This document shows, piece after piece, positions 1 to 64,000 of a stretch of 64,000 bases of DNA. The notes under the pieces were generated by a model. It worked only from the letters and a program-made list of their open reading frames with translations. It ran no database searches and was not told where the DNA came from. The DNA is from Rothia halotolerans. GTDB taxonomy: Bacteria > Actinomycetota > Actinomycetes > Actinomycetales > Micrococcaceae. The position numbers and the translations under genes were made by a program. The first letter of the stretch is position 1, and each line of letters begins with the position of its first letter. The stretch lies in NCBI RefSeq assembly GCF_004136635.1, contig NZ_NOIU01000002.1:186001-250000 (forward strand). The letters run 5' to 3'.

Positions 1-2089
1 GCAGCTTGGCCTGGCGGGTGATGAAGACCAGCGCGTCGTCGTCCGCGGCGGCGCAGGCCCCCACGACCTCGTCGCCGGGCTTCAGCGCGATGCCCTCCCA
101 GTCGTCGCGGTTCAGGGGGTACTCGGGCTGCAGGCGCTTGACGACGCCGCGCCGGGTCCCCAGGGCGAGCACGCTGTTCAGCGGGGCCAGGGCCACCAGC
201 CGCTCGCCCTTCCCCAGGCTCAGGAACTCGCCGGCGACGGCGCCGCCGGCCGGATCCGGGAAGCCGGAGCGGACCTCGAGCTGGGGGAGGTCCATCACGT
301 TGACGCGGACCATCCGGCCGGCCGAGGTGACCGCGCCGACCTCGCCGCGCGCGGTGGCGGGCACGAGGGAGGCGAAGGCGTCGTGCTTGGTCCGCTTGGA
401 CGGATCCGCCAGCTCCTCGCGGCCGCCGGCGCGGCCCGGGGTGCGGCCCATCCGCCCGGAGGTCGTCAGGACGGCCCAGCACGGGTCGTCCGCGATCTCC
501 AGGGCGAGCCCCAGGCCCTTCTTGGCACCGCTCGCGGCCGCCGGGTCGGTGGCAGAGGCGGCGAGGACGGCCAGCTCGTCCTGGTCGGTCAGGCGCGTGC
601 GCCGGTCCGTGCCGTAGCGCTCGGCGACCTCGCCGAGCTCCTCGGAGACCAGCGTCCGCAGCCTCGCGTCCGACTCCAGGATCGCGGTCAGCTCCTCGAT
701 CCGGCGCTGCAGCTCGTCCCGCTCGCCCTCCAGCTCGATCCGGGAGAACTTGGTCAGCTGCCGCAGCCGCAGCTCGAGGATGTGGTTGGCCTGCAGCTCG
801 GACAGGTCGAAGACGGTCATCAGCCGCTCGCGGGCCTGGGCCGTCTCATCCGAGCCGCGGACGATCTGGATGACCTCGTCGATGTCCACGATCGCCAGCA
901 GCAGGCCCTCGACCAGGTGCAGCCGGGCCTTGGACTTCCCCAGCCGGTGGCTGGTGCGGCGGCGCACGACGTCGATCCGGTGGTCCACGTAGACTCGCAG
1001 CAGGTCCAGCAGCCCCAGGGTCTGCGGCTGCCCCTGGACCAGCGCGACGTTGTTGATGCCGAAGGAGTCCTCGAGCGGCGTGTGCTTGTACAGGCTCTGC
1101 AGCACGGCGTGCGGGTTGAAGCCGTTCTTCAGCTCGATGACCAGCCGGGTGCCGTTCTTGCGGTCGGTGAGGTCCACGACGTCGGAGATCCCGGAGAGCT
1201 TCTTGGACTGCACCCCGTCCTTGATCTTGTCGATGACCTTCTCGACGCCGACCAGGTACGGCAGCTCCGTGACCACGATGCCCTGCTTGCGCGGGGTCAC
1301 CTGCTCGATCGAGGTGCGCGCCCGGGTCCGGAAGGTGCCGCGCCCGGTCGCGTAGGCGTCCCGGATCCCGGCCAGCCCGGCGATGACCCCGCCGGTGGGC
1401 AGGTCGGGGCCGGGGATGAAGCCCATGACGTCGTCCAGCGTCGCCTGGGGGTTCTCGATCAGGTGCTGCGCGCCCGCGATGACCTCGCGCAGGTTGTGCG
1501 GGGCCATGTTGGTGGCCATGCCGACGGCGATGCCCGAGGAGCCGTTGACCAGCAGGTTGGGGAAGGCCGCGGGCAGCACGCCGGGCTGGGTGAACTGGTT
1601 GTCGTAGTTCGGGACGAAGTCGACGACGTCCTCGTCCAGGTCGCCGGTCAGCGCCTGCGCGGCCGGGGCCATCCGGGCCTCGGTGTAGCGGGCGGCGGCC
1701 GGGCCGTCGTCGACCGAGCCGAAGTTGCCGTGCCCGTCCACCAGCGGCAGCCGCATCGCGAAGGACTGGGCCAGGCGCACCATCGCGTCGTAGATCGCGC
1801 CGTCGCCGTGCGGGTGCAGCTTGCCCATGACCTCGCCGACCACGCGCGCCGACTTCACGTGGCCGCGTTCCGGCCGCAGCCCCATCTGCATCATCATGTA
1901 CAGGATGCGCCGCTGCACCGGCTTGAGCCCGTCCCGCGCGTCCGGCAGGGCGCGGGAGTAGATCACCGAGTACGAGTACTCCAGGAAGCTGGTCTCCATC
2001 TCGGAGGAGACGTCGATGTCGACGATGTTCTCCACGACGTCGGCGGGAAACTCCTCGTGGGAGGGCGTCGACTTGCGTCGGGCTGCCAT
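1..2089 (-). CDS. Type IIA DNA topoisomerase (ATP-hydrolysing) subunit A, GyrA/ParC family (3' end outside window)
   Basis: Breakage-reunion subunit of a gyrase/topoisomerase IV-type enzyme, which passes one duplex through a transient double-strand break in another. The ATG is at 2089 and 696 codons are visible before the window edge; the C-terminal beta-pinwheel domain is incomplete. The start of the winged-helix region is clear ([20 protein letters not shown]), and the catalytic tyrosine lies in AARYTEARM (Tyr135). The quinolone-determining loop reads [10 protein letters not shown], with Gly97 where E. coli GyrA has Ser83. Micrococcales carry this gene in addition to gyrA beside gyrB, so it is probably the ParC-like paralogue; the missing C-terminus prevents a firm choice. 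It is divergent from the GNAT fusion gene. A candidate -10 (TACACT on the minus strand, 2127-2132) lies upstream. Confidence 0.93.
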
Positions 2090-2138
2090 GGGGCACTCCT
2101 TGCTGCTCACGGGCACGGGCCACACCAGTGTAGATCAC

Positions 2139-2168
2139 CGCCGATCGTGTGATCGGCGCTACTAGGAT
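2139..2168 (+). promoter_or_regulatory. Palindrome and -10 hexamer in a divergent promoter region
   Basis: An 8-bp inverted repeat, CGCCGATC-gtgt-GATCGGCG (2139-2158), is followed directly by a -10-like TAGGAT (2163-2168). The ATG of the GNAT fusion gene begins at 2175, six bases after the hexamer, which suggests a leaderless transcript. GGGAG in the spacer could alternatively act as a ribosome binding site. The repeat sits where the -35/-10 spacer would be, so it may be an operator. The opposing topoisomerase promoter (minus-strand TACACT, 2127-2132) flanks the other side. Confidence 0.45.
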
Positions 2169-2174
2169 GGGAGC

Positions 2175-4874
2175 ATGGCAGACGAGATTCCGTACCCGTC
2201 CCACTGGGAGGCCGACGTCGTCCTGCGCGACGGCGCGACCGCGCACCTGCGCCCGGTCCTCCCGACCGACCAGGACGCCCTGACCGCGATGTACTCCGGC
2301 CAGTCGGAGCGCACCATCTACCTCAGGTTCTTCACCTACAAGTCGACGCTCTCGGCCCGCGAGCTCACCCGCTTCACCACGGTGGACCACCACGACCGCG
2401 TCGCCTTCGTGATGATGAACGGCAACGAGATGATCGGCATCGGCCGCTACGACCGCACCGACGAGCCCACCGAGGCCGAGGTCGCCTTCTTCATCTCCGA
2501 CGCCCACCACGGCCGCGGCATCGGCTCGATCCTGCTGGAGCACCTGGCCGCCGCCGGCCTGGAGAACGGCATCACCCGCTTCTCCGCCGAGGTCCTGCCC
2601 GAGAACCGCAAGATGCTGGACGTCTTCTCCGACGCCGGCTACGAGCTCTCCCGCGGGTACGACGACGGCGTGATCGCCGTCCACTTCGACATCGACCCGA
2701 CCGAGAGGTCCCGGGCCGTGATGGAGGCCCGCGAGCACCGCGCCGAGGCGAAGTCGGTCTCCACCCTGGTCGCGCCGCGCTCGGTCGCGGTGATCGGCGC
2801 CTCCCGGGACGCGCACCAGATCGGCCACGAGATCCTGGTCAACATCGTCGAGGGCGGCTTCGCGGGGCCCGTCTACGGGGTCAACCCCGAGGCCCTGGAG
2901 CTCGCCGGGATGCAGTCCTACGCCACGATCGGGGAGGTCCCGGAGACGGTGGACCTCGCGGTGATCGCCGTGCCCATCTCCGCGGTGGCCGACGTCGTCG
3001 AGCAGTGCGGGCGGGCCGGGGTGCGCGGGGTGCTGATCGTGACCAGCGGCTACGCCGACGACGGCGCCCGCGGCCGGGCCCGGCAGCAGGCGCTGGTGCG
3101 GGTGGCCCGGACCTACGGGATGCGCGTCATCGGCCCGGCCTCGCTGGGCGTCATCAACACCGACCCGGCCGTGAGCCTGTGCGCCTCGCCGAGCATGGGG
3201 CACCCGCTGCACGGGACCCTGGGCATGTTCAGCCAGTCCGCGGCCATCGGGGCGATGCTCTACACCGCCGCGCACCGGCGCGCCATCGGCGTCTCCTCGG
3301 TGCTCTCGGCCGGCAACCGGGCGGACGTCTCGGGCAACGACCTCATGCAGTACTGGGAGGACGACCCGGACACGCTGGCCTGCTGCATGTACCTCGAGTC
3401 GATCGGCAACCCGCGCAAGTTCTCCCGGATCGCGCGCCGGCTGGCCCGCACCAAGCCGCTGATCGTGGCCAAGTCGGAGGTCACCGGGCTGCAGCTGCCG
3501 CCCGGGCACACCGGCCGCACCAGCTCCGCGCCGCCGCGGGCGATCAGCGAGATGTTCCGGCAGGCCGGCGTCATCCGGGCCGAGACCAACGAGCACCTGA
3601 TGGACATCGCCCAGGTGCTGGTCTCCCAGCCGCTGCCCGCCGGGCGCCGGGTGGCGGTCTTCTCCAACGCCTTCGCGCTGGCCGGCGTCGTCTCCGACGC
3701 GTGCGCCTCCCACGGCGTCGAGGTGAGCTTCGCCGAGGGCGCGCTGGACACATCCAGCGAGGACCTGGACCCGCTGGACCTCATCCGCGAGAGCGTGCTC
3801 GGCGCCCTGGGCTCCTCCGAGGTCGACGCCGCCGTCGCGACCTTCCTGCCCTCCCCGCTGGTCTCGGCCCGGGAGATCTCCGAGGTGCTGATGGACTGCG
3901 CGGCCCGGACCGGTAAGCCCGTCCTGGCCGCGTACTCGGGCATCCTGGACGCGAGCGCCGTCCAGCGCGGGGTCCACGCGAGCCCGCGCGTCACCGAGGA
4001 CGGGAAGGAGCTGCCCGGGCTGCCGTGCTTTGAGAGCCCGGGGGGCGCCGTCGGCGCGCTCGCGGCCATCGTGGAGTACGCGGAGTGGCGGGAGAAGGAG
4101 GAGGCGCTGCTCGCCGAGGTGGACGGGACGGACCGCAAGGCGGCCGAGCGCGTGATCGGGGAGCTCTCCGCACGCGTCCCCGGCGAGGGCCTGCTCCGGC
4201 TCGACCAGGAGGAGACGACCCGGCTGCTGGAGACCTACGGCATCGAGGTGCTGCGCTCCATTCCCTTCCGGGACGCCGACGAGGCCGTCGCGGCGGCGGA
4301 GGCGATCGGCTACCCGGTGGCGCTGAAGACCACCGACGAGCTGCTGCGGCACCGGCTGGACCTGGGCGGGGTGCGCCTGGGGATCGAGGACGAGCAGACG
4401 CTGAGGAGGGACATCGACCTGATGCACCGGACGCTCGAGCCCTACGGCAGCTTCGACCTCGAGGTCCAGGCGATGGCGCCCACCGGGCAGAACTGCGTCG
4501 TCCGGGCGATGGAGGATCCCCTGCTCGGCCCCGTCATCTCCTTCGGGATGGCCGGGGACTCGGTGGATCTGCTGGACGACTGGGCGCACCGGGTGCCCCC
4601 GCTGACCGAGCGCGACGTGCGGCTGATGGCCCGGGCGCCCAAGGCCTCGCGGAAGCTCTTCGGCTACGGGGGTCTGCCCCCGGTGGACGTCGCCCGTCTT
4701 GAGGACCTCCTGCGCCGGGTGGCGCAGCTGAAGGACCTGCACCCCGAGATCGCGCTGCTGGAGCTCAAGCCCGTCATGGTCTCGGAGGACTCCCTGACCG
4801 TGCTCGCGGCGCAGGTGGAGCTCGGCAACCCGCGGCGGCGGACCGACTCGGCGCGGCGGACCATGCCTGGGTGA
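2175..4874 (+). CDS. Bifunctional GNAT acetyltransferase / NDP-forming acyl-CoA synthetase-like protein
   Basis: 899 residues. An N-terminal GNAT acetyltransferase domain (about 15-170; acetyl-CoA loop HHGRGIGS at 111-118) is joined to the modules of an ADP-forming acyl-CoA synthetase: CoA-binding Rossmann domain (about 195-300), succinyl-CoA-ligase-like domains (about 310-620, with a phosphohistidine-type motif PPGHTGRT, His445) and a C-terminal ATP-grasp domain (about 680-890). The family resembles the Pat/PatZ protein-lysine acetyltransferases, in which the synthetase part may sense acetyl-CoA or be inactive; here the histidine is present, so activity is possible. In actinobacteria GNAT domains of this kind acetylate acyl-CoA synthetases. 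It is a single gene, probably leaderless, and divergent from the topoisomerase gene. Confidence 0.92.
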   Translation: MADEIPYPSHWEADVVLRDGATAHLRPVLPTDQDALTAMYSGQSERTIYLRFFTYKSTLSARELTRFTTVDHHDRVAFVMMNGNEMIGIGRYDRTDEPTEAEVAFFISDAHHGRGIGSILLEHLAAAGLENGITRFSAEVLPENRKMLDVFSDAGYELSRGYDDGVIAVHFDIDPTERSRAVMEAREHRAEAKSVSTLVAPRSVAVIGASRDAHQIGHEILVNIVEGGFAGPVYGVNPEALELAGMQSYATIGEVPETVDLAVIAVPISAVADVVEQCGRAGVRGVLIVTSGYADDGARGRARQQALVRVARTYGMRVIGPASLGVINTDPAVSLCASPSMGHPLHGTLGMFSQSAAIGAMLYTAAHRRAIGVSSVLSAGNRADVSGNDLMQYWEDDPDTLACCMYLESIGNPRKFSRIARRLARTKPLIVAKSEVTGLQLPPGHTGRTSSAPPRAISEMFRQAGVIRAETNEHLMDIAQVLVSQPLPAGRRVAVFSNAFALAGVVSDACASHGVEVSFAEGALDTSSEDLDPLDLIRESVLGALGSSEVDAAVATFLPSPLVSAREISEVLMDCAARTGKPVLAAYSGILDASAVQRGVHASPRVTEDGKELPGLPCFESPGGAVGALAAIVEYAEWREKEEALLAEVDGTDRKAAERVIGELSARVPGEGLLRLDQEETTRLLETYGIEVLRSIPFRDADEAVAAAEAIGYPVALKTTDELLRHRLDLGGVRLGIEDEQTLRRDIDLMHRTLEPYGSFDLEVQAMAPTGQNCVVRAMEDPLLGPVISFGMAGDSVDLLDDWAHRVPPLTERDVRLMARAPKASRKLFGYGGLPPVDVARLEDLLRRVAQLKDLHPEIALLELKPVMVSEDSLTVLAAQVELGNPRRRTDSARRTMPG

Positions 4875-4962
4875 GAGCCTCGGTCCGGGGGACGAGATCG
4901 AGGCGGGGAGGAGCCCGGCCCGCCGGCGGCCGCCGTCACGGCGCGCGGATTGACCCCGGGCG

Positions 4963-4968
4963 TAGACT
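4963..4968 (+). promoter_or_regulatory. Candidate -10 element for the DUF5998 transcript
   Basis: TAGACT lies 68 bases upstream of the DUF5998 start, in the gap after the GNAT fusion gene. The same hexamer occurs upstream of acnA (about 18199) and zapE (30859-30864). No convincing -35 is visible, and TTGACC at 4950 is too close to serve. Confidence 0.35.
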
Positions 4969-5036
4969 GGTGCAGTGCTTTCCGGCCGGAGGGCGCCGGC
5001 GAACCGCCGTCATCGAAGGACCGAAGAAGCGAGTGC

Positions 5037-5636
5037 ATGGCAGACTCAGGACCCCACGGATCGAGGCTCGACCACGACATCACCAACGCCGGCTTCTACC
5101 CGGAGCTGGTCAGGGACGTGGTCAGGGACGCCCTGGACGGGCAGGAGCCCGCCTCCCACCTCGTGCAGCTCGAGACCCACTTCGACCAGACCGAGGTGCA
5201 CCGGCACATCACGGTGCTCGCGCTGGCCGGTGAGATCGTGCAGATCACCCACGTGGACGACCAGTCGCTGGACGAGGACGGCCAGGACGTCGTCGCCCAC
5301 GTCTCCACGGAGACCGTCCCCGTGCGGAACCTGAGCTCGGTGACGCTCTCCTACGCCTACCGGCAGCCGCAGAACTACACCTCGGCGACCCCCGCCGCGG
5401 AGGTGACCCTGATGATGTCCTGGACCGGGAGCCAGCGGATCGACGTGCAGCCCGCCGGCTGCCAGGACCCGGAGTGCGAGGCGGACCACGGCTACACCGG
5501 CGTCGCCGCGCGCGAGGACGTCGTGCTGCGGATCAGCGCCGAGGCGGACGGTCCGCGCGCGGTCGAGGACGCCCGCGAGTTCGCCCGGGCCCTGCGGCGC
5601 GCCAACACCGCCCTGTCCGGCACCACGCACGCGTGA
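5037..5636 (+). CDS. DUF5998 family protein
   Basis: 199 residues, of unknown function. The family is restricted to actinobacteria and usually lies between the GNAT/acyl-CoA synthetase gene and the phosphodiesterase gene, as here. The ATG at 5037 was chosen because the upstream in-frame codons (from 4950) give a low-quality N-terminus and MADSGPHGSRL starts the conserved part. The protein is acidic, without membrane segments or signal peptide. It contains a CxxxxC pair followed by a histidine (CQDPECEADHG, near residue 145), which could bind metal, and a repetitive beta-rich central region. Its stop overlaps the next start by four bases (GTGA), so the two are translationally coupled. Confidence 0.85.
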   Translation: MADSGPHGSRLDHDITNAGFYPELVRDVVRDALDGQEPASHLVQLETHFDQTEVHRHITVLALAGEIVQITHVDDQSLDEDGQDVVAHVSTETVPVRNLSSVTLSYAYRQPQNYTSATPAAEVTLMMSWTGSQRIDVQPAGCQDPECEADHGYTGVAAREDVVLRISAEADGPRAVEDAREFARALRRANTALSGTTHA

Positions 5637-6868
5637 GCACCGTGAGCGGCGCACCGGCGGGGGAGCCCACGGACCTGCTCGGGCGGCCCCTGCCCGCCGC
5701 ACCGCGCTACGGCACCGACTCGGTGGCCGACGTGCTCGTCTCCGCCGCCTCCCGGTTCCGGCCGGTCGCGGACGGGGCCGGGGGCTTCGAGGACCGCCTC
5801 GGTCTCTCCGACCGGCTCGCGGCGGCGGGCCTGCCCGCGGGGCCCTACCGGAACGTGTGCGTGGTGCTCGTGGACGGGCTGGGGGAGTCGCTGCTCTCCG
5901 GCAGCCTGGGCCACGCGCCCTCGCTGCGGCGCGCGGCGCACCTGGGGACGCTCGACGCCGCGCTGCCCTCTACCACCGCCGCCTCCCTGGCCGCGCTGGG
6001 CACGGGGGAGCCGGCGGGGCGCACGGGCATGGTGGGGTACGACGTCGTGGACCCGGAGCGCGGCGTCGTCGTCAACCAGCTCTCCGGCTGGGACCCTCAG
6101 GTGGTGCCCGAGCAGTGGCAGCCGCTGCCCACCGTCTTCGAGCGGCTGGAGGGGATCGCCGACCCGGTGACCGTCTCCATGGGCGCCTACGAGGGCTCGC
6201 CGCTGACCCGCGCCGCCCTGCGCGGCGGCAGGTTCGAGGCGGCCCGGTCCACGCTCGCCCGCGTCACCCGCGCGACCGACATCCTCTCCACCCGCTCCCC
6301 GAACTTCATGTACCTCTACTGGGGCGAGCTGGACCAGGTGGGCCACCGGCACGGCAGCGGCTCGGACCGCTGGCTCGAGGCGCTGGAGGACCTGGACTCG
6401 GGCCTGCGCCGCCTGGCGGCGAGGACCGGCGAGGAGACCCTCCTCCTCCTGACGGCGGACCACGGCATGGTCGACGTCGCGCCGGAGGACCGCATCGACT
6501 ACGGGGCGATGCCCGAGCTGCTCGACGGCGTGCGGCTCACCGCGGGCGAGCCCCGCATGGTCCAGCTGCACCTCGAGGACCCGGGCGACCGGGCCCGCCG
6601 CGACCGGCTGGTCCAGGCGTGGGGCGCGGCCTTCGGGGACCGCGCGTGGATCCTCGACCGCGACGAGCTGATCGAGGCCGGGTACTTCGGCGCCGGGATG
6701 CGCCCCGGCGTGCGGGAGCGCATCGGAGACCTCATCGTGGCTGCTCACGGGCCGCTGGCCCTGTACGACCTGCGCCGGACCCGGCCCGCGGCCCTGGAGA
6801 TGGTCGGGCAGCACGGGTCCTGGACCGAGGCGGAGCGCTCGGTCCCGCTGCTGGCTCTGCGGCGCTGA
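5633..6868 (+). CDS. Alkaline phosphatase superfamily / type I phosphodiesterase-nucleotide pyrophosphatase
   Basis: 411 residues from a GTG whose last four bases overlap the DUF5998 stop. Features of the superfamily are visible in order: a metal-binding aspartate in VVLVDGLGES (Asp81), the nucleophile threonine region LPSTTAASLAALGTG (about 111-125), a DQVGHRHG segment and the TADHGMVD metal motif in the C-terminal half. Such enzymes hydrolyse phosphodiesters or pyrophosphates using two zinc ions; the natural substrate cannot be read from the sequence. No signal peptide or membrane anchor is apparent, suggesting a cytosolic enzyme. It is followed by a strong hairpin terminator and convergent genes. 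Confidence 0.88.
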   Translation: MSTVSGAPAGEPTDLLGRPLPAAPRYGTDSVADVLVSAASRFRPVADGAGGFEDRLGLSDRLAAAGLPAGPYRNVCVVLVDGLGESLLSGSLGHAPSLRRAAHLGTLDAALPSTTAASLAALGTGEPAGRTGMVGYDVVDPERGVVVNQLSGWDPQVVPEQWQPLPTVFERLEGIADPVTVSMGAYEGSPLTRAALRGGRFEAARSTLARVTRATDILSTRSPNFMYLYWGELDQVGHRHGSGSDRWLEALEDLDSGLRRLAARTGEETLLLLTADHGMVDVAPEDRIDYGAMPELLDGVRLTAGEPRMVQLHLEDPGDRARRDRLVQAWGAAFGDRAWILDRDELIEAGYFGAGMRPGVRERIGDLIVAAHGPLALYDLRRTRPAALEMVGQHGSWTEAERSVPLLALRR

Positions 6869-6896
6869 GCCGGGCGGTCCCTGCCGGGGCCGCCTC

Positions 6897-6948
6897 TGAG
6901 ACCCTCCGGCGGTCCGGGGCGGGCGAGCCGGCCCCCCGGAGGGTCTCA
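6897..6948. terminator. Bidirectional hairpin terminator
   Basis: A perfect 13-bp inverted repeat, TGAGACCCTCCGG (6897-6909) and CCGGAGGGTCTCA (6936-6948), with a GC-rich 26-base loop that can extend the pairing. It lies between the convergent phosphodiesterase and membrane-protein genes. Confidence 0.75.
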
Positions 6949-6963
6949 GGCCGGTCCCAGCCC

Positions 6964-8043
6964 TCAGCCTCCGGTGCCCGACGGCGCGGGCTGCGCCGGC
7001 GCGGCGGTCTCCCCCTGCTGCTGCGATCCCGTCCCCGCCGGGGCGGTCGGGGCGGGGGCCTCGGTGACCGGCGGGGTCTGCGTGGCGGGCGGCGCCTGCG
7101 AGGCCGGGGGCTCCGGCGCCCCCGTCTCCGCCGGGGGCTCGGTCTCCTGCGGTTCCTCGGGCTCCGGCTCCTCGCTCTCCTCCGGTTCCGGCTCCTCGGT
7201 CTGCTCCGGCTCGGCGGGAGCGGAGGTCTCCTCCGGCTCGTCCTCGGTCTCGCTGGGGGAGGGAGTCGGCTCCGCCTGCTCGGTGGTCGCCTCGGGCGCC
7301 GGGGCGGGGGCCTGAGGCTGCTGGGGCGGCACCGCCGGCGCGGGCGCCTGCTCCTCAGGAACGGGGTCCTCGGTCTCCTCGCTCGGGCTCGGCGGAGCGG
7401 AGGAGGGCGCGGGAGAGGACGACGTCGGGGAAGCGGAGCTCGACTCGGCGGGCGAGACCGGGGCCGGATCGTCTCCGCCCGCGGTGGCCCAGATCGCGAC
7501 CGCTCCGGCCCCGACCAGCACGAGCGCGCCGAGGCCCACGCCGGCGCGCGCCAGCCGGCTCCGCGAGCCCTCGGGGGCCTCCTCCTGCTCCTCCCGCGCG
7601 GAGAGCGTGGCGAAGGCGGCCCGCGGCGGTGCTGCGTCCTCCCCGTCCTCCTCCCCGGCGGCGGACGACGCCGACGCCGTCGGCAGGGGCTCCGTGCGGG
7701 CCTCGGCCGTGATGTCCTGGCCCGTTCCGCCGGCCACGGCGGCGGTTCCGGCGGCCGGGGTCGGCGAGCCGGCGCGGTGCCGCGAGACCGGGCGGCTCCT
7801 GCGGGCGCGACGCCGGCGCTCCGCCCGCTCCTCGTCCTCCGTCTCCGCCTCGGAGTCGCCGAAGAGCTCGTCGCCGAGGCTCAGGCCCTCGTCGTCCTCG
7901 CCCTCGGACGCGCCGGAGCCGCCCACGTACTCGTAGCCGGGACCCAGCTGCCCGGCGTCGTCCGCGGCGGGATCGCCCTGCGGCCGCGCATGCGGATCCT
8001 GCGGCTCGTCAGGAGATCCCTGATCGCGGTGTCTGCGGCCCAT
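6964..8043 (-). CDS. Acidic Pro/Glu-rich single-span membrane protein downstream of sepH
   Basis: 359 residues, not recognised as a named family. The N-terminal ~160 residues are hydrophilic, with an acidic stretch (about 45-74) followed by an arginine cluster (RAERRRRARRSR, about 74-86). One membrane helix follows (LARAGVGLGALVLVGAGAVA, about 164-183). The remaining ~170 residues are almost entirely Pro, Glu, Ala, Thr and Ser, with repeated PEPEE and EEPE blocks. This predicts a cytoplasmic N-terminus and a long extended extracellular tail able to cross the cell wall. The start is 44 bases after the sepH stop on the same strand, so the pair is probably an operon and a role near the division site or envelope is possible. 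Function is unknown. Confidence 0.75.
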   Translation of the reverse strand: MGRRHRDQGSPDEPQDPHARPQGDPAADDAGQLGPGYEYVGGSGASEGEDDEGLSLGDELFGDSEAETEDEERAERRRRARRSRPVSRHRAGSPTPAAGTAAVAGGTGQDITAEARTEPLPTASASSAAGEEDGEDAAPPRAAFATLSAREEQEEAPEGSRSRLARAGVGLGALVLVGAGAVAIWATAGGDDPAPVSPAESSSASPTSSSPAPSSAPPSPSEETEDPVPEEQAPAPAVPPQQPQAPAPAPEATTEQAEPTPSPSETEDEPEETSAPAEPEQTEEPEPEESEEPEPEEPQETEPPAETGAPEPPASQAPPATQTPPVTEAPAPTAPAGTGSQQQGETAAPAQPAPSGTGG

Positions 8044-8087
8044 GCTCGTCCTCGCGTGCGTCCCGTCGTCGTGCTTCTCGAAGTCTC

Positions 8088-9017
8088 CTAGTGGCGGTTG
8101 CCGAAGAGGATGTCGTCCCAGCTCGGGACGGAGGGGCGCTTGCCGCGGCCCCGTGACTCGGGCTCCTCCGCCCCGTCCGTCCCCTCCTGCGGGGTCTCCT
8201 GCTCCGTCTCCTCCTGGGCTGCGCCCTCCTGGGCGAGCCGGTCCGTCAGGTCCTCGACGCGGGCGTCGCTGTGCGGATCCTCACCCACGCGGGTCCCGCG
8301 CCGCTCCTCGAGCTCGTCGAGCAGCTCGGCCTCCGTGTCCGGCTCATCCTCGGGCACCGCCTGCAGGGCGGCGCGGTCCTCGGCCGCCTGCTCCGGGCGC
8401 TCCCGCTCGAGGGGCCGGCCCAGCAGGAACTCCGCGACGGCGTTGCCGGCCACCACGGTCTGGTTGGCGGGGTTGTAGACGAAGCGCGCGGGGAAGTCGG
8501 AGCCCTCGGGGATCTGGTCCAGCGCGGCCCGGGAGTAGTCGACCGAGACCGAGACGTTCCACTGGCCGTCCTCGCGCTGCCACGAGTTCCACTGCGCGTC
8601 GCCCTCGGCGAAGTTCCAGCGCTCCCGCACGGCCACGACCTGGTCGTTGAGGCTGAGGCGCTCGAGGCCCTCCTCCCCGGAGAGCGGGTCGACCAGGACG
8701 GCCCGGGCCGCCGTGACGATGTGCGCGCGCTCGGCCAGGATCGGCCACTCGTAGCGCTTGACGCGCTCGGGCTTCCAGCCGGACTCGGCCACGATCTCGT
8801 CGATCGTGGCGCCCTGGCGGAAGCGCGTCTGGATGTCCCGGGGCCCGAAGACCCCGTTGCCGCTCAGGCCGCGCGCCGGGTGGGCCCGGCGGGCCTTCAG
8901 GACGGCGTTGCGCAGAGAGGAGTCGATGACCACCCTGAACCGCTCGCCGCTCTCGGGCGCCTCGAGGACGAGGTGCTCGCCGTCATCGTGGACGCCGACG
9001 AATCTCAGCTGCTGCAT
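8088..9017 (-). CDS. sepH: Septation protein SepH
   Basis: 309 residues. SepH is an actinobacterial regulator that binds FtsZ and promotes Z-ring assembly. The conserved N-terminal DUF3071 domain (about 1-165) includes a helix-turn-helix-like segment (RFRQGATIDEIVAESGWKPE, about 66-85), the part reported to contact FtsZ. A disordered acidic Glu/Gln-rich linker (about 200-290) follows, then the conserved C-terminal tail RPSVPSWDDILFG. The ATG at 9017 is the family's usual start (MQQLRFVGVHDDGEHLVL). Upstream lie a -10-like TATTCT on the minus strand (9085-9090) and a 12-bp palindrome. It is divergent from the DUF4193 gene. Confidence 0.95.
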   Translation of the reverse strand: MQQLRFVGVHDDGEHLVLEAPESGERFRVVIDSSLRNAVLKARRAHPARGLSGNGVFGPRDIQTRFRQGATIDEIVAESGWKPERVKRYEWPILAERAHIVTAARAVLVDPLSGEEGLERLSLNDQVVAVRERWNFAEGDAQWNSWQREDGQWNVSVSVDYSRAALDQIPEGSDFPARFVYNPANQTVVAGNAVAEFLLGRPLERERPEQAAEDRAALQAVPEDEPDTEAELLDELEERRGTRVGEDPHSDARVEDLTDRLAQEGAAQEETEQETPQEGTDGAEEPESRGRGKRPSVPSWDDILFGNRH

Positions 9018-9065
9018 CAGGTCTCCTTGTCGAATCGACTCGTCGCCCCCTCGCCTGACGGGGGA

Positions 9066-9090
9066 GACACGCGTGTCACTTGACAGAATA
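9066..9090 (-). promoter_or_regulatory. Candidate sepH promoter with 12-bp palindrome
   Basis: On the minus strand a -10-like TATTCT (9085-9090, preceded by GGG) lies about 70 bases upstream of sepH. A perfect palindrome, GACACGCGTGTC (9066-9077), falls at or just after the expected transcription start, a typical operator position. Confidence 0.35.
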
Positions 9091-9283
9091 CCCGGTGGAC
9101 TAGCGACTCCAGGAATGCCGTGCGGTCACATAATTCGCTGTGAGAACAATCGGTTGGACAGGCGCGGCCCCTATGGTGAACAATCATCGCGTTACCGGCG
9201 CACCGGGGGGCTGAGTCGCGTGACCCGAATACCAGACGGGGGCCTTGCGGCTCTCCACCCAGATCTCTCGAAAGCGAGACACC

Positions 9284-9583
9284 ATGGCAACCGATTACGA
9301 CGCACCGCGGAAGCAGGACGACGAGGGCAACAACGACTCGATCGAGGAGCTGAAGTCGCATCGCGGCGACCAGCAGTCCAACGTGGTCGACGAGGACGAG
9401 AACGCCGCCGCGGAGAGCTTCGAGCTGCCCGGCGCGGACCTCTCCCACGAGGAGCTCTCGGTCGTGGTGCTCCCGGCCCAGCAGGACGAGTTCACCTGCG
9501 CCTCCTGCTTTCTGGTGCGCCACCGCTCGCAGATCTCCCGCGAGGAGAACGGCCTCTACTACTGCATCGAGTGCGACGCGTAG
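9284..9583 (+). CDS. DUF4193 family zinc-ribbon-like protein
   Basis: 99 residues, an actinobacteria-specific small protein of unknown function (related to the dUTPase-linked DUF4193 proteins). The N-terminal half is acidic and probably disordered; the C-terminus has two CxxC knuckles (Cys72/Cys75 and Cys94/Cys97), which predict a zinc ribbon. The ATG at 9284 begins the conserved MATDYDAPRK; the upstream in-frame codons are discarded as non-conserved. Divergent from sepH with a 266-base shared upstream region, and followed by a perfect hairpin terminator. Confidence 0.92.
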   Translation: MATDYDAPRKQDDEGNNDSIEELKSHRGDQQSNVVDEDENAAAESFELPGADLSHEELSVVVLPAQQDEFTCASCFLVRHRSQISREENGLYYCIECDA

Positions 9584-9619
9584 GACCGATGCGAGCAGCC
9601 GCCGGGTCCCGGCGGCCGC

Positions 9620-9660
9620 GATGACGAAGGGCCGGCCCGATGGGCCGGCCCTTCGTCATC
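9620..9660. terminator. Perfect 19-bp hairpin terminator
   Basis: GATGACGAAGGGCCGGCCC (9620-9638), a 3-base loop and its exact complement (9642-9660). It separates convergent DUF4193 and DUF3093 and has the symmetry expected of a bidirectional terminator. Confidence 0.8.
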
Positions 9661-9691
9661 TGCCGGGGGCGGCGGGGCCCTCCCGGGCGTC

Positions 9692-10195
9692 TCAGGCGGC
9701 GGGCCCGTCCAGCGGGTCCGCGCCGAGCGCCCGAGCCAGCTCCTCGGGGCGGCGGGAGTTGGTGAGCCAGTACGGGGTGGGGTCGGCCGGGTCGGTGATC
9801 TGGATGCGCGCGATGGGGGAGACCCACGGGCGGAAGTTCATGAAGGCCCTGCCGTCGGCCTCGGGACCCGCGGCGACGCGGGCGGACTCCCCGCGGAAGA
9901 CCTCGACCTCGCCCACGAACTCCCGCTCGATGTGCGCCCGGCCGACCTGCAGCGACTCGTCGGTCACCTCCAGCACCGGCGCGAGGGCCCACAGCAGGAC
10001 GCCCAGCCCGGCCGCCAGCACGACGGCGACCAGGATCGCCACCGGGATGCTGATGGGGGCTCCCACGGCGAAGCAGGCGAGGCCGAACAGCGCGACCAGG
10101 ACCCACACGCCGGGCGAGGGGACCAGCTTCTCGTGGTAGCGGACGGCGGAGGAGGTGGGGGCGTCGTCGTGCCCCCGGGCAACGGAATCTGACAT
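9692..10195 (-). CDS. DUF3093 family membrane protein
   Basis: 167 residues. After a hydrophilic N-terminus (about 1-28) come two adjacent hydrophobic helices (about 29-47 and 49-72), then a soluble beta-rich domain ending in conserved IQITDPADPTPYWLTNSRRPEEL. This is the DUF3093 pattern: a small actinobacterial membrane protein, usually divergent from dut and beside DUF4193, as seen here. Function is unknown; the ITDP...YWLTNSRRP tail resembles PH-like membrane proteins. A 173-base region separates its start from that of dut. Confidence 0.9.
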   Translation of the reverse strand: MSDSVARGHDDAPTSSAVRYHEKLVPSPGVWVLVALFGLACFAVGAPISIPVAILVAVVLAAGLGVLLWALAPVLEVTDESLQVGRAHIEREFVGEVEVFRGESARVAAGPEADGRAFMNFRPWVSPIARIQITDPADPTPYWLTNSRRPEELARALGADPLDGPAA

Positions 10196-10290
10196 GCCTC
10201 CAGAATCTCACGGATCGGCTCCCGGCGCGCACTCGGCGGGGAAGCGCCCCGGCCCGCCCGCTTCCCCACCCACTGCACCCGCCCACCCAC

Positions 10291-10305
10291 TACAGTTGAG
10301 TCGTG
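10291..10305 (+). promoter_or_regulatory. Candidate -10 element for dut
   Basis: TACAGT (10291-10296) lies six bases before an in-frame GTG (10303). If this is the promoter, the mRNA is leaderless from that GTG, or has a 5' leader of about 66 bases to the ATG at 10369. Confidence 0.4.
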
Positions 10306-10368
10306 GCGGACGCGGCCCTTGCCGTCCCGCCCCGACCCAGATCCCCGACCGCAGGACGTCCCGAACGC

Positions 10369-10815
10369 ATGAACCCGACCCTGACCGTGAAGCTGCAGCA
10401 ACTCGACGAGGGCATCGAGCCCCCGGCCTACGCCCGCGACGGCGACGCCGGGGCCGACCTGCGCTCCCGCGTCGAGCTCACCCTGGCCCCGGGGGAGCGG
10501 GCGCTGGTCCCGACCGGCGTCGCGATCGCCCTGCCGGAGGGTTACGTCGGGCTCGTGCACCCGCGCTCGGGCCTGGCCTCGAAGCACGGCATCACCATCG
10601 TCAACGCCCCCGGCACCGTCGACTCGGGGTACCGGGGGGAGCTGATGGTGACGCTGCTCAACACCGACCCCGCCCAGGAGTTCCGGGTGGGGCGCGGCGA
10701 CCGCATCGCGCAGCTGGTCATCCAGCGCTGCGAGCACGCCCGGTTCGACGTCGTCCCCCGGCTCCCCGAGTCCGAGCGCGGCGGCGACGGCTTTGGCTCG
10801 ACCGGACATCTCTAG
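10369..10815 (+). CDS. dut: dUTP diphosphatase
   Basis: 148 residues. Trimeric dUTPase, hydrolysing dUTP to dUMP and pyrophosphate, which keeps uracil out of DNA and supplies dTMP synthesis. All family motifs are visible: DAGADLRS, the PRSGLASKHGI substrate loop, the uracil-binding hairpin NAPGTVDSGYRGE with the catalytic aspartate, GDRIAQLV, and the flexible C-terminal arm RGGDGFGSTG. The ATG at 10369 was chosen because the family begins there. An in-frame GTG at 10303, six bases after a -10-like TACAGT, would add 22 residues and remains possible. The DUF3710 gene follows after 12 bases. Confidence 0.95.
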   Translation: MNPTLTVKLQQLDEGIEPPAYARDGDAGADLRSRVELTLAPGERALVPTGVAIALPEGYVGLVHPRSGLASKHGITIVNAPGTVDSGYRGELMVTLLNTDPAQEFRVGRGDRIAQLVIQRCEHARFDVVPRLPESERGGDGFGSTGHL

Positions 10816-10827
10816 GAGGTAATCACC

Positions 10828-11754
10828 GTGATGGCATTCGGCAAGCGCAAGAACAGGAAGAAGGACTCCCGGCCCGAGGCGGCCGCGGAGCAGGGCCCGG
10901 ACTCGGCGGAGGCCGGTCAGGAGGGTGCCCCGGAGGGGCTGGCCGCCGGTGCCGGCTCCACGCCGGAGGCCGCCGGCGTCCCGGCAGCCCAGGAGGGCTC
11001 CGAGGGGAGGACCGCCCAGGAGAAGTCTTCCCAGGGTGAGCCTCCCCGGCGCAAGGACCCCGAGGGCGAGGCAGCCCAGGGGAAGGCCTCCCAGGGCCAG
11101 GACGCCGAGGAGCAGGACGCCGAGGCCGCGGCCGTGGCCGACCGCGCCTCCCAGGGCCCCTTCGACGCCTCCGAGCGGGACGAGGAGGGCCACTACATCG
11201 ACCTGGGCGGGCTCATGGTCCGCCCGGCCCCGGACGTGAACATCCGGATCGACGTCGACCAGAAGCGGCAGAACGTCGTCTCCGTGACCTTCCAGCACGA
11301 GGGATCCTCGCTGCAGGTCCAGGCCTTCGCGGCGCCCAAGAGCCGCGGCCTCTGGCCCGAGATCCGCACCGAGCTCGCGGAGTCGATCCGCTCCCAGAGC
11401 GGGGTCGCCGACGTCACCGACGGGCCGCTGGGCCGCCAGGTGACCGCCAAGGTGCCCGCCGCCCTGCCCAACGGCGGGCGCGGGTTCAAGGTCGCCCGCT
11501 TCGTCGGGGTCGACGGCCCGCGCTGGTTCCTGCGCGGGGTGATCTCCGGCGACGCCGCGGTCAAGGAGCGGGCCGCCCGGCCCCTCGAGGACGTCTTCAG
11601 GTCGCTGGTGGTGGTGCGCGGCGAGCAGCCCATGGCCCCGCGGGACCTGCTGCCCCTGCGGGTGCCGCAGGACGCCGTGGCCCGGGACGCCCAGGAGGGC
11701 GAGGCCGGCCTCGACGTCCCCGAGCGCGGCCCGGAGATCACGCAGATTGGCTGA
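10828..11754 (+). CDS. DUF3710 family protein
   Basis: 308 residues, actinobacterial, unknown function. The first ~110 residues are a basic start (GKRKNRKK) followed by a low-complexity Glu/Gln/Ala-rich region with repeated (A/S)QG/QE units. The conserved domain (about 115-290) contains VNIRIDVDQKRQNVVSVTF and WFLRGVISGDAA. An ideal Shine-Dalgarno, AGGAGGT (10814-10820), overlaps the dut stop and is spaced best for the GTG at 10828, although ATG follows at 10831. No membrane segment. It follows dut and overlaps the OB-fold gene, a conserved order in Micrococcales. Confidence 0.93.
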   Translation: MMAFGKRKNRKKDSRPEAAAEQGPDSAEAGQEGAPEGLAAGAGSTPEAAGVPAAQEGSEGRTAQEKSSQGEPPRRKDPEGEAAQGKASQGQDAEEQDAEAAAVADRASQGPFDASERDEEGHYIDLGGLMVRPAPDVNIRIDVDQKRQNVVSVTFQHEGSSLQVQAFAAPKSRGLWPEIRTELAESIRSQSGVADVTDGPLGRQVTAKVPAALPNGGRGFKVARFVGVDGPRWFLRGVISGDAAVKERAARPLEDVFRSLVVVRGEQPMAPRDLLPLRVPQDAVARDAQEGEAGLDVPERGPEITQIG

Positions 11755-12205
11755 GGGCCCGCCGGCGGAGGAACGCGGTCCCGCCGCCCGGGCCGCCGTC
11801 CGCCGTCTCCGTCCCGCCGCCCGCGGGGAGGCCGGAGCCGGCCCTCCCCGGGCCAGGGTCATCGTGGAGGGCAGGGTCTCCGAGGTCGTCATCCAGCCCT
11901 ACGACGCGCTGCCTCGCTACGAGGCGCTGCTCGAGGTCTCCGCGAGCCACCGGGCCGCGCCGGCCGAGGGGCGGCGTCCCTCCCGCGCCTCATCCCCTGA
12001 GGCCGATGTGCCAGAATGGGACGCGCGCGAGCTGCCGCTGCCGGCGGGGAGCCTGGTCAGGCTCGTCTGGCACGGCCAGCGCGTCGTCCCCGGCGTGGGG
12101 GCGGGGACCCGACTGCGCTGCTCGGGGATGCTCACCGGCTCCGGGCCCGACGCCGTGATCTACAATCCGCGGTACGAGATCGTCTCGCGCAACCGTCAGT
12201 ACTGA
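11747..12205 (+). CDS. OB-fold nucleic-acid-binding protein
   Basis: 152 residues from a TTG that overlaps the DUF3710 stop by eight bases. Small OB-fold proteins in exactly this position (between DUF3710 and DUF3159) are conserved in actinobacteria; the fold is suggested by ARVIVEGRVSEVVIQP, LVRLVWHGQRVVPGVGAGTRLRCSGML and the terminal YNPRYEIV strand. The N-terminal ~35 residues are Arg/Ala/Gly-rich and poorly conserved, so the exact start is uncertain. A second Ala/Arg-rich insertion (about 68-95) splits the barrel. A nucleic-acid role is inferred from the fold only. Confidence 0.8.
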   Translation: MAEGPPAEERGPAARAAVRRLRPAARGEAGAGPPRARVIVEGRVSEVVIQPYDALPRYEALLEVSASHRAAPAEGRRPSRASSPEADVPEWDARELPLPAGSLVRLVWHGQRVVPGVGAGTRLRCSGMLTGSGPDAVIYNPRYEIVSRNRQY

Positions 12206-12225
12206 GCCGGCGAGGGGAGCTGAGC

Positions 12226-12945
12226 ATGTCCGAACGACCGCCCGAGGAGGGCCCCGCCGAGGACCGCGAGGAGCGGGAGAGCCTCGGGGACAGGATCGCG
12301 GCCTCCTACGGCGCCCAGGAGGGCATCCGCCGCGACGCCAACGGGCAGATCGACGTCCTGCACGCCGTCGGCGGCGTCCGCGGGCTGCTCGAGGCCGTGG
12401 TGCCCGGCGCCCTCTTCCTCGCGATCTACCTCTCGAGCGGCTCGCTGGCGCTGGCCCTGATCATCGCGGTCGGTCTCGCGCTGGCGGCCTCGGTGCTGCG
12501 GCTGCTCCAGCGCGGCAGCGTCATGCAGTCGTTCTCCGGGGCGGTCGGCGTCGTCATCTGCGCCGTCTTCGCCCGGGTCAGCGGCCAGGCGATCGACTAC
12601 TACGTGCCCGGCCTGTGGCTGAACGCCGCGTACCTGGTGGGCTGCGGGCTCTCGATGGCCCTGCGCTGGCCCTTCGTCGGCATCCTGCTGGGGTTCATCC
12701 GCGGCGAGGAGCTGAACTGGCGCAAGCAGCCGGCGCGGATGCGGGCCTACCAGTGGGCCACCGGCTTGTTCGCCGGCATGTTCCTGCTGCGGCTGCTGGT
12801 GCAGCTGCCGCTGTACCTGGCGGACAACGTGGCGGGTATCGGGATCGCCCGCATCGTCATGGGCGTGCCCCTGTACGCCCTGATCATCTGGTGGTGCTGG
12901 ATGATCAGCCGGCCCGCCGCGACCTCGAGCGCCTCGCGGGCCTGA
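12226..12945 (+). CDS. DUF3159 family integral membrane protein
   Basis: 239 residues. A hydrophilic acidic N-terminus (about 1-45) precedes about six hydrophobic helices (VVPGALFLAIYLSSG, LALALIIAVGLALAASVL, GAVGVVICAVFARVSG, LWLNAAYLVGCGL, WATGLFAGMFLLRLLV, IVMGVPLYALIIWWCWM). The spacing and the FIRGEELNWRKQPARMRAYQW loop are characteristic of DUF3159. Function is unknown. The ATG at 12226 has GAGGGGAG seven bases upstream; longer in-frame versions run through the OB-fold gene and are rejected. The first repeat of an intergenic tandem array overlaps its stop codon. Confidence 0.92.
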   Translation: MSERPPEEGPAEDREERESLGDRIAASYGAQEGIRRDANGQIDVLHAVGGVRGLLEAVVPGALFLAIYLSSGSLALALIIAVGLALAASVLRLLQRGSVMQSFSGAVGVVICAVFARVSGQAIDYYVPGLWLNAAYLVGCGLSMALRWPFVGILLGFIRGEELNWRKQPARMRAYQWATGLFAGMFLLRLLVQLPLYLADNVAGIGIARIVMGVPLYALIIWWCWMISRPAATSSASRA

Positions 12946-13072
12946 GCGGGAGGGGCGGCCCGGCCACGCCGAGGGCCTGAGAGAGAAGGGCGGCCCGCCC
13001 GCCCCGAGCGCCTGAGGGGGGCGGCGGGCCGTCCGGTCTGAGGGCCTGAGCGGGGGCCATCCGGCCCGAGGG
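12941..13072. repeat. Degenerate ~35-bp tandem repeat array
   Basis: Four imperfect units start with CCTGAG at about 12941, 12976, 13011 and 13045 (spacing 35, 35 and 34). Each has a G-rich part (GCGGGAGGGGCGGCC-like) and ends in GAGGGCC or GAGCGCC. The first unit overlaps the DUF3159 stop. A similar array lies at 30716-30834. There is no open frame and the units have no unique spacers. Confidence 0.6.
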
Positions 13073-13074
13073 CC

Positions 13075-13812
13075 CTACAGCTCCTGGCCCTGGGCCGTCT
13101 CCTCCGCGGCGTCCTCCGGACCCTCCGCCTCCGGGGCATCGCCGCCCCTGCGGTCCTCGCGGTTCATCATCAGCTGCAGCGCCTCCTCGCCGCGCTGGGT
13201 GGTGATGAAGAACAGCTCGTCGCCCTCCTCCAGCACGTCGTCGCGGCCCGGGGGGATCGGCAGGCCGTCGCGCAGGATCGCCACCAGGGTTGTCTCCGCG
13301 GGCCACGGCACGTCCCCGACGGTCTCGCCCGCCAGCCCGTGCTCCTCCGGCACCGTGTACTCGCTCAGGGTGGCGCCGCCGGCCTGCAGGCTCAGCAGGC
13401 GGACGACGTCGCCCACCTCCACCGCCTCCTCGACCAGCGCGGTCATCAGGCGCGGCGTGGAGACCGCGACGTCGACGCCCCACGAGTCGTCGAAGAGCCA
13501 CTCGTTGCGCGGGTTGTTGACCCGGCCGACGGTGCGCGGCACCCCGAACTCCGAGCGCGCCAGCAGCGAGACCACGAGGTTGGTCTTGTCATCGCCGGTG
13601 GCCGCCACGACGACGTCGACCCGGTGGGGCTCCGCGCGCTTGAGCTCGCTGAGCTCGCACGCGTCCCCCACCAGCCACTCGGCCCCGCCCAGCTCGGAGC
13701 GCCCGATGGCCTCCGGCTTCCGGTCCATCAGGGCCACCCGATGCCCGTGGCTCAGCAGCTCCCTGGCGATGGAGGAGCCCACCGAACCGGCTCCCACGAT
13801 CAGCACCCGCAC
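13075..13812 (-). CDS. TrkA-family potassium uptake regulator (RCK protein), second of pair
   Basis: 245 residues from a GTG one base after the stop of the upstream TrkA gene. An RCK_N Rossmann domain (GAGSVGSSIARELLSHGH, about 7-24, with the terminal aspartate of the second strand in ALMDRKP) binds NAD(H) or ATP/ADP. It is followed by an RCK_C domain (about 145-220) and a short acidic tail. Such proteins form cytosolic rings that gate Trk/Ktr-type channels, and actinobacterial pairs are called CeoB/CeoC. No TrkH/KtrB channel gene is beside it; the nearest transport gene is the divergent KimA-like permease. Confidence 0.9.
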   Translation of the reverse strand: MRVLIVGAGSVGSSIARELLSHGHRVALMDRKPEAIGRSELGGAEWLVGDACELSELKRAEPHRVDVVVAATGDDKTNLVVSLLARSEFGVPRTVGRVNNPRNEWLFDDSWGVDVAVSTPRLMTALVEEAVEVGDVVRLLSLQAGGATLSEYTVPEEHGLAGETVGDVPWPAETTLVAILRDGLPIPPGRDDVLEEGDELFFITTQRGEEALQLMMNREDRRGGDAPEAEGPEDAAEETAQGQEL

Positions 13813-13813
13813 C

Positions 13814-14518
13814 CTAGCTCCTCTCGGTCTTCACGGTCCGCAGCACGCCGTCGTCCTCGTGGGGAGGGGAGGAGAGGATCCTCGAGATCTCGTCGATCTC
13901 CCGGGTGCGCATCATCGCGTGCAGGACGTCGCCCTGCTGGTAGCTCGTGTCCGCCTCGGGGAGCAGGCCCTCGCCGAAGCGCGTGATGTAGGCGATGCGG
14001 ACCCCGCCCGCCTCCTCGATGTCCTTCAGGGGCCGCCCCGCCCACTCCTCGTGCAGGTGCAGCTCCGCGAGCATGAGGCGGCCGGAGGACTCCCGGTAGT
14101 CCCCGGTCAGGCTCTGCTCGGGCAGGATCCGCCGGAGCACCTGGTCGCTGCTCCACCGGACCGCCGCGACCGTGGGGATGCCCAGGCGCTGGTAGAACTC
14201 GGCGCGGTGGGGGTCGTTGATCCGCGCCACGACCCGGGTGACCCTGAAGGTCTCGCGCGCGACCCGCGCGGCGAGGATGTTGGAGTTGTCCCCGTTGGAG
14301 ACGGCCGCGAAGGCGTACGCGCCCTCGATCCCGGCGCGCTCCATGGTGCCGCGGTCGAAGCCGACGCCGGTGACCTTCCGGCCCTGGAAGCCGGCGTCCA
14401 GACGGCGGAAGGCCGCCTCGTCCTGGTCGATCACCGCGACCGTGTGCCCGGCCGCCTCGAGCGTGCGGGCGAGCATCGCGCCGACGCGTCCCACGCCCAT
14501 GATCACGAAATGGGGCAC
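13814..14518 (-). CDS. TrkA-family potassium uptake regulator (RCK protein), first of pair
   Basis: 234 residues from a GTG with GGAGGGA immediately upstream. The nucleotide-binding loop is GVGRVGAMLARTLEAAGH (about 8-25) with Asp31 of VAVIDQD ending the second strand; the RCK_C domain occupies about 130-215. It differs from its partner in lacking the long acidic tail. The two RCK genes are one operon, divergent from the permease at 14630, with a shared 111-base promoter region (minus-strand -10-like TAGGCT at 14573-14578). Confidence 0.9.
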   Translation of the reverse strand: MPHFVIMGVGRVGAMLARTLEAAGHTVAVIDQDEAAFRRLDAGFQGRKVTGVGFDRGTMERAGIEGAYAFAAVSNGDNSNILAARVARETFRVTRVVARINDPHRAEFYQRLGIPTVAAVRWSSDQVLRRILPEQSLTGDYRESSGRLMLAELHLHEEWAGRPLKDIEEAGGVRIAYITRFGEGLLPEADTSYQQGDVLHAMMRTREIDEISRILSSPPHEDDGVLRTVKTERS

Positions 14519-14629
14519 GGTCCCTCCGTTCCTTAGCGCTTCCCGCGCCGGCGAGCCCCGGGCGCAGGCACCAGCCTAGTCCACCGGCCCGGGGTGCCGG
14601 CAGCGGGGGGTGAGGTACCCTTGGGCACT

Positions 14630-16591
14630 GTGCAACCACTCACCGCTCGTGCGCGCCGGGTGCTGCTCGGCGCACCCGAGGAGACGCGGCTGATCCGCGG
14701 GCTGACCCTGCCGAAGCGGGCGGCCCTGCCCGTCTTCGGCTCGGACGGGCTCTCGGCGCTGGCCTACGCGCCGGACGAGATCATCATGGTGCTCGCGCTG
14801 TCCGGCACGGCGGCGCTGGCCCTCTCGCCCTGGGTCGGGCTCGCCATCGCCGTCACGCTGTTCCTCGTGGTGGGCACGTACCGGTACAACATCACCGAGG
14901 TCGCCCGCTCGGGCGGGGACTTCGCCGTGGTGACCGAGCGCCTCGGCCCGGCGGCCGGGACCGCGGCGGGCTCGAGCCTGCTCTTCGACTTCGTCCTGAT
15001 GGTCGCGGTCTCCGTCTCCAGCGCCTCCACCTACCTGGTGACGCTCATGCCGTTCCTGCAGCCCCACCGGCCCCTCCTGGCCGTCGGGCTCGTGGCCCTG
15101 CTGACCCTGGCCTACCTGCGCGGGGCCAGGGTCGCCGGCCGCGTGGCGCCGGTGCCCACGTGGGCATTCGCCGCGCTGCTGGCGCTGACGATCGGCGTCG
15201 GCGTCGTCCAGTCCTGGACGGGAGGGCTCGGGGCGGCCCCCAGCGCCGGGTACGAGCTGGTCCCCGCCTCGCCGGAGGAGGACGCCCTGGTCGGCTTCGG
15301 CCTGGCCCTCCTGCTGGCCCGGGCGTTCTCCTCGGGGGCGGTCACGCTGACCGGCGTCGAGTCCGTGAGCAACGCGGTGCCCTTCTTCCGGCCCCCGCGC
15401 TCCCGCAACGCCGCGACGACGCTGATGATCATCGGCAGCATCTCGGCCGTGGCCCTGCTGGGCGTGCTCTACCTCGCCCACGAGAGCGGCGCCGTGGTGA
15501 CCATGAGCCCGGCGCAGCTGCTCGTCGACGGCCGCCCCGTCCCCGGGGACTTCCACCAGATGCCCGTGCTGGGCCAGGTCGCGGTCGCCGTGTTCGGCAG
15601 CGGGCCCCTGGCCGAGCTGCTGCTGATCAGCACGGCCCTCCTGCTGCTGATCGCGCCGGCGGCGGCGTACATCGGCTTCCCGATCCTCGCCTCCTCCATG
15701 GCCGACCGCGGCTACCTGCCCGTGCAGCTGCGGGCGGGGGAGAACCGCTCCGCCTACGCCAGCGGCGCCCTGATGCTCGGGGCAGGGGCGGCCGCCGTCA
15801 CCGCCGCCTTCGGGGCGGACGTCAACGACCTCATCCAGCTCTACGTGCTGGGCGTGCTGTTCTCGATGTCCCTGACCCAGGCCGCCGTCCTGCGCAGCAG
15901 GCACCGGCGGATCCGCCGGGTCACGGACCGCTTCCTGCGCCGGCGCATGCTGCGCGACCAGGCGATCACCACGGCGGGGCTCGCCGCGACCCTGATGGCC
16001 CTGGTCATCGTGCTCATCACCAAGATCGGCCAGGGGGCGTGGGTGACGGTGCTCGTGGTGGCCGCCCTGAGCCTGGCCGCCAACGGCATCAAGAGACACT
16101 ACCGACGCATCGACGAGGAGCTGGCCGTGACCGGACGCCATCAGTACAAGGCCCTGCCCGCCCGGGTGCACGCGATGGTGGTGATCCCGAAGCTGCGGCG
16201 CCCGGCCCTCAGGGCGCTGTCCTACGCGCGCGCGACCAGGCCCTCCACCCTGGAGGCCCTGGTGCTCAACGTCGACGACGCGCAGACCCGCGAGATCCGA
16301 TCCCGCTGGGACGCCTACGAGATCCCCGTGCCGATGACCGTGCTGGAGGCGCCCTACCGGGACCGGATCCGGCCGGTCCTCCAGCACGTGCGGGCCGCGC
16401 GCACCCGCTCGCCCCGCGACGTCGTCATCGTGTACCTGCCGGAGTACATCGTGGAGCGGTGGTGGCAGCGGATCCTGCACCGGCGGCAGGGCCGGCGGCT
16501 CAGCCGGGCGCTCGCCGAGGAGCCGGGCGTGGTGACCGCCCTGGTGCCGTGGCGGCTGGGCCGGGAGAACGACGACGAGGAGGAGAAGTGA
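14630..16591 (+). CDS. APC-superfamily permease, KimA/YdaO-like, probable potassium importer
   Basis: 653 residues. The N-terminal signature LPKRAALPVFGSDGLSALAYAPDEI, about twelve hydrophobic segments (about 45-470) and a ~170-residue soluble C-terminus (about 485-650) match the KimA/YdaO branch of the APC superfamily, known as high-affinity K+/H+ symporters. Generic annotation would be amino acid permease. The divergent pair of RCK regulators supports a potassium role. The start is taken as GTG 14630, eight bases after a -10-like TACCCT (14616-14621), suggesting a leaderless mRNA; in-frame TTG 14621 and GTG 14594 are alternatives. The methyltransferase start overlaps its stop. Confidence 0.87.
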   Translation: MQPLTARARRVLLGAPEETRLIRGLTLPKRAALPVFGSDGLSALAYAPDEIIMVLALSGTAALALSPWVGLAIAVTLFLVVGTYRYNITEVARSGGDFAVVTERLGPAAGTAAGSSLLFDFVLMVAVSVSSASTYLVTLMPFLQPHRPLLAVGLVALLTLAYLRGARVAGRVAPVPTWAFAALLALTIGVGVVQSWTGGLGAAPSAGYELVPASPEEDALVGFGLALLLARAFSSGAVTLTGVESVSNAVPFFRPPRSRNAATTLMIIGSISAVALLGVLYLAHESGAVVTMSPAQLLVDGRPVPGDFHQMPVLGQVAVAVFGSGPLAELLLISTALLLLIAPAAAYIGFPILASSMADRGYLPVQLRAGENRSAYASGALMLGAGAAAVTAAFGADVNDLIQLYVLGVLFSMSLTQAAVLRSRHRRIRRVTDRFLRRRMLRDQAITTAGLAATLMALVIVLITKIGQGAWVTVLVVAALSLAANGIKRHYRRIDEELAVTGRHQYKALPARVHAMVVIPKLRRPALRALSYARATRPSTLEALVLNVDDAQTREIRSRWDAYEIPVPMTVLEAPYRDRIRPVLQHVRAARTRSPRDVVIVYLPEYIVERWWQRILHRRQGRRLSRALAEEPGVVTALVPWRLGRENDDEEEK

Positions 16592-18108
16592 TGGGGCCGG
16601 GGGACGAGTTCGAGCTGGAGCTGGGGGCGATCGCCCACGGCGGGGCGAGCATCGGCAGGCACGAGGGGCGGGTCGTCTTCGTCCGCCACGGGATCCCCGG
16701 GGAGCGGGTCCGGGTGCGGGTCGAGGAGATGGGCCCTCGAGGGCGCTTCGCGACGGCGCGGCTGCTGGAGGTCCTCGAGCCCTCGCCGAGCCGCCGTCCC
16801 CATACCTGGCCCGCGGCCGACGCCCTGCTCTGCGAGGATCCGGTGGGCGGCGTCGAGTACGGGCACATGGAGCCCGCGGCCCAGCGCGAGCTGAAGGCCG
16901 AGGTGCTGCGCGAGCAGCTGACCCGCCTCGGCGGGCTGGCCGGGCACGACCCGGCGGTGCGCGGCCTCGAGGTCCTCCCCGCGCCGGGGGACGAGGAGGG
17001 CGCGGCCGGCTGGCGGACCCGGGTGCACTTCGCCGTGGACGAGTCCGGCCGCCTGGGGATGCACCCCCACCACGGCTCCGCGATCCTCCCCGTCGAGGAG
17101 TTCCCGCTGGCCGTGCCCGCGATCAACGGGCTCGGCCTGTGGCGCGGGCGCTGGCCCGGAGCGGAGCGGATCGACGTCGCCGCCCCCGCCGACGGCGGCC
17201 GGCCGCTGCTGGTCTTCACCACCCGTCCCGACGTCGAGGTGCCCGCGACGGCCCGGGAGCTGGACGAGGAGCTCGGGCGGATCCTCCCGACCGGGGCCGA
17301 CGTCTCCGCCGTGGTGCGGCAGGCGGCGGTGCCGGGGCGGGGCCGCGGCGACCGCCCGGATCCGGTGACGCTGCGCGGGCAGGCGCGGGTCGAGGAGACG
17401 GTGCCCGACGTCGTCGCCGGCCCGGCGGCGCCCCGCCTGGGGTTCCGCGTCGGCGCCGGGGGCTTCTGGCAGATCCATCGCGCGGCGCCGGAGCTGCTGG
17501 CCGCCGAGGTGGCCGCCGCCAGCGGCCTGCGGGCCGGGGAGACCGCGTGGGACCTCTACGGCGGGGCGGGGCTGTTCGCGGCGGTCCTCGCGAGTCAGGT
17601 GGGCGCGGAAGGATCCGTCTGGACGGTCGAGGGCTCTCCGGTCACCTCCGCCGACGCCGCGGAGAACCTGCGGCCCGGCGGGACGGCGCGCGGGGCCGCC
17701 TCGGCGGGGGCGCGGATCCTCGCGACCCGGGCCGGGGTCGAGAGGGCGCTGGCCGCCCACGCCGGGGGGCGAGCCGGCGGCAGGGCCGGGGCGGCTGCCT
17801 CGGGCGCGTCCTCGCGCCGGCGGGGTCGCGGGCACGGCAGGGGAGCGCCGGTGGAGACGCTGCCGGGGCGGCCCGACGTCGTCGTGCTGGATCCCCCGCG
17901 GCAGGGAGCCGGGCGGGAGGCGATCGAGGCGATCGCGGCCTGCGGGGCCCGGCGCATCGTCTACGTCGCGTGCGACCCGGCCGCGCTCGGGCGCGACGCC
18001 GGCTACCTGCGCGGCCTGGGCTGGGCGCCGCGCTCGGTCCGGGGGCTGGACCTCTACCCGGGCACCCACCACCTCGAGGCGGTCGCGGTCTTCGAGGCGG
18101 AGCGCTGA
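16591..18108 (+). CDS. Class I SAM-dependent RNA methyltransferase with TRAM domain (TrmA/RlmD family)
   Basis: 505 residues. An N-terminal TRAM/OB domain (about 5-65; GAIAHGGASIGRHEGRVVFV) is followed by a central domain and a C-terminal methyltransferase domain. Key motifs are the SAM-binding DLYGGAGLFAAVLA, the DPPRQGAGREAI motif and the catalytic cysteine in VYVACDPAALGRD, which forms the covalent link to C6 of the target uridine before C5 methylation. Which RNA it modifies is not evident. A basic Gly/Arg/Ala-rich insertion (about 390-425) interrupts the methyltransferase fold. The start ATG overlaps the permease stop (TGATG). Confidence 0.93.
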   Translation: MGPGDEFELELGAIAHGGASIGRHEGRVVFVRHGIPGERVRVRVEEMGPRGRFATARLLEVLEPSPSRRPHTWPAADALLCEDPVGGVEYGHMEPAAQRELKAEVLREQLTRLGGLAGHDPAVRGLEVLPAPGDEEGAAGWRTRVHFAVDESGRLGMHPHHGSAILPVEEFPLAVPAINGLGLWRGRWPGAERIDVAAPADGGRPLLVFTTRPDVEVPATARELDEELGRILPTGADVSAVVRQAAVPGRGRGDRPDPVTLRGQARVEETVPDVVAGPAAPRLGFRVGAGGFWQIHRAAPELLAAEVAAASGLRAGETAWDLYGGAGLFAAVLASQVGAEGSVWTVEGSPVTSADAAENLRPGGTARGAASAGARILATRAGVERALAAHAGGRAGGRAGAAASGASSRRRGRGHGRGAPVETLPGRPDVVVLDPPRQGAGREAIEAIAACGARRIVYVACDPAALGRDAGYLRGLGWAPRSVRGLDLYPGTHHLEAVAVFEAER

Positions 18109-18126
18109 GTCCGCGGTGTGAAGGCG

Positions 18127-18152
18127 CCCCGGGGCCGGGTTCCCGGGGTTTT
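18127..18152 (+). terminator. Intrinsic terminator
   Basis: CCCCGGG (18127-18133) pairs with CCCGGGG (18142-18148) and is followed directly by TTTT (18149-18152), closing the permease/methyltransferase operon before acnA. Confidence 0.6.
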
Positions 18153-18362
18153 CCGCCGCCACACCGGCCCCGACTCGGGATCGTCGGCCGTAAGCGGGTA
18201 GACTGCTGGACGAAGGCTTAGTGGCACAGTGTCTCCAAAGGTTTTGCATCACACCTACCTCACTTCGGCGTTCTACACACGACGCGACGGAACAGCTAGG
18301 ACTCGGCCGGGGGACGCGCTACGACGCCTGAGTAAGAACAGTGGCGAGAGGAGTCCCACGCA

Positions 18363-21170
<2,808 letters not shown>

Positions 21171-21181
21171 ACCGTAGACTT

Positions 21182-21246
21182 GGTGCGGGAGGCTCCCCGG
21201 AGCCTCCCGCACCGCCTCACGGCGGGGGAGCTACCCCGCCTTTTTT
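21182..21246 (+). terminator. Tandem terminator after acnA
   Basis: A 15-bp perfect hairpin, GGTGCGGGAGGCTCC/GGAGCCTCCCGCACC (21182-21213), is followed by a second hairpin, GGCGGGG/CCCCGCC (21221-21240), ending in a T6 tract (21241-21246), the classical intrinsic-terminator form. Confidence 0.85.
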
Positions 21247-21292
21247 GTCGTCTTGACCCGGCCCGGGCGGGGGCTGGTCACTAGGAGTAGAT

Positions 21293-23251
21293 GTGGGAAT
21301 TCTTGAGAGCATCCAGGAGCCTCGGGACCTGAGGAGCCTGGGCCCGGAGGAGCTGGAGCGGCTGGTCACGGAGATCCGCGAGTTCCTCATCCGCAACGTC
21401 TCCGCCACGGGCGGGCACCTCGGCCCCAACCTGGGAGTCATCGAGCTGACCCTGGGCATCCACCGCGTCTTCGACTCGCCCCGCGACTCGATCGTCTTCG
21501 ACACCGGGCACCAGTCCTACGTCCACAAGCTCGTGACCGGCCGCCAGGACTTCTCGCGGCTGCGCCAGAAGGGCGGCCTCTCCGGCTACCCGGAGCGGGC
21601 GGAGTCGGTGCACGACATCGTCCAGTCCTCCCACGCCTCCTCCTCCCTGTCCTGGCTGGACGGGATCTCCCGCGCCCGGCGGCTGATGGGCGAGGACGAC
21701 CGCTGGGCCGTCGCGGTGGTGGGCGACGGCGCCCTGACCGGCGGCATGACCTGGGAGGCCGTCAACAACATCGCGGCGGACAAGAACCGGCGCGCCGTCA
21801 TCGTGGTCAACGACAACGGCCGCTCCTACGCCCCCACCGTGGGCGGCTTCGCCAACCACCTGGCGGACATCCAGCAGGGCTTCCAGCAGTCGATGGACAA
21901 GGTCCGCACCGACCGCCGCTACGACAGGACGCTGGACCTCATGCGCCGCGGCCTGCACCGGGCGGGGACGCCGGGGGAGATGGTCTACCGCGCCCTGCAC
22001 GGGATGAAGGCGGGCCTGAAGGACGTCATGGTCCCGCACGGGATCTTCGAGGACGTCGGGATGAAGTACCTCGGCCCCATCGACGGGCACGACCTCGAGG
22101 CCCTCGAGTCCGCGCTGACCTCGGCGAAGAACTACGGCGGCCCCGTGATCGTCCACGCCATCACGGAGAAGGGCCACGGCTACGCGCCGGCCCGTGCCGA
22201 CGACGCCGACCAGTTCCACGCCGTCGGGAAGATCGACCCCCTCACCGGCGAGGCCGCGCCCAAGGGGCCGGGCCGCTCCTGGACCTCGGTGTTCGGCGAG
22301 GAGATCGCCCGGATCGCCGGGGAGCGGGAGGACGTCGTCGGGATCACCGGCGCCATGACCATCCCGGTGGGACTGAAGCAGCTGGCCGCCGAGCGCCCGG
22401 ACCGGGTCATCGACGTCGGCATCGCCGAGCAGCACGCCGTGACGATGTCCGCGGGCCTGGCCTTCGGCGGCATGCACCCGGTGATCGCGCTGTACGCGAC
22501 CTTCCTGAACCGCGGGTTCGACCAGCTGCTGATGGACGTCGCGCTGCACCGGGCCGGCGTCACCATCGTGCTCGACCGCTCCGGGGTGACCGGGCCGGAC
22601 GGGCCGAGCCACCACGGCCAGTGGGACCTCGCCCTGCTGCAGATCATCCCGCACCTGCACCTGGCCGCCCCGCGCGACGCCGTCCGCTTGCGCGAGGAGC
22701 TCCGGGAGGCCGTCGCGATCTCGGACGCCCCCACCGTGGTGCGCTACCCCAAGGGCAACGTGGGGGAGGACATCGAGGCCGTCGAGCGGCTGCACGACGG
22801 TGCCGAGGTCCTGGTGCGCTCCGGCGCGCCCGAGGAGGAGAAGGACGTGCTGATCATCTCGGTCGGCGCGATGGCGGAGCTGTCCCTGGGGATCGCGGAT
22901 CGGCTGCGGGAGGAGGGAGTGAACGTCACGGTGCTGGACCCGCGATGGGTGATCCCGGTCCCGGGATCGGTCATCGAGCAGGCCGCGGCGCACCGGATCG
23001 TCGTGGTGATCGAGGACGGCGTGCGGGCCGGCGGCGTCGGCTCCCGGATCCGGCAGGAGATGCGCTCGGCGGGGGTGGACACGGCCCTCAGCGAGGTGGG
23101 TCTTCCCGCCGAGTTCCTGGAGCACGCCTCCCGCCAGGAGGTCCTGGAGGACGCCGGGCTGACCGCGGAGCGCATCACGCGCTCGACGCTGGAGCAGCTC
23201 GCAGGGCACCAGGTGCCCTACGCCCGGGCGGCCCGCCCCCGCGCGATCTGA
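21293..23251 (+). CDS. dxs: 1-deoxy-D-xylulose-5-phosphate synthase
   Basis: 652 residues. Thiamine-diphosphate enzyme condensing pyruvate and glyceraldehyde 3-phosphate, the first step of the MEP isoprenoid pathway. Visible motifs: SATGGHLGPNLGVIELT, FDTGHQSYVHK, the TPP/Mg motif GDGALTGGMTWEAVNN, and the catalytic glutamate in DVGIAEQHAVTMSAG; the transketolase C-terminal domain ends the protein. The GTG start is set by AGGAG (21283-21287) at proper spacing. An overlapping ATG at 21291 is in a different frame. The gene stands alone behind the acnA terminator and is convergent with the Rieske gene. Confidence 0.97.
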   Translation: MGILESIQEPRDLRSLGPEELERLVTEIREFLIRNVSATGGHLGPNLGVIELTLGIHRVFDSPRDSIVFDTGHQSYVHKLVTGRQDFSRLRQKGGLSGYPERAESVHDIVQSSHASSSLSWLDGISRARRLMGEDDRWAVAVVGDGALTGGMTWEAVNNIAADKNRRAVIVVNDNGRSYAPTVGGFANHLADIQQGFQQSMDKVRTDRRYDRTLDLMRRGLHRAGTPGEMVYRALHGMKAGLKDVMVPHGIFEDVGMKYLGPIDGHDLEALESALTSAKNYGGPVIVHAITEKGHGYAPARADDADQFHAVGKIDPLTGEAAPKGPGRSWTSVFGEEIARIAGEREDVVGITGAMTIPVGLKQLAAERPDRVIDVGIAEQHAVTMSAGLAFGGMHPVIALYATFLNRGFDQLLMDVALHRAGVTIVLDRSGVTGPDGPSHHGQWDLALLQIIPHLHLAAPRDAVRLREELREAVAISDAPTVVRYPKGNVGEDIEAVERLHDGAEVLVRSGAPEEEKDVLIISVGAMAELSLGIADRLREEGVNVTVLDPRWVIPVPGSVIEQAAAHRIVVVIEDGVRAGGVGSRIRQEMRSAGVDTALSEVGLPAEFLEHASRQEVLEDAGLTAERITRSTLEQLAGHQVPYARAARPRAI

Positions 23252-23330
23252 GGGACGCCCTCCGGCAGTGCCCGGCGGAGCACGGTCGCCGGTGGGCGGC
23301 CCCGCTCCGGCGGCGCCCTCAGCCGCCGCA
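23252..23330. terminator. Imperfect hairpin between convergent dxs and Rieske gene
   Basis: TGAGGGACGCC...CCGG after the dxs stop can pair with CCGGCGGCGCCCTCA at about 23308-23322. The stem has mismatches, and the intervening region has its own GC-rich pairing. A likely bidirectional terminator, not certain. Confidence 0.4.
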
Positions 23331-23346
23331 TGGATCGACGGAGGCC

Positions 23347-23853
23347 TCAGCCGCCGATGACGAGCCGGCCCCCAGAGACGGAGACCGCGTACTCGGGCAG
23401 CGGCTCGGGGGCGGGCCCGCCCTGCACCGAGCCGTCCTCGGGGGAGAACTTCGAGGAGTGGCAGGGGCAGACGATCTCGGATCCCTGCACGTTCAACGTG
23501 CAGCCCTGGTGGGTGCACGCTGAGCTGAAGGCCCTGAACTCGCCCTCGGCGGGCTGGGTGAGCATGGCGGTGAACCCCTGCTCGGTGGCCTTCAGCGCGC
23601 CCCCGAGCGGGACGTCGGCCGCCGCGGCCAGGTCCACCGGCTCGCCGCCCTCCGGCGCGCCGTCGCCGTCCCCGTCCTCCTCGCTCCCGCCGCAGGCGGC
23701 CAGCAGCCCGGCGGAGCCGGCGAGCAGGCCCGCCCCGGCGATGGCGCGGCGCCTGCTGGGCGGGCACCCCCCGCAGTCCTCGGCGGCTCCTGCCGGGCTC
23801 TGGCGGGCTCCCCGCGGGGCGGTCTCGGACAGGTCGTGCTCGACGTCGGTCAT
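23347..23853 (-). CDS. Tat-exported Rieske [2Fe-2S] lipoprotein
   Basis: 168 residues. The N-terminus carries a twin-arginine signal (SRRRAIAGAGLLAGSAGLL) ending in a lipobox, LAAC (Cys54), so the protein should be folded in the cytosol, exported by Tat and lipid-anchored outside. The mature protein has an acidic Gly/Asp/Glu-rich linker, then a Rieske domain with both cluster motifs: Cys113-Thr-His115 (CTHQGC) and Cys129-Pro-Cys-His132 (CPCHSSKF), plus the disulfide cysteines 118 and 131. Small Rieske lipoproteins are thought to carry electrons for envelope redox reactions; the partner is not encoded nearby. Confidence 0.9.
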   Translation of the reverse strand: MTDVEHDLSETAPRGARQSPAGAAEDCGGCPPSRRRAIAGAGLLAGSAGLLAACGGSEEDGDGDGAPEGGEPVDLAAAADVPLGGALKATEQGFTAMLTQPAEGEFRAFSSACTHQGCTLNVQGSEIVCPCHSSKFSPEDGSVQGGPAPEPLPEYAVSVSGGRLVIGG

Positions 23854-23898
23854 ACGGTCCTCGGCTCGTAGGGACGGACCGCGCCGTGCGTTGCGCCC

Positions 23899-26073
23899 TC
23901 AGCGGCTCCTGCGCCGCTCGAAGGCGCCGACGCGGTCGAGGTAAGGGGTGATGCCGCCGTTGAAGAACGGCCAGCCGGCCCCGAGGATCATGGCCAGGTC
24001 GATGTCCTGCCGATCCGGGACCACGCCCTCCTCCAGCATACGAGAGATCTCCGAGGCGAGGGCGTCCTCCAGGTGGCGGCGGAGTGTCGCGGCCGAGGGC
24101 GCATCCTCCTCCTCGAGGCCGAATTCCCCGACGACGCCGGCCGCCGGATCGCTCCACCCGCCGCCCCGGCCCGCGAGCGGGCGCACGCCCTCCTCCTCGA
24201 GCCGGGACAGCACGGGCGAGAGGTGGAAGCGGTCGCCGTGGTGCGTCCGCAGCGACTCGAGCAGGTGGACGGCGATCGGCAGGCCCACGAGGTCGATCAG
24301 CGCCAGCGGGCCCATCGGCAGGCCGAGCGGGGCGTAGGCCTCGTCGATGCGCTCGGGCGGGGCGCCGGCGTCGATCGCCCGGCCCTGCTCCGACAGGACC
24401 GCCCCCAGCACGCGGTTGACGACGAAGCCGGAGGAGTCCCGCGCCCCGACCGGCGTCTTGCCCAGGCGCCGGGCGAGCTCGAAGGCCGTGGCCAGCGCCC
24501 GGTCCGACGTCGTCCCCGTGCGCACGATCTCCACCAGCGGCATCGCCGCCACCGGGTTGAAGAAGTGGATCCCGACGACGCGCTCCGGGTGCCGCAGCCC
24601 CTCGGCCATCTCCGTCACCAGTAGGGAGGAGGTGTTGGTCGCGAGGATGCAGTCCGGCCGGACCACCCGCTCGAGCTCCGCGAAGACCCGCTGCTTGACC
24701 CCGATCTCCTCGAACACGGCCTCGATCACGAGGTCGCAGTCCTCGAAGCCCGAGGTCCCGACCCGGCCCGTGACCAGCTCGCCCAGCTGCTCGGACTCGC
24801 GCGGGGAGAGCCGTCCCCGCTCCACGCGCTGGGCCAGCTCGCCCCGGATGTGCTCCAGGCCGCGCTCGACCCGCTCGCGGTCGACGTCGCTGATCATCAC
24901 CGGCACGCGCAGCCGGGTGAGGAAGAGCACGGCCAGCTGGGCCGCCATCAGCCCCGCGCCGACGACGCCCACGCGCCCCACGTGGGCCGGACGGGTCTCG
25001 GGCGGGACCATCGAGGGATGCCGCCCGCGCCGCTGCACCAGCTCGAGCATGGCGTAGATCGCGGCGGGCAGCTGCTCCCCGGCCACGAGGCGCCCGAGGG
25101 CCTCGACCTGGGCGCGGCGCGAGGCGGCGCGGTCCTGGGTCGGCGAGTCGGCGAAGAGCCGGAGGGCCGCGGCGCAGGCCTCGCTGGCCCCCGAGGTCTT
25201 GCGCTCGAAGAGCCGATGGGCCCGCTCCAGGGCCCGGTCCCAGGCCGCCTCGGTCTCCCCGAGCCCGGCGGCCTCGGCCGCGCCGGTGGCCTCGAGGCTC
25301 CACAGCGGGGCGTCCGGGTCCAGGGCCCCGGCCCGGTCCACCGCGGTCTGCCCGGCCACGACGCCGGCGAACCAGCCGATCGCCTCCCGGCGGGCGGCGT
25401 CGGAGCCGGCGGCGGACTCCGTCAGTGCGTCCACGACGCCGAGCTCGGCCGCCCGCTCCGCCGTCAGCGTCCTGCCGCCGGTGAGCGGGTCCTCGAAGAT
25501 CACCCCGGCCGCGAGCTCGGGGCCGATCAGGCGCGGCAGCGCGAAGATCCCGCCCCAGCCCGGCACGAGCCCCAGCCGGACCTCGGGGAGCCCGAGGCCG
25601 GTGACGCCGGGATGGCTGATCCGGTAGTCCGCGGCCAGCGCGAGCTCCAGGCCTCCGCCGAGCGCGGTGCCGTTGACCCGGGCGCAGGTGGGCACGGGCA
25701 GGGCCCGCACGGCTTCGACCACCGCGTGGCCCATCTCGCCCAGCAGCTCCAGCGGCGCCCCGGCCTCGCGCAGGCCGGCGACCAGCGAGAGGTCCGCGCC
25801 GGCCGCGAAGACCGGGTCCGTGCCCTCGAGGAGCACGGCGGAGACCTCGCCCGCCTCCGCGTCGCGCCGGGTCTGCTCGAGGGCCTTGAGCAGGGCCAGC
25901 AGGGAGCGGGGGCCCAGCGTCTCGGGCCGCCGCTCGACGTCGTTGTGCAGCGTGAGGATCTCGAGCCGGCCCCCGCCGGAGGGGAGGTCCACGACCTCGC
26001 GCCGGACGTGCGTCACGGTCTCCTGCGGGCAGAGGTCGGTCAGGGGCGCGTACTGCGCGGCGGGGTCGGTCAC
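23899..26073 (-). CDS. 3-hydroxyacyl-CoA dehydrogenase / enoyl-CoA hydratase (FadB-like)
   Basis: 724 residues from a GTG with AAAGGAC upstream. The N-terminal crotonase domain (about 20-215: oxyanion loop GADLSLVAG, GGLELALAADYR, GLPEVRLGLVPGWGG) hydrates trans-2-enoyl-CoA. The NAD-binding domain (about 335-515: GVVGAGLMAAQLAVLFL, NTSSLLVTEMA, GIHFFNPVAAMPLVEIV) and dehydrogenase C-terminal domains (about 515-720) oxidise the 3-hydroxyacyl-CoA. It is the alpha subunit of a beta-oxidation complex. In related genomes a thiolase gene usually sits between this gene and RNase D; here only 59 bases separate them, so thiolase must be elsewhere. Confidence 0.93.
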   Translation of the reverse strand: MTDPAAQYAPLTDLCPQETVTHVRREVVDLPSGGGRLEILTLHNDVERRPETLGPRSLLALLKALEQTRRDAEAGEVSAVLLEGTDPVFAAGADLSLVAGLREAGAPLELLGEMGHAVVEAVRALPVPTCARVNGTALGGGLELALAADYRISHPGVTGLGLPEVRLGLVPGWGGIFALPRLIGPELAAGVIFEDPLTGGRTLTAERAAELGVVDALTESAAGSDAARREAIGWFAGVVAGQTAVDRAGALDPDAPLWSLEATGAAEAAGLGETEAAWDRALERAHRLFERKTSGASEACAAALRLFADSPTQDRAASRRAQVEALGRLVAGEQLPAAIYAMLELVQRRGRHPSMVPPETRPAHVGRVGVVGAGLMAAQLAVLFLTRLRVPVMISDVDRERVERGLEHIRGELAQRVERGRLSPRESEQLGELVTGRVGTSGFEDCDLVIEAVFEEIGVKQRVFAELERVVRPDCILATNTSSLLVTEMAEGLRHPERVVGIHFFNPVAAMPLVEIVRTGTTSDRALATAFELARRLGKTPVGARDSSGFVVNRVLGAVLSEQGRAIDAGAPPERIDEAYAPLGLPMGPLALIDLVGLPIAVHLLESLRTHHGDRFHLSPVLSRLEEEGVRPLAGRGGGWSDPAAGVVGEFGLEEEDAPSAATLRRHLEDALASEISRMLEEGVVPDRQDIDLAMILGAGWPFFNGGITPYLDRVGAFERRRSR

Positions 26074-26132
26074 GATCGTCCTTTGCGGTCGGGGGCGATT
26101 GCGACCAGCTTAGCTGTAGCCGAGGTCACAAA

Positions 26133-27446
26133 CTAGTCGGTACCCGCGGTATCGTCAGTCGCTGCCCCGACCGCGGGGACGAGCAGGGGCAGGGTGTTGC
26201 GGATCTGCCACTCCCTCGCGCCCAGCTCCCGCAGCGCCCCCTCGATCTCCTCGGGCCCGGCGCCGGCGTGGTCCCAGCACAGGCGGCGCAGATGGTCCGG
26301 GGTGAGCAGGTTCTCCTGGGGCAGGCCGAGCCGCTCGGCGCCGGCGAGGACCTCCTCGCGGGCCGCCGTGAGCGCCCGGGCGGCCTCGGGGCGCTTGGCC
26401 GACCACGCCTTGACCGGCGGGGGAGCGCTGCTCGGCAGGTGCACCGGAACGGGCTCGGGGTCGGCGAGGGCCTCCTGCACGGCGCGGATCCAGCGCACCG
26501 CCTCGCGCTTGATGAGCTTGGTGTGGAAGCCGGGGATGCGCTGCAGGGCGGGCACCGTGCGCGGCATGGCCCGGGCCGCGGCGATCAGGGCGGAGTCGCC
26601 CAGCAGGCGCTTGGGGGCGATGTCCTTGGCGCGGGCGAGGTGCTCCCGCTCCCACCACAGGTTGCGCAGGGCGGTCAGCTGGCGTGGGGAGCGCAGGGCG
26701 CGCAGGCCCTTGGTCCGGCGCCAGCGCTCCGGGTCCTCGGCGGGCTCGGGAGCCGCGCACAGCGCCTCGAACTCCTCCTCGGCCCAGGCCAGCTTGCCCT
26801 GCTCCTCGAGCAGCTCGGCCACCGCCTCGCGCAGGTCGCCCAGCAGCTCGACGTCGAGCGCGGCGTAGTTCAGCCAGGGCCGGGGCAGGGGGCGCTGGGA
26901 CCAGTCGGCGGCCGAGTGCTCCTTGGCCAGCCGGTAGCCCAGGATCTCCTCGGTCATGGCGCCGAGGCTGACCCGGGGGAGGCCGGCGAGGCGCCCGGCG
27001 AGCTCGGTGTCGAAGAGGCTGCGGGGGCGCATCCCGGTCTGGCGCAGGCTCGGAAGGTCCTGCGTCGAGGCGTGGATGATCCACTCGGCGTCCGCCAGGG
27101 CCTCGTCGAGGGGCTCGAGGTCCTCGAACGCCTCGGGGTCGATCAGCAGGATGGGGGAGTCGCCGCGCTTGACCTGCACCAGGAAGGGGCGCTGGCCGTA
27201 GCGGATGCCGGAGGCGCGCTCGGTGTCGATCGCGGCGGGGCCCTCGTGCGAGGCCAGGACGTCCGCTGCCTGCTCCAGTCCGCGCTGGGTGTCGATGACG
27301 TCGGGGACGCCCGCGAAGGGGGCGTCGAGGCGGACGACCTCCGGGATGCTGAGCTCGGGGTCCAGCCCCAGCTCCTCCGCGGAGGAGAGCGAGCTCTTAC
27401 CGTAGGCGAGGGGGTCCGCCGCCGCGAGCTGCCGGTCCTCGGTCAT
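26133..27446 (-). CDS. HRDC-domain ribonuclease D family 3'-5' exonuclease
   Basis: 437 residues. The DEDD exonuclease domain (about 50-235) shows the first acidic pair in AAIDTERASG (Asp74, Glu76), the second-motif aspartate in IHASTQDLPSL and the third in YAALDVELL. An HRDC domain (about 250-335) follows, then a second helical HRDC-like C-terminal domain. Members trim the 3' ends of structured RNA. The gene is 70 bases downstream of DUF3000 on the same strand, an order conserved in actinobacteria. Confidence 0.93.
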   Translation of the reverse strand: MTEDRQLAAADPLAYGKSSLSSAEELGLDPELSIPEVVRLDAPFAGVPDVIDTQRGLEQAADVLASHEGPAAIDTERASGIRYGQRPFLVQVKRGDSPILLIDPEAFEDLEPLDEALADAEWIIHASTQDLPSLRQTGMRPRSLFDTELAGRLAGLPRVSLGAMTEEILGYRLAKEHSAADWSQRPLPRPWLNYAALDVELLGDLREAVAELLEEQGKLAWAEEEFEALCAAPEPAEDPERWRRTKGLRALRSPRQLTALRNLWWEREHLARAKDIAPKRLLGDSALIAAARAMPRTVPALQRIPGFHTKLIKREAVRWIRAVQEALADPEPVPVHLPSSAPPPVKAWSAKRPEAARALTAAREEVLAGAERLGLPQENLLTPDHLRRLCWDHAGAGPEEIEGALRELGAREWQIRNTLPLLVPAVGAATDDTAGTD

Positions 27447-27516
27447 GACTGGATCACGGGCTGGTTTCCATCCTTCGCTTCTCGCCGACGTGCCGGCCGC
27501 GCGTGGACGGCCAGGA

Positions 27517-28239
27517 CTAGTTTAGGCCATGGACCGGACGCGGCCGCGCGGGGCCCTCGTCTCCCGCGGGCGGGCGGGCGCCCTGCTCGTGGAAGGGGCG
27601 GCCGTGCTCCGGAGCGGGGCGCGCCGGCTCGGGCTTGGGGCGGTCGTGCTGCGGCGCAGGACCGGCAGGCTCGGGAGCGGAGCGGGCCGGCTCGGGCGGC
27701 AGGCCGGCGCAGACGCCGACGAGGTCGCCCCAGGCCTCCAGGTGCCGGCGCATGTCCGGCCCCTGCGGGGTCCAGGAGGCGCGCAGCTCGATCTCGGTGC
27801 TCTGCTGGCCTCCGGACAGGGAGCCGAAGCCGTGGGAGAAGGAGCGGGTCGCCGTCCCGGCCGCGTGCGCGTGGAGCGCGCCGCGGCCCTCGAGCGCCTC
27901 GAGCAGCCAGTCCCACGCGACCTGGGAGAAGAGCTCGTCGGAGACGACGTCGGGCTCGACGGCGGCGCGGAGGTAGGTCACCACGCGCAGGTCCCCGCCC
28001 CACGGCTCCGGGCCGGCGGGGTCGTGCAGCAGGATGAACCGCCCGGTCGCGAGCGGGCGGTCGGCGTCGTGCGGATCCTGGACCCCCGCCGAGAAGCTCA
28101 CGCCGTGCGGTGCCAGGCGGGCCGGGGAGGGCTGGCGGGAGGACAGGCGCAGGCCCGGCCGGAGCCGTGCATGTCCCAGCTGGTCCAGCGCTTCGCTGAA
28201 CCGGCGCGGCGTCTCCGGACGGGCTGCTTCGATGCTCAC
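27517..28239 (-). CDS. DUF3000 family protein
   Basis: 240 residues from a GTG (GTGAGCATCGAAGC). The conserved DUF3000 core (about 10-190) includes PHGVSFSAGV, GRFILLHDPAGPEPWGG and a long beta-rich segment ending in the DLVGVCAGLPPEP helix. The last ~55 residues are a low-complexity tail with a repeated PxPEP/RPAPEHGRP pattern, not part of the family. Actinobacterial, function unknown, no membrane segment or catalytic motif recognised. It precedes RNase D in a probable operon. Confidence 0.9.
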   Translation of the reverse strand: MSIEAARPETPRRFSEALDQLGHARLRPGLRLSSRQPSPARLAPHGVSFSAGVQDPHDADRPLATGRFILLHDPAGPEPWGGDLRVVTYLRAAVEPDVVSDELFSQVAWDWLLEALEGRGALHAHAAGTATRSFSHGFGSLSGGQQSTEIELRASWTPQGPDMRRHLEAWGDLVGVCAGLPPEPARSAPEPAGPAPQHDRPKPEPARPAPEHGRPFHEQGARPPAGDEGPARPRPVHGLN

Positions 28240-28318
28240 GCCCTCAGGCTATGCTCGCCCCGCGACGCCGTCCGGTTGCCACGCCGAGCCGCTCGGTACT
28301 GATGGGTACCGTCCGGTA

Positions 28319-28780
28319 CTAGTCCCGGTCGGAGTCCTCCGGCGCGCCGGGGGCGTCCGGGCGGAACTCCAGGGAGACGGAGTTCATGCAGTAGCGCAGG
28401 TCGGTCGGGGTGCCGAAGCCCTCGCCCTCGAAGACGTGGCCCAGGTGGGAGCGGCACGCGGCGCACCGGACCTCGACGCGCTCCATGCCGAGCGTGGCGT
28501 CGCGGATGTAGACCACGCGGTCCTCGGCCAGCGGGGCGAAGAAGGAGGGCCAGCCGCAGCGGGCGTCGAACTTCGTGTCCGCGCTGAACAGCTCGGCGCC
28601 GCAGGCCCGGCAGTAGTAGGTGCCGGGGGAGTACTCGTCCCAGTACTCCCCGCTGAAGGGCCGCTCGGTGCCTGCCTCGCGCAGCACGGCGAACTGCTCC
28701 GGCGAGAGGATCTCCCGCCACTGCGCCTCGGTCCGCCCGAGCGCGGCCCGGTTCTCGAAGGGGTTCCCGTTCTCAGTCAT
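28319..28780 (-). CDS. msrB: Peptide-methionine (R)-S-oxide reductase
   Basis: 153 residues. MsrB reduces the R-epimer of methionine sulfoxide in oxidised proteins. It contains the structural zinc site formed by two CxxC pairs (Cys57/Cys60 and Cys106/Cys109), the RCGWPSFF motif (Cys75 is the likely resolving cysteine) and the catalytic cysteine in LRYCMNS (Cys131); most family members have Ile instead of Met in this motif. The start ATG overlaps the end of the upstream unknown gene by eight bases, so both are translated from one mRNA. Confidence 0.96.
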   Translation of the reverse strand: MTENGNPFENRAALGRTEAQWREILSPEQFAVLREAGTERPFSGEYWDEYSPGTYYCRACGAELFSADTKFDARCGWPSFFAPLAEDRVVYIRDATLGMERVEVRCAACRSHLGHVFEGEGFGTPTDLRYCMNSVSLEFRPDAPGAPEDSDRD

Positions 28781-29264
28781 CGACGTACCCCGTCCCCCAG
28801 TAGAGGTGCAGCACGGGCACCCCCAGGGTCTTCTCGGCTCGGTTCGACCAGTGGATGTTGAAGGTGTCCTCGATCGGATGGGGATCGGTGATGATCAGCA
28901 CCTGCTCGGCGCCGTCGGCGACCTCCTCCCGCATCGCGGCGAGGGGATCCCCCACGGCGGTGCGTCCCCGCACCGTGTACCCCCGGGCGCGGAGCTCCTC
29001 CACGGAGGCGTCCAGGATCCCCCGGGCCTCGGACTCCAGCGTCTGCGGGCCCTTCTCGGAGGAGGTGACGACGTCGACCGCCTCCTTGAAGTCCAGCAGC
29101 GTCAGCTGGTCCAGGAACTCCAGCCACAGGTTCTTCTTCAGCTCCGCGGGGACCATCAGGCGGATCTCGGTCGGCTCGTCGTCCTGGCGCGGTGCGAAGG
29201 CGTCGATGTTCTCGATGTCGGTCGGGCCCAGGATGGCCTCGGTCACCACAAGTACTGTGCTCAT
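28773..29264 (-). CDS. Conserved protein of unknown function, possible Usp/Rossmann-like fold, coupled to msrB
   Basis: 163 residues. The pattern is alternating beta-strands and helices: an N-terminal strand (MSTVLVVTEAI), an amphipathic helix (AELKKNLWLEFLDQLTLL), and a C-terminal strand-loop (EQVLIITDPHPIEDTF) ending in VPVLHLYWGTGYVDD. This resembles universal-stress-like alpha/beta proteins but no ATP-binding G-2x-G-9x-G motif is present, so the assignment is tentative. A minus-strand -10-like TAGGGT lies six bases before the ATG, suggesting a leaderless mRNA. Overlap with msrB hints at an oxidative-stress link, which is inference. Confidence 0.75.
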   Translation of the reverse strand: MSTVLVVTEAILGPTDIENIDAFAPRQDDEPTEIRLMVPAELKKNLWLEFLDQLTLLDFKEAVDVVTSSEKGPQTLESEARGILDASVEELRARGYTVRGRTAVGDPLAAMREEVADGAEQVLIITDPHPIEDTFNIHWSNRAEKTLGVPVLHLYWGTGYVDD

Positions 29265-29462
29265 GCCCTCACCCTACCGGCCGGGGCCGGCCCCTCGGCG
29301 CGTCGCGCGCGCGGCGTTCGCCGCCGGCCGCACGCAAGGGGGGAGGATGGGTCCTGAGGGAGCGCGCCGTCCCGTCAGAGGGCCGGGGCCTTGCGCGGGC
29401 CGGGCGGCTCGCGGGGCCGCCCGCTCCCGCCGGATCGCCGCCGGAGGAAGGACGAGGAGAAG

Positions 29463-30707
29463 ATGAGCGAGCAGACCATCCTCAGCCCCTGGCGCTCGGG
29501 CCTGCGCACCGGGCTGATCGCGGGCGCGGGGATCGCCGGGATCGGCGTCGGCGTGGTGGCCTCCCTGGCGGGGTACTACGCCCGGTTCGTGGTGACCCCG
29601 CCCAAGCTCGGGGCCAAGGAGGACGTGCCGGTGCTCGGCGTCGGCTTCGACACGGCCGCCCCCGAGGAGGGCCGGACGCCGACCTCGATCACCCTGCCCG
29701 CTACGCCCTACACGCTGGACCCCGGCCGCTATCTGCTGACCTTCGACGCCGGCCGCGGCAGCGCCGAGGTGGGCGAGCTCCTGGCCTACTCGCCCCGCCA
29801 GTGCACCGTGACCCGCGCGGTGCAGCGGGTGCACGGCGGGGACCTCGCCTCCGCCGTGCGCGGGAGGTGGTCGGGCTCGGTCCTCCTCGACCCGGGCCAC
29901 GCGGGGTACCGCTACGCCGACGTCACGCTCGAGCTGCCGGTGGGCCGTGCCCCGGCCTGGACGGTGCCGGCGCCCGAGGGCTCCGACTGCGCCACCTGGG
30001 CCGTGATGGTCCACGGCCGCGGCGCCTCCCGCCGGGAGACCCTGCGGGCCCTGGACGCGACGCAGCGCCTCGGCATGGCCAGCGTCCATCCCTCGTACCG
30101 CAACGACGGGGAGGCGCCGCCCTCCGAGGACGGCCGCTACGGGCTCGGCTTCACCGAGTGGGAGGACGTGGACGCCGCGATCGGCTACGCCCTGGAGCAG
30201 GGGGCGCGCGACGTCGTCCTGTTCGGCTGGTCGATGGGCGGCGCGATCGTCCTGCAGGCGGCGGACAAGTCGCGCTACGCGGACTCGATCCGGGCGCTGG
30301 TGCTGGACGGGCCCGTGGTGGACTGGTTCGAGCTCATCCGTCACCACACCGAGATGATGCGCCTGCCGCTGCGGATGGGCCAGCTGGTCGCCGACATCCT
30401 GGCGACCCCGCGCTCGAAGCTGATGACCGGGCTGGACAGCCCCATCCTGCTGACCGACCTCGACTGGCTCACCCGCAGCGCCGAGCTCACGACGCCGACG
30501 CTGATCATCCACTCCCTGCGCGACGACTTCGTCCCCGCCGCGACCTCGGCCGAGCTCGCCGCCCGCAGCCCGGTGGTGGACTACGTCCCCTTCCAGGAGG
30601 GGCAGCACACCAAGGAGTGGAATGTGGACCCGGAGCGGTGGAACCGGACGGTGACGCAGTGGCTGCCGCCGCACCTGAGCCGCGGGGACGGAGCGGGCTC
30701 GGCCTGA
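29463..30707 (+). CDS. Alpha/beta hydrolase, membrane-anchored
   Basis: 414 residues. A single N-terminal hydrophobic helix (GLIAGAGIAGIGVGVVASLAGYYA, about 17-40) anchors the protein. A beta-rich segment (about 50-170) precedes the hydrolase domain. The nucleophile elbow is FGWSMGG, the oxyanion region VMVHGRGASRRETLR, the acid lies in HSLRDDFVP and the catalytic histidine in EGQHTKEWN. This pattern is common among actinobacterial serine hydrolases; the substrate is unknown. GAGGAGAAG immediately precedes the ATG at 29463. It is divergent from the msrB-linked gene (198-base region) and followed by a repeat array. Confidence 0.88.
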   Translation: MSEQTILSPWRSGLRTGLIAGAGIAGIGVGVVASLAGYYARFVVTPPKLGAKEDVPVLGVGFDTAAPEEGRTPTSITLPATPYTLDPGRYLLTFDAGRGSAEVGELLAYSPRQCTVTRAVQRVHGGDLASAVRGRWSGSVLLDPGHAGYRYADVTLELPVGRAPAWTVPAPEGSDCATWAVMVHGRGASRRETLRALDATQRLGMASVHPSYRNDGEAPPSEDGRYGLGFTEWEDVDAAIGYALEQGARDVVLFGWSMGGAIVLQAADKSRYADSIRALVLDGPVVDWFELIRHHTEMMRLPLRMGQLVADILATPRSKLMTGLDSPILLTDLDWLTRSAELTTPTLIIHSLRDDFVPAATSAELAARSPVVDYVPFQEGQHTKEWNVDPERWNRTVTQWLPPHLSRGDGAGSA

Positions 30708-30715
30708 GGGCGCCC

Positions 30716-30834
30716 GGGCGGGGGTGTCCGGACCGCAACGGGCCCGGGCAGGGACACTCGGCCGTAACGGATGAGAGCGGGGGCGTCCGGCCTGTCAGAG
30801 GCCGAGGCGCGGGCCGTCCGCACTGCAGGCCGCC
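30716..30834. repeat. Degenerate ~30-bp tandem repeat array
   Basis: Four imperfect units start at about 30716, 30746, 30775 and 30806 with the form G(G/A)GC-GGGG-GYGTCCGG. The third unit (GAGCGGGGGCGTCCGGCC) closely matches the fourth unit of the array at 12941-13072 (GAGCGGGGGCCATCCGGCC). Both arrays directly follow a TGA stop. The rest of this 215-base gap holds only the zapE promoter candidate. Confidence 0.55.
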
Positions 30835-30858
30835 GGGTGCCGGCCGGCGTCGAGGGTC

Positions 30859-30864
30859 TAGACT
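30859..30864 (+). promoter_or_regulatory. Candidate -10 element for zapE
   Basis: TAGACT, identical to the hexamers upstream of DUF5998 and acnA, lies 58 bases before the zapE ATG. No clear -35 is visible. Confidence 0.35.
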
Positions 30865-30922
30865 CGCAGTGGGCCGCCGCGGCGCCCCGCACCCCCAGCA
30901 CCCAGCAGACTCAGTGAGGAAC

Positions 30923-31999
30923 ATGGTGTCCGATTCGCCCATCCACCTGGTAGACCGCAGCCCTCGGGTCTCGGCGGAGGAGCTCCTGGAGGGCTTCCGC
31001 CCCTCCGAGCGCTTCGGTGAGGTCTCCTTCGACACCTACATCCCGGACCCGAGCCAGCCCTCCCAGGAGGAGGCGCGGGAGGCCCTGCGCCGCTTCGCGG
31101 AGTCCATCGAGGCCCCCTCCGGCGGCGGGCTGCTCGGCAGGCTCTTCGGCAGGCGCGCGGCGAAGGACGCCAAGGCCGGCATCTACCTCGACGGCGGCTT
31201 CGGCGTCGGCAAGACCCACCTGCTCGCCTCGCTGTACCACGCGGTCTCCGGGCCCAAGGCCTTCGGGACCTTCGTGGAGTACACCAATCTCGTCGGCGCC
31301 CTCAGCTTCCGCAAGACCGTCGAGGCCCTGAGCGGCTACCGGCTGGTGTGCATCGACGAGTTCGAGCTGGACGACCCCGGGGACACCGTCCTGATGTCGC
31401 GGCTGATGCGCGAGCTCTCCGACGCCGGGGTCCGCCTCGCGGCGACCTCCAACACCCTGCCCGGATCCCTGGGCGAGGGCCGCTTCGCCGCCCAGGACTT
31501 CAAGCGGGAGATCCAGGTGCTCTCGGATCAGTTCGAGGTGCTGCGCATCGACGGTGAGGACTACCGCCACCGCGGGCTCCCCCAGGCCCCTGAGCCGCTG
31601 GCCGCCCAAGAGCTCGACGCCGCGGCCGCCTCCGCCTTCCCCGCCGACGCCGCGGTCGCCTCCGACGACTTCCCCGCCCTGATCGAGCACCTCTCCCGGG
31701 TGCACCCTAGCCGCTACCGGCAGCTCATCGAGGGGCTGCGGGGCATCGTGTGGCGCGAGGTCGAGACGATCACCGAGCAGGCCGTCGCGCTGCGCTTCGT
31801 GGTCCTCGCCGATCGCCTCTACGACAAGGACCTGCCGATCGTCTCCTCCGGCGTCCCCTTCGACCGGATCTTCACCGAGGAGATGATGGCCGGCGGCTAC
31901 CAGAAGAAGTACTACCGCGCCGTCTCCCGGCTGACGGCCCTGGCCCGCGAGGGCCTGGAGCGCGTCGAGGGGACGGAACGGGAGCCCTCAGCCCGGTGA
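30923..31999 (+). CDS. zapE: Cell division protein ZapE / AFG1-like P-loop ATPase
   Basis: 358 residues. The AFG1/LACE1 family ATPase has Walker A GGFGVGKTHL (91-100), Walker B LVCIDEFELDD (141-151), a sensor-like ATSNTLP and the C-terminal FDRIFTEEMMAGGYQKKYYRA block. In proteobacteria ZapE is a Z-ring-associated, ATP-dependent protein; in actinobacteria the role is inferred by family only. GTGAGGA lies six bases before the ATG at 30923. The stop TGA shares its last base with the ATG of the TauE gene, so the two are co-translated. Confidence 0.92.
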   Translation: MVSDSPIHLVDRSPRVSAEELLEGFRPSERFGEVSFDTYIPDPSQPSQEEAREALRRFAESIEAPSGGGLLGRLFGRRAAKDAKAGIYLDGGFGVGKTHLLASLYHAVSGPKAFGTFVEYTNLVGALSFRKTVEALSGYRLVCIDEFELDDPGDTVLMSRLMRELSDAGVRLAATSNTLPGSLGEGRFAAQDFKREIQVLSDQFEVLRIDGEDYRHRGLPQAPEPLAAQELDAAAASAFPADAAVASDDFPALIEHLSRVHPSRYRQLIEGLRGIVWREVETITEQAVALRFVVLADRLYDKDLPIVSSGVPFDRIFTEEMMAGGYQKKYYRAVSRLTALAREGLERVEGTEREPSAR

Positions 32000-32742
32000 T
32001 GCTGTGGGCCGTGCTCCCCGCCGTCATGGTCGGCGCGGTGCTGCAGAGGATCTGCGGGACCGGGGTGGGGCTGATCGTGGCCCCCACCTTCGCCGTGCTG
32101 CTCGGCGGCGGCCACGGCGTCTTCGTCACCAACATGACGACCTTCGTCTCCGGCCTGATCCTGACTCTCTCCCTCTGGCGCGAGGTCAACTGGCGGCAGT
32201 GGCTGGCCCTGTGCGCGGCGGGGATCCTGGGGACGGTCCCCGGCGCCCTCGTGGTCAGGCACACGCCCGGCCCGGTGCTGCAGGTGGTGGTGGGCGGCGT
32301 CGTGCTGGTGGCCATGGCGGCGATCCTGAGCGGTGCCGCGGGACGACGACGCAGCGGCCGCGGGGTCACGGCGCTGGCCGGTGGAGCGGGCGGGCTGCTC
32401 AACGTCACCGCCGGCGTCGCCGCGCCCGCGATGGTCGTGTACTCGCGGGTCACCCGGTGGGACCAGCGCGAGTACGCCGCCACGATGCAGCCGGTGTTCA
32501 TGACCCTCGCCGCGCTCTCACTGGGGGCGAAGCTGGTGATCGGCGGGGCCGACCCCGAGCCGGCGCCCGGGCCCTCGCTGTTCCTCGGGGTCGCGGCGGC
32601 CGTCGTCGTCGGCATCCTCGTGGGGGCCCCGCTGGCCCGGCGCGTGTCCGCGGAGAGGGCACGGACCCTGGCGCTGCTCCTGGCGGGGGCCGGGGCGGTG
32701 GTCGCGGTCGTGCGCGGCGTCGTGGGCCTGGTCGCGGGCTAG
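31999..32742 (+). CDS. TauE/SafE family sulfite/sulfonate exporter-like permease
   Basis: 247 residues, about eight hydrophobic helices arranged as two related halves, with the family's NMTTFVSGLILTLSLWREVNWRQW segment and short loops. Family members export sulfite or organosulfonates, but many actinobacterial members are uncharacterised. The start overlaps the zapE stop (TGATG); GTG at 31996 is an alternative. A strong terminator follows at 32811. Confidence 0.88.
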   Translation: MLWAVLPAVMVGAVLQRICGTGVGLIVAPTFAVLLGGGHGVFVTNMTTFVSGLILTLSLWREVNWRQWLALCAAGILGTVPGALVVRHTPGPVLQVVVGGVVLVAMAAILSGAAGRRRSGRGVTALAGGAGGLLNVTAGVAAPAMVVYSRVTRWDQREYAATMQPVFMTLAALSLGAKLVIGGADPEPAPGPSLFLGVAAAVVVGILVGAPLARRVSAERARTLALLLAGAGAVVAVVRGVVGLVAG

Positions 32743-32810
32743 GCGTCCTCGAGCCGGGAGAGGCGCGGGGCCCGAGGGCGCGTCACTCCCGCTGATCCCC
32801 TGGACAGCAC

Positions 32811-32844
32811 AAAGCCCCGGCTCCCTAGGGGGAGCCGGGGCTTT
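32811..32844. terminator. Bidirectional terminator between tauE and tRNA operon
   Basis: A perfect 15-bp stem, AAAGCCCCGGCTCCC (32811-32825) and GGGAGCCGGGGCTTT (32830-32844), with a four-base loop. The A/T-flanked stem can serve both the rightward TauE transcript and the leftward tRNA transcript. Confidence 0.85.
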
Positions 32845-32849
32845 CCTTG

Positions 32850-32921
32850 TGCGCGATACTGGGATCGAACCAGTGACCTCTTCCGTGTCAGGGAAGCGCG
32901 CTACCGCTGCGCCAATCGCGC
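32850..32921 (-). tRNA. tRNA-Val (GAC anticodon)
   Basis: 72 nt. A seven-base acceptor stem, GCGCGAT/ATCGCGC, a D-arm GGCGCAGCGGTAGCGC, an anticodon arm CTTCC-CTGACAC-GGAAG and a T-arm with GGTTCGATCC; discriminator A73. CCA is not encoded. Last gene of a three-tRNA minus-strand transcript. Confidence 0.96.
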
Positions 32922-32951
32922 TCGTCACACAAGTATACCTGTGCGCTTGCG

Positions 32952-33022
32952 AGGTGAGGACGGGATTCGAACCCGCGTACACGGCTTTGCAGGCCGCTGC
33001 CTAACCGCTCGACCACCTCACC
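32952..33022 (-). tRNA. tRNA-Cys (GCA anticodon)
   Basis: 71 nt. Acceptor stem GGTGAGG/CCTCACC, anticodon loop CTGCAAA giving GCA, T-loop GGTTCGAATCC and U73, the discriminator used by cysteinyl-tRNA synthetase. CCA is not encoded. Confidence 0.96.
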
Positions 33023-33076
33023 ATGTCCTGGTCGTGGAACTCAGGGCCATGCCTCACGGTCATGAGGCAATCTGCG

Positions 33077-33149
<73 letters not shown>

Positions 33150-33223
33150 ATGTCCAGCGTTTCCGGCCACCCGTGGATGACCTGCTCGGCGTTCCTTCCG
33201 GTCCGTCGCGCTGACAGATGAAT

Positions 33224-33251
33224 ACTCTACACACCTTCCCGGGGGATGCAA
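33224..33251 (-). promoter_or_regulatory. Promoter of the tRNA-Gly-Cys-Val operon
   Basis: Reading leftward, TTGCAT (33246-33251) and TAGAGT (33224-33229) are separated by 16 bases, giving a vegetative-type promoter about 75 bases upstream of tRNA-Gly. Confidence 0.6.
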
Positions 33252-33276
33252 AATCGGTGCCCCTCAAGGTCGAGAT

Positions 33277-33332
33277 CCCCGGAATTCCGGGGTGAAAAGG
33301 GGCTCCGCGGCTCCTGAAACCGCTGATCAGCG
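33277..33332. repeat. Two perfect palindromes between divergent tRNA units
   Basis: CCCCGGAATTCCGGGG (33277-33292, 16 bp) and CGCTGATCAGCG (33321-33332, 12 bp) lie in the intergenic region between the leftward and rightward tRNA promoters. Neither belongs to a recognised terminator; an operator or cruciform role is only a possibility. Confidence 0.5.
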
Positions 33333-33382
33333 CGAAATCGCCTCATGTGTTGTGCGTCACCGCTTTGAGGGGGTCCCTCGAA

Positions 33383-33411
33383 TTGACTCGCACGGGAGGG
33401 TCCTCTAATGT
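33383..33411 (+). promoter_or_regulatory. Promoter of tRNA-Val (CAC)
   Basis: TTGACT (33383-33388) and TAATGT (33406-33411) are separated by exactly 17 bases. Transcription would start about 33418, eight bases before the mature tRNA. This is the closest match to a sigma-70 consensus in the window. Confidence 0.8.
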
Positions 33412-33425
33412 AGTTCGAGTGCTGA

Positions 33426-33497
33426 GCGCGATTGGCGCAGTGGTAGCGCGCTTCGTTCACACCGAAGAGGTCACTGGTTCGAACCCAGTATCGCGCA
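33426..33497 (+). tRNA. tRNA-Val (CAC anticodon)
   Basis: 72 nt. Nearly identical to the tRNA-Val (GAC) at 32850-32921 but on the opposite strand; differences cluster in the anticodon arm (CTTCG-TTCACAC-CGAAG). Acceptor stem GCGCGAT/ATCGCGC, A73. Single-gene unit closed by a terminator. Confidence 0.96.
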
Positions 33498-33525
33498 CGT
33501 AACGCAGCTGTCGGACAGCTGGAAG

Positions 33526-33564
33526 AAAGGCCCCCGCCGGAAGCATCCGGACGGGGGCCTTTTT
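33526..33564 (+). terminator. Intrinsic terminator of tRNA-Val (CAC)
   Basis: AAGGCCCCCGCCGG pairs with CCGGACGGGGGCCTT (one bulged A) around a short loop, followed by a T-rich tract ending at 33564. Confidence 0.85.
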
Positions 33565-33640
33565 CGCTGGGACCCCCGGCGGCTTCAGTCAGACGGATCG
33601 AGACCGTGCGCGAGCGCGAGGAAGAACCGGGTGTGCTCCC

Positions 33641-34528
33641 ATGACCCAACCCAGGCTGGCGACCCAGACCGACCAGGGGCGCATGTACGCCCGCGCCGTC
33701 GGCGGGGAGCCCGAGGTTCCCTCCATCACCACCGTCATCGGCCAGCAGGCCCAGGACCTGGGCGGCTGGCACGGGTACATGGCGGCCAAGGCGGCTCTGG
33801 AGGACGACAGGTCCATCAGGGCGGGGCGCTCCGCCGGTCTGCGCCACGCCGTCATCCGCGACGCCGCGGGCGCTGCGGAGCGCTACCGGGACCAGGCCGC
33901 CGCACGCGGGGACCGGATCCACGAGTACTGCGAGAACGTCGCGCTGCGCGCCCTGGGGGAGGAGCACGACGTCGAGGGCACCCGCGAGACCCTCGCCCTG
34001 CACGCCGAGTCCGCCTGGGCCGACCGCTTCGACGAGTGGTGGGAGCTCTACCGCCCCGAGCCGATCGCGACCGAGCTGACCGTGTGGAACCAGACCGTGG
34101 GCTACGCCGGGACCCTGGACCTGGTGGCCCGGATCGGCGGCCGCGTCTGCCTCATCGACTACAAGACCAAGGGCACCGACCGGAAGGGCCGGGTCAAGCC
34201 TCTCGACGCGAAGGTGATCATGCAGCTGGTGGCCGGCGTCAAGGCCGAGGAGTCCCTCGTCGACGCCGAGACCGGCAGCTGGGAGCCCTGGCCCCACGCC
34301 GACGCCCCCGTCCTGCTGGGCGTCGCCCTGGGCGAGACCGAGGTGCGCGCGCAGCAGGCGAACCCGGACCTGCTGGAGGGCAACTGGTACAAGTTCTGCG
34401 CGCTGCGCAAGGTGTGGGGGCACCAGCGCGCGCTCGAGCTGCAGTGCCAGGACCCCTCGCAGCAGCCGCTCATGGCGGTCGTGCCCCCGCCGCTCTCCGT
34501 GGATCTGCCCCGCAAGAACGCCAGCTAG
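33641..34528 (+). CDS. PD-(D/E)XK nuclease-fold protein (RecB/Cas4-like)
   Basis: 295 residues, no named family recognised. The motif order is that of RecB-type nucleases: a GDRIHEYCEN helix with His94, an acidic residue in ATELTVW (Glu145), GTLDLVARIGG (Asp160) and LIDYKTK (Asp173, Lys175), followed by a helix with MQL (Gln195). There are no CxxC clusters, so it lacks the iron-sulfur module of Cas4/AddB. It could cut or bind DNA ends. It lies 22 bases upstream of def on the same strand, and a poor GTG/CTC-rich leader precedes the ATG. No other repair or CRISPR gene is near. Activity is inferred from motif conservation only. Confidence 0.78.
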   Translation: MTQPRLATQTDQGRMYARAVGGEPEVPSITTVIGQQAQDLGGWHGYMAAKAALEDDRSIRAGRSAGLRHAVIRDAAGAAERYRDQAAARGDRIHEYCENVALRALGEEHDVEGTRETLALHAESAWADRFDEWWELYRPEPIATELTVWNQTVGYAGTLDLVARIGGRVCLIDYKTKGTDRKGRVKPLDAKVIMQLVAGVKAEESLVDAETGSWEPWPHADAPVLLGVALGETEVRAQQANPDLLEGNWYKFCALRKVWGHQRALELQCQDPSQQPLMAVVPPPLSVDLPRKNAS

Positions 34529-34550
34529 CGCCGGCCAACGAAGGAACGCC

Positions 34551-35249
34551 ATGACAGTACTGCCCATCCGCACGATCGGCGACCCCGTGCTGCGGACCCC
34601 CTGCGAGCCCGTCACCGTCTTCGACGCCGAGCTCTCCCGCCTGATCGACGACATGGTGGAGACCATGTTCGACGTCGGCGGCGTCGGCCTGGCCGGGCCC
34701 CAGGTGGGGGTCTCCCTCCGCCTGTTCACCTACGGCGTCGAGGGGCCCGAGGGGGAGGTCGGCCACGTGATCAACCCGGTCCTGGAGACCGGCGAGGAGC
34801 CCCAGGAGGGCGGCGAGGGCTGCCTCTCCGTCCCGGAGCTCGCCGCGGACCTGCCGCGCCGCCAGTGGGCCCGGGTCACGGGCGTGGACCGGCAGAACCG
34901 GCCCCTGGTGATCGAGGGGGAGGGGCTGCTGGCCCGTTGCCTCCAGCACGAGACCGACCACCTGGACGGGAAGCTCTACATCGACCGCCTGGCGGGCGAG
35001 GAGCGCCGCCGGGTGCTCCGGGCGATCCGCGCGGGCGAGTACGAGGGGATCTCCGCCGGCGTGCGGCGCGAGCGCGGCGGGCGCACCGGCAGCGGCTTCG
35101 GCCCCGGCGCCTCCTTCGGCGGCTCCGCGGCCCCCGGCGGGGGATCGGCCTTCGGGAGCCCCCGGTCCGCCGGCAAGGGCTCCTCCTTCGGGTCCGCCCG
35201 GCCCGCCGGGCAGGGCTCATCCTCCGGCGCCGCGCGGGGAGGCCGCTGA
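34551..35249 (+). CDS. def: Peptide deformylase with Gly/Ser-rich C-terminal extension
   Basis: 232 residues. Removes the formyl group from nascent N-terminal methionine. The three motifs are visible: GVGLAGPQVGV (usual GxGLAAxQ, here with Gly-Pro), EGCLSVP (Cys91) and QHETDHLDG (His133, Glu134, His137), the last two binding the metal. The catalytic domain ends near residue 180; the last ~50 residues are an unusual low-complexity tail with repeats of the type GSxFGS and AGxGSS, absent from typical deformylases. The stop shares one base with the fmt ATG. Confidence 0.95.
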   Translation: MTVLPIRTIGDPVLRTPCEPVTVFDAELSRLIDDMVETMFDVGGVGLAGPQVGVSLRLFTYGVEGPEGEVGHVINPVLETGEEPQEGGEGCLSVPELAADLPRRQWARVTGVDRQNRPLVIEGEGLLARCLQHETDHLDGKLYIDRLAGEERRRVLRAIRAGEYEGISAGVRRERGGRTGSGFGPGASFGGSAAPGGGSAFGSPRSAGKGSSFGSARPAGQGSSSGAARGGR

Positions 35250-36187
35250 TGCGCGTGCTCTACGCCGGGACGCCGGAGATCGCCGTCGCGCCCCTGGAGG
35301 CGCTGATCGAGGCCGGGCACGACGTCGTGGGTGTGCTGACCCGCCCCGACGCGCCCCTGGGCCGCAAGCGGGTGCTGACCCCCTCGCCGGTCGCGGCGCG
35401 CGCCGAGGAGCTCGGCCTGCCGGTCATCCGTGCCCACCGCTACGACGACGAGGCGCACGCGGCGGTGCTGCGGCTGGCCCCCGAGGCCGCGGCCGTGGTC
35501 GCCTACGGGGCGCTGCTGCCGCGCCGGGCGCTGGAGGCCGTGCCCCACGGCTGGATCAACCTCCACTTCTCCCGCCTGCCGGCCTGGCGCGGCGCGGCCC
35601 CCGTGCAGCGCGCCCTGATGGCCGGTGAGACCGTCCTCTGGGCCTCCACCTTCCTCATCGAGGAGGGCATGGACACCGGCCCCGTCTTCGACGTCCTGAG
35701 CGAGCCCGTGGGCCCCGAGGACACCGCGGGCACGATGCTGCGCCGCCTCGCCGTCTCCGGCGGGCGGATGTTGGCGGGGACGCTCGGCGAGATCGAGGCC
35801 GGGACGGCCCGCCCCCGCCCCCAGGAGGGGGAGCCCACCCGCGCCGCGAAGCTCGTCCTCGAGGACGGGCGCGTCGACTGGGCCCGCCCGGCGGCGGGGA
35901 TCGAGGCCCAGGCCCGCGGCGCCACGCCCGAGCCCGGCCTCTGGACCACCCTGGAGGGCCAGCGGGTCAAGCTCGCGGGCCTGCGGGCCGCCCCGCCCGA
36001 GGACGATGACGACGCCGCCCGGGTCCCCGGCGAGGCGAGGCTCGCGGGCCGCGAGGTCCGGGTGCGCGCGGCCGACGGCGACGTCGTCGTGGCCCGGATC
36101 CAGCCGGCGGGCAAGAAGATGATGGACGCGGCCGACTGGGCCCGCGGAGCAGGACGACTGACGCACGGGAGCGTGAGATTCGCATGA
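35249..36187 (+). CDS. fmt: Methionyl-tRNA formyltransferase
   Basis: 312 residues. Transfers a formyl group from 10-formyl-tetrahydrofolate to initiator Met-tRNA. The N-terminal formyltransferase domain (about 1-185) shows the catalytic triad: Asn104 and His106 in INLHFSRLPAWRGAAP and Asp142 in EEGMDTGPVF. The C-terminal OB-like domain (about 205-305) binds tRNA. Start and stop overlap neighbours (TGATG with def and ATGA with rsmB), placing it inside a tight def-fmt-rsmB operon. Confidence 0.96.
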   Translation: MRVLYAGTPEIAVAPLEALIEAGHDVVGVLTRPDAPLGRKRVLTPSPVAARAEELGLPVIRAHRYDDEAHAAVLRLAPEAAAVVAYGALLPRRALEAVPHGWINLHFSRLPAWRGAAPVQRALMAGETVLWASTFLIEEGMDTGPVFDVLSEPVGPEDTAGTMLRRLAVSGGRMLAGTLGEIEAGTARPRPQEGEPTRAAKLVLEDGRVDWARPAAGIEAQARGATPEPGLWTTLEGQRVKLAGLRAAPPEDDDDAARVPGEARLAGREVRVRAADGDVVVARIQPAGKKMMDAADWARGAGRLTHGSVRFA

Positions 36188-37914
36188 GCCAGCAGCAGCC
36201 ACCACGATCCGGAGGGCCGCGCCGCGGCGGGCCCGAGGGCGGCGGCGACCGCCGCGGAGGAGCCGAGGGACGCGGTGGCAGCCGCGGCGGGTCCGAGGAG
36301 CGCGGCGACCGCCGCGGAGGACCCGGCGGTCGGCCGCCCCGGGACGGCGGATCGCGCCGCAACGCCAAGGGGCGCGAGCGCAACCGCGGCGGCGAGCGCG
36401 ACCGGCGGTACTCGTCCTCGGCCCCGAGCCAGCGGCGCCGGGTCGCGGACCCGTCCCGCCTGGTCGCCTTCGAGGTACTCCAGGCGGTGGACACCGAGGA
36501 CGCCTACGCCAACCTCGTGCTGCCCCAGCGGATCCGCCACCACCGGCTGGACCGGCGCGACGCCGCCTTCGCCACCGAGCTGACCTACGGCTCGCTGCGC
36601 GAGCGGGGCACCTACGACGCCGTCCTGGCCCGCTGCGTCGACCGCCCCCTGGAGAAGATCGACCAGAAGATCCTCACCACCCTGCGCCTGGGCGCCCACC
36701 AGCTGCTCGGCATGCGCACGCCCGTGCACGCCGCGCTCAACCAGACCGTGGGGCTGGCGCGCGGCGTCGTCGGCGCGGGGCCCTCGACCATGGTCAACGC
36801 CGTCCTGCGCCGGGTCTCGGAGAGGAGCTGCCAGGAGTGGATCGCGGAGCTCACCGAGGGGGTCACGGACGACCTCAAGCGGCTCTCGATCGAGCGCTCC
36901 CACCCCGTGTGGATCGTCCGGGCGATGCGCCAGGCCCTGGCCGCCCACGGGCGCGTGCCCACCGAGGTCGAGGAGCTGCTGGCCGCGGACAACCTCAGCC
37001 CGCTGGTCCACCTGGTCGCCCTGCCGGGCATCGGGGACCTCCGCGAGGCCGAGGAGAACGGCGCCGAGGCAGGGGAGCTGGTCGAGGGCTCGGCCACCTA
37101 CCGGCACGGCGACCTCGGCCGGATGGAGTCGGTGCGCTCCGGGCGGGTGAGGGCGCAGGACGCCGGCTCCCAGATCGTCGCCCGGGCCCTCGCGGCCGCG
37201 CCCCTGGAGGGGGCCGACGAGACGTGGCTGGACCTGTGCGCCGGCCCCGGCGGCAAGGCCGCCCTGCTCGGGGCGCTCGCCGCCCGCCGCGGCGCGCACC
37301 TGGTGGCCAACGAGGTCTCCGAGCACCGGGCCCGGCTGGTCCGGGAGTCGCTGCGGGTCCTGCCCGAGCAGACCTACGGCGTCGTCGTCGGCGACGGCCG
37401 GGAGATCGCCGCGACGCTGGAGGAGGGCCCGCTGCCCGAGCCGGTCGAGCTGGCCGTGGAGGCCTTCGGTGGGAGCGGGGAGATCTTCGACCGCGTCATG
37501 GTCGACGCGCCCTGCTCCGGGCTGGGGGCGCTGCGCCGCCGCCCCGAGGCCCGCTGGCGCAAGACGCCCAGCGACATCGCCGACCTGGTGCCCCTGCAGA
37601 CCGATCTGCTGCGCGCCGCCGTCGGCGTCACCCGGCCCGGCGGCGTCGTGGCGTACGTGACCTGCTCGCCGCACGCGGCGGAGACGCAGAACGTGCTCCT
37701 GGACGTCCTGGAGGGCGGGGACGTCGAGCTGCTGGACACCGCCGGGGTCATCCGCTCGGTCATGCTCCCGGGCCCCGCCCGCGACGAGCTGACCGGCCTG
37801 GAGATGCCGGGCACGACGCCGGCCGAGGGCTTCGAGCGCGCCACGACGGTCCAGCTGTGGCCGCACGTCCACGGCACCGACGCGATGTTCCTCGCGCTGC
37901 TGCGCCGGCGGTAG
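36184..37914 (+). CDS. rsmB: 16S rRNA (cytosine-967-C5) methyltransferase with Arg/Gly-rich N-terminus
   Basis: 576 residues. The first ~85 residues are almost only Arg, Gly, Glu and Pro with RGG and DRRGG repeats, an extension outside the family. Then follow the NusB-like domain (about 88-225; VAFEVLQAVDTEDAYANLVL), and the RsmB/Nol1 catalytic domain (about 235-575) with LDLCAGPGGKAALLGAL for SAM and the cysteines of VDAPCSGLGALRR and YVTCSPHAAET. It methylates a helper cytosine of 16S rRNA. The start overlaps the fmt stop (ATGA). The next gene is convergent. Confidence 0.95.
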   Translation: MSQQQPPRSGGPRRGGPEGGGDRRGGAEGRGGSRGGSEERGDRRGGPGGRPPRDGGSRRNAKGRERNRGGERDRRYSSSAPSQRRRVADPSRLVAFEVLQAVDTEDAYANLVLPQRIRHHRLDRRDAAFATELTYGSLRERGTYDAVLARCVDRPLEKIDQKILTTLRLGAHQLLGMRTPVHAALNQTVGLARGVVGAGPSTMVNAVLRRVSERSCQEWIAELTEGVTDDLKRLSIERSHPVWIVRAMRQALAAHGRVPTEVEELLAADNLSPLVHLVALPGIGDLREAEENGAEAGELVEGSATYRHGDLGRMESVRSGRVRAQDAGSQIVARALAAAPLEGADETWLDLCAGPGGKAALLGALAARRGAHLVANEVSEHRARLVRESLRVLPEQTYGVVVGDGREIAATLEEGPLPEPVELAVEAFGGSGEIFDRVMVDAPCSGLGALRRRPEARWRKTPSDIADLVPLQTDLLRAAVGVTRPGGVVAYVTCSPHAAETQNVLLDVLEGGDVELLDTAGVIRSVMLPGPARDELTGLEMPGTTPAEGFERATTVQLWPHVHGTDAMFLALLRRR

Positions 37915-37934
37915 CGGCCCGCGGGGCCGGTCCG

Positions 37935-38693
37935 CTAGAAGTACACGCAGACGGGCCGCCCCTGCGGACCGTCGACCACCTCCACCGGCGTGTTGAAGAT
38001 CCGGCTCAGGACCTCCCCGCGCACGATCTCCTCCGGCGGGCCGACCTCGCTGAGCCGCCCGTCGTTCATCGCCACGATCCGGTCGGCGTAGTGCGCCGCG
38101 TAGTTGATGTCGTGCAGCACGATCACGATGGTGCGTCCCAGCTCGTCGGCGGCCCGGCGCAGCTGCTTCATCATCTGCACCGAGTGCTGCATGTCCAGGT
38201 TGTTCAGCGGCTCGTCCAGCAGCACGTAGTCGGTGTCCTGGGCCAGGACCATCGCCACGTAGGCGCGCTGGCGCTGGCCGCCGGAGAGCTGGTCGAGGAA
38301 CCGATCCTGCAGCTCGCCCAGGTTCAGGAACTCGACGGCTTGGGAGATGTGCCGCTCGTCCTCGGCCGTCAGCCGCCCGCGCGAGTGCGGGTAGCGGCCG
38401 AATCCGACCAGCTGCCGCACGGTGAGCCGGGTGACGAAGTGGTTCTCCTGGCGCAGGATGGACAGCACCTTGGCGATGGTCTTCGACGGCGTCCGGGCGA
38501 CGTCGTGCCCGCCCACCCGGATGGTCCCCGCGTCGGGGTCCTGGAGCCGGCCGATCATGGTCAGCACGGTCGACTTCCCCGCCCCGTTGGGACCCACCAG
38601 GGCGGTCACGCCGCCCCGCGGGATGTCCAGGGTGACGGGGCCGACGGCGACGTCGTCGCTGTACCTCTTGAAGACGTTCTCGAGCGAGATCAC
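37935..38693 (-). CDS. ABC transporter ATP-binding protein, iron/siderophore
   Basis: 252 residues from a GTG. Walker A GPNGAGKST, Q-loop ILRQENHF, signature LSGGQRQRAYVAMVLAQ, Walker B DYVLLDEPLNNLD and the switch histidine in VIVLHDINYAAHYADRI identify an ATPase of the FepC/YclP subfamily. It energises the two FecCD-type permeases upstream. The GTG overlaps the preceding permease stop (GTGA). It ends 20 bases from rsmB, which reads toward it. The cassette probably ends here. Confidence 0.94.
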   Translation of the reverse strand: MISLENVFKRYSDDVAVGPVTLDIPRGGVTALVGPNGAGKSTVLTMIGRLQDPDAGTIRVGGHDVARTPSKTIAKVLSILRQENHFVTRLTVRQLVGFGRYPHSRGRLTAEDERHISQAVEFLNLGELQDRFLDQLSGGQRQRAYVAMVLAQDTDYVLLDEPLNNLDMQHSVQMMKQLRRAADELGRTIVIVLHDINYAAHYADRIVAMNDGRLSEVGPPEEIVRGEVLSRIFNTPVEVVDGPQGRPVCVYF

Positions 38694-39730
38694 AGTCGCC
38701 CCTTTCGCAGCAGGACGGTGAGGAAGACGATGCCGCCGACGAGCTCGACGATGATCGTCACGGCCCCGCCGGCGTAGAAGACGTTGCGGAGCACGAAGTA
38801 GGCCAGCGCCAGCACGGTGTACCCGGCGAGGAACGCGACGGGCAGGACGAGGCGGTGGTCGTAGGTGTCGGTCAGGGAGTAGGCGAGCGTGGCGACGAGG
38901 AACCCGAGGAAGGTCATGGGGCCCACCAGCGAGGTGGTCATCGCCATCATGATCGAGACGAGCAGCAGCGTCGTCATCAGCTCCCGGCGGTGGTTCAGGC
39001 CCAGGTTGTTCGTGGCGTCGCGGCCCAGGGCCATGAGGTTCATCCGCCGCGAGCGCAGCCAGATGGCGACGCCGGTCACCAGGCACACGGGGATGACGTA
39101 GGGGAGGTTCTCGGTCGAGGCGTTGGAGATGCTGCCGAGCAGCCGGGCGCTCAGGACGTCGAACTCGTTGGGCTCCAGCAGCCGCTGCATGAAGGTGGAG
39201 AGGGAGCCGAGCCCGCCCCCGATCACGACGCCGACCAGCAGCATGATGTGCAGGTTCCCGAAGCGCCCGGAGAGCAGCCAGGAGTACAGCAGCACCGCCA
39301 TGAGCACCATGATCCCGGACTGGAGGAAGAAGCGGGCCGGGCCGTCCAGCAGCGTCACCCCCGAGATGCCGAGGAAGAAGACCGCGGCCGTCTGGATCGC
39401 GACGTACATCGACTCGAAGCCCATGATCGAGGGCGTGAGGATCCGGTTCTGCGTGGCGGTCTGGAAGGAGACGGTCGCGAAGGACTGGCAGAACGCGACC
39501 ACGAGGATCACCACGACGGTCTCGATCCGCAGCCCCGCGATGGTCACCCACTGCCGGGACATGAAATCGGCCTTGTTGCCGTAGCCGAGGATCCCGTAGG
39601 TGGCGAGCAGGGCGAGGACGACGAGCACGCCGAGGACCACCGCGTAGCGCCGGCGCCCGGACGTGGTGGCGAAGGGACCGGTGCGCCGGGTGTCCGCCGC
39701 GGCGCCGGAGCGGGTCAGGGTCTCAGACAT
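38690..39730 (-). CDS. Iron-siderophore ABC transporter permease (FecCD family), second
   Basis: 346 residues with about nine hydrophobic segments, after a ~30-residue hydrophilic start with arginine cluster. FecCD features: FQTATQNRILTPSIMGFESMY in the first cytoplasmic loop and TTSLVGPMTFLGFLVATLAY near the coupling helix. It resembles YclO-type permeases rather than BtuC. It overlaps the other permease by eight bases and its own stop lies in the GTG of the ATPase, so the three genes are coupled. Confidence 0.93.
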   Translation of the reverse strand: MSETLTRSGAAADTRRTGPFATTSGRRRYAVVLGVLVVLALLATYGILGYGNKADFMSRQWVTIAGLRIETVVVILVVAFCQSFATVSFQTATQNRILTPSIMGFESMYVAIQTAAVFFLGISGVTLLDGPARFFLQSGIMVLMAVLLYSWLLSGRFGNLHIMLLVGVVIGGGLGSLSTFMQRLLEPNEFDVLSARLLGSISNASTENLPYVIPVCLVTGVAIWLRSRRMNLMALGRDATNNLGLNHRRELMTTLLLVSIMMAMTTSLVGPMTFLGFLVATLAYSLTDTYDHRLVLPVAFLAGYTVLALAYFVLRNVFYAGGAVTIIVELVGGIVFLTVLLRKGRL

Positions 39731-40754
39731 GGCGGCGCCTCCTGACCAGCAGGGTCACGAAGACCGCCGCGCCGACCACGCCCAGGATGAGGGAGACGGG
39801 CACCTCGAAGGGCATGATGATGGTCCTTCCGATGATGTCGCACACGGTGACCACCCAGATGCCGGTCAGGCACACCCACGGCAGGTTGGTGCGCAGGTTG
39901 TCGCCCCGGATGAGGGAGACGACGTTGGGGACGATCAGCCCGAGGAAGGGCAGCACCCCGATCACCACCGTGGTCACGCCGGTGACCAGCGCGACCATCG
40001 TCACGCCGAGGAAGATGACGAGGTTGTAGTTGAGGCCGACGTTGGTCGCGACGTCCTTGCCGAGCCCGGCGACCGTGAACTGGTCCGCCACGACGAAGAC
40101 GAGGACCGCGACGATCAGCACGATCCACAGCAGCTCGTAGCGCCCGCGCACGACGCCGGTGAAGCTGCCCGCGAACCAGATGCCGAGGCTCTGCAGGAGG
40201 TCGTACTGCAGGGCGATGAAGGTGGAGATCGAGCTGACGACGGCGCCGAGCATGATGCCGATGATCGGCACGATCAGGGAGGAGCGCAGGGTGACCCGGC
40301 GCAGGAAGAGGAAGAAGACCATGGTGCCGACGAAGGAGAACAGCACCGCGCCGACCATGCGCTCGGTGATGCTCGGGGAGGGCAGCACGATCATGGTCAC
40401 CAGCAGGCCGAGACCGGCCCACTCGGTGGTGCCGGTGGTGGTCGGCTCGACGAAGCGGTTCTGCGTCATCTGCTGCATGACCAGCCCGGCCATGGACATC
40501 GCGGCGCCGGCGAGCACGAGGGAGATCGTGCGCGGCACGCGGGTGATCCAGAACATCTCCCAGCCGCCCTCGCCGCCGGCGATGTCGTAGACCCCCACGA
40601 ACAGCGAGAGCACGAGCAGGGCCAGGGTGGCGAGCAGGCCGAGCAGCAGCGGCCAGGTGAGGCGCCATCGGCGTCGGCGGGGCGTCCCGGTGCCGGGCGC
40701 GCCCGGCGGGGCGCCGTCGTCGGGTCTCTCGGGCGGGGTGATCGTCAGGCTCAC
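39723..40754 (-). CDS. Iron-siderophore ABC transporter permease (FecCD family), first
   Basis: 343 residues with about nine hydrophobic segments. FecCD hallmarks: RVPRTISLVLAGAAMSMAGLVMQQMTQNRFVEPTTTG and GVLPFLGLIVPNVVSLIRGDN. The GTG at 40754 begins VSLTITPPE; it has only a weak purine stretch upstream. A longer ATG at 40817 would begin inside the intra-operon hairpin and is disfavoured. A short basic cytoplasmic start (PRRRRWR) precedes the first helix. It resembles YclN-type permeases. Confidence 0.9.
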   Translation of the reverse strand: MSLTITPPERPDDGAPPGAPGTGTPRRRRWRLTWPLLLGLLATLALLVLSLFVGVYDIAGGEGGWEMFWITRVPRTISLVLAGAAMSMAGLVMQQMTQNRFVEPTTTGTTEWAGLGLLVTMIVLPSPSITERMVGAVLFSFVGTMVFFLFLRRVTLRSSLIVPIIGIMLGAVVSSISTFIALQYDLLQSLGIWFAGSFTGVVRGRYELLWIVLIVAVLVFVVADQFTVAGLGKDVATNVGLNYNLVIFLGVTMVALVTGVTTVVIGVLPFLGLIVPNVVSLIRGDNLRTNLPWVCLTGIWVVTVCDIIGRTIIMPFEVPVSLILGVVGAAVFVTLLVRRRRHV

Positions 40755-40808
40755 GTGCTTCGTCTCGGTCGGGGGCGCTGGGACGGCGGGCCGGCTGGGC
40801 CCGATGAT

Positions 40809-40849
40809 GCCCCGCATCCCCGCCCGGGCGGCGGGCGGGGATGCGGGGC
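40809..40849 (-). terminator. Strong hairpin between binding-protein gene and permeases
   Basis: A perfect 18-bp stem (40809-40826 with 40832-40849), five-base loop, no U tract. It lies just after the substrate-binding-protein gene within the operon, where it may partly terminate or stabilise the 3' end, giving more binding protein than permease. Confidence 0.7.
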
Positions 40850-40880
40850 GGTGCCGCGCTGGCGGCGTCTGCGGTGCTGG

Positions 40881-41879
40881 CTACTCGGCCTGCTCGAAGG
40901 AGTCGGCCATGGAGTCGAGGAACTCCGTGTAGAGGATGATGTCCTCGTGGACGTAGAAGTCCTTGGGCATGTAGTCGATCTGGTTCTTCTCCACGGCGGG
41001 CACGGAGGCCAGCGCCTCGGAGTTCTTGATCAGGTCCTCGGCGGCGCTGTACTCGGAGTCGTCGTCCGAGACGGCGGCGTCGCGGTCCATGACCAGCAGC
41101 CAGTCGGGGTTGGAGCCGGCGATGGCCTCGACCGAGACGTCGTCGCCCTGGTGGTTCTCGCTGCCCTCCTGCTCCAGCGCCGGGGTCAGGTCGAGCCAGT
41201 CGAAGACGGGGCCGATCGCGCGGCCCTCGCCCGGGGCGGCGTAGTTGATGTCGCCGCCGCTGGTGATGATGCCCATGACGGTGTCCTCACCGTTGTAGCT
41301 CTCGCGGGCGCGGTCCAGGGAGGCGTCGAAGTCCCCGACCAGCTTCTCGGCGTCCTCCTCGTGGCCGAAGATCTCGCCGAGCAGGTTCGTGGACTCGCGC
41401 AGGTACTCGTCCAGCGGCATGTCCTCCGGCTGGTCGAGGTTGATGAAGGCGGTGTCCTCGGGCAGCAGGTTCTTGATGTCCTCGGCGTGGCTGCTGTAGC
41501 GGTAGCCGTTGATCACGACGTCGGGATCGGCGTTGACCAGCGCCTCGAGGTCGGGCTCGCGGTGGTTGCCCAGGTTGGCGATGTCGGAGTTGCCCGGGTA
41601 GGAGACGACGTCCTCGGACATCAGGTCCAGGGGAGCCGCCGAGAGTTCCACGCCCCAGTCGTCGAGGATCTGGAAGGCGTGGTTGTCCGTCACGGCGACG
41701 CTGCTCGGGTCCGAGGGCAGCTCGACGGTGTTGCCGGCCATGTCGGTGACCTCGACGGTCGAGTCGGAGGAGGAGTCGGCGGCGGGCTCGGAGTCGCCGC
41801 CGGAGCAGGCGGCGAGGGCGAGCGTCGTGGCGGAGGCAAGGGCGATGATGGCCAGCCGGGGACGGGTGATGGTGCGCAT
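40881..41879 (-). CDS. Ferric-siderophore ABC transporter substrate-binding lipoprotein
   Basis: 332 residues. A lipoprotein signal peptide (basic MRTITRPR, hydrophobic core, lipobox LAAC with Cys25) precedes a short Ser/Asp-rich linker, then a class III binding protein: VEVTDMAGNTVELPSDPSSVAV, then an LGNHREPDLEALVNADPDVVI segment and a C-terminal domain with YAAPGEGRAIGPVFDWL. Its resemblance to YclQ/CeuA suggests catechol-type siderophore binding. It is acidic. First gene of the iron-uptake operon, with an iron-regulated promoter 85 bases upstream. Confidence 0.94.
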   Translation of the reverse strand: MRTITRPRLAIIALASATTLALAACSGGDSEPAADSSSDSTVEVTDMAGNTVELPSDPSSVAVTDNHAFQILDDWGVELSAAPLDLMSEDVVSYPGNSDIANLGNHREPDLEALVNADPDVVINGYRYSSHAEDIKNLLPEDTAFINLDQPEDMPLDEYLRESTNLLGEIFGHEEDAEKLVGDFDASLDRARESYNGEDTVMGIITSGGDINYAAPGEGRAIGPVFDWLDLTPALEQEGSENHQGDDVSVEAIAGSNPDWLLVMDRDAAVSDDDSEYSAAEDLIKNSEALASVPAVEKNQIDYMPKDFYVHEDIILYTEFLDSMADSFEQAE

Positions 41880-41961
41880 GGTCGTTTCGTGCTCCTCACG
41901 AGGTGGGCGAGTGGGGATGACCGCGAGGGTCGGAAGGGGGTGACGCCCCTGGTGCCCTCTC

Positions 41962-41989
41962 AGATTAGGTAAGGCATGGCTAAGTCCAA
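41962..41989 (-). promoter_or_regulatory. Iron-regulated promoter with DtxR/IdeR-type box
   Basis: Reading leftward, TTGGAC (41984-41989) and TAATCT (41962-41967) have a 16-base spacer. The 19-base TTAGGTAAGGCATGGCTAA (41965-41983, plus strand) overlaps them and matches the DtxR/IdeR consensus TTAGGTTAGSCTAACCTAA at 14 of 19 positions. Binding of the Fe(II)-repressor would block transcription of the transporter when iron is sufficient. Confidence 0.75.
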
Positions 41990-42005
41990 AATTAAGATCG
42001 GGAAG

Positions 42006-42049
42006 CTATCGAAATGGGCGACGCGGACTTGCAATCCGCGGGACGATAG
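42006..42049. other. Nested hairpin with anticodon-arm-like loop
   Basis: The inner stem CGCGGA/TCCGCG (42022-42027, 42035-42040) has a seven-base loop CTTGCAA; an outer stem CTATCG/CGATAG (42006-42011, 42044-42049) encloses it. It lies upstream of the iron promoter and upstream of the likely rpe promoter (TATCCT, 42124-42129). It is not a tRNA: no T-arm or D-arm. Role unknown. The remainder of this 317-base gap (41880-42196) holds only the promoters described. Confidence 0.4.
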
Positions 42050-42196
42050 TGCAGGTGGAGGGCCCAGGTGGCAATTAGCGCACATGGACGCGCGCTTCCT
42101 CCGACCCGGCCCGCCCGGCCGGGTATCCTGGTGGGACGCGGCCGGTGCGAACCCCGTCCGCCCGTCGATTCCGTCGAGATGCCGGGAGGCAGCAGC

Positions 42197-42877
42197 TTGA
42201 GTCACGTCCGGATCCACCCGTCCATCCTCTCGGCCGACTTCGCCCGGCTGGGCGAGGAGCTGGCCGCCGTCGAGTCCGCGGACGCCGCCCACATCGACGT
42301 CATGGACAACCACTTCGTCCCCAACCTCACGTGGGGCCCGGCGGTGGTCGAGCGCCTGCGCCAGGTCTCGCCGGTGCCCTTCGACGTCCACCTCATGATC
42401 GACGACGCCGACCGCTGGGCGCCCCGCTATGCCGAGATCGGCTGCGAGTCGGTGACCTTCCACGCCGAGGCCGCGATCGCGCCGATCAAGCTGGCCCGGG
42501 AGCTGCGGTCCCAGGATGCCCGGGCGGGCATGGCCCTGCGGCCGGCGACGCCGGTCGAGCCGTACCTGGACCTGCTGCCCGAGCTGGACCTCCTGCTGGT
42601 CATGACGGTGGAGCCCGGATTCGGCGGGCAGTCCTTCCTGGACGTGACGCTGCCCAAGATCCGGCGCGCCGCCGAGGCCACCCGCGGCTCCTCAGCACAG
42701 GTCGCGCTGCAGGTGGACGGGGGGATCTCGGAGTCCACCATCGAGCGCGCGGCCGAGGCGGGGGCCGACGTCTTCGTCGCGGGCTCCTCGGTCTACGGCG
42801 CTGAGGACCGCGCCGCCGCCATCGGCGCCCTGCGGGAACGGGCTCGGGCGGCGTGCGGTCTGGGCGCGGCGCGCTAG
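42197..42877 (+). CDS. rpe: Ribulose-phosphate 3-epimerase
   Basis: 226 residues. TIM-barrel enzyme interconverting ribulose 5-phosphate and xylulose 5-phosphate in the pentose phosphate pathway. Motifs: [15 protein letters not shown], the catalytic [33 protein letters not shown] and [11 protein letters not shown]. The TTG start at 42197 is selected by GGGAGG (42184-42189) at seven bases; an ATG at 42179 (MPGGSSL) overlaps that site and would be worse placed. In Micrococcales rpe normally follows rsmB; here the iron cassette separates them. The product is the RibB substrate. Confidence 0.95.
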
Positions 42878-42922
42878 CGGGGCCGAAGGCGGTCCTCGCC
42901 GGGCGATGATCCGGGGCGGGGC

Positions 42923-42939
42923 GTTCTCTCATCGAGAAC
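42923..42939. repeat. Short perfect inverted repeat after rpe
   Basis: GTTCTC-TCATC-GAGAAC. It lies between rpe and the FMN riboswitch. A hairpin this short is weak as a terminator, and it may be an operator for the riboflavin promoter; nothing decides this. Confidence 0.3.
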
Positions 42940-43006
42940 TGACCTCCCACGTGCGAGCACGCGACCCCGCCGGTGTGTCATACTCGACATCGACGCTTTA
43001 AATTTT

Positions 43007-43148
43007 CGTGCTCCGGGGGTCGGTGAAATTCCGAACCGGCGGTGATAGTCCGCGACCCGCGAGAGCCGAGCGGCCCGCCCGCCCGGCAGATCGCGGCCGA
43101 ACCGGTGAGATTCCGGTACCGACAGTACAGTCTGGATGAAGGTGCACG
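43007..43148 (+). promoter_or_regulatory. FMN riboswitch (RFN element)
   Basis: The conserved RFN blocks are present in order: GGTGAAATTCCGAACCGGCGGT, ATAGTCCGCGAC, CCGGTGAGATTCCGGTACCGACAGTACAGTCTGGATGAA. The closing helix is CGTGC (43007-43011) with GCACG (43144-43148). FMN binding lowers expression of downstream riboflavin genes. A 10-bp hairpin, GCACCCGGGC/GCCCGGGTGC (43170-43179, 43196-43205), follows and is a candidate expression platform. Confidence 0.95.
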
Positions 43149-43268
43149 AGCTCGGCGGGCCGCGCGGCGGCACCCGGGCCCGTCGGCGAGGGATCGCCCG
43201 GGTGCGGGGATGTCGCTCCAGGCCCCGCCGTGTTCTCCCCGGGGCCCCGCAGACCCGGAAGGAGCGGC

Positions 43269-43988
43269 ATGGATCTTCTGCGGTGGCTCTTCGATGCCCA
43301 GCTGCACATCGGCGGCGGCTTCGTGCTGTGGCGCGAGGTCCTGGGCAATCTCTTCGGCCTCGCCTCGGCCCTGGGCGGCATGCGCCGCAGGGTGTGGGCC
43401 TGGCCCGTGGGCGTGCTCGGCAACCTCCTGCTGCTCACCGTCTTCCTCGGCGCCGTCTTCGGCTCGCCGAACCCCGTCAACCTGCTCGGGCAGGCCGGCC
43501 GGCAGGTCATGTTCATCGCCGTCTCCGTCTACGGCTGGTACCGCTGGAAGAGCGCGCGCAGCGACGGCTCCGCCCCGGTCAGCCCCCGGTGGGCGAGCGG
43601 GCGCGAGCGGGTGATGCTGGTCGTCCTGCTGGTGGGCGGCACGGCCGCGCTCACGCCGGTCTTCCGGGCCCTGGGCTCCTACGAGCCGGTCTGGTCCGAC
43701 GCGTGGATCTTCGTCGGCTCGCTGCTGGCCACCTGGGGGATGGCGCGGGGCTGGGTCGAGTTCTGGCTGATCTGGGTCGCGGTCGACGTCGTCGGCGTTC
43801 CCCTGCTGTTCTCCGCCGGCTACTACGCCTCCGGGCTGATGTACCTCTTCTACGGCTGCTTCACCCTCGCCGGGTTCTTCGTCTGGTGGCGGGCCCGCAA
43901 CCGCGAGCAGCGGGTCAGCGTCGAGACGCAGTTCCCCGACCCCACGGTCGAGCGGGACTCCCTCCACCGGACGGGAGGCCCCCGATGA
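43269..43988 (+). CDS. ribM: Riboflavin transporter RibM (PnuC family)
   Basis: 239 residues with about seven hydrophobic segments. PnuC features: [26 protein letters not shown], the conserved [20 protein letters not shown], and [16 protein letters not shown] near the C-terminus. PnuC proteins transport nicotinamide riboside, but members downstream of an FMN riboswitch in actinobacteria are the riboflavin importers called RibM, and this gene is the first behind the riboswitch. GGAAGGAG lies seven bases before the ATG. Its stop overlaps the ribD start (ATGA). Confidence 0.92.
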
Positions 43989-45085
43989 GCGGGCAGGAGG
44001 ACGACGCCGCCCGCCCGCCCGGCCCCTGGAGCCGACGCGACCGGGCCGCCATGGAGGCCGCGCTCGACGCCGCCGCCCTCGGCAGCCGCGGCGGCAACCC
44101 CCTGGTCGGCGCGGTCATCGCCGACGCCGCCGGCGAGATCCTGCACGTCGGCCACCACCGCGGGGCCGGCACCCCGCACGCCGAGGTCGACGCCCTGGAG
44201 CAGGCCCGCGCCGCCGGCACCGAGCTGGGCACGGCCCGCATGTACGTGACCCTCGAGCCCTGCAACCACACCGGCCGCACCGGCCCCTGCAGCGCGGCCA
44301 TCCTCGCCGCCGGCGTCGGCTCGGTGGTCTACGGGGACTCCGACACGACGGCCTGGGCCAGCGGCGGCGCCCGGTTCCTCGCCGAGCACGGCGTCGAGGT
44401 GCGCGGTGGCCTGCTGGCCGAGCGCTCCCGGCGCCTGAACCACCGCTGGTGGCTGACCCGCGAGCACCACCGCCCCTTCGTGACCGCCAAGGTCGCCGCC
44501 TCGATGGACGGCTGCGTCGCGGCCCCGGACGGCACCAGCCAGTGGATCACCGGCCCCGAGGCGCGCGCCCACGGCCACGAGCTGCGCGGCCGCGTGGACG
44601 CCGTCCTGGTCGGCACGGGCACCGTGCTCACCGACGACCCCCTGCTCACCCGCCGCGGGCCCGACGGCGCCGAGGCCGCCCGGCAGCCGCTGCGGGCGGT
44701 CATGGGCCTGCGGGACCTCCCGCCGGGGGCCCGGCTGAACTCCGGGAGGGGCCACCTGCCGCTGCGCACCCGCGTGCCGGAGGAGGCCCTGAGGGCTCTG
44801 AAGGACGCCTCGGTCGAGCACGTGCTCGTCGAGGGTGGGCCCGGGCTGATCACCGCCTTCCTCGCCGCCGGCCTGGTGGACGAGATCTACTGGTACGCGG
44901 CCCCCCTCCTGCTGGGCGGGGGCACCCGGGGGATCGGCGACCTGGGCGCCGGGACCCTCGGCCAGGCCCTCCGCTGGGAGGTCGACCCCGCGGGGTCGGA
45001 GGCCGACCATACCGAGCAGGGCGTGGGCCGCCGCGGCCCCGACCTGCTGACCCACCTGCACCCCGCACCCGCGACGAAAGGCTAG
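43985..45085 (+). CDS. ribD: Bifunctional diaminohydroxyphosphoribosylaminopyrimidine deaminase / 5-amino-6-(5-phosphoribosylamino)uracil reductase
   Basis: 366 residues. Second and third steps of riboflavin synthesis. The deaminase domain (about 18-150) has the zinc motif: PHAEVDAL (His65, catalytic Glu67) and [12 protein letters not shown] (Cys93, Cys102). The reductase domain (about 160-355) contains [18 protein letters not shown], the [12 protein letters not shown] loop and [16 protein letters not shown]. The start overlaps ribM by four bases; the fusion gene starts 11 bases after its stop. Confidence 0.95.
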
Positions 45086-45096
45086 AGGCCACCATC

Positions 45097-46542
45097 ATGT
45101 TCACCGGAATCATCGAGAGCCTGGGCACCGTCGAGGCCCTGGAGCGCGACGCCGACTCCGCCCGCCTGGTCCTGCGCGCCGAGGGCGTGGCCGAGGACCT
45201 GCCCGAGGGCGGCTCCCTCGCGGTCAACGGCGTGTGCCTCACGGCCGTGCGGGCCGTGGCGGAGCAGGGGCGCTTCGTCGCCGACGTCATGGGCGAGACC
45301 CTGGATCGGACCGGCATCGGCGCCCTCGTCCCCGGCTCCCGGGTCAACCTGGAGCGCTGCCTGCCCGCCGGCGGGCGGTTCGACGGCCACATCGTGCAGG
45401 GGCACGTGGACGGCACGGGGACCGTCGTCGGCCTGGTCGAGCACGCCGACTGGACGACCGTGCGGGTCGAGGTCCCGGCCGGGCTCGCGCCCCAGCTCGC
45501 GGAGAAGGGCTCGATCGCCCTGGACGGCATCTCGCTGACGGTGACCGCCGTGAGCCCCGCAGGGGAGGCCCGGCCGTGGTTCGAGGTCGGCGTCATCCCG
45601 GCCACCCTGCGGGCCACGACCCTCGGCGAGGCCCGGCTGGGCGACGCCGTGAACCTGGAGACCGACGCCGTCGCGAAGTACCTGCTGCGCGCCCTGCAGT
45701 TCGAGGGCCTCGGGGACCTCGGGACGGCTCCCGGGGGATCCGCCGGGGGAGGGGCGGCTCCGGCCGGGCCCGCGGGCGGAGGCGCGCCGGCGGGCCCGGG
45801 CGACGTCGTCGTCGGGATCCCCGCCGAGGTCGCGGCCGTCCTCCCGGCCCCGCCGGCGCCCCCGGGGACCGCCCTCCTCGCCGAGGAGGCCCCCACGGTC
45901 CTGGACCCCGTGCAGGACGCGCTGAGCGCCATCGCGGCCGGCGGCCTCGTCGTCGTGGTCGACGACGAGGACCGCGAGAACGAGGGCGACCTGATCGGCG
46001 CCGCCGCGCTCGCGGACCCCGAGCGCCTGGGGATGATGATCCGCTACTCCTCCGGCGTCGTGTGCGCCCCCATGACCGGCGCGCGGGCCGACGCGCTCGC
46101 GCTGCCGCCGATGGTCGCCCGCAACGAGGACCCGAAGGGCACCGCCTACACGGTGACCTGCGACGCCGCGGCCGGCGTGAGCACCGGGATCAGCGCCGCG
46201 GACAGGTCGCTGACGCTCAACCTCCTCGCCGACCCGCGCTCGGCCCCCGCCGACCTCACCCGGCCGGGCCACATCCTGCCGCTGCGCGCGGTGGACGGGG
46301 GAGTCGCCGAGCGCCCCGGCCACACCGAGGCCGCTGTCGAGCTGGCCCGGCTGGCGGGCCTGCCCGAGGTCGGCTACATCGCCGAGCTGGTGCACGACGA
46401 CGGCTCGATGATGCGCTTCGAGGCGCTCCGCCGCTTCGCGAGCGAGCACGGCCTGCCGATGATCTCGATCGAGGCGCTCGCGGCCTACGCGGCCGAGGAC
46501 GCCGAGCCCGCCGACCCCTCCTCCGAGGAGCTGCGAGCATGA
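45097..46542 (+). CDS. ribE/ribB: Fusion of riboflavin synthase (RibE) and 3,4-dihydroxy-2-butanone-4-phosphate synthase (RibB)
   Basis: 481 residues in one uninterrupted frame. Residues 1-205 form a full riboflavin synthase alpha subunit: N-barrel [15 protein letters not shown] with [14 protein letters not shown], then C-barrel [14 protein letters not shown] with [13 protein letters not shown] ~65-residue Gly/Ala/Pro-rich linker follows (about 206-265). Residues 268-470 are a complete RibB domain: [10 protein letters not shown] (289-298), [40 protein letters not shown] and [17 protein letters not shown]. The common actinobacterial arrangement is RibE alone and RibBA fused; here RibB is joined to RibE and RibA is separate. 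Its stop overlaps the ribA ATG. Confidence 0.93.
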
Positions 46543-47234
46543 ACGACCCCCGCCGCGCGGATCCGGAGGAGCTCAGCCCCGACCCGGGCCGCCTGGTGCC
46601 CCGCACCGACCCCGAGCTGATCGCCGTGACCGACCCCGTCACGGTCCCCACCCCCTACGGCTCCTTCGCCGTGCGCGCCTGGGGATTCGCCGACGGCTCC
46701 GAGCACCTCAGCGCCACGGCCCTGGGCCCGGACGGGACGCCGGTGCTGGGCTCCGATCAGGCGCCGTACGTGCGGCTGCACTCGGAGTGCCTCACCGGCG
46801 ACGTCTTCGGCTCCCGGCGCTGCGACTGCGGCCCGCAGCTGCAGGAGGGGCTGCGCATCATCGCCAGCCACGGCGGGACCCTCGTCTACCTGCGGCAGCA
46901 CGAGGGCCGCGGGATCGGGCTGGTCAACAAGCTGCGCGCCTACGCGCTGCAGGACGCCGGCCTGGACACCCTCGACGCGAACCTCGAGCTCGGGCTGCCG
47001 GCCGACGCCCGCGACTACCGCCAGGCGGCCCGCATCCTCGAGGGCCTGGGGATCACCGTCCTCCACCTGGTGACCAACAACCCCGCCAAGGCCGAGGCGC
47101 TCGAGCGGGAGGGGCTGACCGTGCAGACCCTGGAGCCCGACGTCGTCGAGCCGGTCCCGGAGAACGCCCGCTACCTGCAGACCAAGCGGGACCGGATGAA
47201 CCACCGCCTCCTCCTGCATCCGCCGGGGGCCTGA
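46539..47234 (+). CDS. ribA: GTP cyclohydrolase II, stand-alone
   Basis: 231 residues. Opens GTP to diaminohydroxypyrimidine phosphate with loss of formate, the first committed step of riboflavin synthesis. The zinc site is Cys84, Cys95, Cys97 in [27 protein letters not shown] is the GTP/catalytic loop and [12 protein letters not shown] the C-terminal motif. The N-terminal ~40 residues are non-catalytic and acidic, possibly a remnant of the lost RibB fusion. The start overlaps the RibE-RibB stop (ATGA). Confidence 0.94.
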
Positions 47235-47427
47235 GCCGCCGCCGCGGGAGGGGCCGGGCACCGGCATCGCCGCCCTCCGGCCTGGAGGAGGCGGCATCCC
47301 CGCCGGCAGGGACCGCGGGCCCGCCCGTCCCGCACGCCGTCCGTCACCCGCCCACCATTCGCCAACCCACCTCACTCATCAACCCGCGCGCCGCCCGGCG
47401 CGCCCCCACCGAATCAGGAGAGCACAC

Positions 47428-47901
47428 ATGTCAGGAACCGGAGCGCACACCCCCCAGCTGGAGAGCCTCGACGCGAGCGGACTGCGCGTCGGCGTCGTCG
47501 CGGCCTCGTGGCACACCACCGTCATGGACGGCCTGCTGGCCGGGGCCCGGAGGGCGCTGGAGGAGGCCGGCGTCGAGGACGTCACCGTCGTACGGGTCCC
47601 CGGCTCCTTCGAGCTGCCGGTGGCCGCGGCCCGGCTCGCGGCGGACCACGACGCCGTCGTGGCGCTCGGCGTCGTGATCCGCGGCGGCACGCCCCACTTC
47701 GACTACGTCTGCCAGGCCGCGACCGACGGCCTGGGGCGGGTGGCCCTGGACTCGGGCAAGCCCGTCGGATTCGGGCTGCTGACCTGCGACGACGAGCAGC
47801 AGGCGCTGGACCGGGCCGGCCTCGAGGGATCGGTCGAGGACAAGGGCCACGAGGCCGCCGCCGCGGCCGTCGAGACCGCCGATGCGCTGAGCGCGTTGTA
47901 G
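47428..47901 (+). CDS. ribH: 6,7-dimethyl-8-ribityllumazine synthase
   Basis: 157 residues. Condenses the RibB product with ribitylaminouracil, forming the substrate of RibE. Motifs are [32 protein letters not shown] and the catalytic histidine region [20 protein letters not shown] lies eight bases before the ATG. The 193-base gap after ribA has no gene and no clear terminator; it contains some GC-rich pairing, so it is probably still in the riboflavin transcript. Confidence 0.95.
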
Positions 47902-47911
47902 GGTGGTCAGC

Positions 47912-48175
47912 GTGAAAACCTTCGATAGCCTCTTCGCCGAACTGTCCGAGAAAGCCCAGGCCCGTCCCGAGGGCTCCCGCACCGTCGCCGAGCTCGACTC
48001 CGGGGTGCATGGGATCGGGAAGAAGGTCATCGAGGAGGCGGGCGAGGTCTGGATCGCCGCCGAGTACCAGTCCGACGAGGAGCTGTCCGAGGAGATCTCC
48101 CAGCTGCTCTACCATCTGCAGGTGCTCATGATCGCCCGCGGGCTGGACCCGCAGGACGTCTACCGCTACCTCTAG
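47912..48175 (+). CDS. hisE: Phosphoribosyl-ATP diphosphatase
   Basis: 87 residues. Second step of histidine synthesis. The MazG-like fold is shown by [35 protein letters not shown] (acidic Mg site) and the C-terminal [15 protein letters not shown]. The GTG at 47912 gives the usual length; AGGGTGG (47900-47906) is its ribosome binding site and its first bases TAGGGT could alternatively be a -10 for a leaderless transcript. An earlier GTG at 47903 is less likely. Confidence 0.95.
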
Positions 48176-48221
48176 ACCGCCCGGACCCCTCTCCCTCCAC
48201 CTCCCGAAGGACCCAACAACC

Positions 48222-49067
48222 ATGCTGCGCATCGCCGTGCCCAACAAGGGCGCCCTCTCCCAGGCCTCCCAGACCATGCTGAGCGAGGCCGGGTACCTCC
48301 AGCGTCGCGACTCCCGCGAGCTGGTGCTCACCGACGAGGAGAACAACGTCGAGTTCTTCTACCTCCGCCCCCGCGACATCGCCGTGTACGTCGGCTCCGG
48401 GACCCTCGACGTCGGCATCACCGGCCGGGACCTGCTGATGGACTCGGACAGCGCCGCCGAGGAGGCCCTGCCCCTGGGCTTCGCGAAGTCCACCTTCCGC
48501 TTCGCCGGCCCCTTCGGGCAGTTCTCCGACGTGCGCGAGCTCGCCGGCAAGCGGATCGCCACGAGCTACGACAGGCTGCTGAGGCAGTACCTGGAGGAGG
48601 CCGGGATCGACGCCGGCGTCGTCCGCCTCGACGGCGCCATCGAGTCCTCGATCCGCCTCGGCGTGGCCGACGCGATCGCCGACGTCGTCGAGACCGGCAA
48701 CACCATGCGTGCGGCGGGCCTGGAGGTCTTCGGCGAGCCGATCATGCGCTCCGAGGCGATGCTCATCCGCCAGCGCGAGGTCGAGGACACCGACGCCGTG
48801 GAGATCCTCGCCCGTCGCCTGCGCGGCGTCCTGGTCGCGCGCCAGTACGTGATGATGGACTACGACATCCGCGAGGACCTGCTCGAGGAGGCCACCGCGG
48901 TGACCCCGGGCCTGGAGGCGCCGACGGTCTCCTCGCTCTCACGCGAGGGCTGGGTCGCGGTGCGCGCCATGGTCCCGCAGCGGACCACCAACCAGACCAT
49001 GGACCGCCTCTACGAGGTCGGGGCCCGGGCGATCCTCGTCTCGCCCATCGCGGCCGCGCGCCTGTAG
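48222..49067 (+). CDS. hisG: ATP phosphoribosyltransferase (long form)
   Basis: 281 residues. First, feedback-inhibited step of histidine synthesis, joining ATP and PRPP. The start [25 protein letters not shown], the PRPP region [26 protein letters not shown] and a C-terminal ACT-like regulatory domain (about 205-281) mark the long, HisZ-independent form. It follows hisE by 46 bases and is followed by hisF after 20. Confidence 0.96.
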
Positions 49068-49087
49068 GGCTCAGGGAGGAGCAGCAC

Positions 49088-49852
49088 ATGGGAGTCGCCA
49101 TCCGGGTCATCCCCTGCCTCGACGTCGACGCCGGCCGGGTCGTGAAGGGCGTGAACTTCGAGGGCCTCCGGGACGCCGGGGACCCCGTCGAGCTCGCCAG
49201 GCGCTACAACGAGGCGGGCGCCGACGAGCTGACGTTCCTGGACGTCACCGCATCCTCGGGCGAGCGGGAGACCACCTTCGACATCGTGGCCCGCACGGCC
49301 GAGCAGGTCTTCATCCCGCTCACCGTGGGCGGCGGGGTCCGCAGCGTGGACGACGTCGACCGCCTCCTGCGCGCCGGCGCGGACAAGGCCTCGATCAACA
49401 CCGCCGCGATCAGCGACCCGGACGTGATCGACGCGATCGCCGAGCGCTTCGGCAACCAGGTCCTGGTGCTCTCGGTGGACGCCAAGCGCACCGGCAACAC
49501 GCCCTCGGGCTTCGAGATCACCACCCACGGCGGGCGCCGGCTGGCCGGGATCGACGCCGTGGAGTGGGCCCGCGAGGGCGCGCGGCGCGGCGCGGGGGAG
49601 ATCCTGCTGAACTCGATGGACGCCGACGGCACCCGGGACGGGTTCGACGTCGAGATGATCCGCGCCGTGCGCGCGGCCGTGGGCATCCCGCTGATCGCCT
49701 CCGGAGGCGCCGGCAGGCCGGAGGACTTCCCGGCGGCCGTCGAGGCGGGGGCCGACGCCGTGCTCGCCGCCTCGATCTTCCACTTCGGCCCCGACCACGC
49801 AATCGCCGAGGTCAAGGAGGCGATCCGCGCGGCCGGCTACGAGGTCCGCTGA
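49088..49852 (+). CDS. hisF: Imidazole glycerol phosphate synthase cyclase subunit
   Basis: 254 residues. TIM barrel converting PRFAR and ammonia (from HisH) to imidazole glycerol phosphate and AICAR. Shown by [17 protein letters not shown] (catalytic Asp11), [15 protein letters not shown], the GGGVRSVDD phosphate loop and Asp of [22 protein letters not shown] lies seven bases before the ATG. hisH, hisA and others are not in this window. A strong terminator follows. Confidence 0.96.
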
Positions 49853-49888
49853 GGGAGCTCGCGGAAGCCGCCGGGCCTCTTCCCGGCC

Positions 49889-49924
49889 GCCTGGGCCCCT
49901 CCCGATCTCCGGAGGGGCCCAGGC
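49889..49924. terminator. Bidirectional hairpin terminator after hisF
   Basis: A perfect 14-bp stem, GCCTGGGCCCCTCC (49889-49902) and GGAGGGGCCCAGGC (49911-49924), with eight-base loop. It ends hisF and faces the convergent TIGR03085 gene. Confidence 0.8.
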
Positions 49925-49929
49925 CCGTC

Positions 49930-50613
49930 TCAGCCCTTCTCCGTGACCCGCGCAGCCTCCCGGCGCCCGGAGAGGTGGAGCAGCAGGTCCACCGGCTCGC
50001 CCTCCAGCACCGTCGGCCGCCCCGCGGAGGGCGCCCGCACCACGCGCTGGACCAGCCCGCCGAGGCGCGACTCCGAGGCCGGCCGGCGGATGACCCGCGA
50101 GCCCAACGCGGCGCCGCCCTCGCCGTCCGTGCCCACCAGCTCGAGGCCGTCCGGGTAGTCCTTGGCGAACATCGCCAGCGGCGGTCGCAGTGTCCTCCAT
50201 ACCCGTCGCTGCTCGTCCGGGGCGAAGGGCCCCACCTCCGCGGCCAAGCGCTGCGCCTCCGGCGAGCCGCGCCGGGCGTCCTCGCGGTGGATCACGTACT
50301 CCGCGAAGTTCATGGCCTCGTCCACCTTCGCCGCCCGGCGGGTCAGCGGGCGGGCCCGGCGGAACTCCCGCACGCCCCGGGCGTAGCCCTCCGCCGAGGA
50401 CATGGCACCGGCCCGCTCCCGCATCATCCGTCCCGTCCGGCCGGAGAGCGGGCGCAGGAAGATGCCGAGGGCGGCGTCGGGCCGCGTCTCCCGCAGGATC
50501 AGGTGGGCCAGCAGGTCCTCGGTGTCCCAGCCCTCGCAGAGGGTGGGGCGGCCGGGGCCCACGGCATCGAGGACGTCGGCGAGGTTCTCGCGCAGATCTG
50601 TGATGACGCTCAT
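49930..50613 (-). CDS. TIGR03085 family DinB-like protein (mycothiol-type maleylpyruvate isomerase fold)
   Basis: 227 residues. The N-terminal helical domain ([37 protein letters not shown]) is the metal-binding DinB/MDMPI fold of TIGR03085 proteins; the His of LLAHLIL and the His of [11 protein letters not shown] are the probable metal ligands. The C-terminal half carries the small conserved [15 protein letters not shown]. Function is unknown, perhaps a mycothiol-dependent transferase. A minus-strand -10-like TAGGAT (50621-50626) is seven bases from the ATG, suggesting a leaderless mRNA. It is divergent from hisI. Longer in-frame starts cross hisI. Confidence 0.88.
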
Positions 50614-50620
50614 GCTCCCC

Positions 50621-50669
50621 ATCCTACGACCCGTCTGGAACAGGCCGCCCGGAGCACCAGGCGGTACAG
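50621..50669. promoter_or_regulatory. Back-to-back promoters of hisI and the TIGR03085 gene
   Basis: Plus strand: TACAGT (50664-50669) is seven bases before GTG 50677 and ten before ATG 50680. Minus strand: TAGGAT (50621-50626) is seven bases before ATG 50613. Both spacings fit leaderless transcripts. No strong -35 is visible on either strand. Confidence 0.45.
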
Positions 50670-50679
50670 TGGGCCCGTG

Positions 50680-51063
50680 ATGAATCCCCACGACGAGACC
50701 CCGGACGCCGCTGAAGCCCTGGACCCCGCGATCGCCGGGCGGCTCAAGAAGGACGCCGCCGGGCTGGTGGCCGCCGTCATCCAGCAGCACGACACCGGCG
50801 AGGTGCTGATGCTCGGCTGGATGGACGAGGAGGCCCTGCGCCGCACCCTGACCAGCGGGCGGGTCACCTTCTGGTCCCGCTCCCGCGGGGAGTACTGGCG
50901 CAAGGGGGACACCTCCGGCCACGTCCAGCGGGTGGTCTCGGCGGCGCTGGACTGCGACGGCGACGCCCTGCTGATCCGAGTGGACCAGGTCGGCGCCGCC
51001 TGCCACACCGGGACGCGCACCTGCTTCGAGGGGCGGTCGCTGCCGGCCGTCACCGGCGCGTAA
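50680..51063 (+). CDS. hisI: Phosphoribosyl-AMP cyclohydrolase
   Basis: 127 residues. Third step of histidine synthesis. Metal-binding motifs: [31 protein letters not shown], the [24 protein letters not shown] segment with the cysteines used for zinc. The adjacent GTG at 50677 could be the true first codon of a leaderless mRNA. It begins a hisI-trp operon: trpE follows after 29 bases. Confidence 0.95.
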
Positions 51064-51092
51064 GAATTCTCAGCGAGAGCGAGGACGACTCC

Positions 51093-52667
51093 ATGCATCA
51101 ACCGGACGGGATCCGTCCCACCCGAGAGGCCTTCGGCGAGCTCGCCGAGCGGCATCGCGTCATCCCGGTCAGCGTCACGGTCGTCGCCGACGCCCTGACG
51201 CCGATCGGCATCTACCGGGCCCTGGTCGCGCGCGACGGCGCCGCCAAGCCCGGGACCTTCCTGCTCGAGTCCGCCAACGAGGGGGCCACCTGGTCCCGGT
51301 ACTCGTTCATCGGCGTCGACTCGCCCTCCACGCTCACGGTCCGCGACGGCCAGGCGCACTGGCAGGGGAGCGTGCCCGAGGGCGCCCCCACCGGCGGGGA
51401 CCCGGTCGAGGCCATCCGGCAGACCCTGAGCATGCTGCACACCGAGGCCTTCGAGGACCTCCCGCCGCTGACCTCCGGGCTCGTGGGGTACCTGGGCTGG
51501 GACACCGTGCGGCACTGGGAGGACCTGCCTCACCCGCCCGAGGACGACCTGGGCCTGCCCGAGTTCGCCCTCAACCTCGTGGCGGACATGGCGATCCACG
51601 ATCACCGCGACGGCACCGTGACGCTGGTGGCCAACGCCGTCAACTGGGACGGCAGCCCCGAGCGGGCCGACCGCGCCTACGACGACGCCGTGCAGCGCCT
51701 GCAGCGGATGCTCAGTAGGCTCGCCGAGCCCATCGGCACCACCACCGTCTCCCGCTTCGCCGGCGGCGCGGAGCTGGAGGAGCGCCTGGAGCACGGGGTC
51801 ACCGAGCGCTGGGAGCGGCAGCAGTTCCTCAACCGGATCGTGGAGGGCAAGCACGCGATCTACGACGGAGACATCTTCCAGGTGGTCATCTCGCGCCGCT
51901 TCGAGGCCGAGTGCACCGCGTCGCCGCTGGATGTCTACCGCGTGCTGCGCCGGACCAACCCCTCGCCGTACATGTACCTCTACACCTTCGCCGACGCCGA
52001 GCGGCCGGGGGAGAGCTTCAGCATCGTCGGCTCCTCCCCGGAGGCCCTGGTCACCGTCCAGGGGGACCGGGCGCAGACCCACCCGATCGCGGGCTCCCGC
52101 CCCCGCGGCGCGACCCGCTCGCAGGACGTGGCGCTGGCCGAGGAGCTGCTGGCCGACGAGAAGGAGCGCTCCGAGCACCTGATGCTGGTGGACCTCGCCC
52201 GCAACGACCTCTCGAAGATCGCCGAGCCCGGCACGGTCGAGGTCAGCCAGTTCATGGAGATCGAGCGCTTCAGCCACATCATGCACATCTCCTCGACCGT
52301 CGAGGCGACGCTGCGCGAGGGCGCCGAGGCCTACGACGTCCTGCGCGCGACCTTCCCGGCCGGGACCCTCTCCGGGGCCCCGAAGCCGCGGGCGATGCAG
52401 CTGCTCGACGAGTACGAGCCGCACCGGCGCGGGGTGTACGGCGGCGTCGTCGGCTACTTCGACTTCGCCGGCAACATGGACATGGCCATCGCGATCCGCA
52501 CCGCCCTGCTGCGCGGCGGCCGCGCCTACGTGCAGGCCGGGGCCGGGATCGTGGCGGACTCGGTGCCGGAGACCGAGGCCGCCGAGACCGTCAGCAAGTC
52601 GGCGGCGCCGCTGCGCGCGGTGCTGCTGGCCGAATCCCTGAAGAGCCTGGGGGAGGAGACCGCATGA
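51093..52667 (+). CDS. trpE: Anthranilate synthase component I
   Basis: 524 residues. Makes anthranilate from chorismate. The tryptophan feedback-site LLES motif is visible (TFLLESANEGATWSRYSF); catalytic motifs are FQVVISRRFE, PIAGSRPRGATR, LVDLARNDLSKIAEPGTV and TFPAGTLSGAPKPRAM. The glutaminase subunit trpG is not nearby. The 29-base leader has no room for a tryptophan attenuator. Its stop overlaps the next start (ATGA). Confidence 0.96.
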   Translation: MHQPDGIRPTREAFGELAERHRVIPVSVTVVADALTPIGIYRALVARDGAAKPGTFLLESANEGATWSRYSFIGVDSPSTLTVRDGQAHWQGSVPEGAPTGGDPVEAIRQTLSMLHTEAFEDLPPLTSGLVGYLGWDTVRHWEDLPHPPEDDLGLPEFALNLVADMAIHDHRDGTVTLVANAVNWDGSPERADRAYDDAVQRLQRMLSRLAEPIGTTTVSRFAGGAELEERLEHGVTERWERQQFLNRIVEGKHAIYDGDIFQVVISRRFEAECTASPLDVYRVLRRTNPSPYMYLYTFADAERPGESFSIVGSSPEALVTVQGDRAQTHPIAGSRPRGATRSQDVALAEELLADEKERSEHLMLVDLARNDLSKIAEPGTVEVSQFMEIERFSHIMHISSTVEATLREGAEAYDVLRATFPAGTLSGAPKPRAMQLLDEYEPHRRGVYGGVVGYFDFAGNMDMAIAIRTALLRGGRAYVQAGAGIVADSVPETEAAETVSKSAAPLRAVLLAESLKSLGEETA

Positions 52668-53293
52668 GCGCATCGACACCCGAGCCCACCGTGGAGGGGG
52701 CGGAGACCTCCGAGCCGCGCCGCGGCGCAGGAGCCGGCCGGGCCACCCTGATGGGCCTGCTCGTGCCCGGCCTGGCCTTCCTGGCGAGCCTGCCCACGTG
52801 GGTCCACGCCGAGGCCTCCAGCGCCCTCCAGGACGTCCCGGTGGACGTCCCCGGCACCGAGGCCGCGCCGGCCGTCACGGCGCTGTCCCTGGCCGCGCTC
52901 GCCGCGGTGCTCGCCCTGCGCATCTCAGGAAGGGTCCTGCGCATCGTGGTCTGCGTCGTCATCGCCGCCGCGGGGCTGGGCATGGGGGCCGCCGTCGTCA
53001 CGGTGCTGATGGACCCGGCGCTCGCCTCGCAGACCTCGGTGAGCGAGGCCACGAGCATGACGGGCGCGGACGGCAGCTACGCCGTGACCGTCTGGCCGTG
53101 GCTGTGCCTGGTGCTGGCGGCCGCCACCGCGGTGACCGGCGTCTGGCTGATGCTGGCCAGCCGGCACTGGCGCACCAACTCCCGCCGCTTCGAGCGCGCC
53201 TCGCAGCGCGCCGCCGCCCCGGACGGAGGCGGCCACGCCGACGACATCGACGCCTGGGACTCGCTCTCCGAGGGACGAGACCCCACCGGCTGA
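52664..53293 (+). CDS. Trp biosynthesis-associated membrane protein
   Basis: 209 residues with about four hydrophobic segments (LMGLLVPGLAFLASLPTWV, AVTALSLAALAAVLALRI, ILRIVVCVVIAAAGLGMGAAVV, YAVTVWPWLCLVLAAATAV). The SLPTWV and YAVTVWPWL motifs identify the actinobacterial family found between trpE and trpC (TIGR02234). Its role is unknown. The C-terminus is acidic and cytoplasmic. It is translationally coupled to trpE. Confidence 0.92.
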   Translation: MSASTPEPTVEGAETSEPRRGAGAGRATLMGLLVPGLAFLASLPTWVHAEASSALQDVPVDVPGTEAAPAVTALSLAALAAVLALRISGRVLRIVVCVVIAAAGLGMGAAVVTVLMDPALASQTSVSEATSMTGADGSYAVTVWPWLCLVLAAATAVTGVWLMLASRHWRTNSRRFERASQRAAAPDGGGHADDIDAWDSLSEGRDPTG

Positions 53294-53412
53294 TCCCCCG
53301 CGGTGCGACGCCGGCCCCCGCGTGGCCGCCCTGCGCTCGCCCGCAAAGTGTTCTAGAATGTAGCCCGAAGCGCGACCGGTTCGCGCACCCGCATCGCCTA
53401 GGAGGACTCCCC

Positions 53413-53667
53413 GTGAGCAACGAAGACCGGACCCCGCTGGTCCCCGAGGTCGTGGACGGCCATGGAAACACCGTCGCAGCCTGGACCCTGGTGATCGTCG
53501 TGACCGTCGGTCTGATCGTCGCGACCGTTGCCTTCGACACCTTCCACACCGTCGGCATGGTCGTCGGCGGGGTCATTATGGCCCTCGGGATCATCGCGAG
53601 CCTCGTGCTCAAGGGCATGGGCTTCGGCAAGGGCGGGTCCCGTACCACGAGCCACTCGGCCCACTGA
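53413..53667 (+). CDS. HGxxPAAW-type small membrane protein
   Basis: 84 residues from a GTG with CTAGGAGG upstream. DGHGNTVAAWTLVIVVTVGL matches the HGxxPAAW family signature, with Val replacing the usual Pro; two helices (about 24-40 and 50-67) and a basic, glycine/serine-rich tail (GKGGSRTTSHSAH) follow. Such proteins occur within trp operons of Micrococcales; function is unknown. It sits 119 bases after the Trp-associated membrane protein. Confidence 0.85.
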   Translation: MSNEDRTPLVPEVVDGHGNTVAAWTLVIVVTVGLIVATVAFDTFHTVGMVVGGVIMALGIIASLVLKGMGFGKGGSRTTSHSAH

Positions 53668-53790
53668 GCCGCCCGGTCGAGCAGCGTCCCCTGATTGGAG
53701 AGTCAGCGGGGCGCTGTTCGCTTATCCGCGGCCGTCCGGCCGGGGGCCGCACCCACCACCAGCAGCCACAGATCGGGGACTGAACGCTTC

Positions 53791-54636
53791 ATGACAGTTT
53801 TGGATGACATCATCGCCGGGGTCCGCGAGGACCTGGACGCCCGCCGGCGTGAGGTGCCCCTCGAGGAGCTCCGGGAGAAGGTCGCCGCCGTCTCACCCGC
53901 CCGGGATGCGCTCTCCGCCCTCCGGGGCCCCGCCTCGAGCACGGTGGAGATCATCGCGGAGGTCAAGCGGGCCAGCCCCTCCAAGGGCGACCTCTCCGAC
54001 ATCCCCGAGCCGGCCGTCCTGGCCCACGAGTACGAGGCCGGGGGAGCCGCCGCGATCTCGGTCCTGACCGAGGCGCGCCGCTTCAAGGGCTCGCTCGAGG
54101 ACCTCGACGCCGTCCGCGCCGCCGTCTCCATCCCGCTGCTGCGCAAGGACTTCACGGTCGACCCCTACATGATCTGGGAGGCCCGGGCGCACGGCGCGGA
54201 CCTGGTCCTGCTGATCGTGGCGGCGCTGAGCGACGAGCAGCTGCGGGAGTACCTCGAGCTGACCCACCGCCTGGGCATGAACGCCATCGTGGAGACCCAC
54301 ACTCCCGAGGAGATCGAGCGGGCGGCCGCCGTCGGGGCCAGGATCATCGGCGTCAACGTCCGGAACCTCAAGACGCTGGAGACGGACAGCACCCACTTCG
54401 CCAGCCTGGCGGCGCACCTGCCGGAGGACGCCGTCGTCATCGCCGAGTCCGGCGTGGAGGGGCCCGAGGACGTGGCCCGGTACGCCGGCGCCGGCGCCCA
54501 GGTGGTCCTGGTGGGCGAGGCTCTGGTCCGGGACCAGGACCCCCGCGAGTCGGTCGGCGACTTCAAGAACCGCGGCCGCAAGGCCCGCACCTCCTACCTC
54601 GAGTCCGCACAGAACGAAGGCGAGCATGCAGAGTAA
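53791..54636 (+). CDS. trpC: Indole-3-glycerol phosphate synthase
   Basis: 281 residues. TIM barrel that decarboxylates and closes CdRP to indoleglycerol phosphate. Motifs: [15 protein letters not shown] (catalytic Glu and Lys), [34 protein letters not shown], and [15 protein letters not shown]. The ATG has only a weak ribosome binding site; the 123-base upstream gap contains no Trp-codon-rich leader peptide. The last 11 bases overlap trpB. TrpF is absent, as expected where PriA supplies the isomerase. Confidence 0.95.
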
Positions 54637-56035
54637 CCCCGAGCAGCGGGCCGCCCGCGACCTGGCCGAGGGCTTCCTCGGCACCGCCGGCGCGAGCCTC
54701 AAGGAGGCCCCCGGGCCCTACTTCGGCGAGTACGGCGGCCGCTGGATGCCCGAGTCGCTGATCCGGGCGATGGACGAGCTCGAGGACACCTTCGAGAAGG
54801 CCAAGGCGGACCCGGAGTTCCTGGAGGAGTTCCAGCGCCTGTCCCGCGAGTATTCCAACCGCCCCTCGCTGCTCACCGAGGCCCAGCGGCTCTCGGAGCG
54901 CGCCGGGGTGAGGATCTTCCTCAAGCGCGAGGACCTGAACCACACCGGCTCGCACAAGATCAACAACGTCATGGGCCAGGCCCTGATCGCGCGCCGGATG
55001 GGCAAGACCCGCCTGATCGCCGAGACCGGGGCCGGGCAGCACGGCGTCGCGACCGCCACGGCCGCCGCCTTCTTCGGCATGGAGTGCGTGGTCTACATGG
55101 GCGAGGAGGACACCAGCCGGCAGGCGCTCAACGTCGCCCGGATGCAGCTGCTGGGGGCGCGGGTGGTCGCCGTGCAGACCGGCTCGCGGACGCTGAAGGA
55201 CGCGATCAACGAGGCGCTGAGGGACTGGGTCGCCAACGTCGACACCACGCACTACCTGCTCGGCACCGCGGCCGGCGCCCACCCGTTCCCGGCCATGGTG
55301 CGCTACTTCCACGACGCCATCGGCGCGGAGGCGCGCGAGCAGCTGCTGGAGGCCACCGGGAAGCTGCCCGACGCCGTCGCGGCCTGCGTCGGCGGCGGCT
55401 CCAACGCCATCGGCATGTTCCACGCCTTCCTCGATGACCCCGACGTCGCCCTCTACGGCTTCGAGGCCGGCGGCGACGGCGTCGAGAGCGGCCGGCACGC
55501 GGCCACCATCAACCTGGGCCGCCCCGGAGTGCTGCACGGCGCCCGGACCTACCTCATGCAGGACGAGGACGGCCAGACGATCGAGTCCCACTCGATCTCC
55601 GCGGGCCTGGACTACCCCGGCGTGGGCCCCGAGCACGCGTACCTCTCCGACCTCGGCCGGGCCTCCTACGAGCCGGTCACCGACACCGAGGCGATGGAGG
55701 CGCTGCGCCTGCTGTGCGAGACGGAGGGCATCATCCCCGCCGTCGAGTCGGCGCACGCCCTGGCCGGCGCGCTGCGGGTGGCCCGCGGCTGGGTCGAGGA
55801 GGACCCGGAGGCCGCCCGCGGCAGGGTCATCGCGGTCTGCCTCTCCGGGCGCGGGGACAAGGACATGGACACCGCCGTGAAGTGGTTCGGCCTCGGCGCC
55901 GCGATCCCCAGCTCCGAGCTGCAGGCGGCCGCCGTCAAGGAGCAGACCGGCACGGTGGAGGCGGCCGACGCCGAGGCCGTGGAGGACCTGGGCACCGACC
56001 AGTACGACGACCCCCGGAAGGGGACCCAGCACTAA
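54626..56035 (+). CDS. trpB: Tryptophan synthase beta chain
   Basis: 469 residues. PLP enzyme condensing indole and serine. PLP lysine is Lys111 in [22 protein letters not shown] starts the fold, GAGQHGVAT and [11 protein letters not shown] bind the phosphate and PLP, and [11 protein letters not shown] ends the core. The family length is about 400; here there is a ~35-residue acidic C-terminal extension and a short N-terminal one. The start lies inside the end of trpC; AGGCGAG is the likely ribosome binding site. Confidence 0.97.
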
Positions 56036-56037
56036 CC

Positions 56038-56865
56038 ATGAGCGCGAACAACCCCCTGACGCAGGACTTCCCGGCCTCGGACCCCGACTCCCGGCTCGCC
56101 GCGCGGCTGCGCGAGTGCCGCGAGCAGGGCCGGCCGGCGCTGATCGGCTACCTGCCGGTCGGCTACCCGACGGTCGAGGAGTCCATCCGGGCCGGCATCG
56201 AGCTGGGCCGCAACGGCGCCGACGTGATCGAGCTCGGTGTGCCCTACTCCGACCCGGTCATGGACGGCCCGGTCATCCAGCAGGCCACGGCGATCGCGCT
56301 GGAGAACGGCTTCCGGGTGGACGACGTCTTCCGCGCCGTCCGCGAGATCACCGAGGCCACCGACGCCGTCGTGGTGGTCATGACCTACTGGAACCCCGTC
56401 ATGCGCACCGGGGCCGACGCCTTCTCGCGCCGGCTCGCCGAGGCCGGGGGAGCGGGCATCATCACCCCGGACCTGGTCCCGGACGAGGCGGGCGAGTGGT
56501 TCGAGGCCAGCGCTCGGCACGGCCTCGACCGGATCTTCCTGGCCGCCCCCTCCTCCACGCCGGAGCGGCTCGCGATGATCTCCCGGGCCTCGGGCGGCTT
56601 CGTCTACGCCGTCTCGGTCATGGGCGTCACCGGCGCCCGCTCGAGCGTCTCCGACCTCGCCGAGCGCCTGGTGGCCGACCTCCGCGAGGCGGGGGCCCCC
56701 GCCGTGTGCGTGGGGCTCGGCGTCTCCCGCCGGGAGCACGTCGAGGAGATCGGGGCCTACGCCGACGGCGTGATCGTCGGCACCGCGCTGGTGCGCGCCC
56801 TCGGCGAGGGCGGCCCGGAGGCGGTGGGCCACCTGACCCGTGAGCTCGCCGGCCGGGCCGGCTGA
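56038..56865 (+). CDS. trpA: Tryptophan synthase alpha chain
   Basis: 275 residues. Cleaves indoleglycerol phosphate to indole, which is channelled to TrpB. Catalytic Glu65 and Asp76 lie in IELGVPYSDPVMDGPVIQ (E. coli Glu49 and Asp60); GYLPVGYP, FVYAVSVMGVTGARS and VGLGVSRREHV are also conserved. It starts two bases after the trpB stop and is followed by lgt after five. Confidence 0.96.
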   Translation: MSANNPLTQDFPASDPDSRLAARLRECREQGRPALIGYLPVGYPTVEESIRAGIELGRNGADVIELGVPYSDPVMDGPVIQQATAIALENGFRVDDVFRAVREITEATDAVVVVMTYWNPVMRTGADAFSRRLAEAGGAGIITPDLVPDEAGEWFEASARHGLDRIFLAAPSSTPERLAMISRASGGFVYAVSVMGVTGARSSVSDLAERLVADLREAGAPAVCVGLGVSRREHVEEIGAYADGVIVGTALVRALGEGGPEAVGHLTRELAGRAG

Positions 56866-56870
56866 GCCCG

Positions 56871-57770
56871 ATGCAGATCGCAGGCTCGGTGCTCGCCGCC
56901 ATCCCCTCGCCCTCGTGGTCCGGGTTCCAGCTCGGGCCGCTGACCGTCCACGCCTACGCCCTGTGCATCCTGCTGGGCATCGTGGTGTGCCTGTGGCTCA
57001 CCCGGCGCCGCTGGGCCGCCGCTGGCGAGGACCCGGAGACGGTGTGGGACATCGCGCTGTGGGCGATCCCGCTCGGCATCGTCGGCGCCAGGCTCTACCA
57101 CGTGCTGATCACCGCGCCCGAGGACTACTTCGGCCCCGGGGCGAACCCGCTGGACGCCCTGAAGATCTGGGAGGGCGGCATCGGCATCATGGGGGCGGTG
57201 ACCTTCGGCGCGCTGGGCGCCTGGATCGCCTGCCGCAGGCTGGGCCTGTCCCTGCTCCGGTTCGCCGACGCCGCCGCGCCCGGCGTCCTGATCGCCCAGG
57301 GCATCGGCCGCTGGGGCAACTGGTTCAACCAGGAGCTCTTCGGCAGGCCCACCGACCTGCCCTGGGGCCTGCGGATCGACCCCACCAGCCACAACTTCCC
57401 CGCGGGCCTGCCCGCCGACACGCTCTTCCACCCGACCTTCCTCTACGAGTCGCTCTGGAACATCCTGGGCGCCCTGCTGCTGATCTGGCTCGCCCGGCGC
57501 GGGGTGCTCAAGACCGGGCAGGTCTTCTGGGCCTACGTCGCCTACTACGGCTTCGGCCGGCTCATGATCGAGCTCTTCCTACGCATCGACCACTCGCAGG
57601 AGCTGCTGGGCCTGCGGATCCACGTCTGGACCGCGGGGGCGCTGGTGGTGCTGGGCCTGGCCATGCTGCTGTACCGGGCCGTCCGGAACCGCAGGGAGGG
57701 CCCGGAGGAGGCGGAGGAGCCCGCCGGGGACCGCGCCCTCGCCGGCGGCTCGCGGGGCGCTGCGGGCTAG
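56871..57770 (+). CDS. lgt: Prolipoprotein diacylglyceryl transferase
   Basis: 299 residues. Attaches diacylglycerol to the lipobox cysteine of prelipoproteins such as the Rieske protein and the iron-binding protein encoded here. About seven membrane segments; ARLYHVLI, EGGIGIMGAVTFGA and GRWGNWFNQELFG are the conserved motifs, with HPTFLYESLWN near the end. The C-terminal ~30 residues are a charged tail. It is the last gene of the trp cluster. Lgt commonly follows trpA in actinobacteria. Confidence 0.96.
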   Translation: MQIAGSVLAAIPSPSWSGFQLGPLTVHAYALCILLGIVVCLWLTRRRWAAAGEDPETVWDIALWAIPLGIVGARLYHVLITAPEDYFGPGANPLDALKIWEGGIGIMGAVTFGALGAWIACRRLGLSLLRFADAAAPGVLIAQGIGRWGNWFNQELFGRPTDLPWGLRIDPTSHNFPAGLPADTLFHPTFLYESLWNILGALLLIWLARRGVLKTGQVFWAYVAYYGFGRLMIELFLRIDHSQELLGLRIHVWTAGALVVLGLAMLLYRAVRNRREGPEEAEEPAGDRALAGGSRGAAG

Positions 57771-58250
57771 CGGCGCCGGCCGCCGCAGGGCCCGCGGGCC
57801 CGCCCTCCGCCGGCCCCACGAGAGCGCCCGCGATCCCGGGGGAGACGCGCATCACACCCCCGTCTTCCCGAATCGATGAGTGTGCTGAGCTGTGGCCCGT
57901 GATACCTTTTAGCTGAACAACGCACAGACAAGACGCGACGTCGAGCATCACACACGCGAGACACGCCGACCGGCCCCGCCGTGGACGCCACCGCGTCCTC
58001 CGGGCCCCCTCTTCGTCTCGTGATCGCTGCAATGAGGCGGCTCCCGTCGGTCCTTGCGAGGCGACCGGAACCTCGGTACTCCGCTGGGCAGGACCCCGCC
58101 GGCAGCATCCGCCACCCCTCCCGGCACCCCCGTACCAGGAACCGACGGCAGCCACTGTCCCCGGCTGCTCTCCCGCAACCGGTTCCACCGTGCCCCACGC
58201 CGCTGCTTCACACGAGCATCGCTGGGCCCACATGAGGAGGTGCCTGAAGC
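57771..58250 (+). other. 480-base gap: lgt terminator and long gltB leader
   Basis: Immediately after lgt, GGCCGCCGCAGGGCCC pairs imperfectly with GGGCCCGCCCTCCGCCGGCC (about 57779-57815), a probable terminator. A less GC-rich stretch near 57885-57925 (GTGATACCTTTTAGCTGAAC) may contain the gltB promoter, giving a leader over 300 bases. A strong Shine-Dalgarno, GAGGAGG, lies nine bases before gltB. Short frames here show no conserved features. Confidence 0.4.

Positions 58251-64000
<5,750 letters not shown>

Follow-up and report, generated by a model that had tools for sequence, protein, structure and literature searches.

Positions 33641..34528 (+ strand) of the window, the 64,000-nucleotide stretch of Rothia halotolerans DNA analysed here, hold a real and conserved gene, hereafter exo, whose predicted product is a single-domain PD-(D/E)XK nuclease. 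We consider it probable, though well short of certain, that this product is a nuclease of a mobile-element family which trims single-stranded DNA ends and flaps much as MGME1 does, and that the gene was fixed once in the ancestor of the Micrococcaceae and has since been a vertically inherited core gene. The single-strand specificity, polarity, threading and flap trimming of the product, like the single fixation and the passage from mobile element to chromosome, are properties that we infer. The kind of enzyme is known, and phage members have already been published under the label "Cas4 family exonuclease"; its core status in the Micrococcaceae is apparently undescribed in the literature searched, where full-text searches gave no report on a chromosomal Micrococcaceae exo gene among the papers listed (weak evidence of absence).

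A conserved gene with a complete active site

The exo frame opens with ATG and encodes 295 amino acids. An N-terminus conserved across 31 chromosomal homologues, MTxPxLxxxTxxGRMY...PSITTV, speaks for both the start codon and the frame. A minus-strand ORF (33227-34729) overlaps exo at length, and conservation tracks the plus frame; this ORF and the other frames of the GC-rich exo region are mechanical. Evolutionarily, dN/dS was between 0.02 and 0.33 in all 16 hand-picked pairs (14 Micrococcaceae and two from a second family, f11; pairwise Nei-Gojobori, own script), values that indicate purifying selection. The nearest match in named genomes is a Rothia santali protein (94% protein identity), in a search that may leave out the source genome's own records. 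Among profiles, Pfam PDDEXK_1 is barely reached (22.1 bits for a cut-off of 22) and recB is the sole NCBIfam match (E 0.13), while PHROG 298 "exonuclease" is a clear match (E 3e-28) and is matched by 31 of 31 family members tested.

The preliminary description had read a complete H-D-DxK motif set from the translation, and His94, Asp160, Asp173 and Lys175 are exact. Together with E145 and Q195, they are invariant in 31/31 aligned chromosomal homologues, and the active-site set is also unchanged in all 11 rows of another alignment, five of them phage proteins, and in 40/40 rows of a third; judged from these alignments, such conservation is not chance. T30 and W43 are likewise invariant in all three (31, 11 and 40 rows). 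The reported lack of iron-sulfur cysteines was borne out as well: no column of the 31-homologue alignment is an invariant cysteine (best 24/31), three columns carry C at 61-77%, and a Cas4-type four-cysteine 4Fe-4S set is absent. With no invariant cysteine set and no CRISPR context, the identification of exo as a Cas4 proper was rejected.

A predicted fold closest to MGME1

An AlphaFold model built with 40 aligned sequences (mean pLDDT 90.7, pTM 0.82) contains the alpha/beta core of the PD-(D/E)XK fold and matches MGME1, RecE, Dna2, Cas4 and AdnA. In a Foldseek search against the PDB, ranks 1-9 were all MGME1 chains (best E 6e-9), followed in order by ACE1, AdnA, SSO0001 (presumably a Cas4), DinG and RecE. 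VIA-align gave Z 17.5 for MGME1 (5zyu_A, rmsd 3.3, 197 residues aligned), then 11.9 for RecE, 11.5 for Dna2, 11.4 for the putative exonuclease 3l0a, 11.3 for Cas4, 10.9 for AdnA and 8.8 for lambda exonuclease, a family missing from this list not being counted as excluded. When PDB sequences were searched with the exo family profile (A2), MGME1 alone fell below E 0.001 (E 1e-9), and among viral structure models the best match was a Caudovirales PD-(D/E)XK nuclease (TMq 0.69, 26% identity). On the model, MGME1 is clearly the closest fold match of the exo product. Of the "RecB/Cas4-like" label first given to the protein, the RecB-type PD-(D/E)XK fold thus held up in structure prediction, but a strict Cas4 assignment did not, since MGME1 is closest and the relatives by sequence are exonucleases from actinophages and plasmids.

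Human MGME1 (PDB 5zyu, 5zyt, 8xa9) shares with exo an H-E-D-DxK active site with its histidine in a long helix, although identity is only ~18%, and MGME1 is a nuclear-encoded mitochondrial protein whereas exo lies on a bacterial chromosome. In the profile alignment, with numbering counted by hand, exo H94/E145/D160/D173/K175 align to MGME1 H180/E223/D238/D251/K253. PMC6237815 reports reduced activity for MGME1 H180Q, E223Q, D238N and D251N, places Lys253 in the active site, and describes Trp152 as one half of a pin at duplex junctions, the other half being Phe173. Further upstream, T30 aligns to Thr134, a residue that contacts DNA in MGME1, and W43 to Trp152, in an N-terminal segment that scores 0.1 bits alone, and A87 takes the position of Phe173 (hand count from the H180/H94 offset), leaving that residue without counterpart.

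If the MGME1 mechanism is transferred by homology, the exo product would depend on metal and be specific for single-stranded DNA, acting as an exonuclease or flap trimmer. A single-stranded end or flap would thread under a helical arch, including the helix 78-104 that carries H94, into the PD-(D/E)XK centre, where D160/D173/K175 would be the site of two-metal cleavage and H94 and E145 would help to coordinate metal. W43 may sit at the junction between single strand and duplex, in place of the MGME1 pin residue Trp152.

Relatives on phages and plasmids

A tblastn search with exo recovered 100 phage records, mostly from Arthrobacter, Streptomyces and Microbacterium phages, annotated "exonuclease" or "Cas4 family exonuclease" and with 26-30% identity among the 40 listed of the 100. 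The actinophage "Cas4 family exonucleases" of PHROG 298 (phiBT1 gp1, Attoomi, BaileyBlu, Honk) are homologous to exo over ~90% of its length and have the same catalytic residues, but they are found in phage genomes near early genes. For plasmids, tblastn returned ten records, eight from Rhodococcus and one from Frondihabitans at 35-39%, and one from Streptomyces at 26%. Judged by sequence, the Rhodococcus and Frondihabitans megaplasmid proteins (WP_269592618.1, WP_143542517.1; up to 98% coverage, with the N-terminal motif as in exo) are the closest non-chromosomal relatives found, differing from exo in being plasmid-borne, with neither def nor fmt listed in the four stretches read (incomplete gene table). 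Five of the ten plasmid rows (L244, L287 and other Rhodococcus megaplasmids) are annotated "cytochrome", probably a naming error. Viral contigs yielded 20 relatives with a phage protein as query and none with the window exo protein or the f11 protein as query.

A maximum-likelihood tree was built from 59 hand-picked rows (24 of 57 family loci, 13 f11, 4 of 10 plasmid, and 18 phage, prophage or viral-contig sequences; L071, L072 and L187 left out); it is unrooted, and the program warned that long branches meet. In this tree the Micrococcaceae copies form one group with moderate support (67/93) and unite with those from plasmids (99/97), the f11 copies form one group (100/99), and the phage rows, PHROG 298 proteins among them, lie across a supported branch (95/91). 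We read the exo family as one of phage and plasmid nucleases with a chromosomal branch that became fixed in the Micrococcaceae, a direction of transfer that we infer. One 159 kb record titled "Bacteriophage sp." (L286; MT835496.1, 1-6729; UNVERIFIED, human faecal) opens with an f11-type exo and its glnA neighbour, at ~85-97% identity; this opening stretch looks like a mislabelled bacterial chromosome.

These relatives also raise the question of whether exo is instead a recombination exonuclease, which would resect ends for a single-strand annealing protein or RecA as RecE and lambda Exo do. In the five phages read, exo relatives lie within ~5 kb of replication and recombination genes, among them a Holliday junction resolvase (four phages), a primase (three) and a DNA polymerase. 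RecE-like annotations occur among phage relatives of the VWB protein, and RecE is the next fold match after MGME1 by Z. We nonetheless regard this role as unlikely: the window has no recognisable gene for an annealing protein beside exo, 13/13 Micrococcaceae genomes sampled carry large PDDEXK_1 pairs of AdnAB size (not named by profile) for end resection, and the predicted fold is clearly nearer to that of MGME1 than to those of RecE and lambda Exo.

Distribution

Within the genus, 33 of 35 genomes carry exo (those without it are 72% and 87% complete), as do 120/120 sampled Micrococcaceae genomes covering 32/32 genera (seven of the 120 are also in the 35-genome genus sample). Across the order, 32 of 198 sampled genomes matched exo (15 Micrococcaceae, 13 of family f11 and four weak or partial), and across the class, 11 of 246 matched the 31-row profile. 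Of the latter, five loci were read (L187-L191), and several appeared mobile on visual inspection, with ORFs resembling an integrase, SSB or endolysin. In these samples, exo is thus a lineage-specific core gene.

Family f11, which may be the Dermabacteraceae, carries its exo relative at a different fixed locus, beside a glnE-like gene in 13/13 stretches (L073-L085), with a lipA-like gene in 10 of the 13 and glnA- and map-like genes near (names assigned by eye). In one of these stretches (L079), exo was missed by simple gene calling, though the order-sample match falls there. A contig titled "Curtobacterium sp. S6" (L099; NZ_JHEL01000015.1) carries a Rothia-type exo (78% identity) in a Rothia-type locus and looks misnamed.

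The distribution weighs on the idea that exo is an anti-phage or anti-plasmid defence nuclease retained on the chromosome. Defence systems often reuse nucleases of mobile-element type, the type to which the exo family belongs, and the Foldseek matches include ACE1, an Argonaute-associated member of the Cas4 family (E 2e-5). Defence genes, however, are patchy, whereas exo occurs in all family genomes sampled, at one locus nearly throughout and under purifying selection; PADLOC gave noise alone (Cas1g, E 0.022), and neither CRISPR-like repeats in 26000-42000 nor a defence gene among the named neighbours was found. We therefore hold a defence role to be very unlikely, and the family-wide retention of exo favours a housekeeping function in replication or repair.

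An inherited locus upstream of def

In the window, a cluster of tRNA-Val(GAC), tRNA-Cys(GCA) and tRNA-Gly(GCC) (32849..33149, - strand) is followed by a tRNA-Val(CAC) just upstream of exo (33426..33498, + strand; both from ARAGORN). Between the latter and exo lies a terminator-like hairpin followed by a T run (33525..33563, + strand; -32.8 kcal/mol, z -5.0), at which a simple terminator scan listed just a short minus-strand stem; no sigma-70-like promoter for exo was found by simple scan. Downstream, after 22 nt, comes def (peptide deformylase, 34551..35249, + strand; Pfam Pep_deformylase E 5e-46), then an ORF that we take to be fmt, as did the preliminary description (methionyl-tRNA formyltransferase, 35249..36187, + strand; relatives in 20/20 outgroup genomes), and a gene for an rsmB-type 16S rRNA methyltransferase (36184..37914, + strand; Pfam NusB and Methyltr_RsmB-F). 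Because the strong hairpin and T run separate tRNA-Val(CAC) from exo, exo probably opens the exo-def-fmt-rsmB series, which is perhaps one transcription unit. The def product ends in a low-complexity Gly/Ser/Ala/Arg tail (window 35007-35249), its Pfam domain ending at residue 152 of 232.

The other named neighbours are an msrB-type SelR protein, an AFG1-like ATPase, an alpha/beta hydrolase and an ABC/FecCD cluster, and two ORFs near exo have no Pfam match at 1e-5. The view of exo as a stand-alone nuclease with neither repair nor CRISPR genes around it was upheld: a single domain of this size leaves no room for a helicase, Pfam found none in nine scanned neighbours plus def, no repair gene is among the named neighbours, and 26000-42000 holds no CRISPR-like repeats, its direct repeats being five short families (copies at most 120 nt apart).

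Conservation of gene order was followed in the best 80 of 337 confirmed relatives in named genomes, many of which are the same genomes as in the genus, family and order samples. Of these 80 loci, 78 have def after exo in the same orientation, 78 have fmt, and 68 have a tRNA within 1.5 kb upstream of exo; the 12 loci without one are all Rothia (one, L105, has just 199 upstream bases), and two loci (L158 and L171) end near exo. In a second set of 57 family loci, def was present in 53 and fmt in 56. Exceptions include Micrococcus terreus (L133, same contig as L027), without def between exo and fmt, and L034 and L036, which keep exo with def missing at that place. An insert of ~2.3 kb between exo and def in Arthrobacter sp. 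YD4 (L166) is the sole such case in 78 measured loci, and is counted in the 78. The linkage of exo to def, first noted for the window alone, is an inherited, family-wide synteny and not a local oddity. The distance from the exo stop to the aligned def start is at most 30 nt in 22/78 loci and -4 (a 4-nt overlap) in 7/78, which makes translational coupling of exo and def likely in some genera.

At fmt loci of other families, exo was nearby in 0/20 (three of the 20 are f11) and def precedes fmt in 8/20; several (loci L213-L232) have a priA-like ORF, named by eye, upstream of fmt. A gene that we take to be of priA type occurs elsewhere in 13/13 Micrococcaceae checked (in G000 at C4:338068, ~118 kb from exo), and exo as a substitute for priA was rejected on this ground. 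A recent prophage remnant at tRNA-Val was also rejected, as 33501-36500 contains no repeat (at least 12 nt, at most one mismatch) of the final 40 tRNA nucleotides; an old, eroded remnant is conceivable.

That exo serves def-fmt-rsmB itself, for example by processing nucleic acids in a way linked to translation initiation or the adjacent tRNA genes, would fit the near-universal def/fmt synteny in the loci read and the overlap seen in some genera, but is highly improbable given that f11 relatives adjoin a glnE-like gene, that plasmid and phage relatives have no def listed nearby, that L133, L034, L036 and the interrupted locus depart from the arrangement, and that a stable core region keeps its neighbours without any functional link. 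Since the synteny is family-wide and the f11 relative sits at a different locus, the function of exo is not defined by its place beside def.

A candidate trimmer of DNA ends and flaps

Returning to an MGME1-like trimmer, the exo product would most likely remove 5' flaps or other single-stranded ends during replication and repair, the gene having become fixed a single time, in the Micrococcaceae ancestor, at the tRNA-def-fmt locus and passed on vertically since. It would work alongside AdnAB-type helicase-nucleases, PolA with its FEN domain, and ExoVII. AdnAB, RecB and AddAB have the same RecB-type nuclease fold but carry helicase motors, whereas exo is the nuclease module alone.

The nuclease complement was compared in 33 genomes (13 Micrococcaceae, four f11 and 16 others). 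ExoVII (PF02601) is present in 33/33, and a long, PolA-like frame with PF02739 is present in 32/33, the remaining genome (G160, a 500-contig assembly) having a short one alone. Two Micrococcaceae (G039, G042) carry extra AdnAB-like PDDEXK_1 pairs beyond the usual one. With these counterparts present in the 13 family genomes, exo was rejected as a substitute for missing AdnAB, ExoVII or PolA-FEN.

Two accessory nucleases are distributed differently. A stand-alone RecB-type nuclease (PF12705 match at E < 1e-30 in a short frame; 9 of 12 sequences read) was called in 0/17 exo-bearing vs. 12/16 exo-less genomes, or by family in 0/2 vs. 11/14; weaker short-frame PF12705 matches occur in two Micrococcaceae (G044, E 3e-12, 406 codons; G010, E 5e-8, 570 codons). 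A stand-alone FEN (second PF02739 protein; 5 of 14 sequences read) was found in 2/17 vs. 12/16. The RecB-type enzyme of other families (alignment A4), which we take to be Rv2119-like, resembles exo in being a stand-alone PDDEXK_1 protein of similar size, but has four invariant cysteines in 9/9 rows, presumably holding an Fe-S cluster, and resembles Cas4 and AddB by NCBIfam, below cut-offs. The absence of accessory nucleases where exo is present hints at functional replacement. As the exo-bearing side rests on two lineages, however, the pattern serves as a lead, not as a test. In family f4, both genomes lack exo, the stand-alone RecB-type nuclease and the stand-alone FEN, and the single genomes of f13 and f19 lack exo and the RecB-type nuclease, so that exo and the accessory nucleases are not indispensable in the order. 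Nor is exo simply a stand-in for the stand-alone FEN, since 2/13 Micrococcaceae checked keep one.

For Bacillus subtilis, PMC10191290 proposes a discrete FEN, more than Pol I, as the remover of primer flaps, which makes the frequent lack of a stand-alone FEN in Micrococcaceae worth noting. It is tempting, if rather doubtful, to extend the trimmer reading: a captured mobile-element nuclease may have become the core DNA-end and flap trimmer of the family, replacing the cysteine-bearing RecB-type enzyme and the stand-alone FEN as a non-orthologous counterpart of MGME1, with a separate capture or relocation beside glnE in f11. It is pure speculation that exo could supply these bacteria with the 5'-3' nuclease for NucS mismatch repair. 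FenA was set aside for that repair on a fenA deletion that, as reported in PMC11551767, had no effect or showed redundancy.

What had been an anonymous ORF is now a candidate for a core enzyme of genome maintenance in Arthrobacter, Micrococcus, Kocuria, Rothia and their relatives, and a case of a mobile-element nuclease family with a chromosomal, family-wide branch. If the replacement is true, an MGME1-type enzyme would replace, or add to, FEN in flap and DNA-end processing, and the general role of MGME1-type nucleases could be tested in a simple bacterium.
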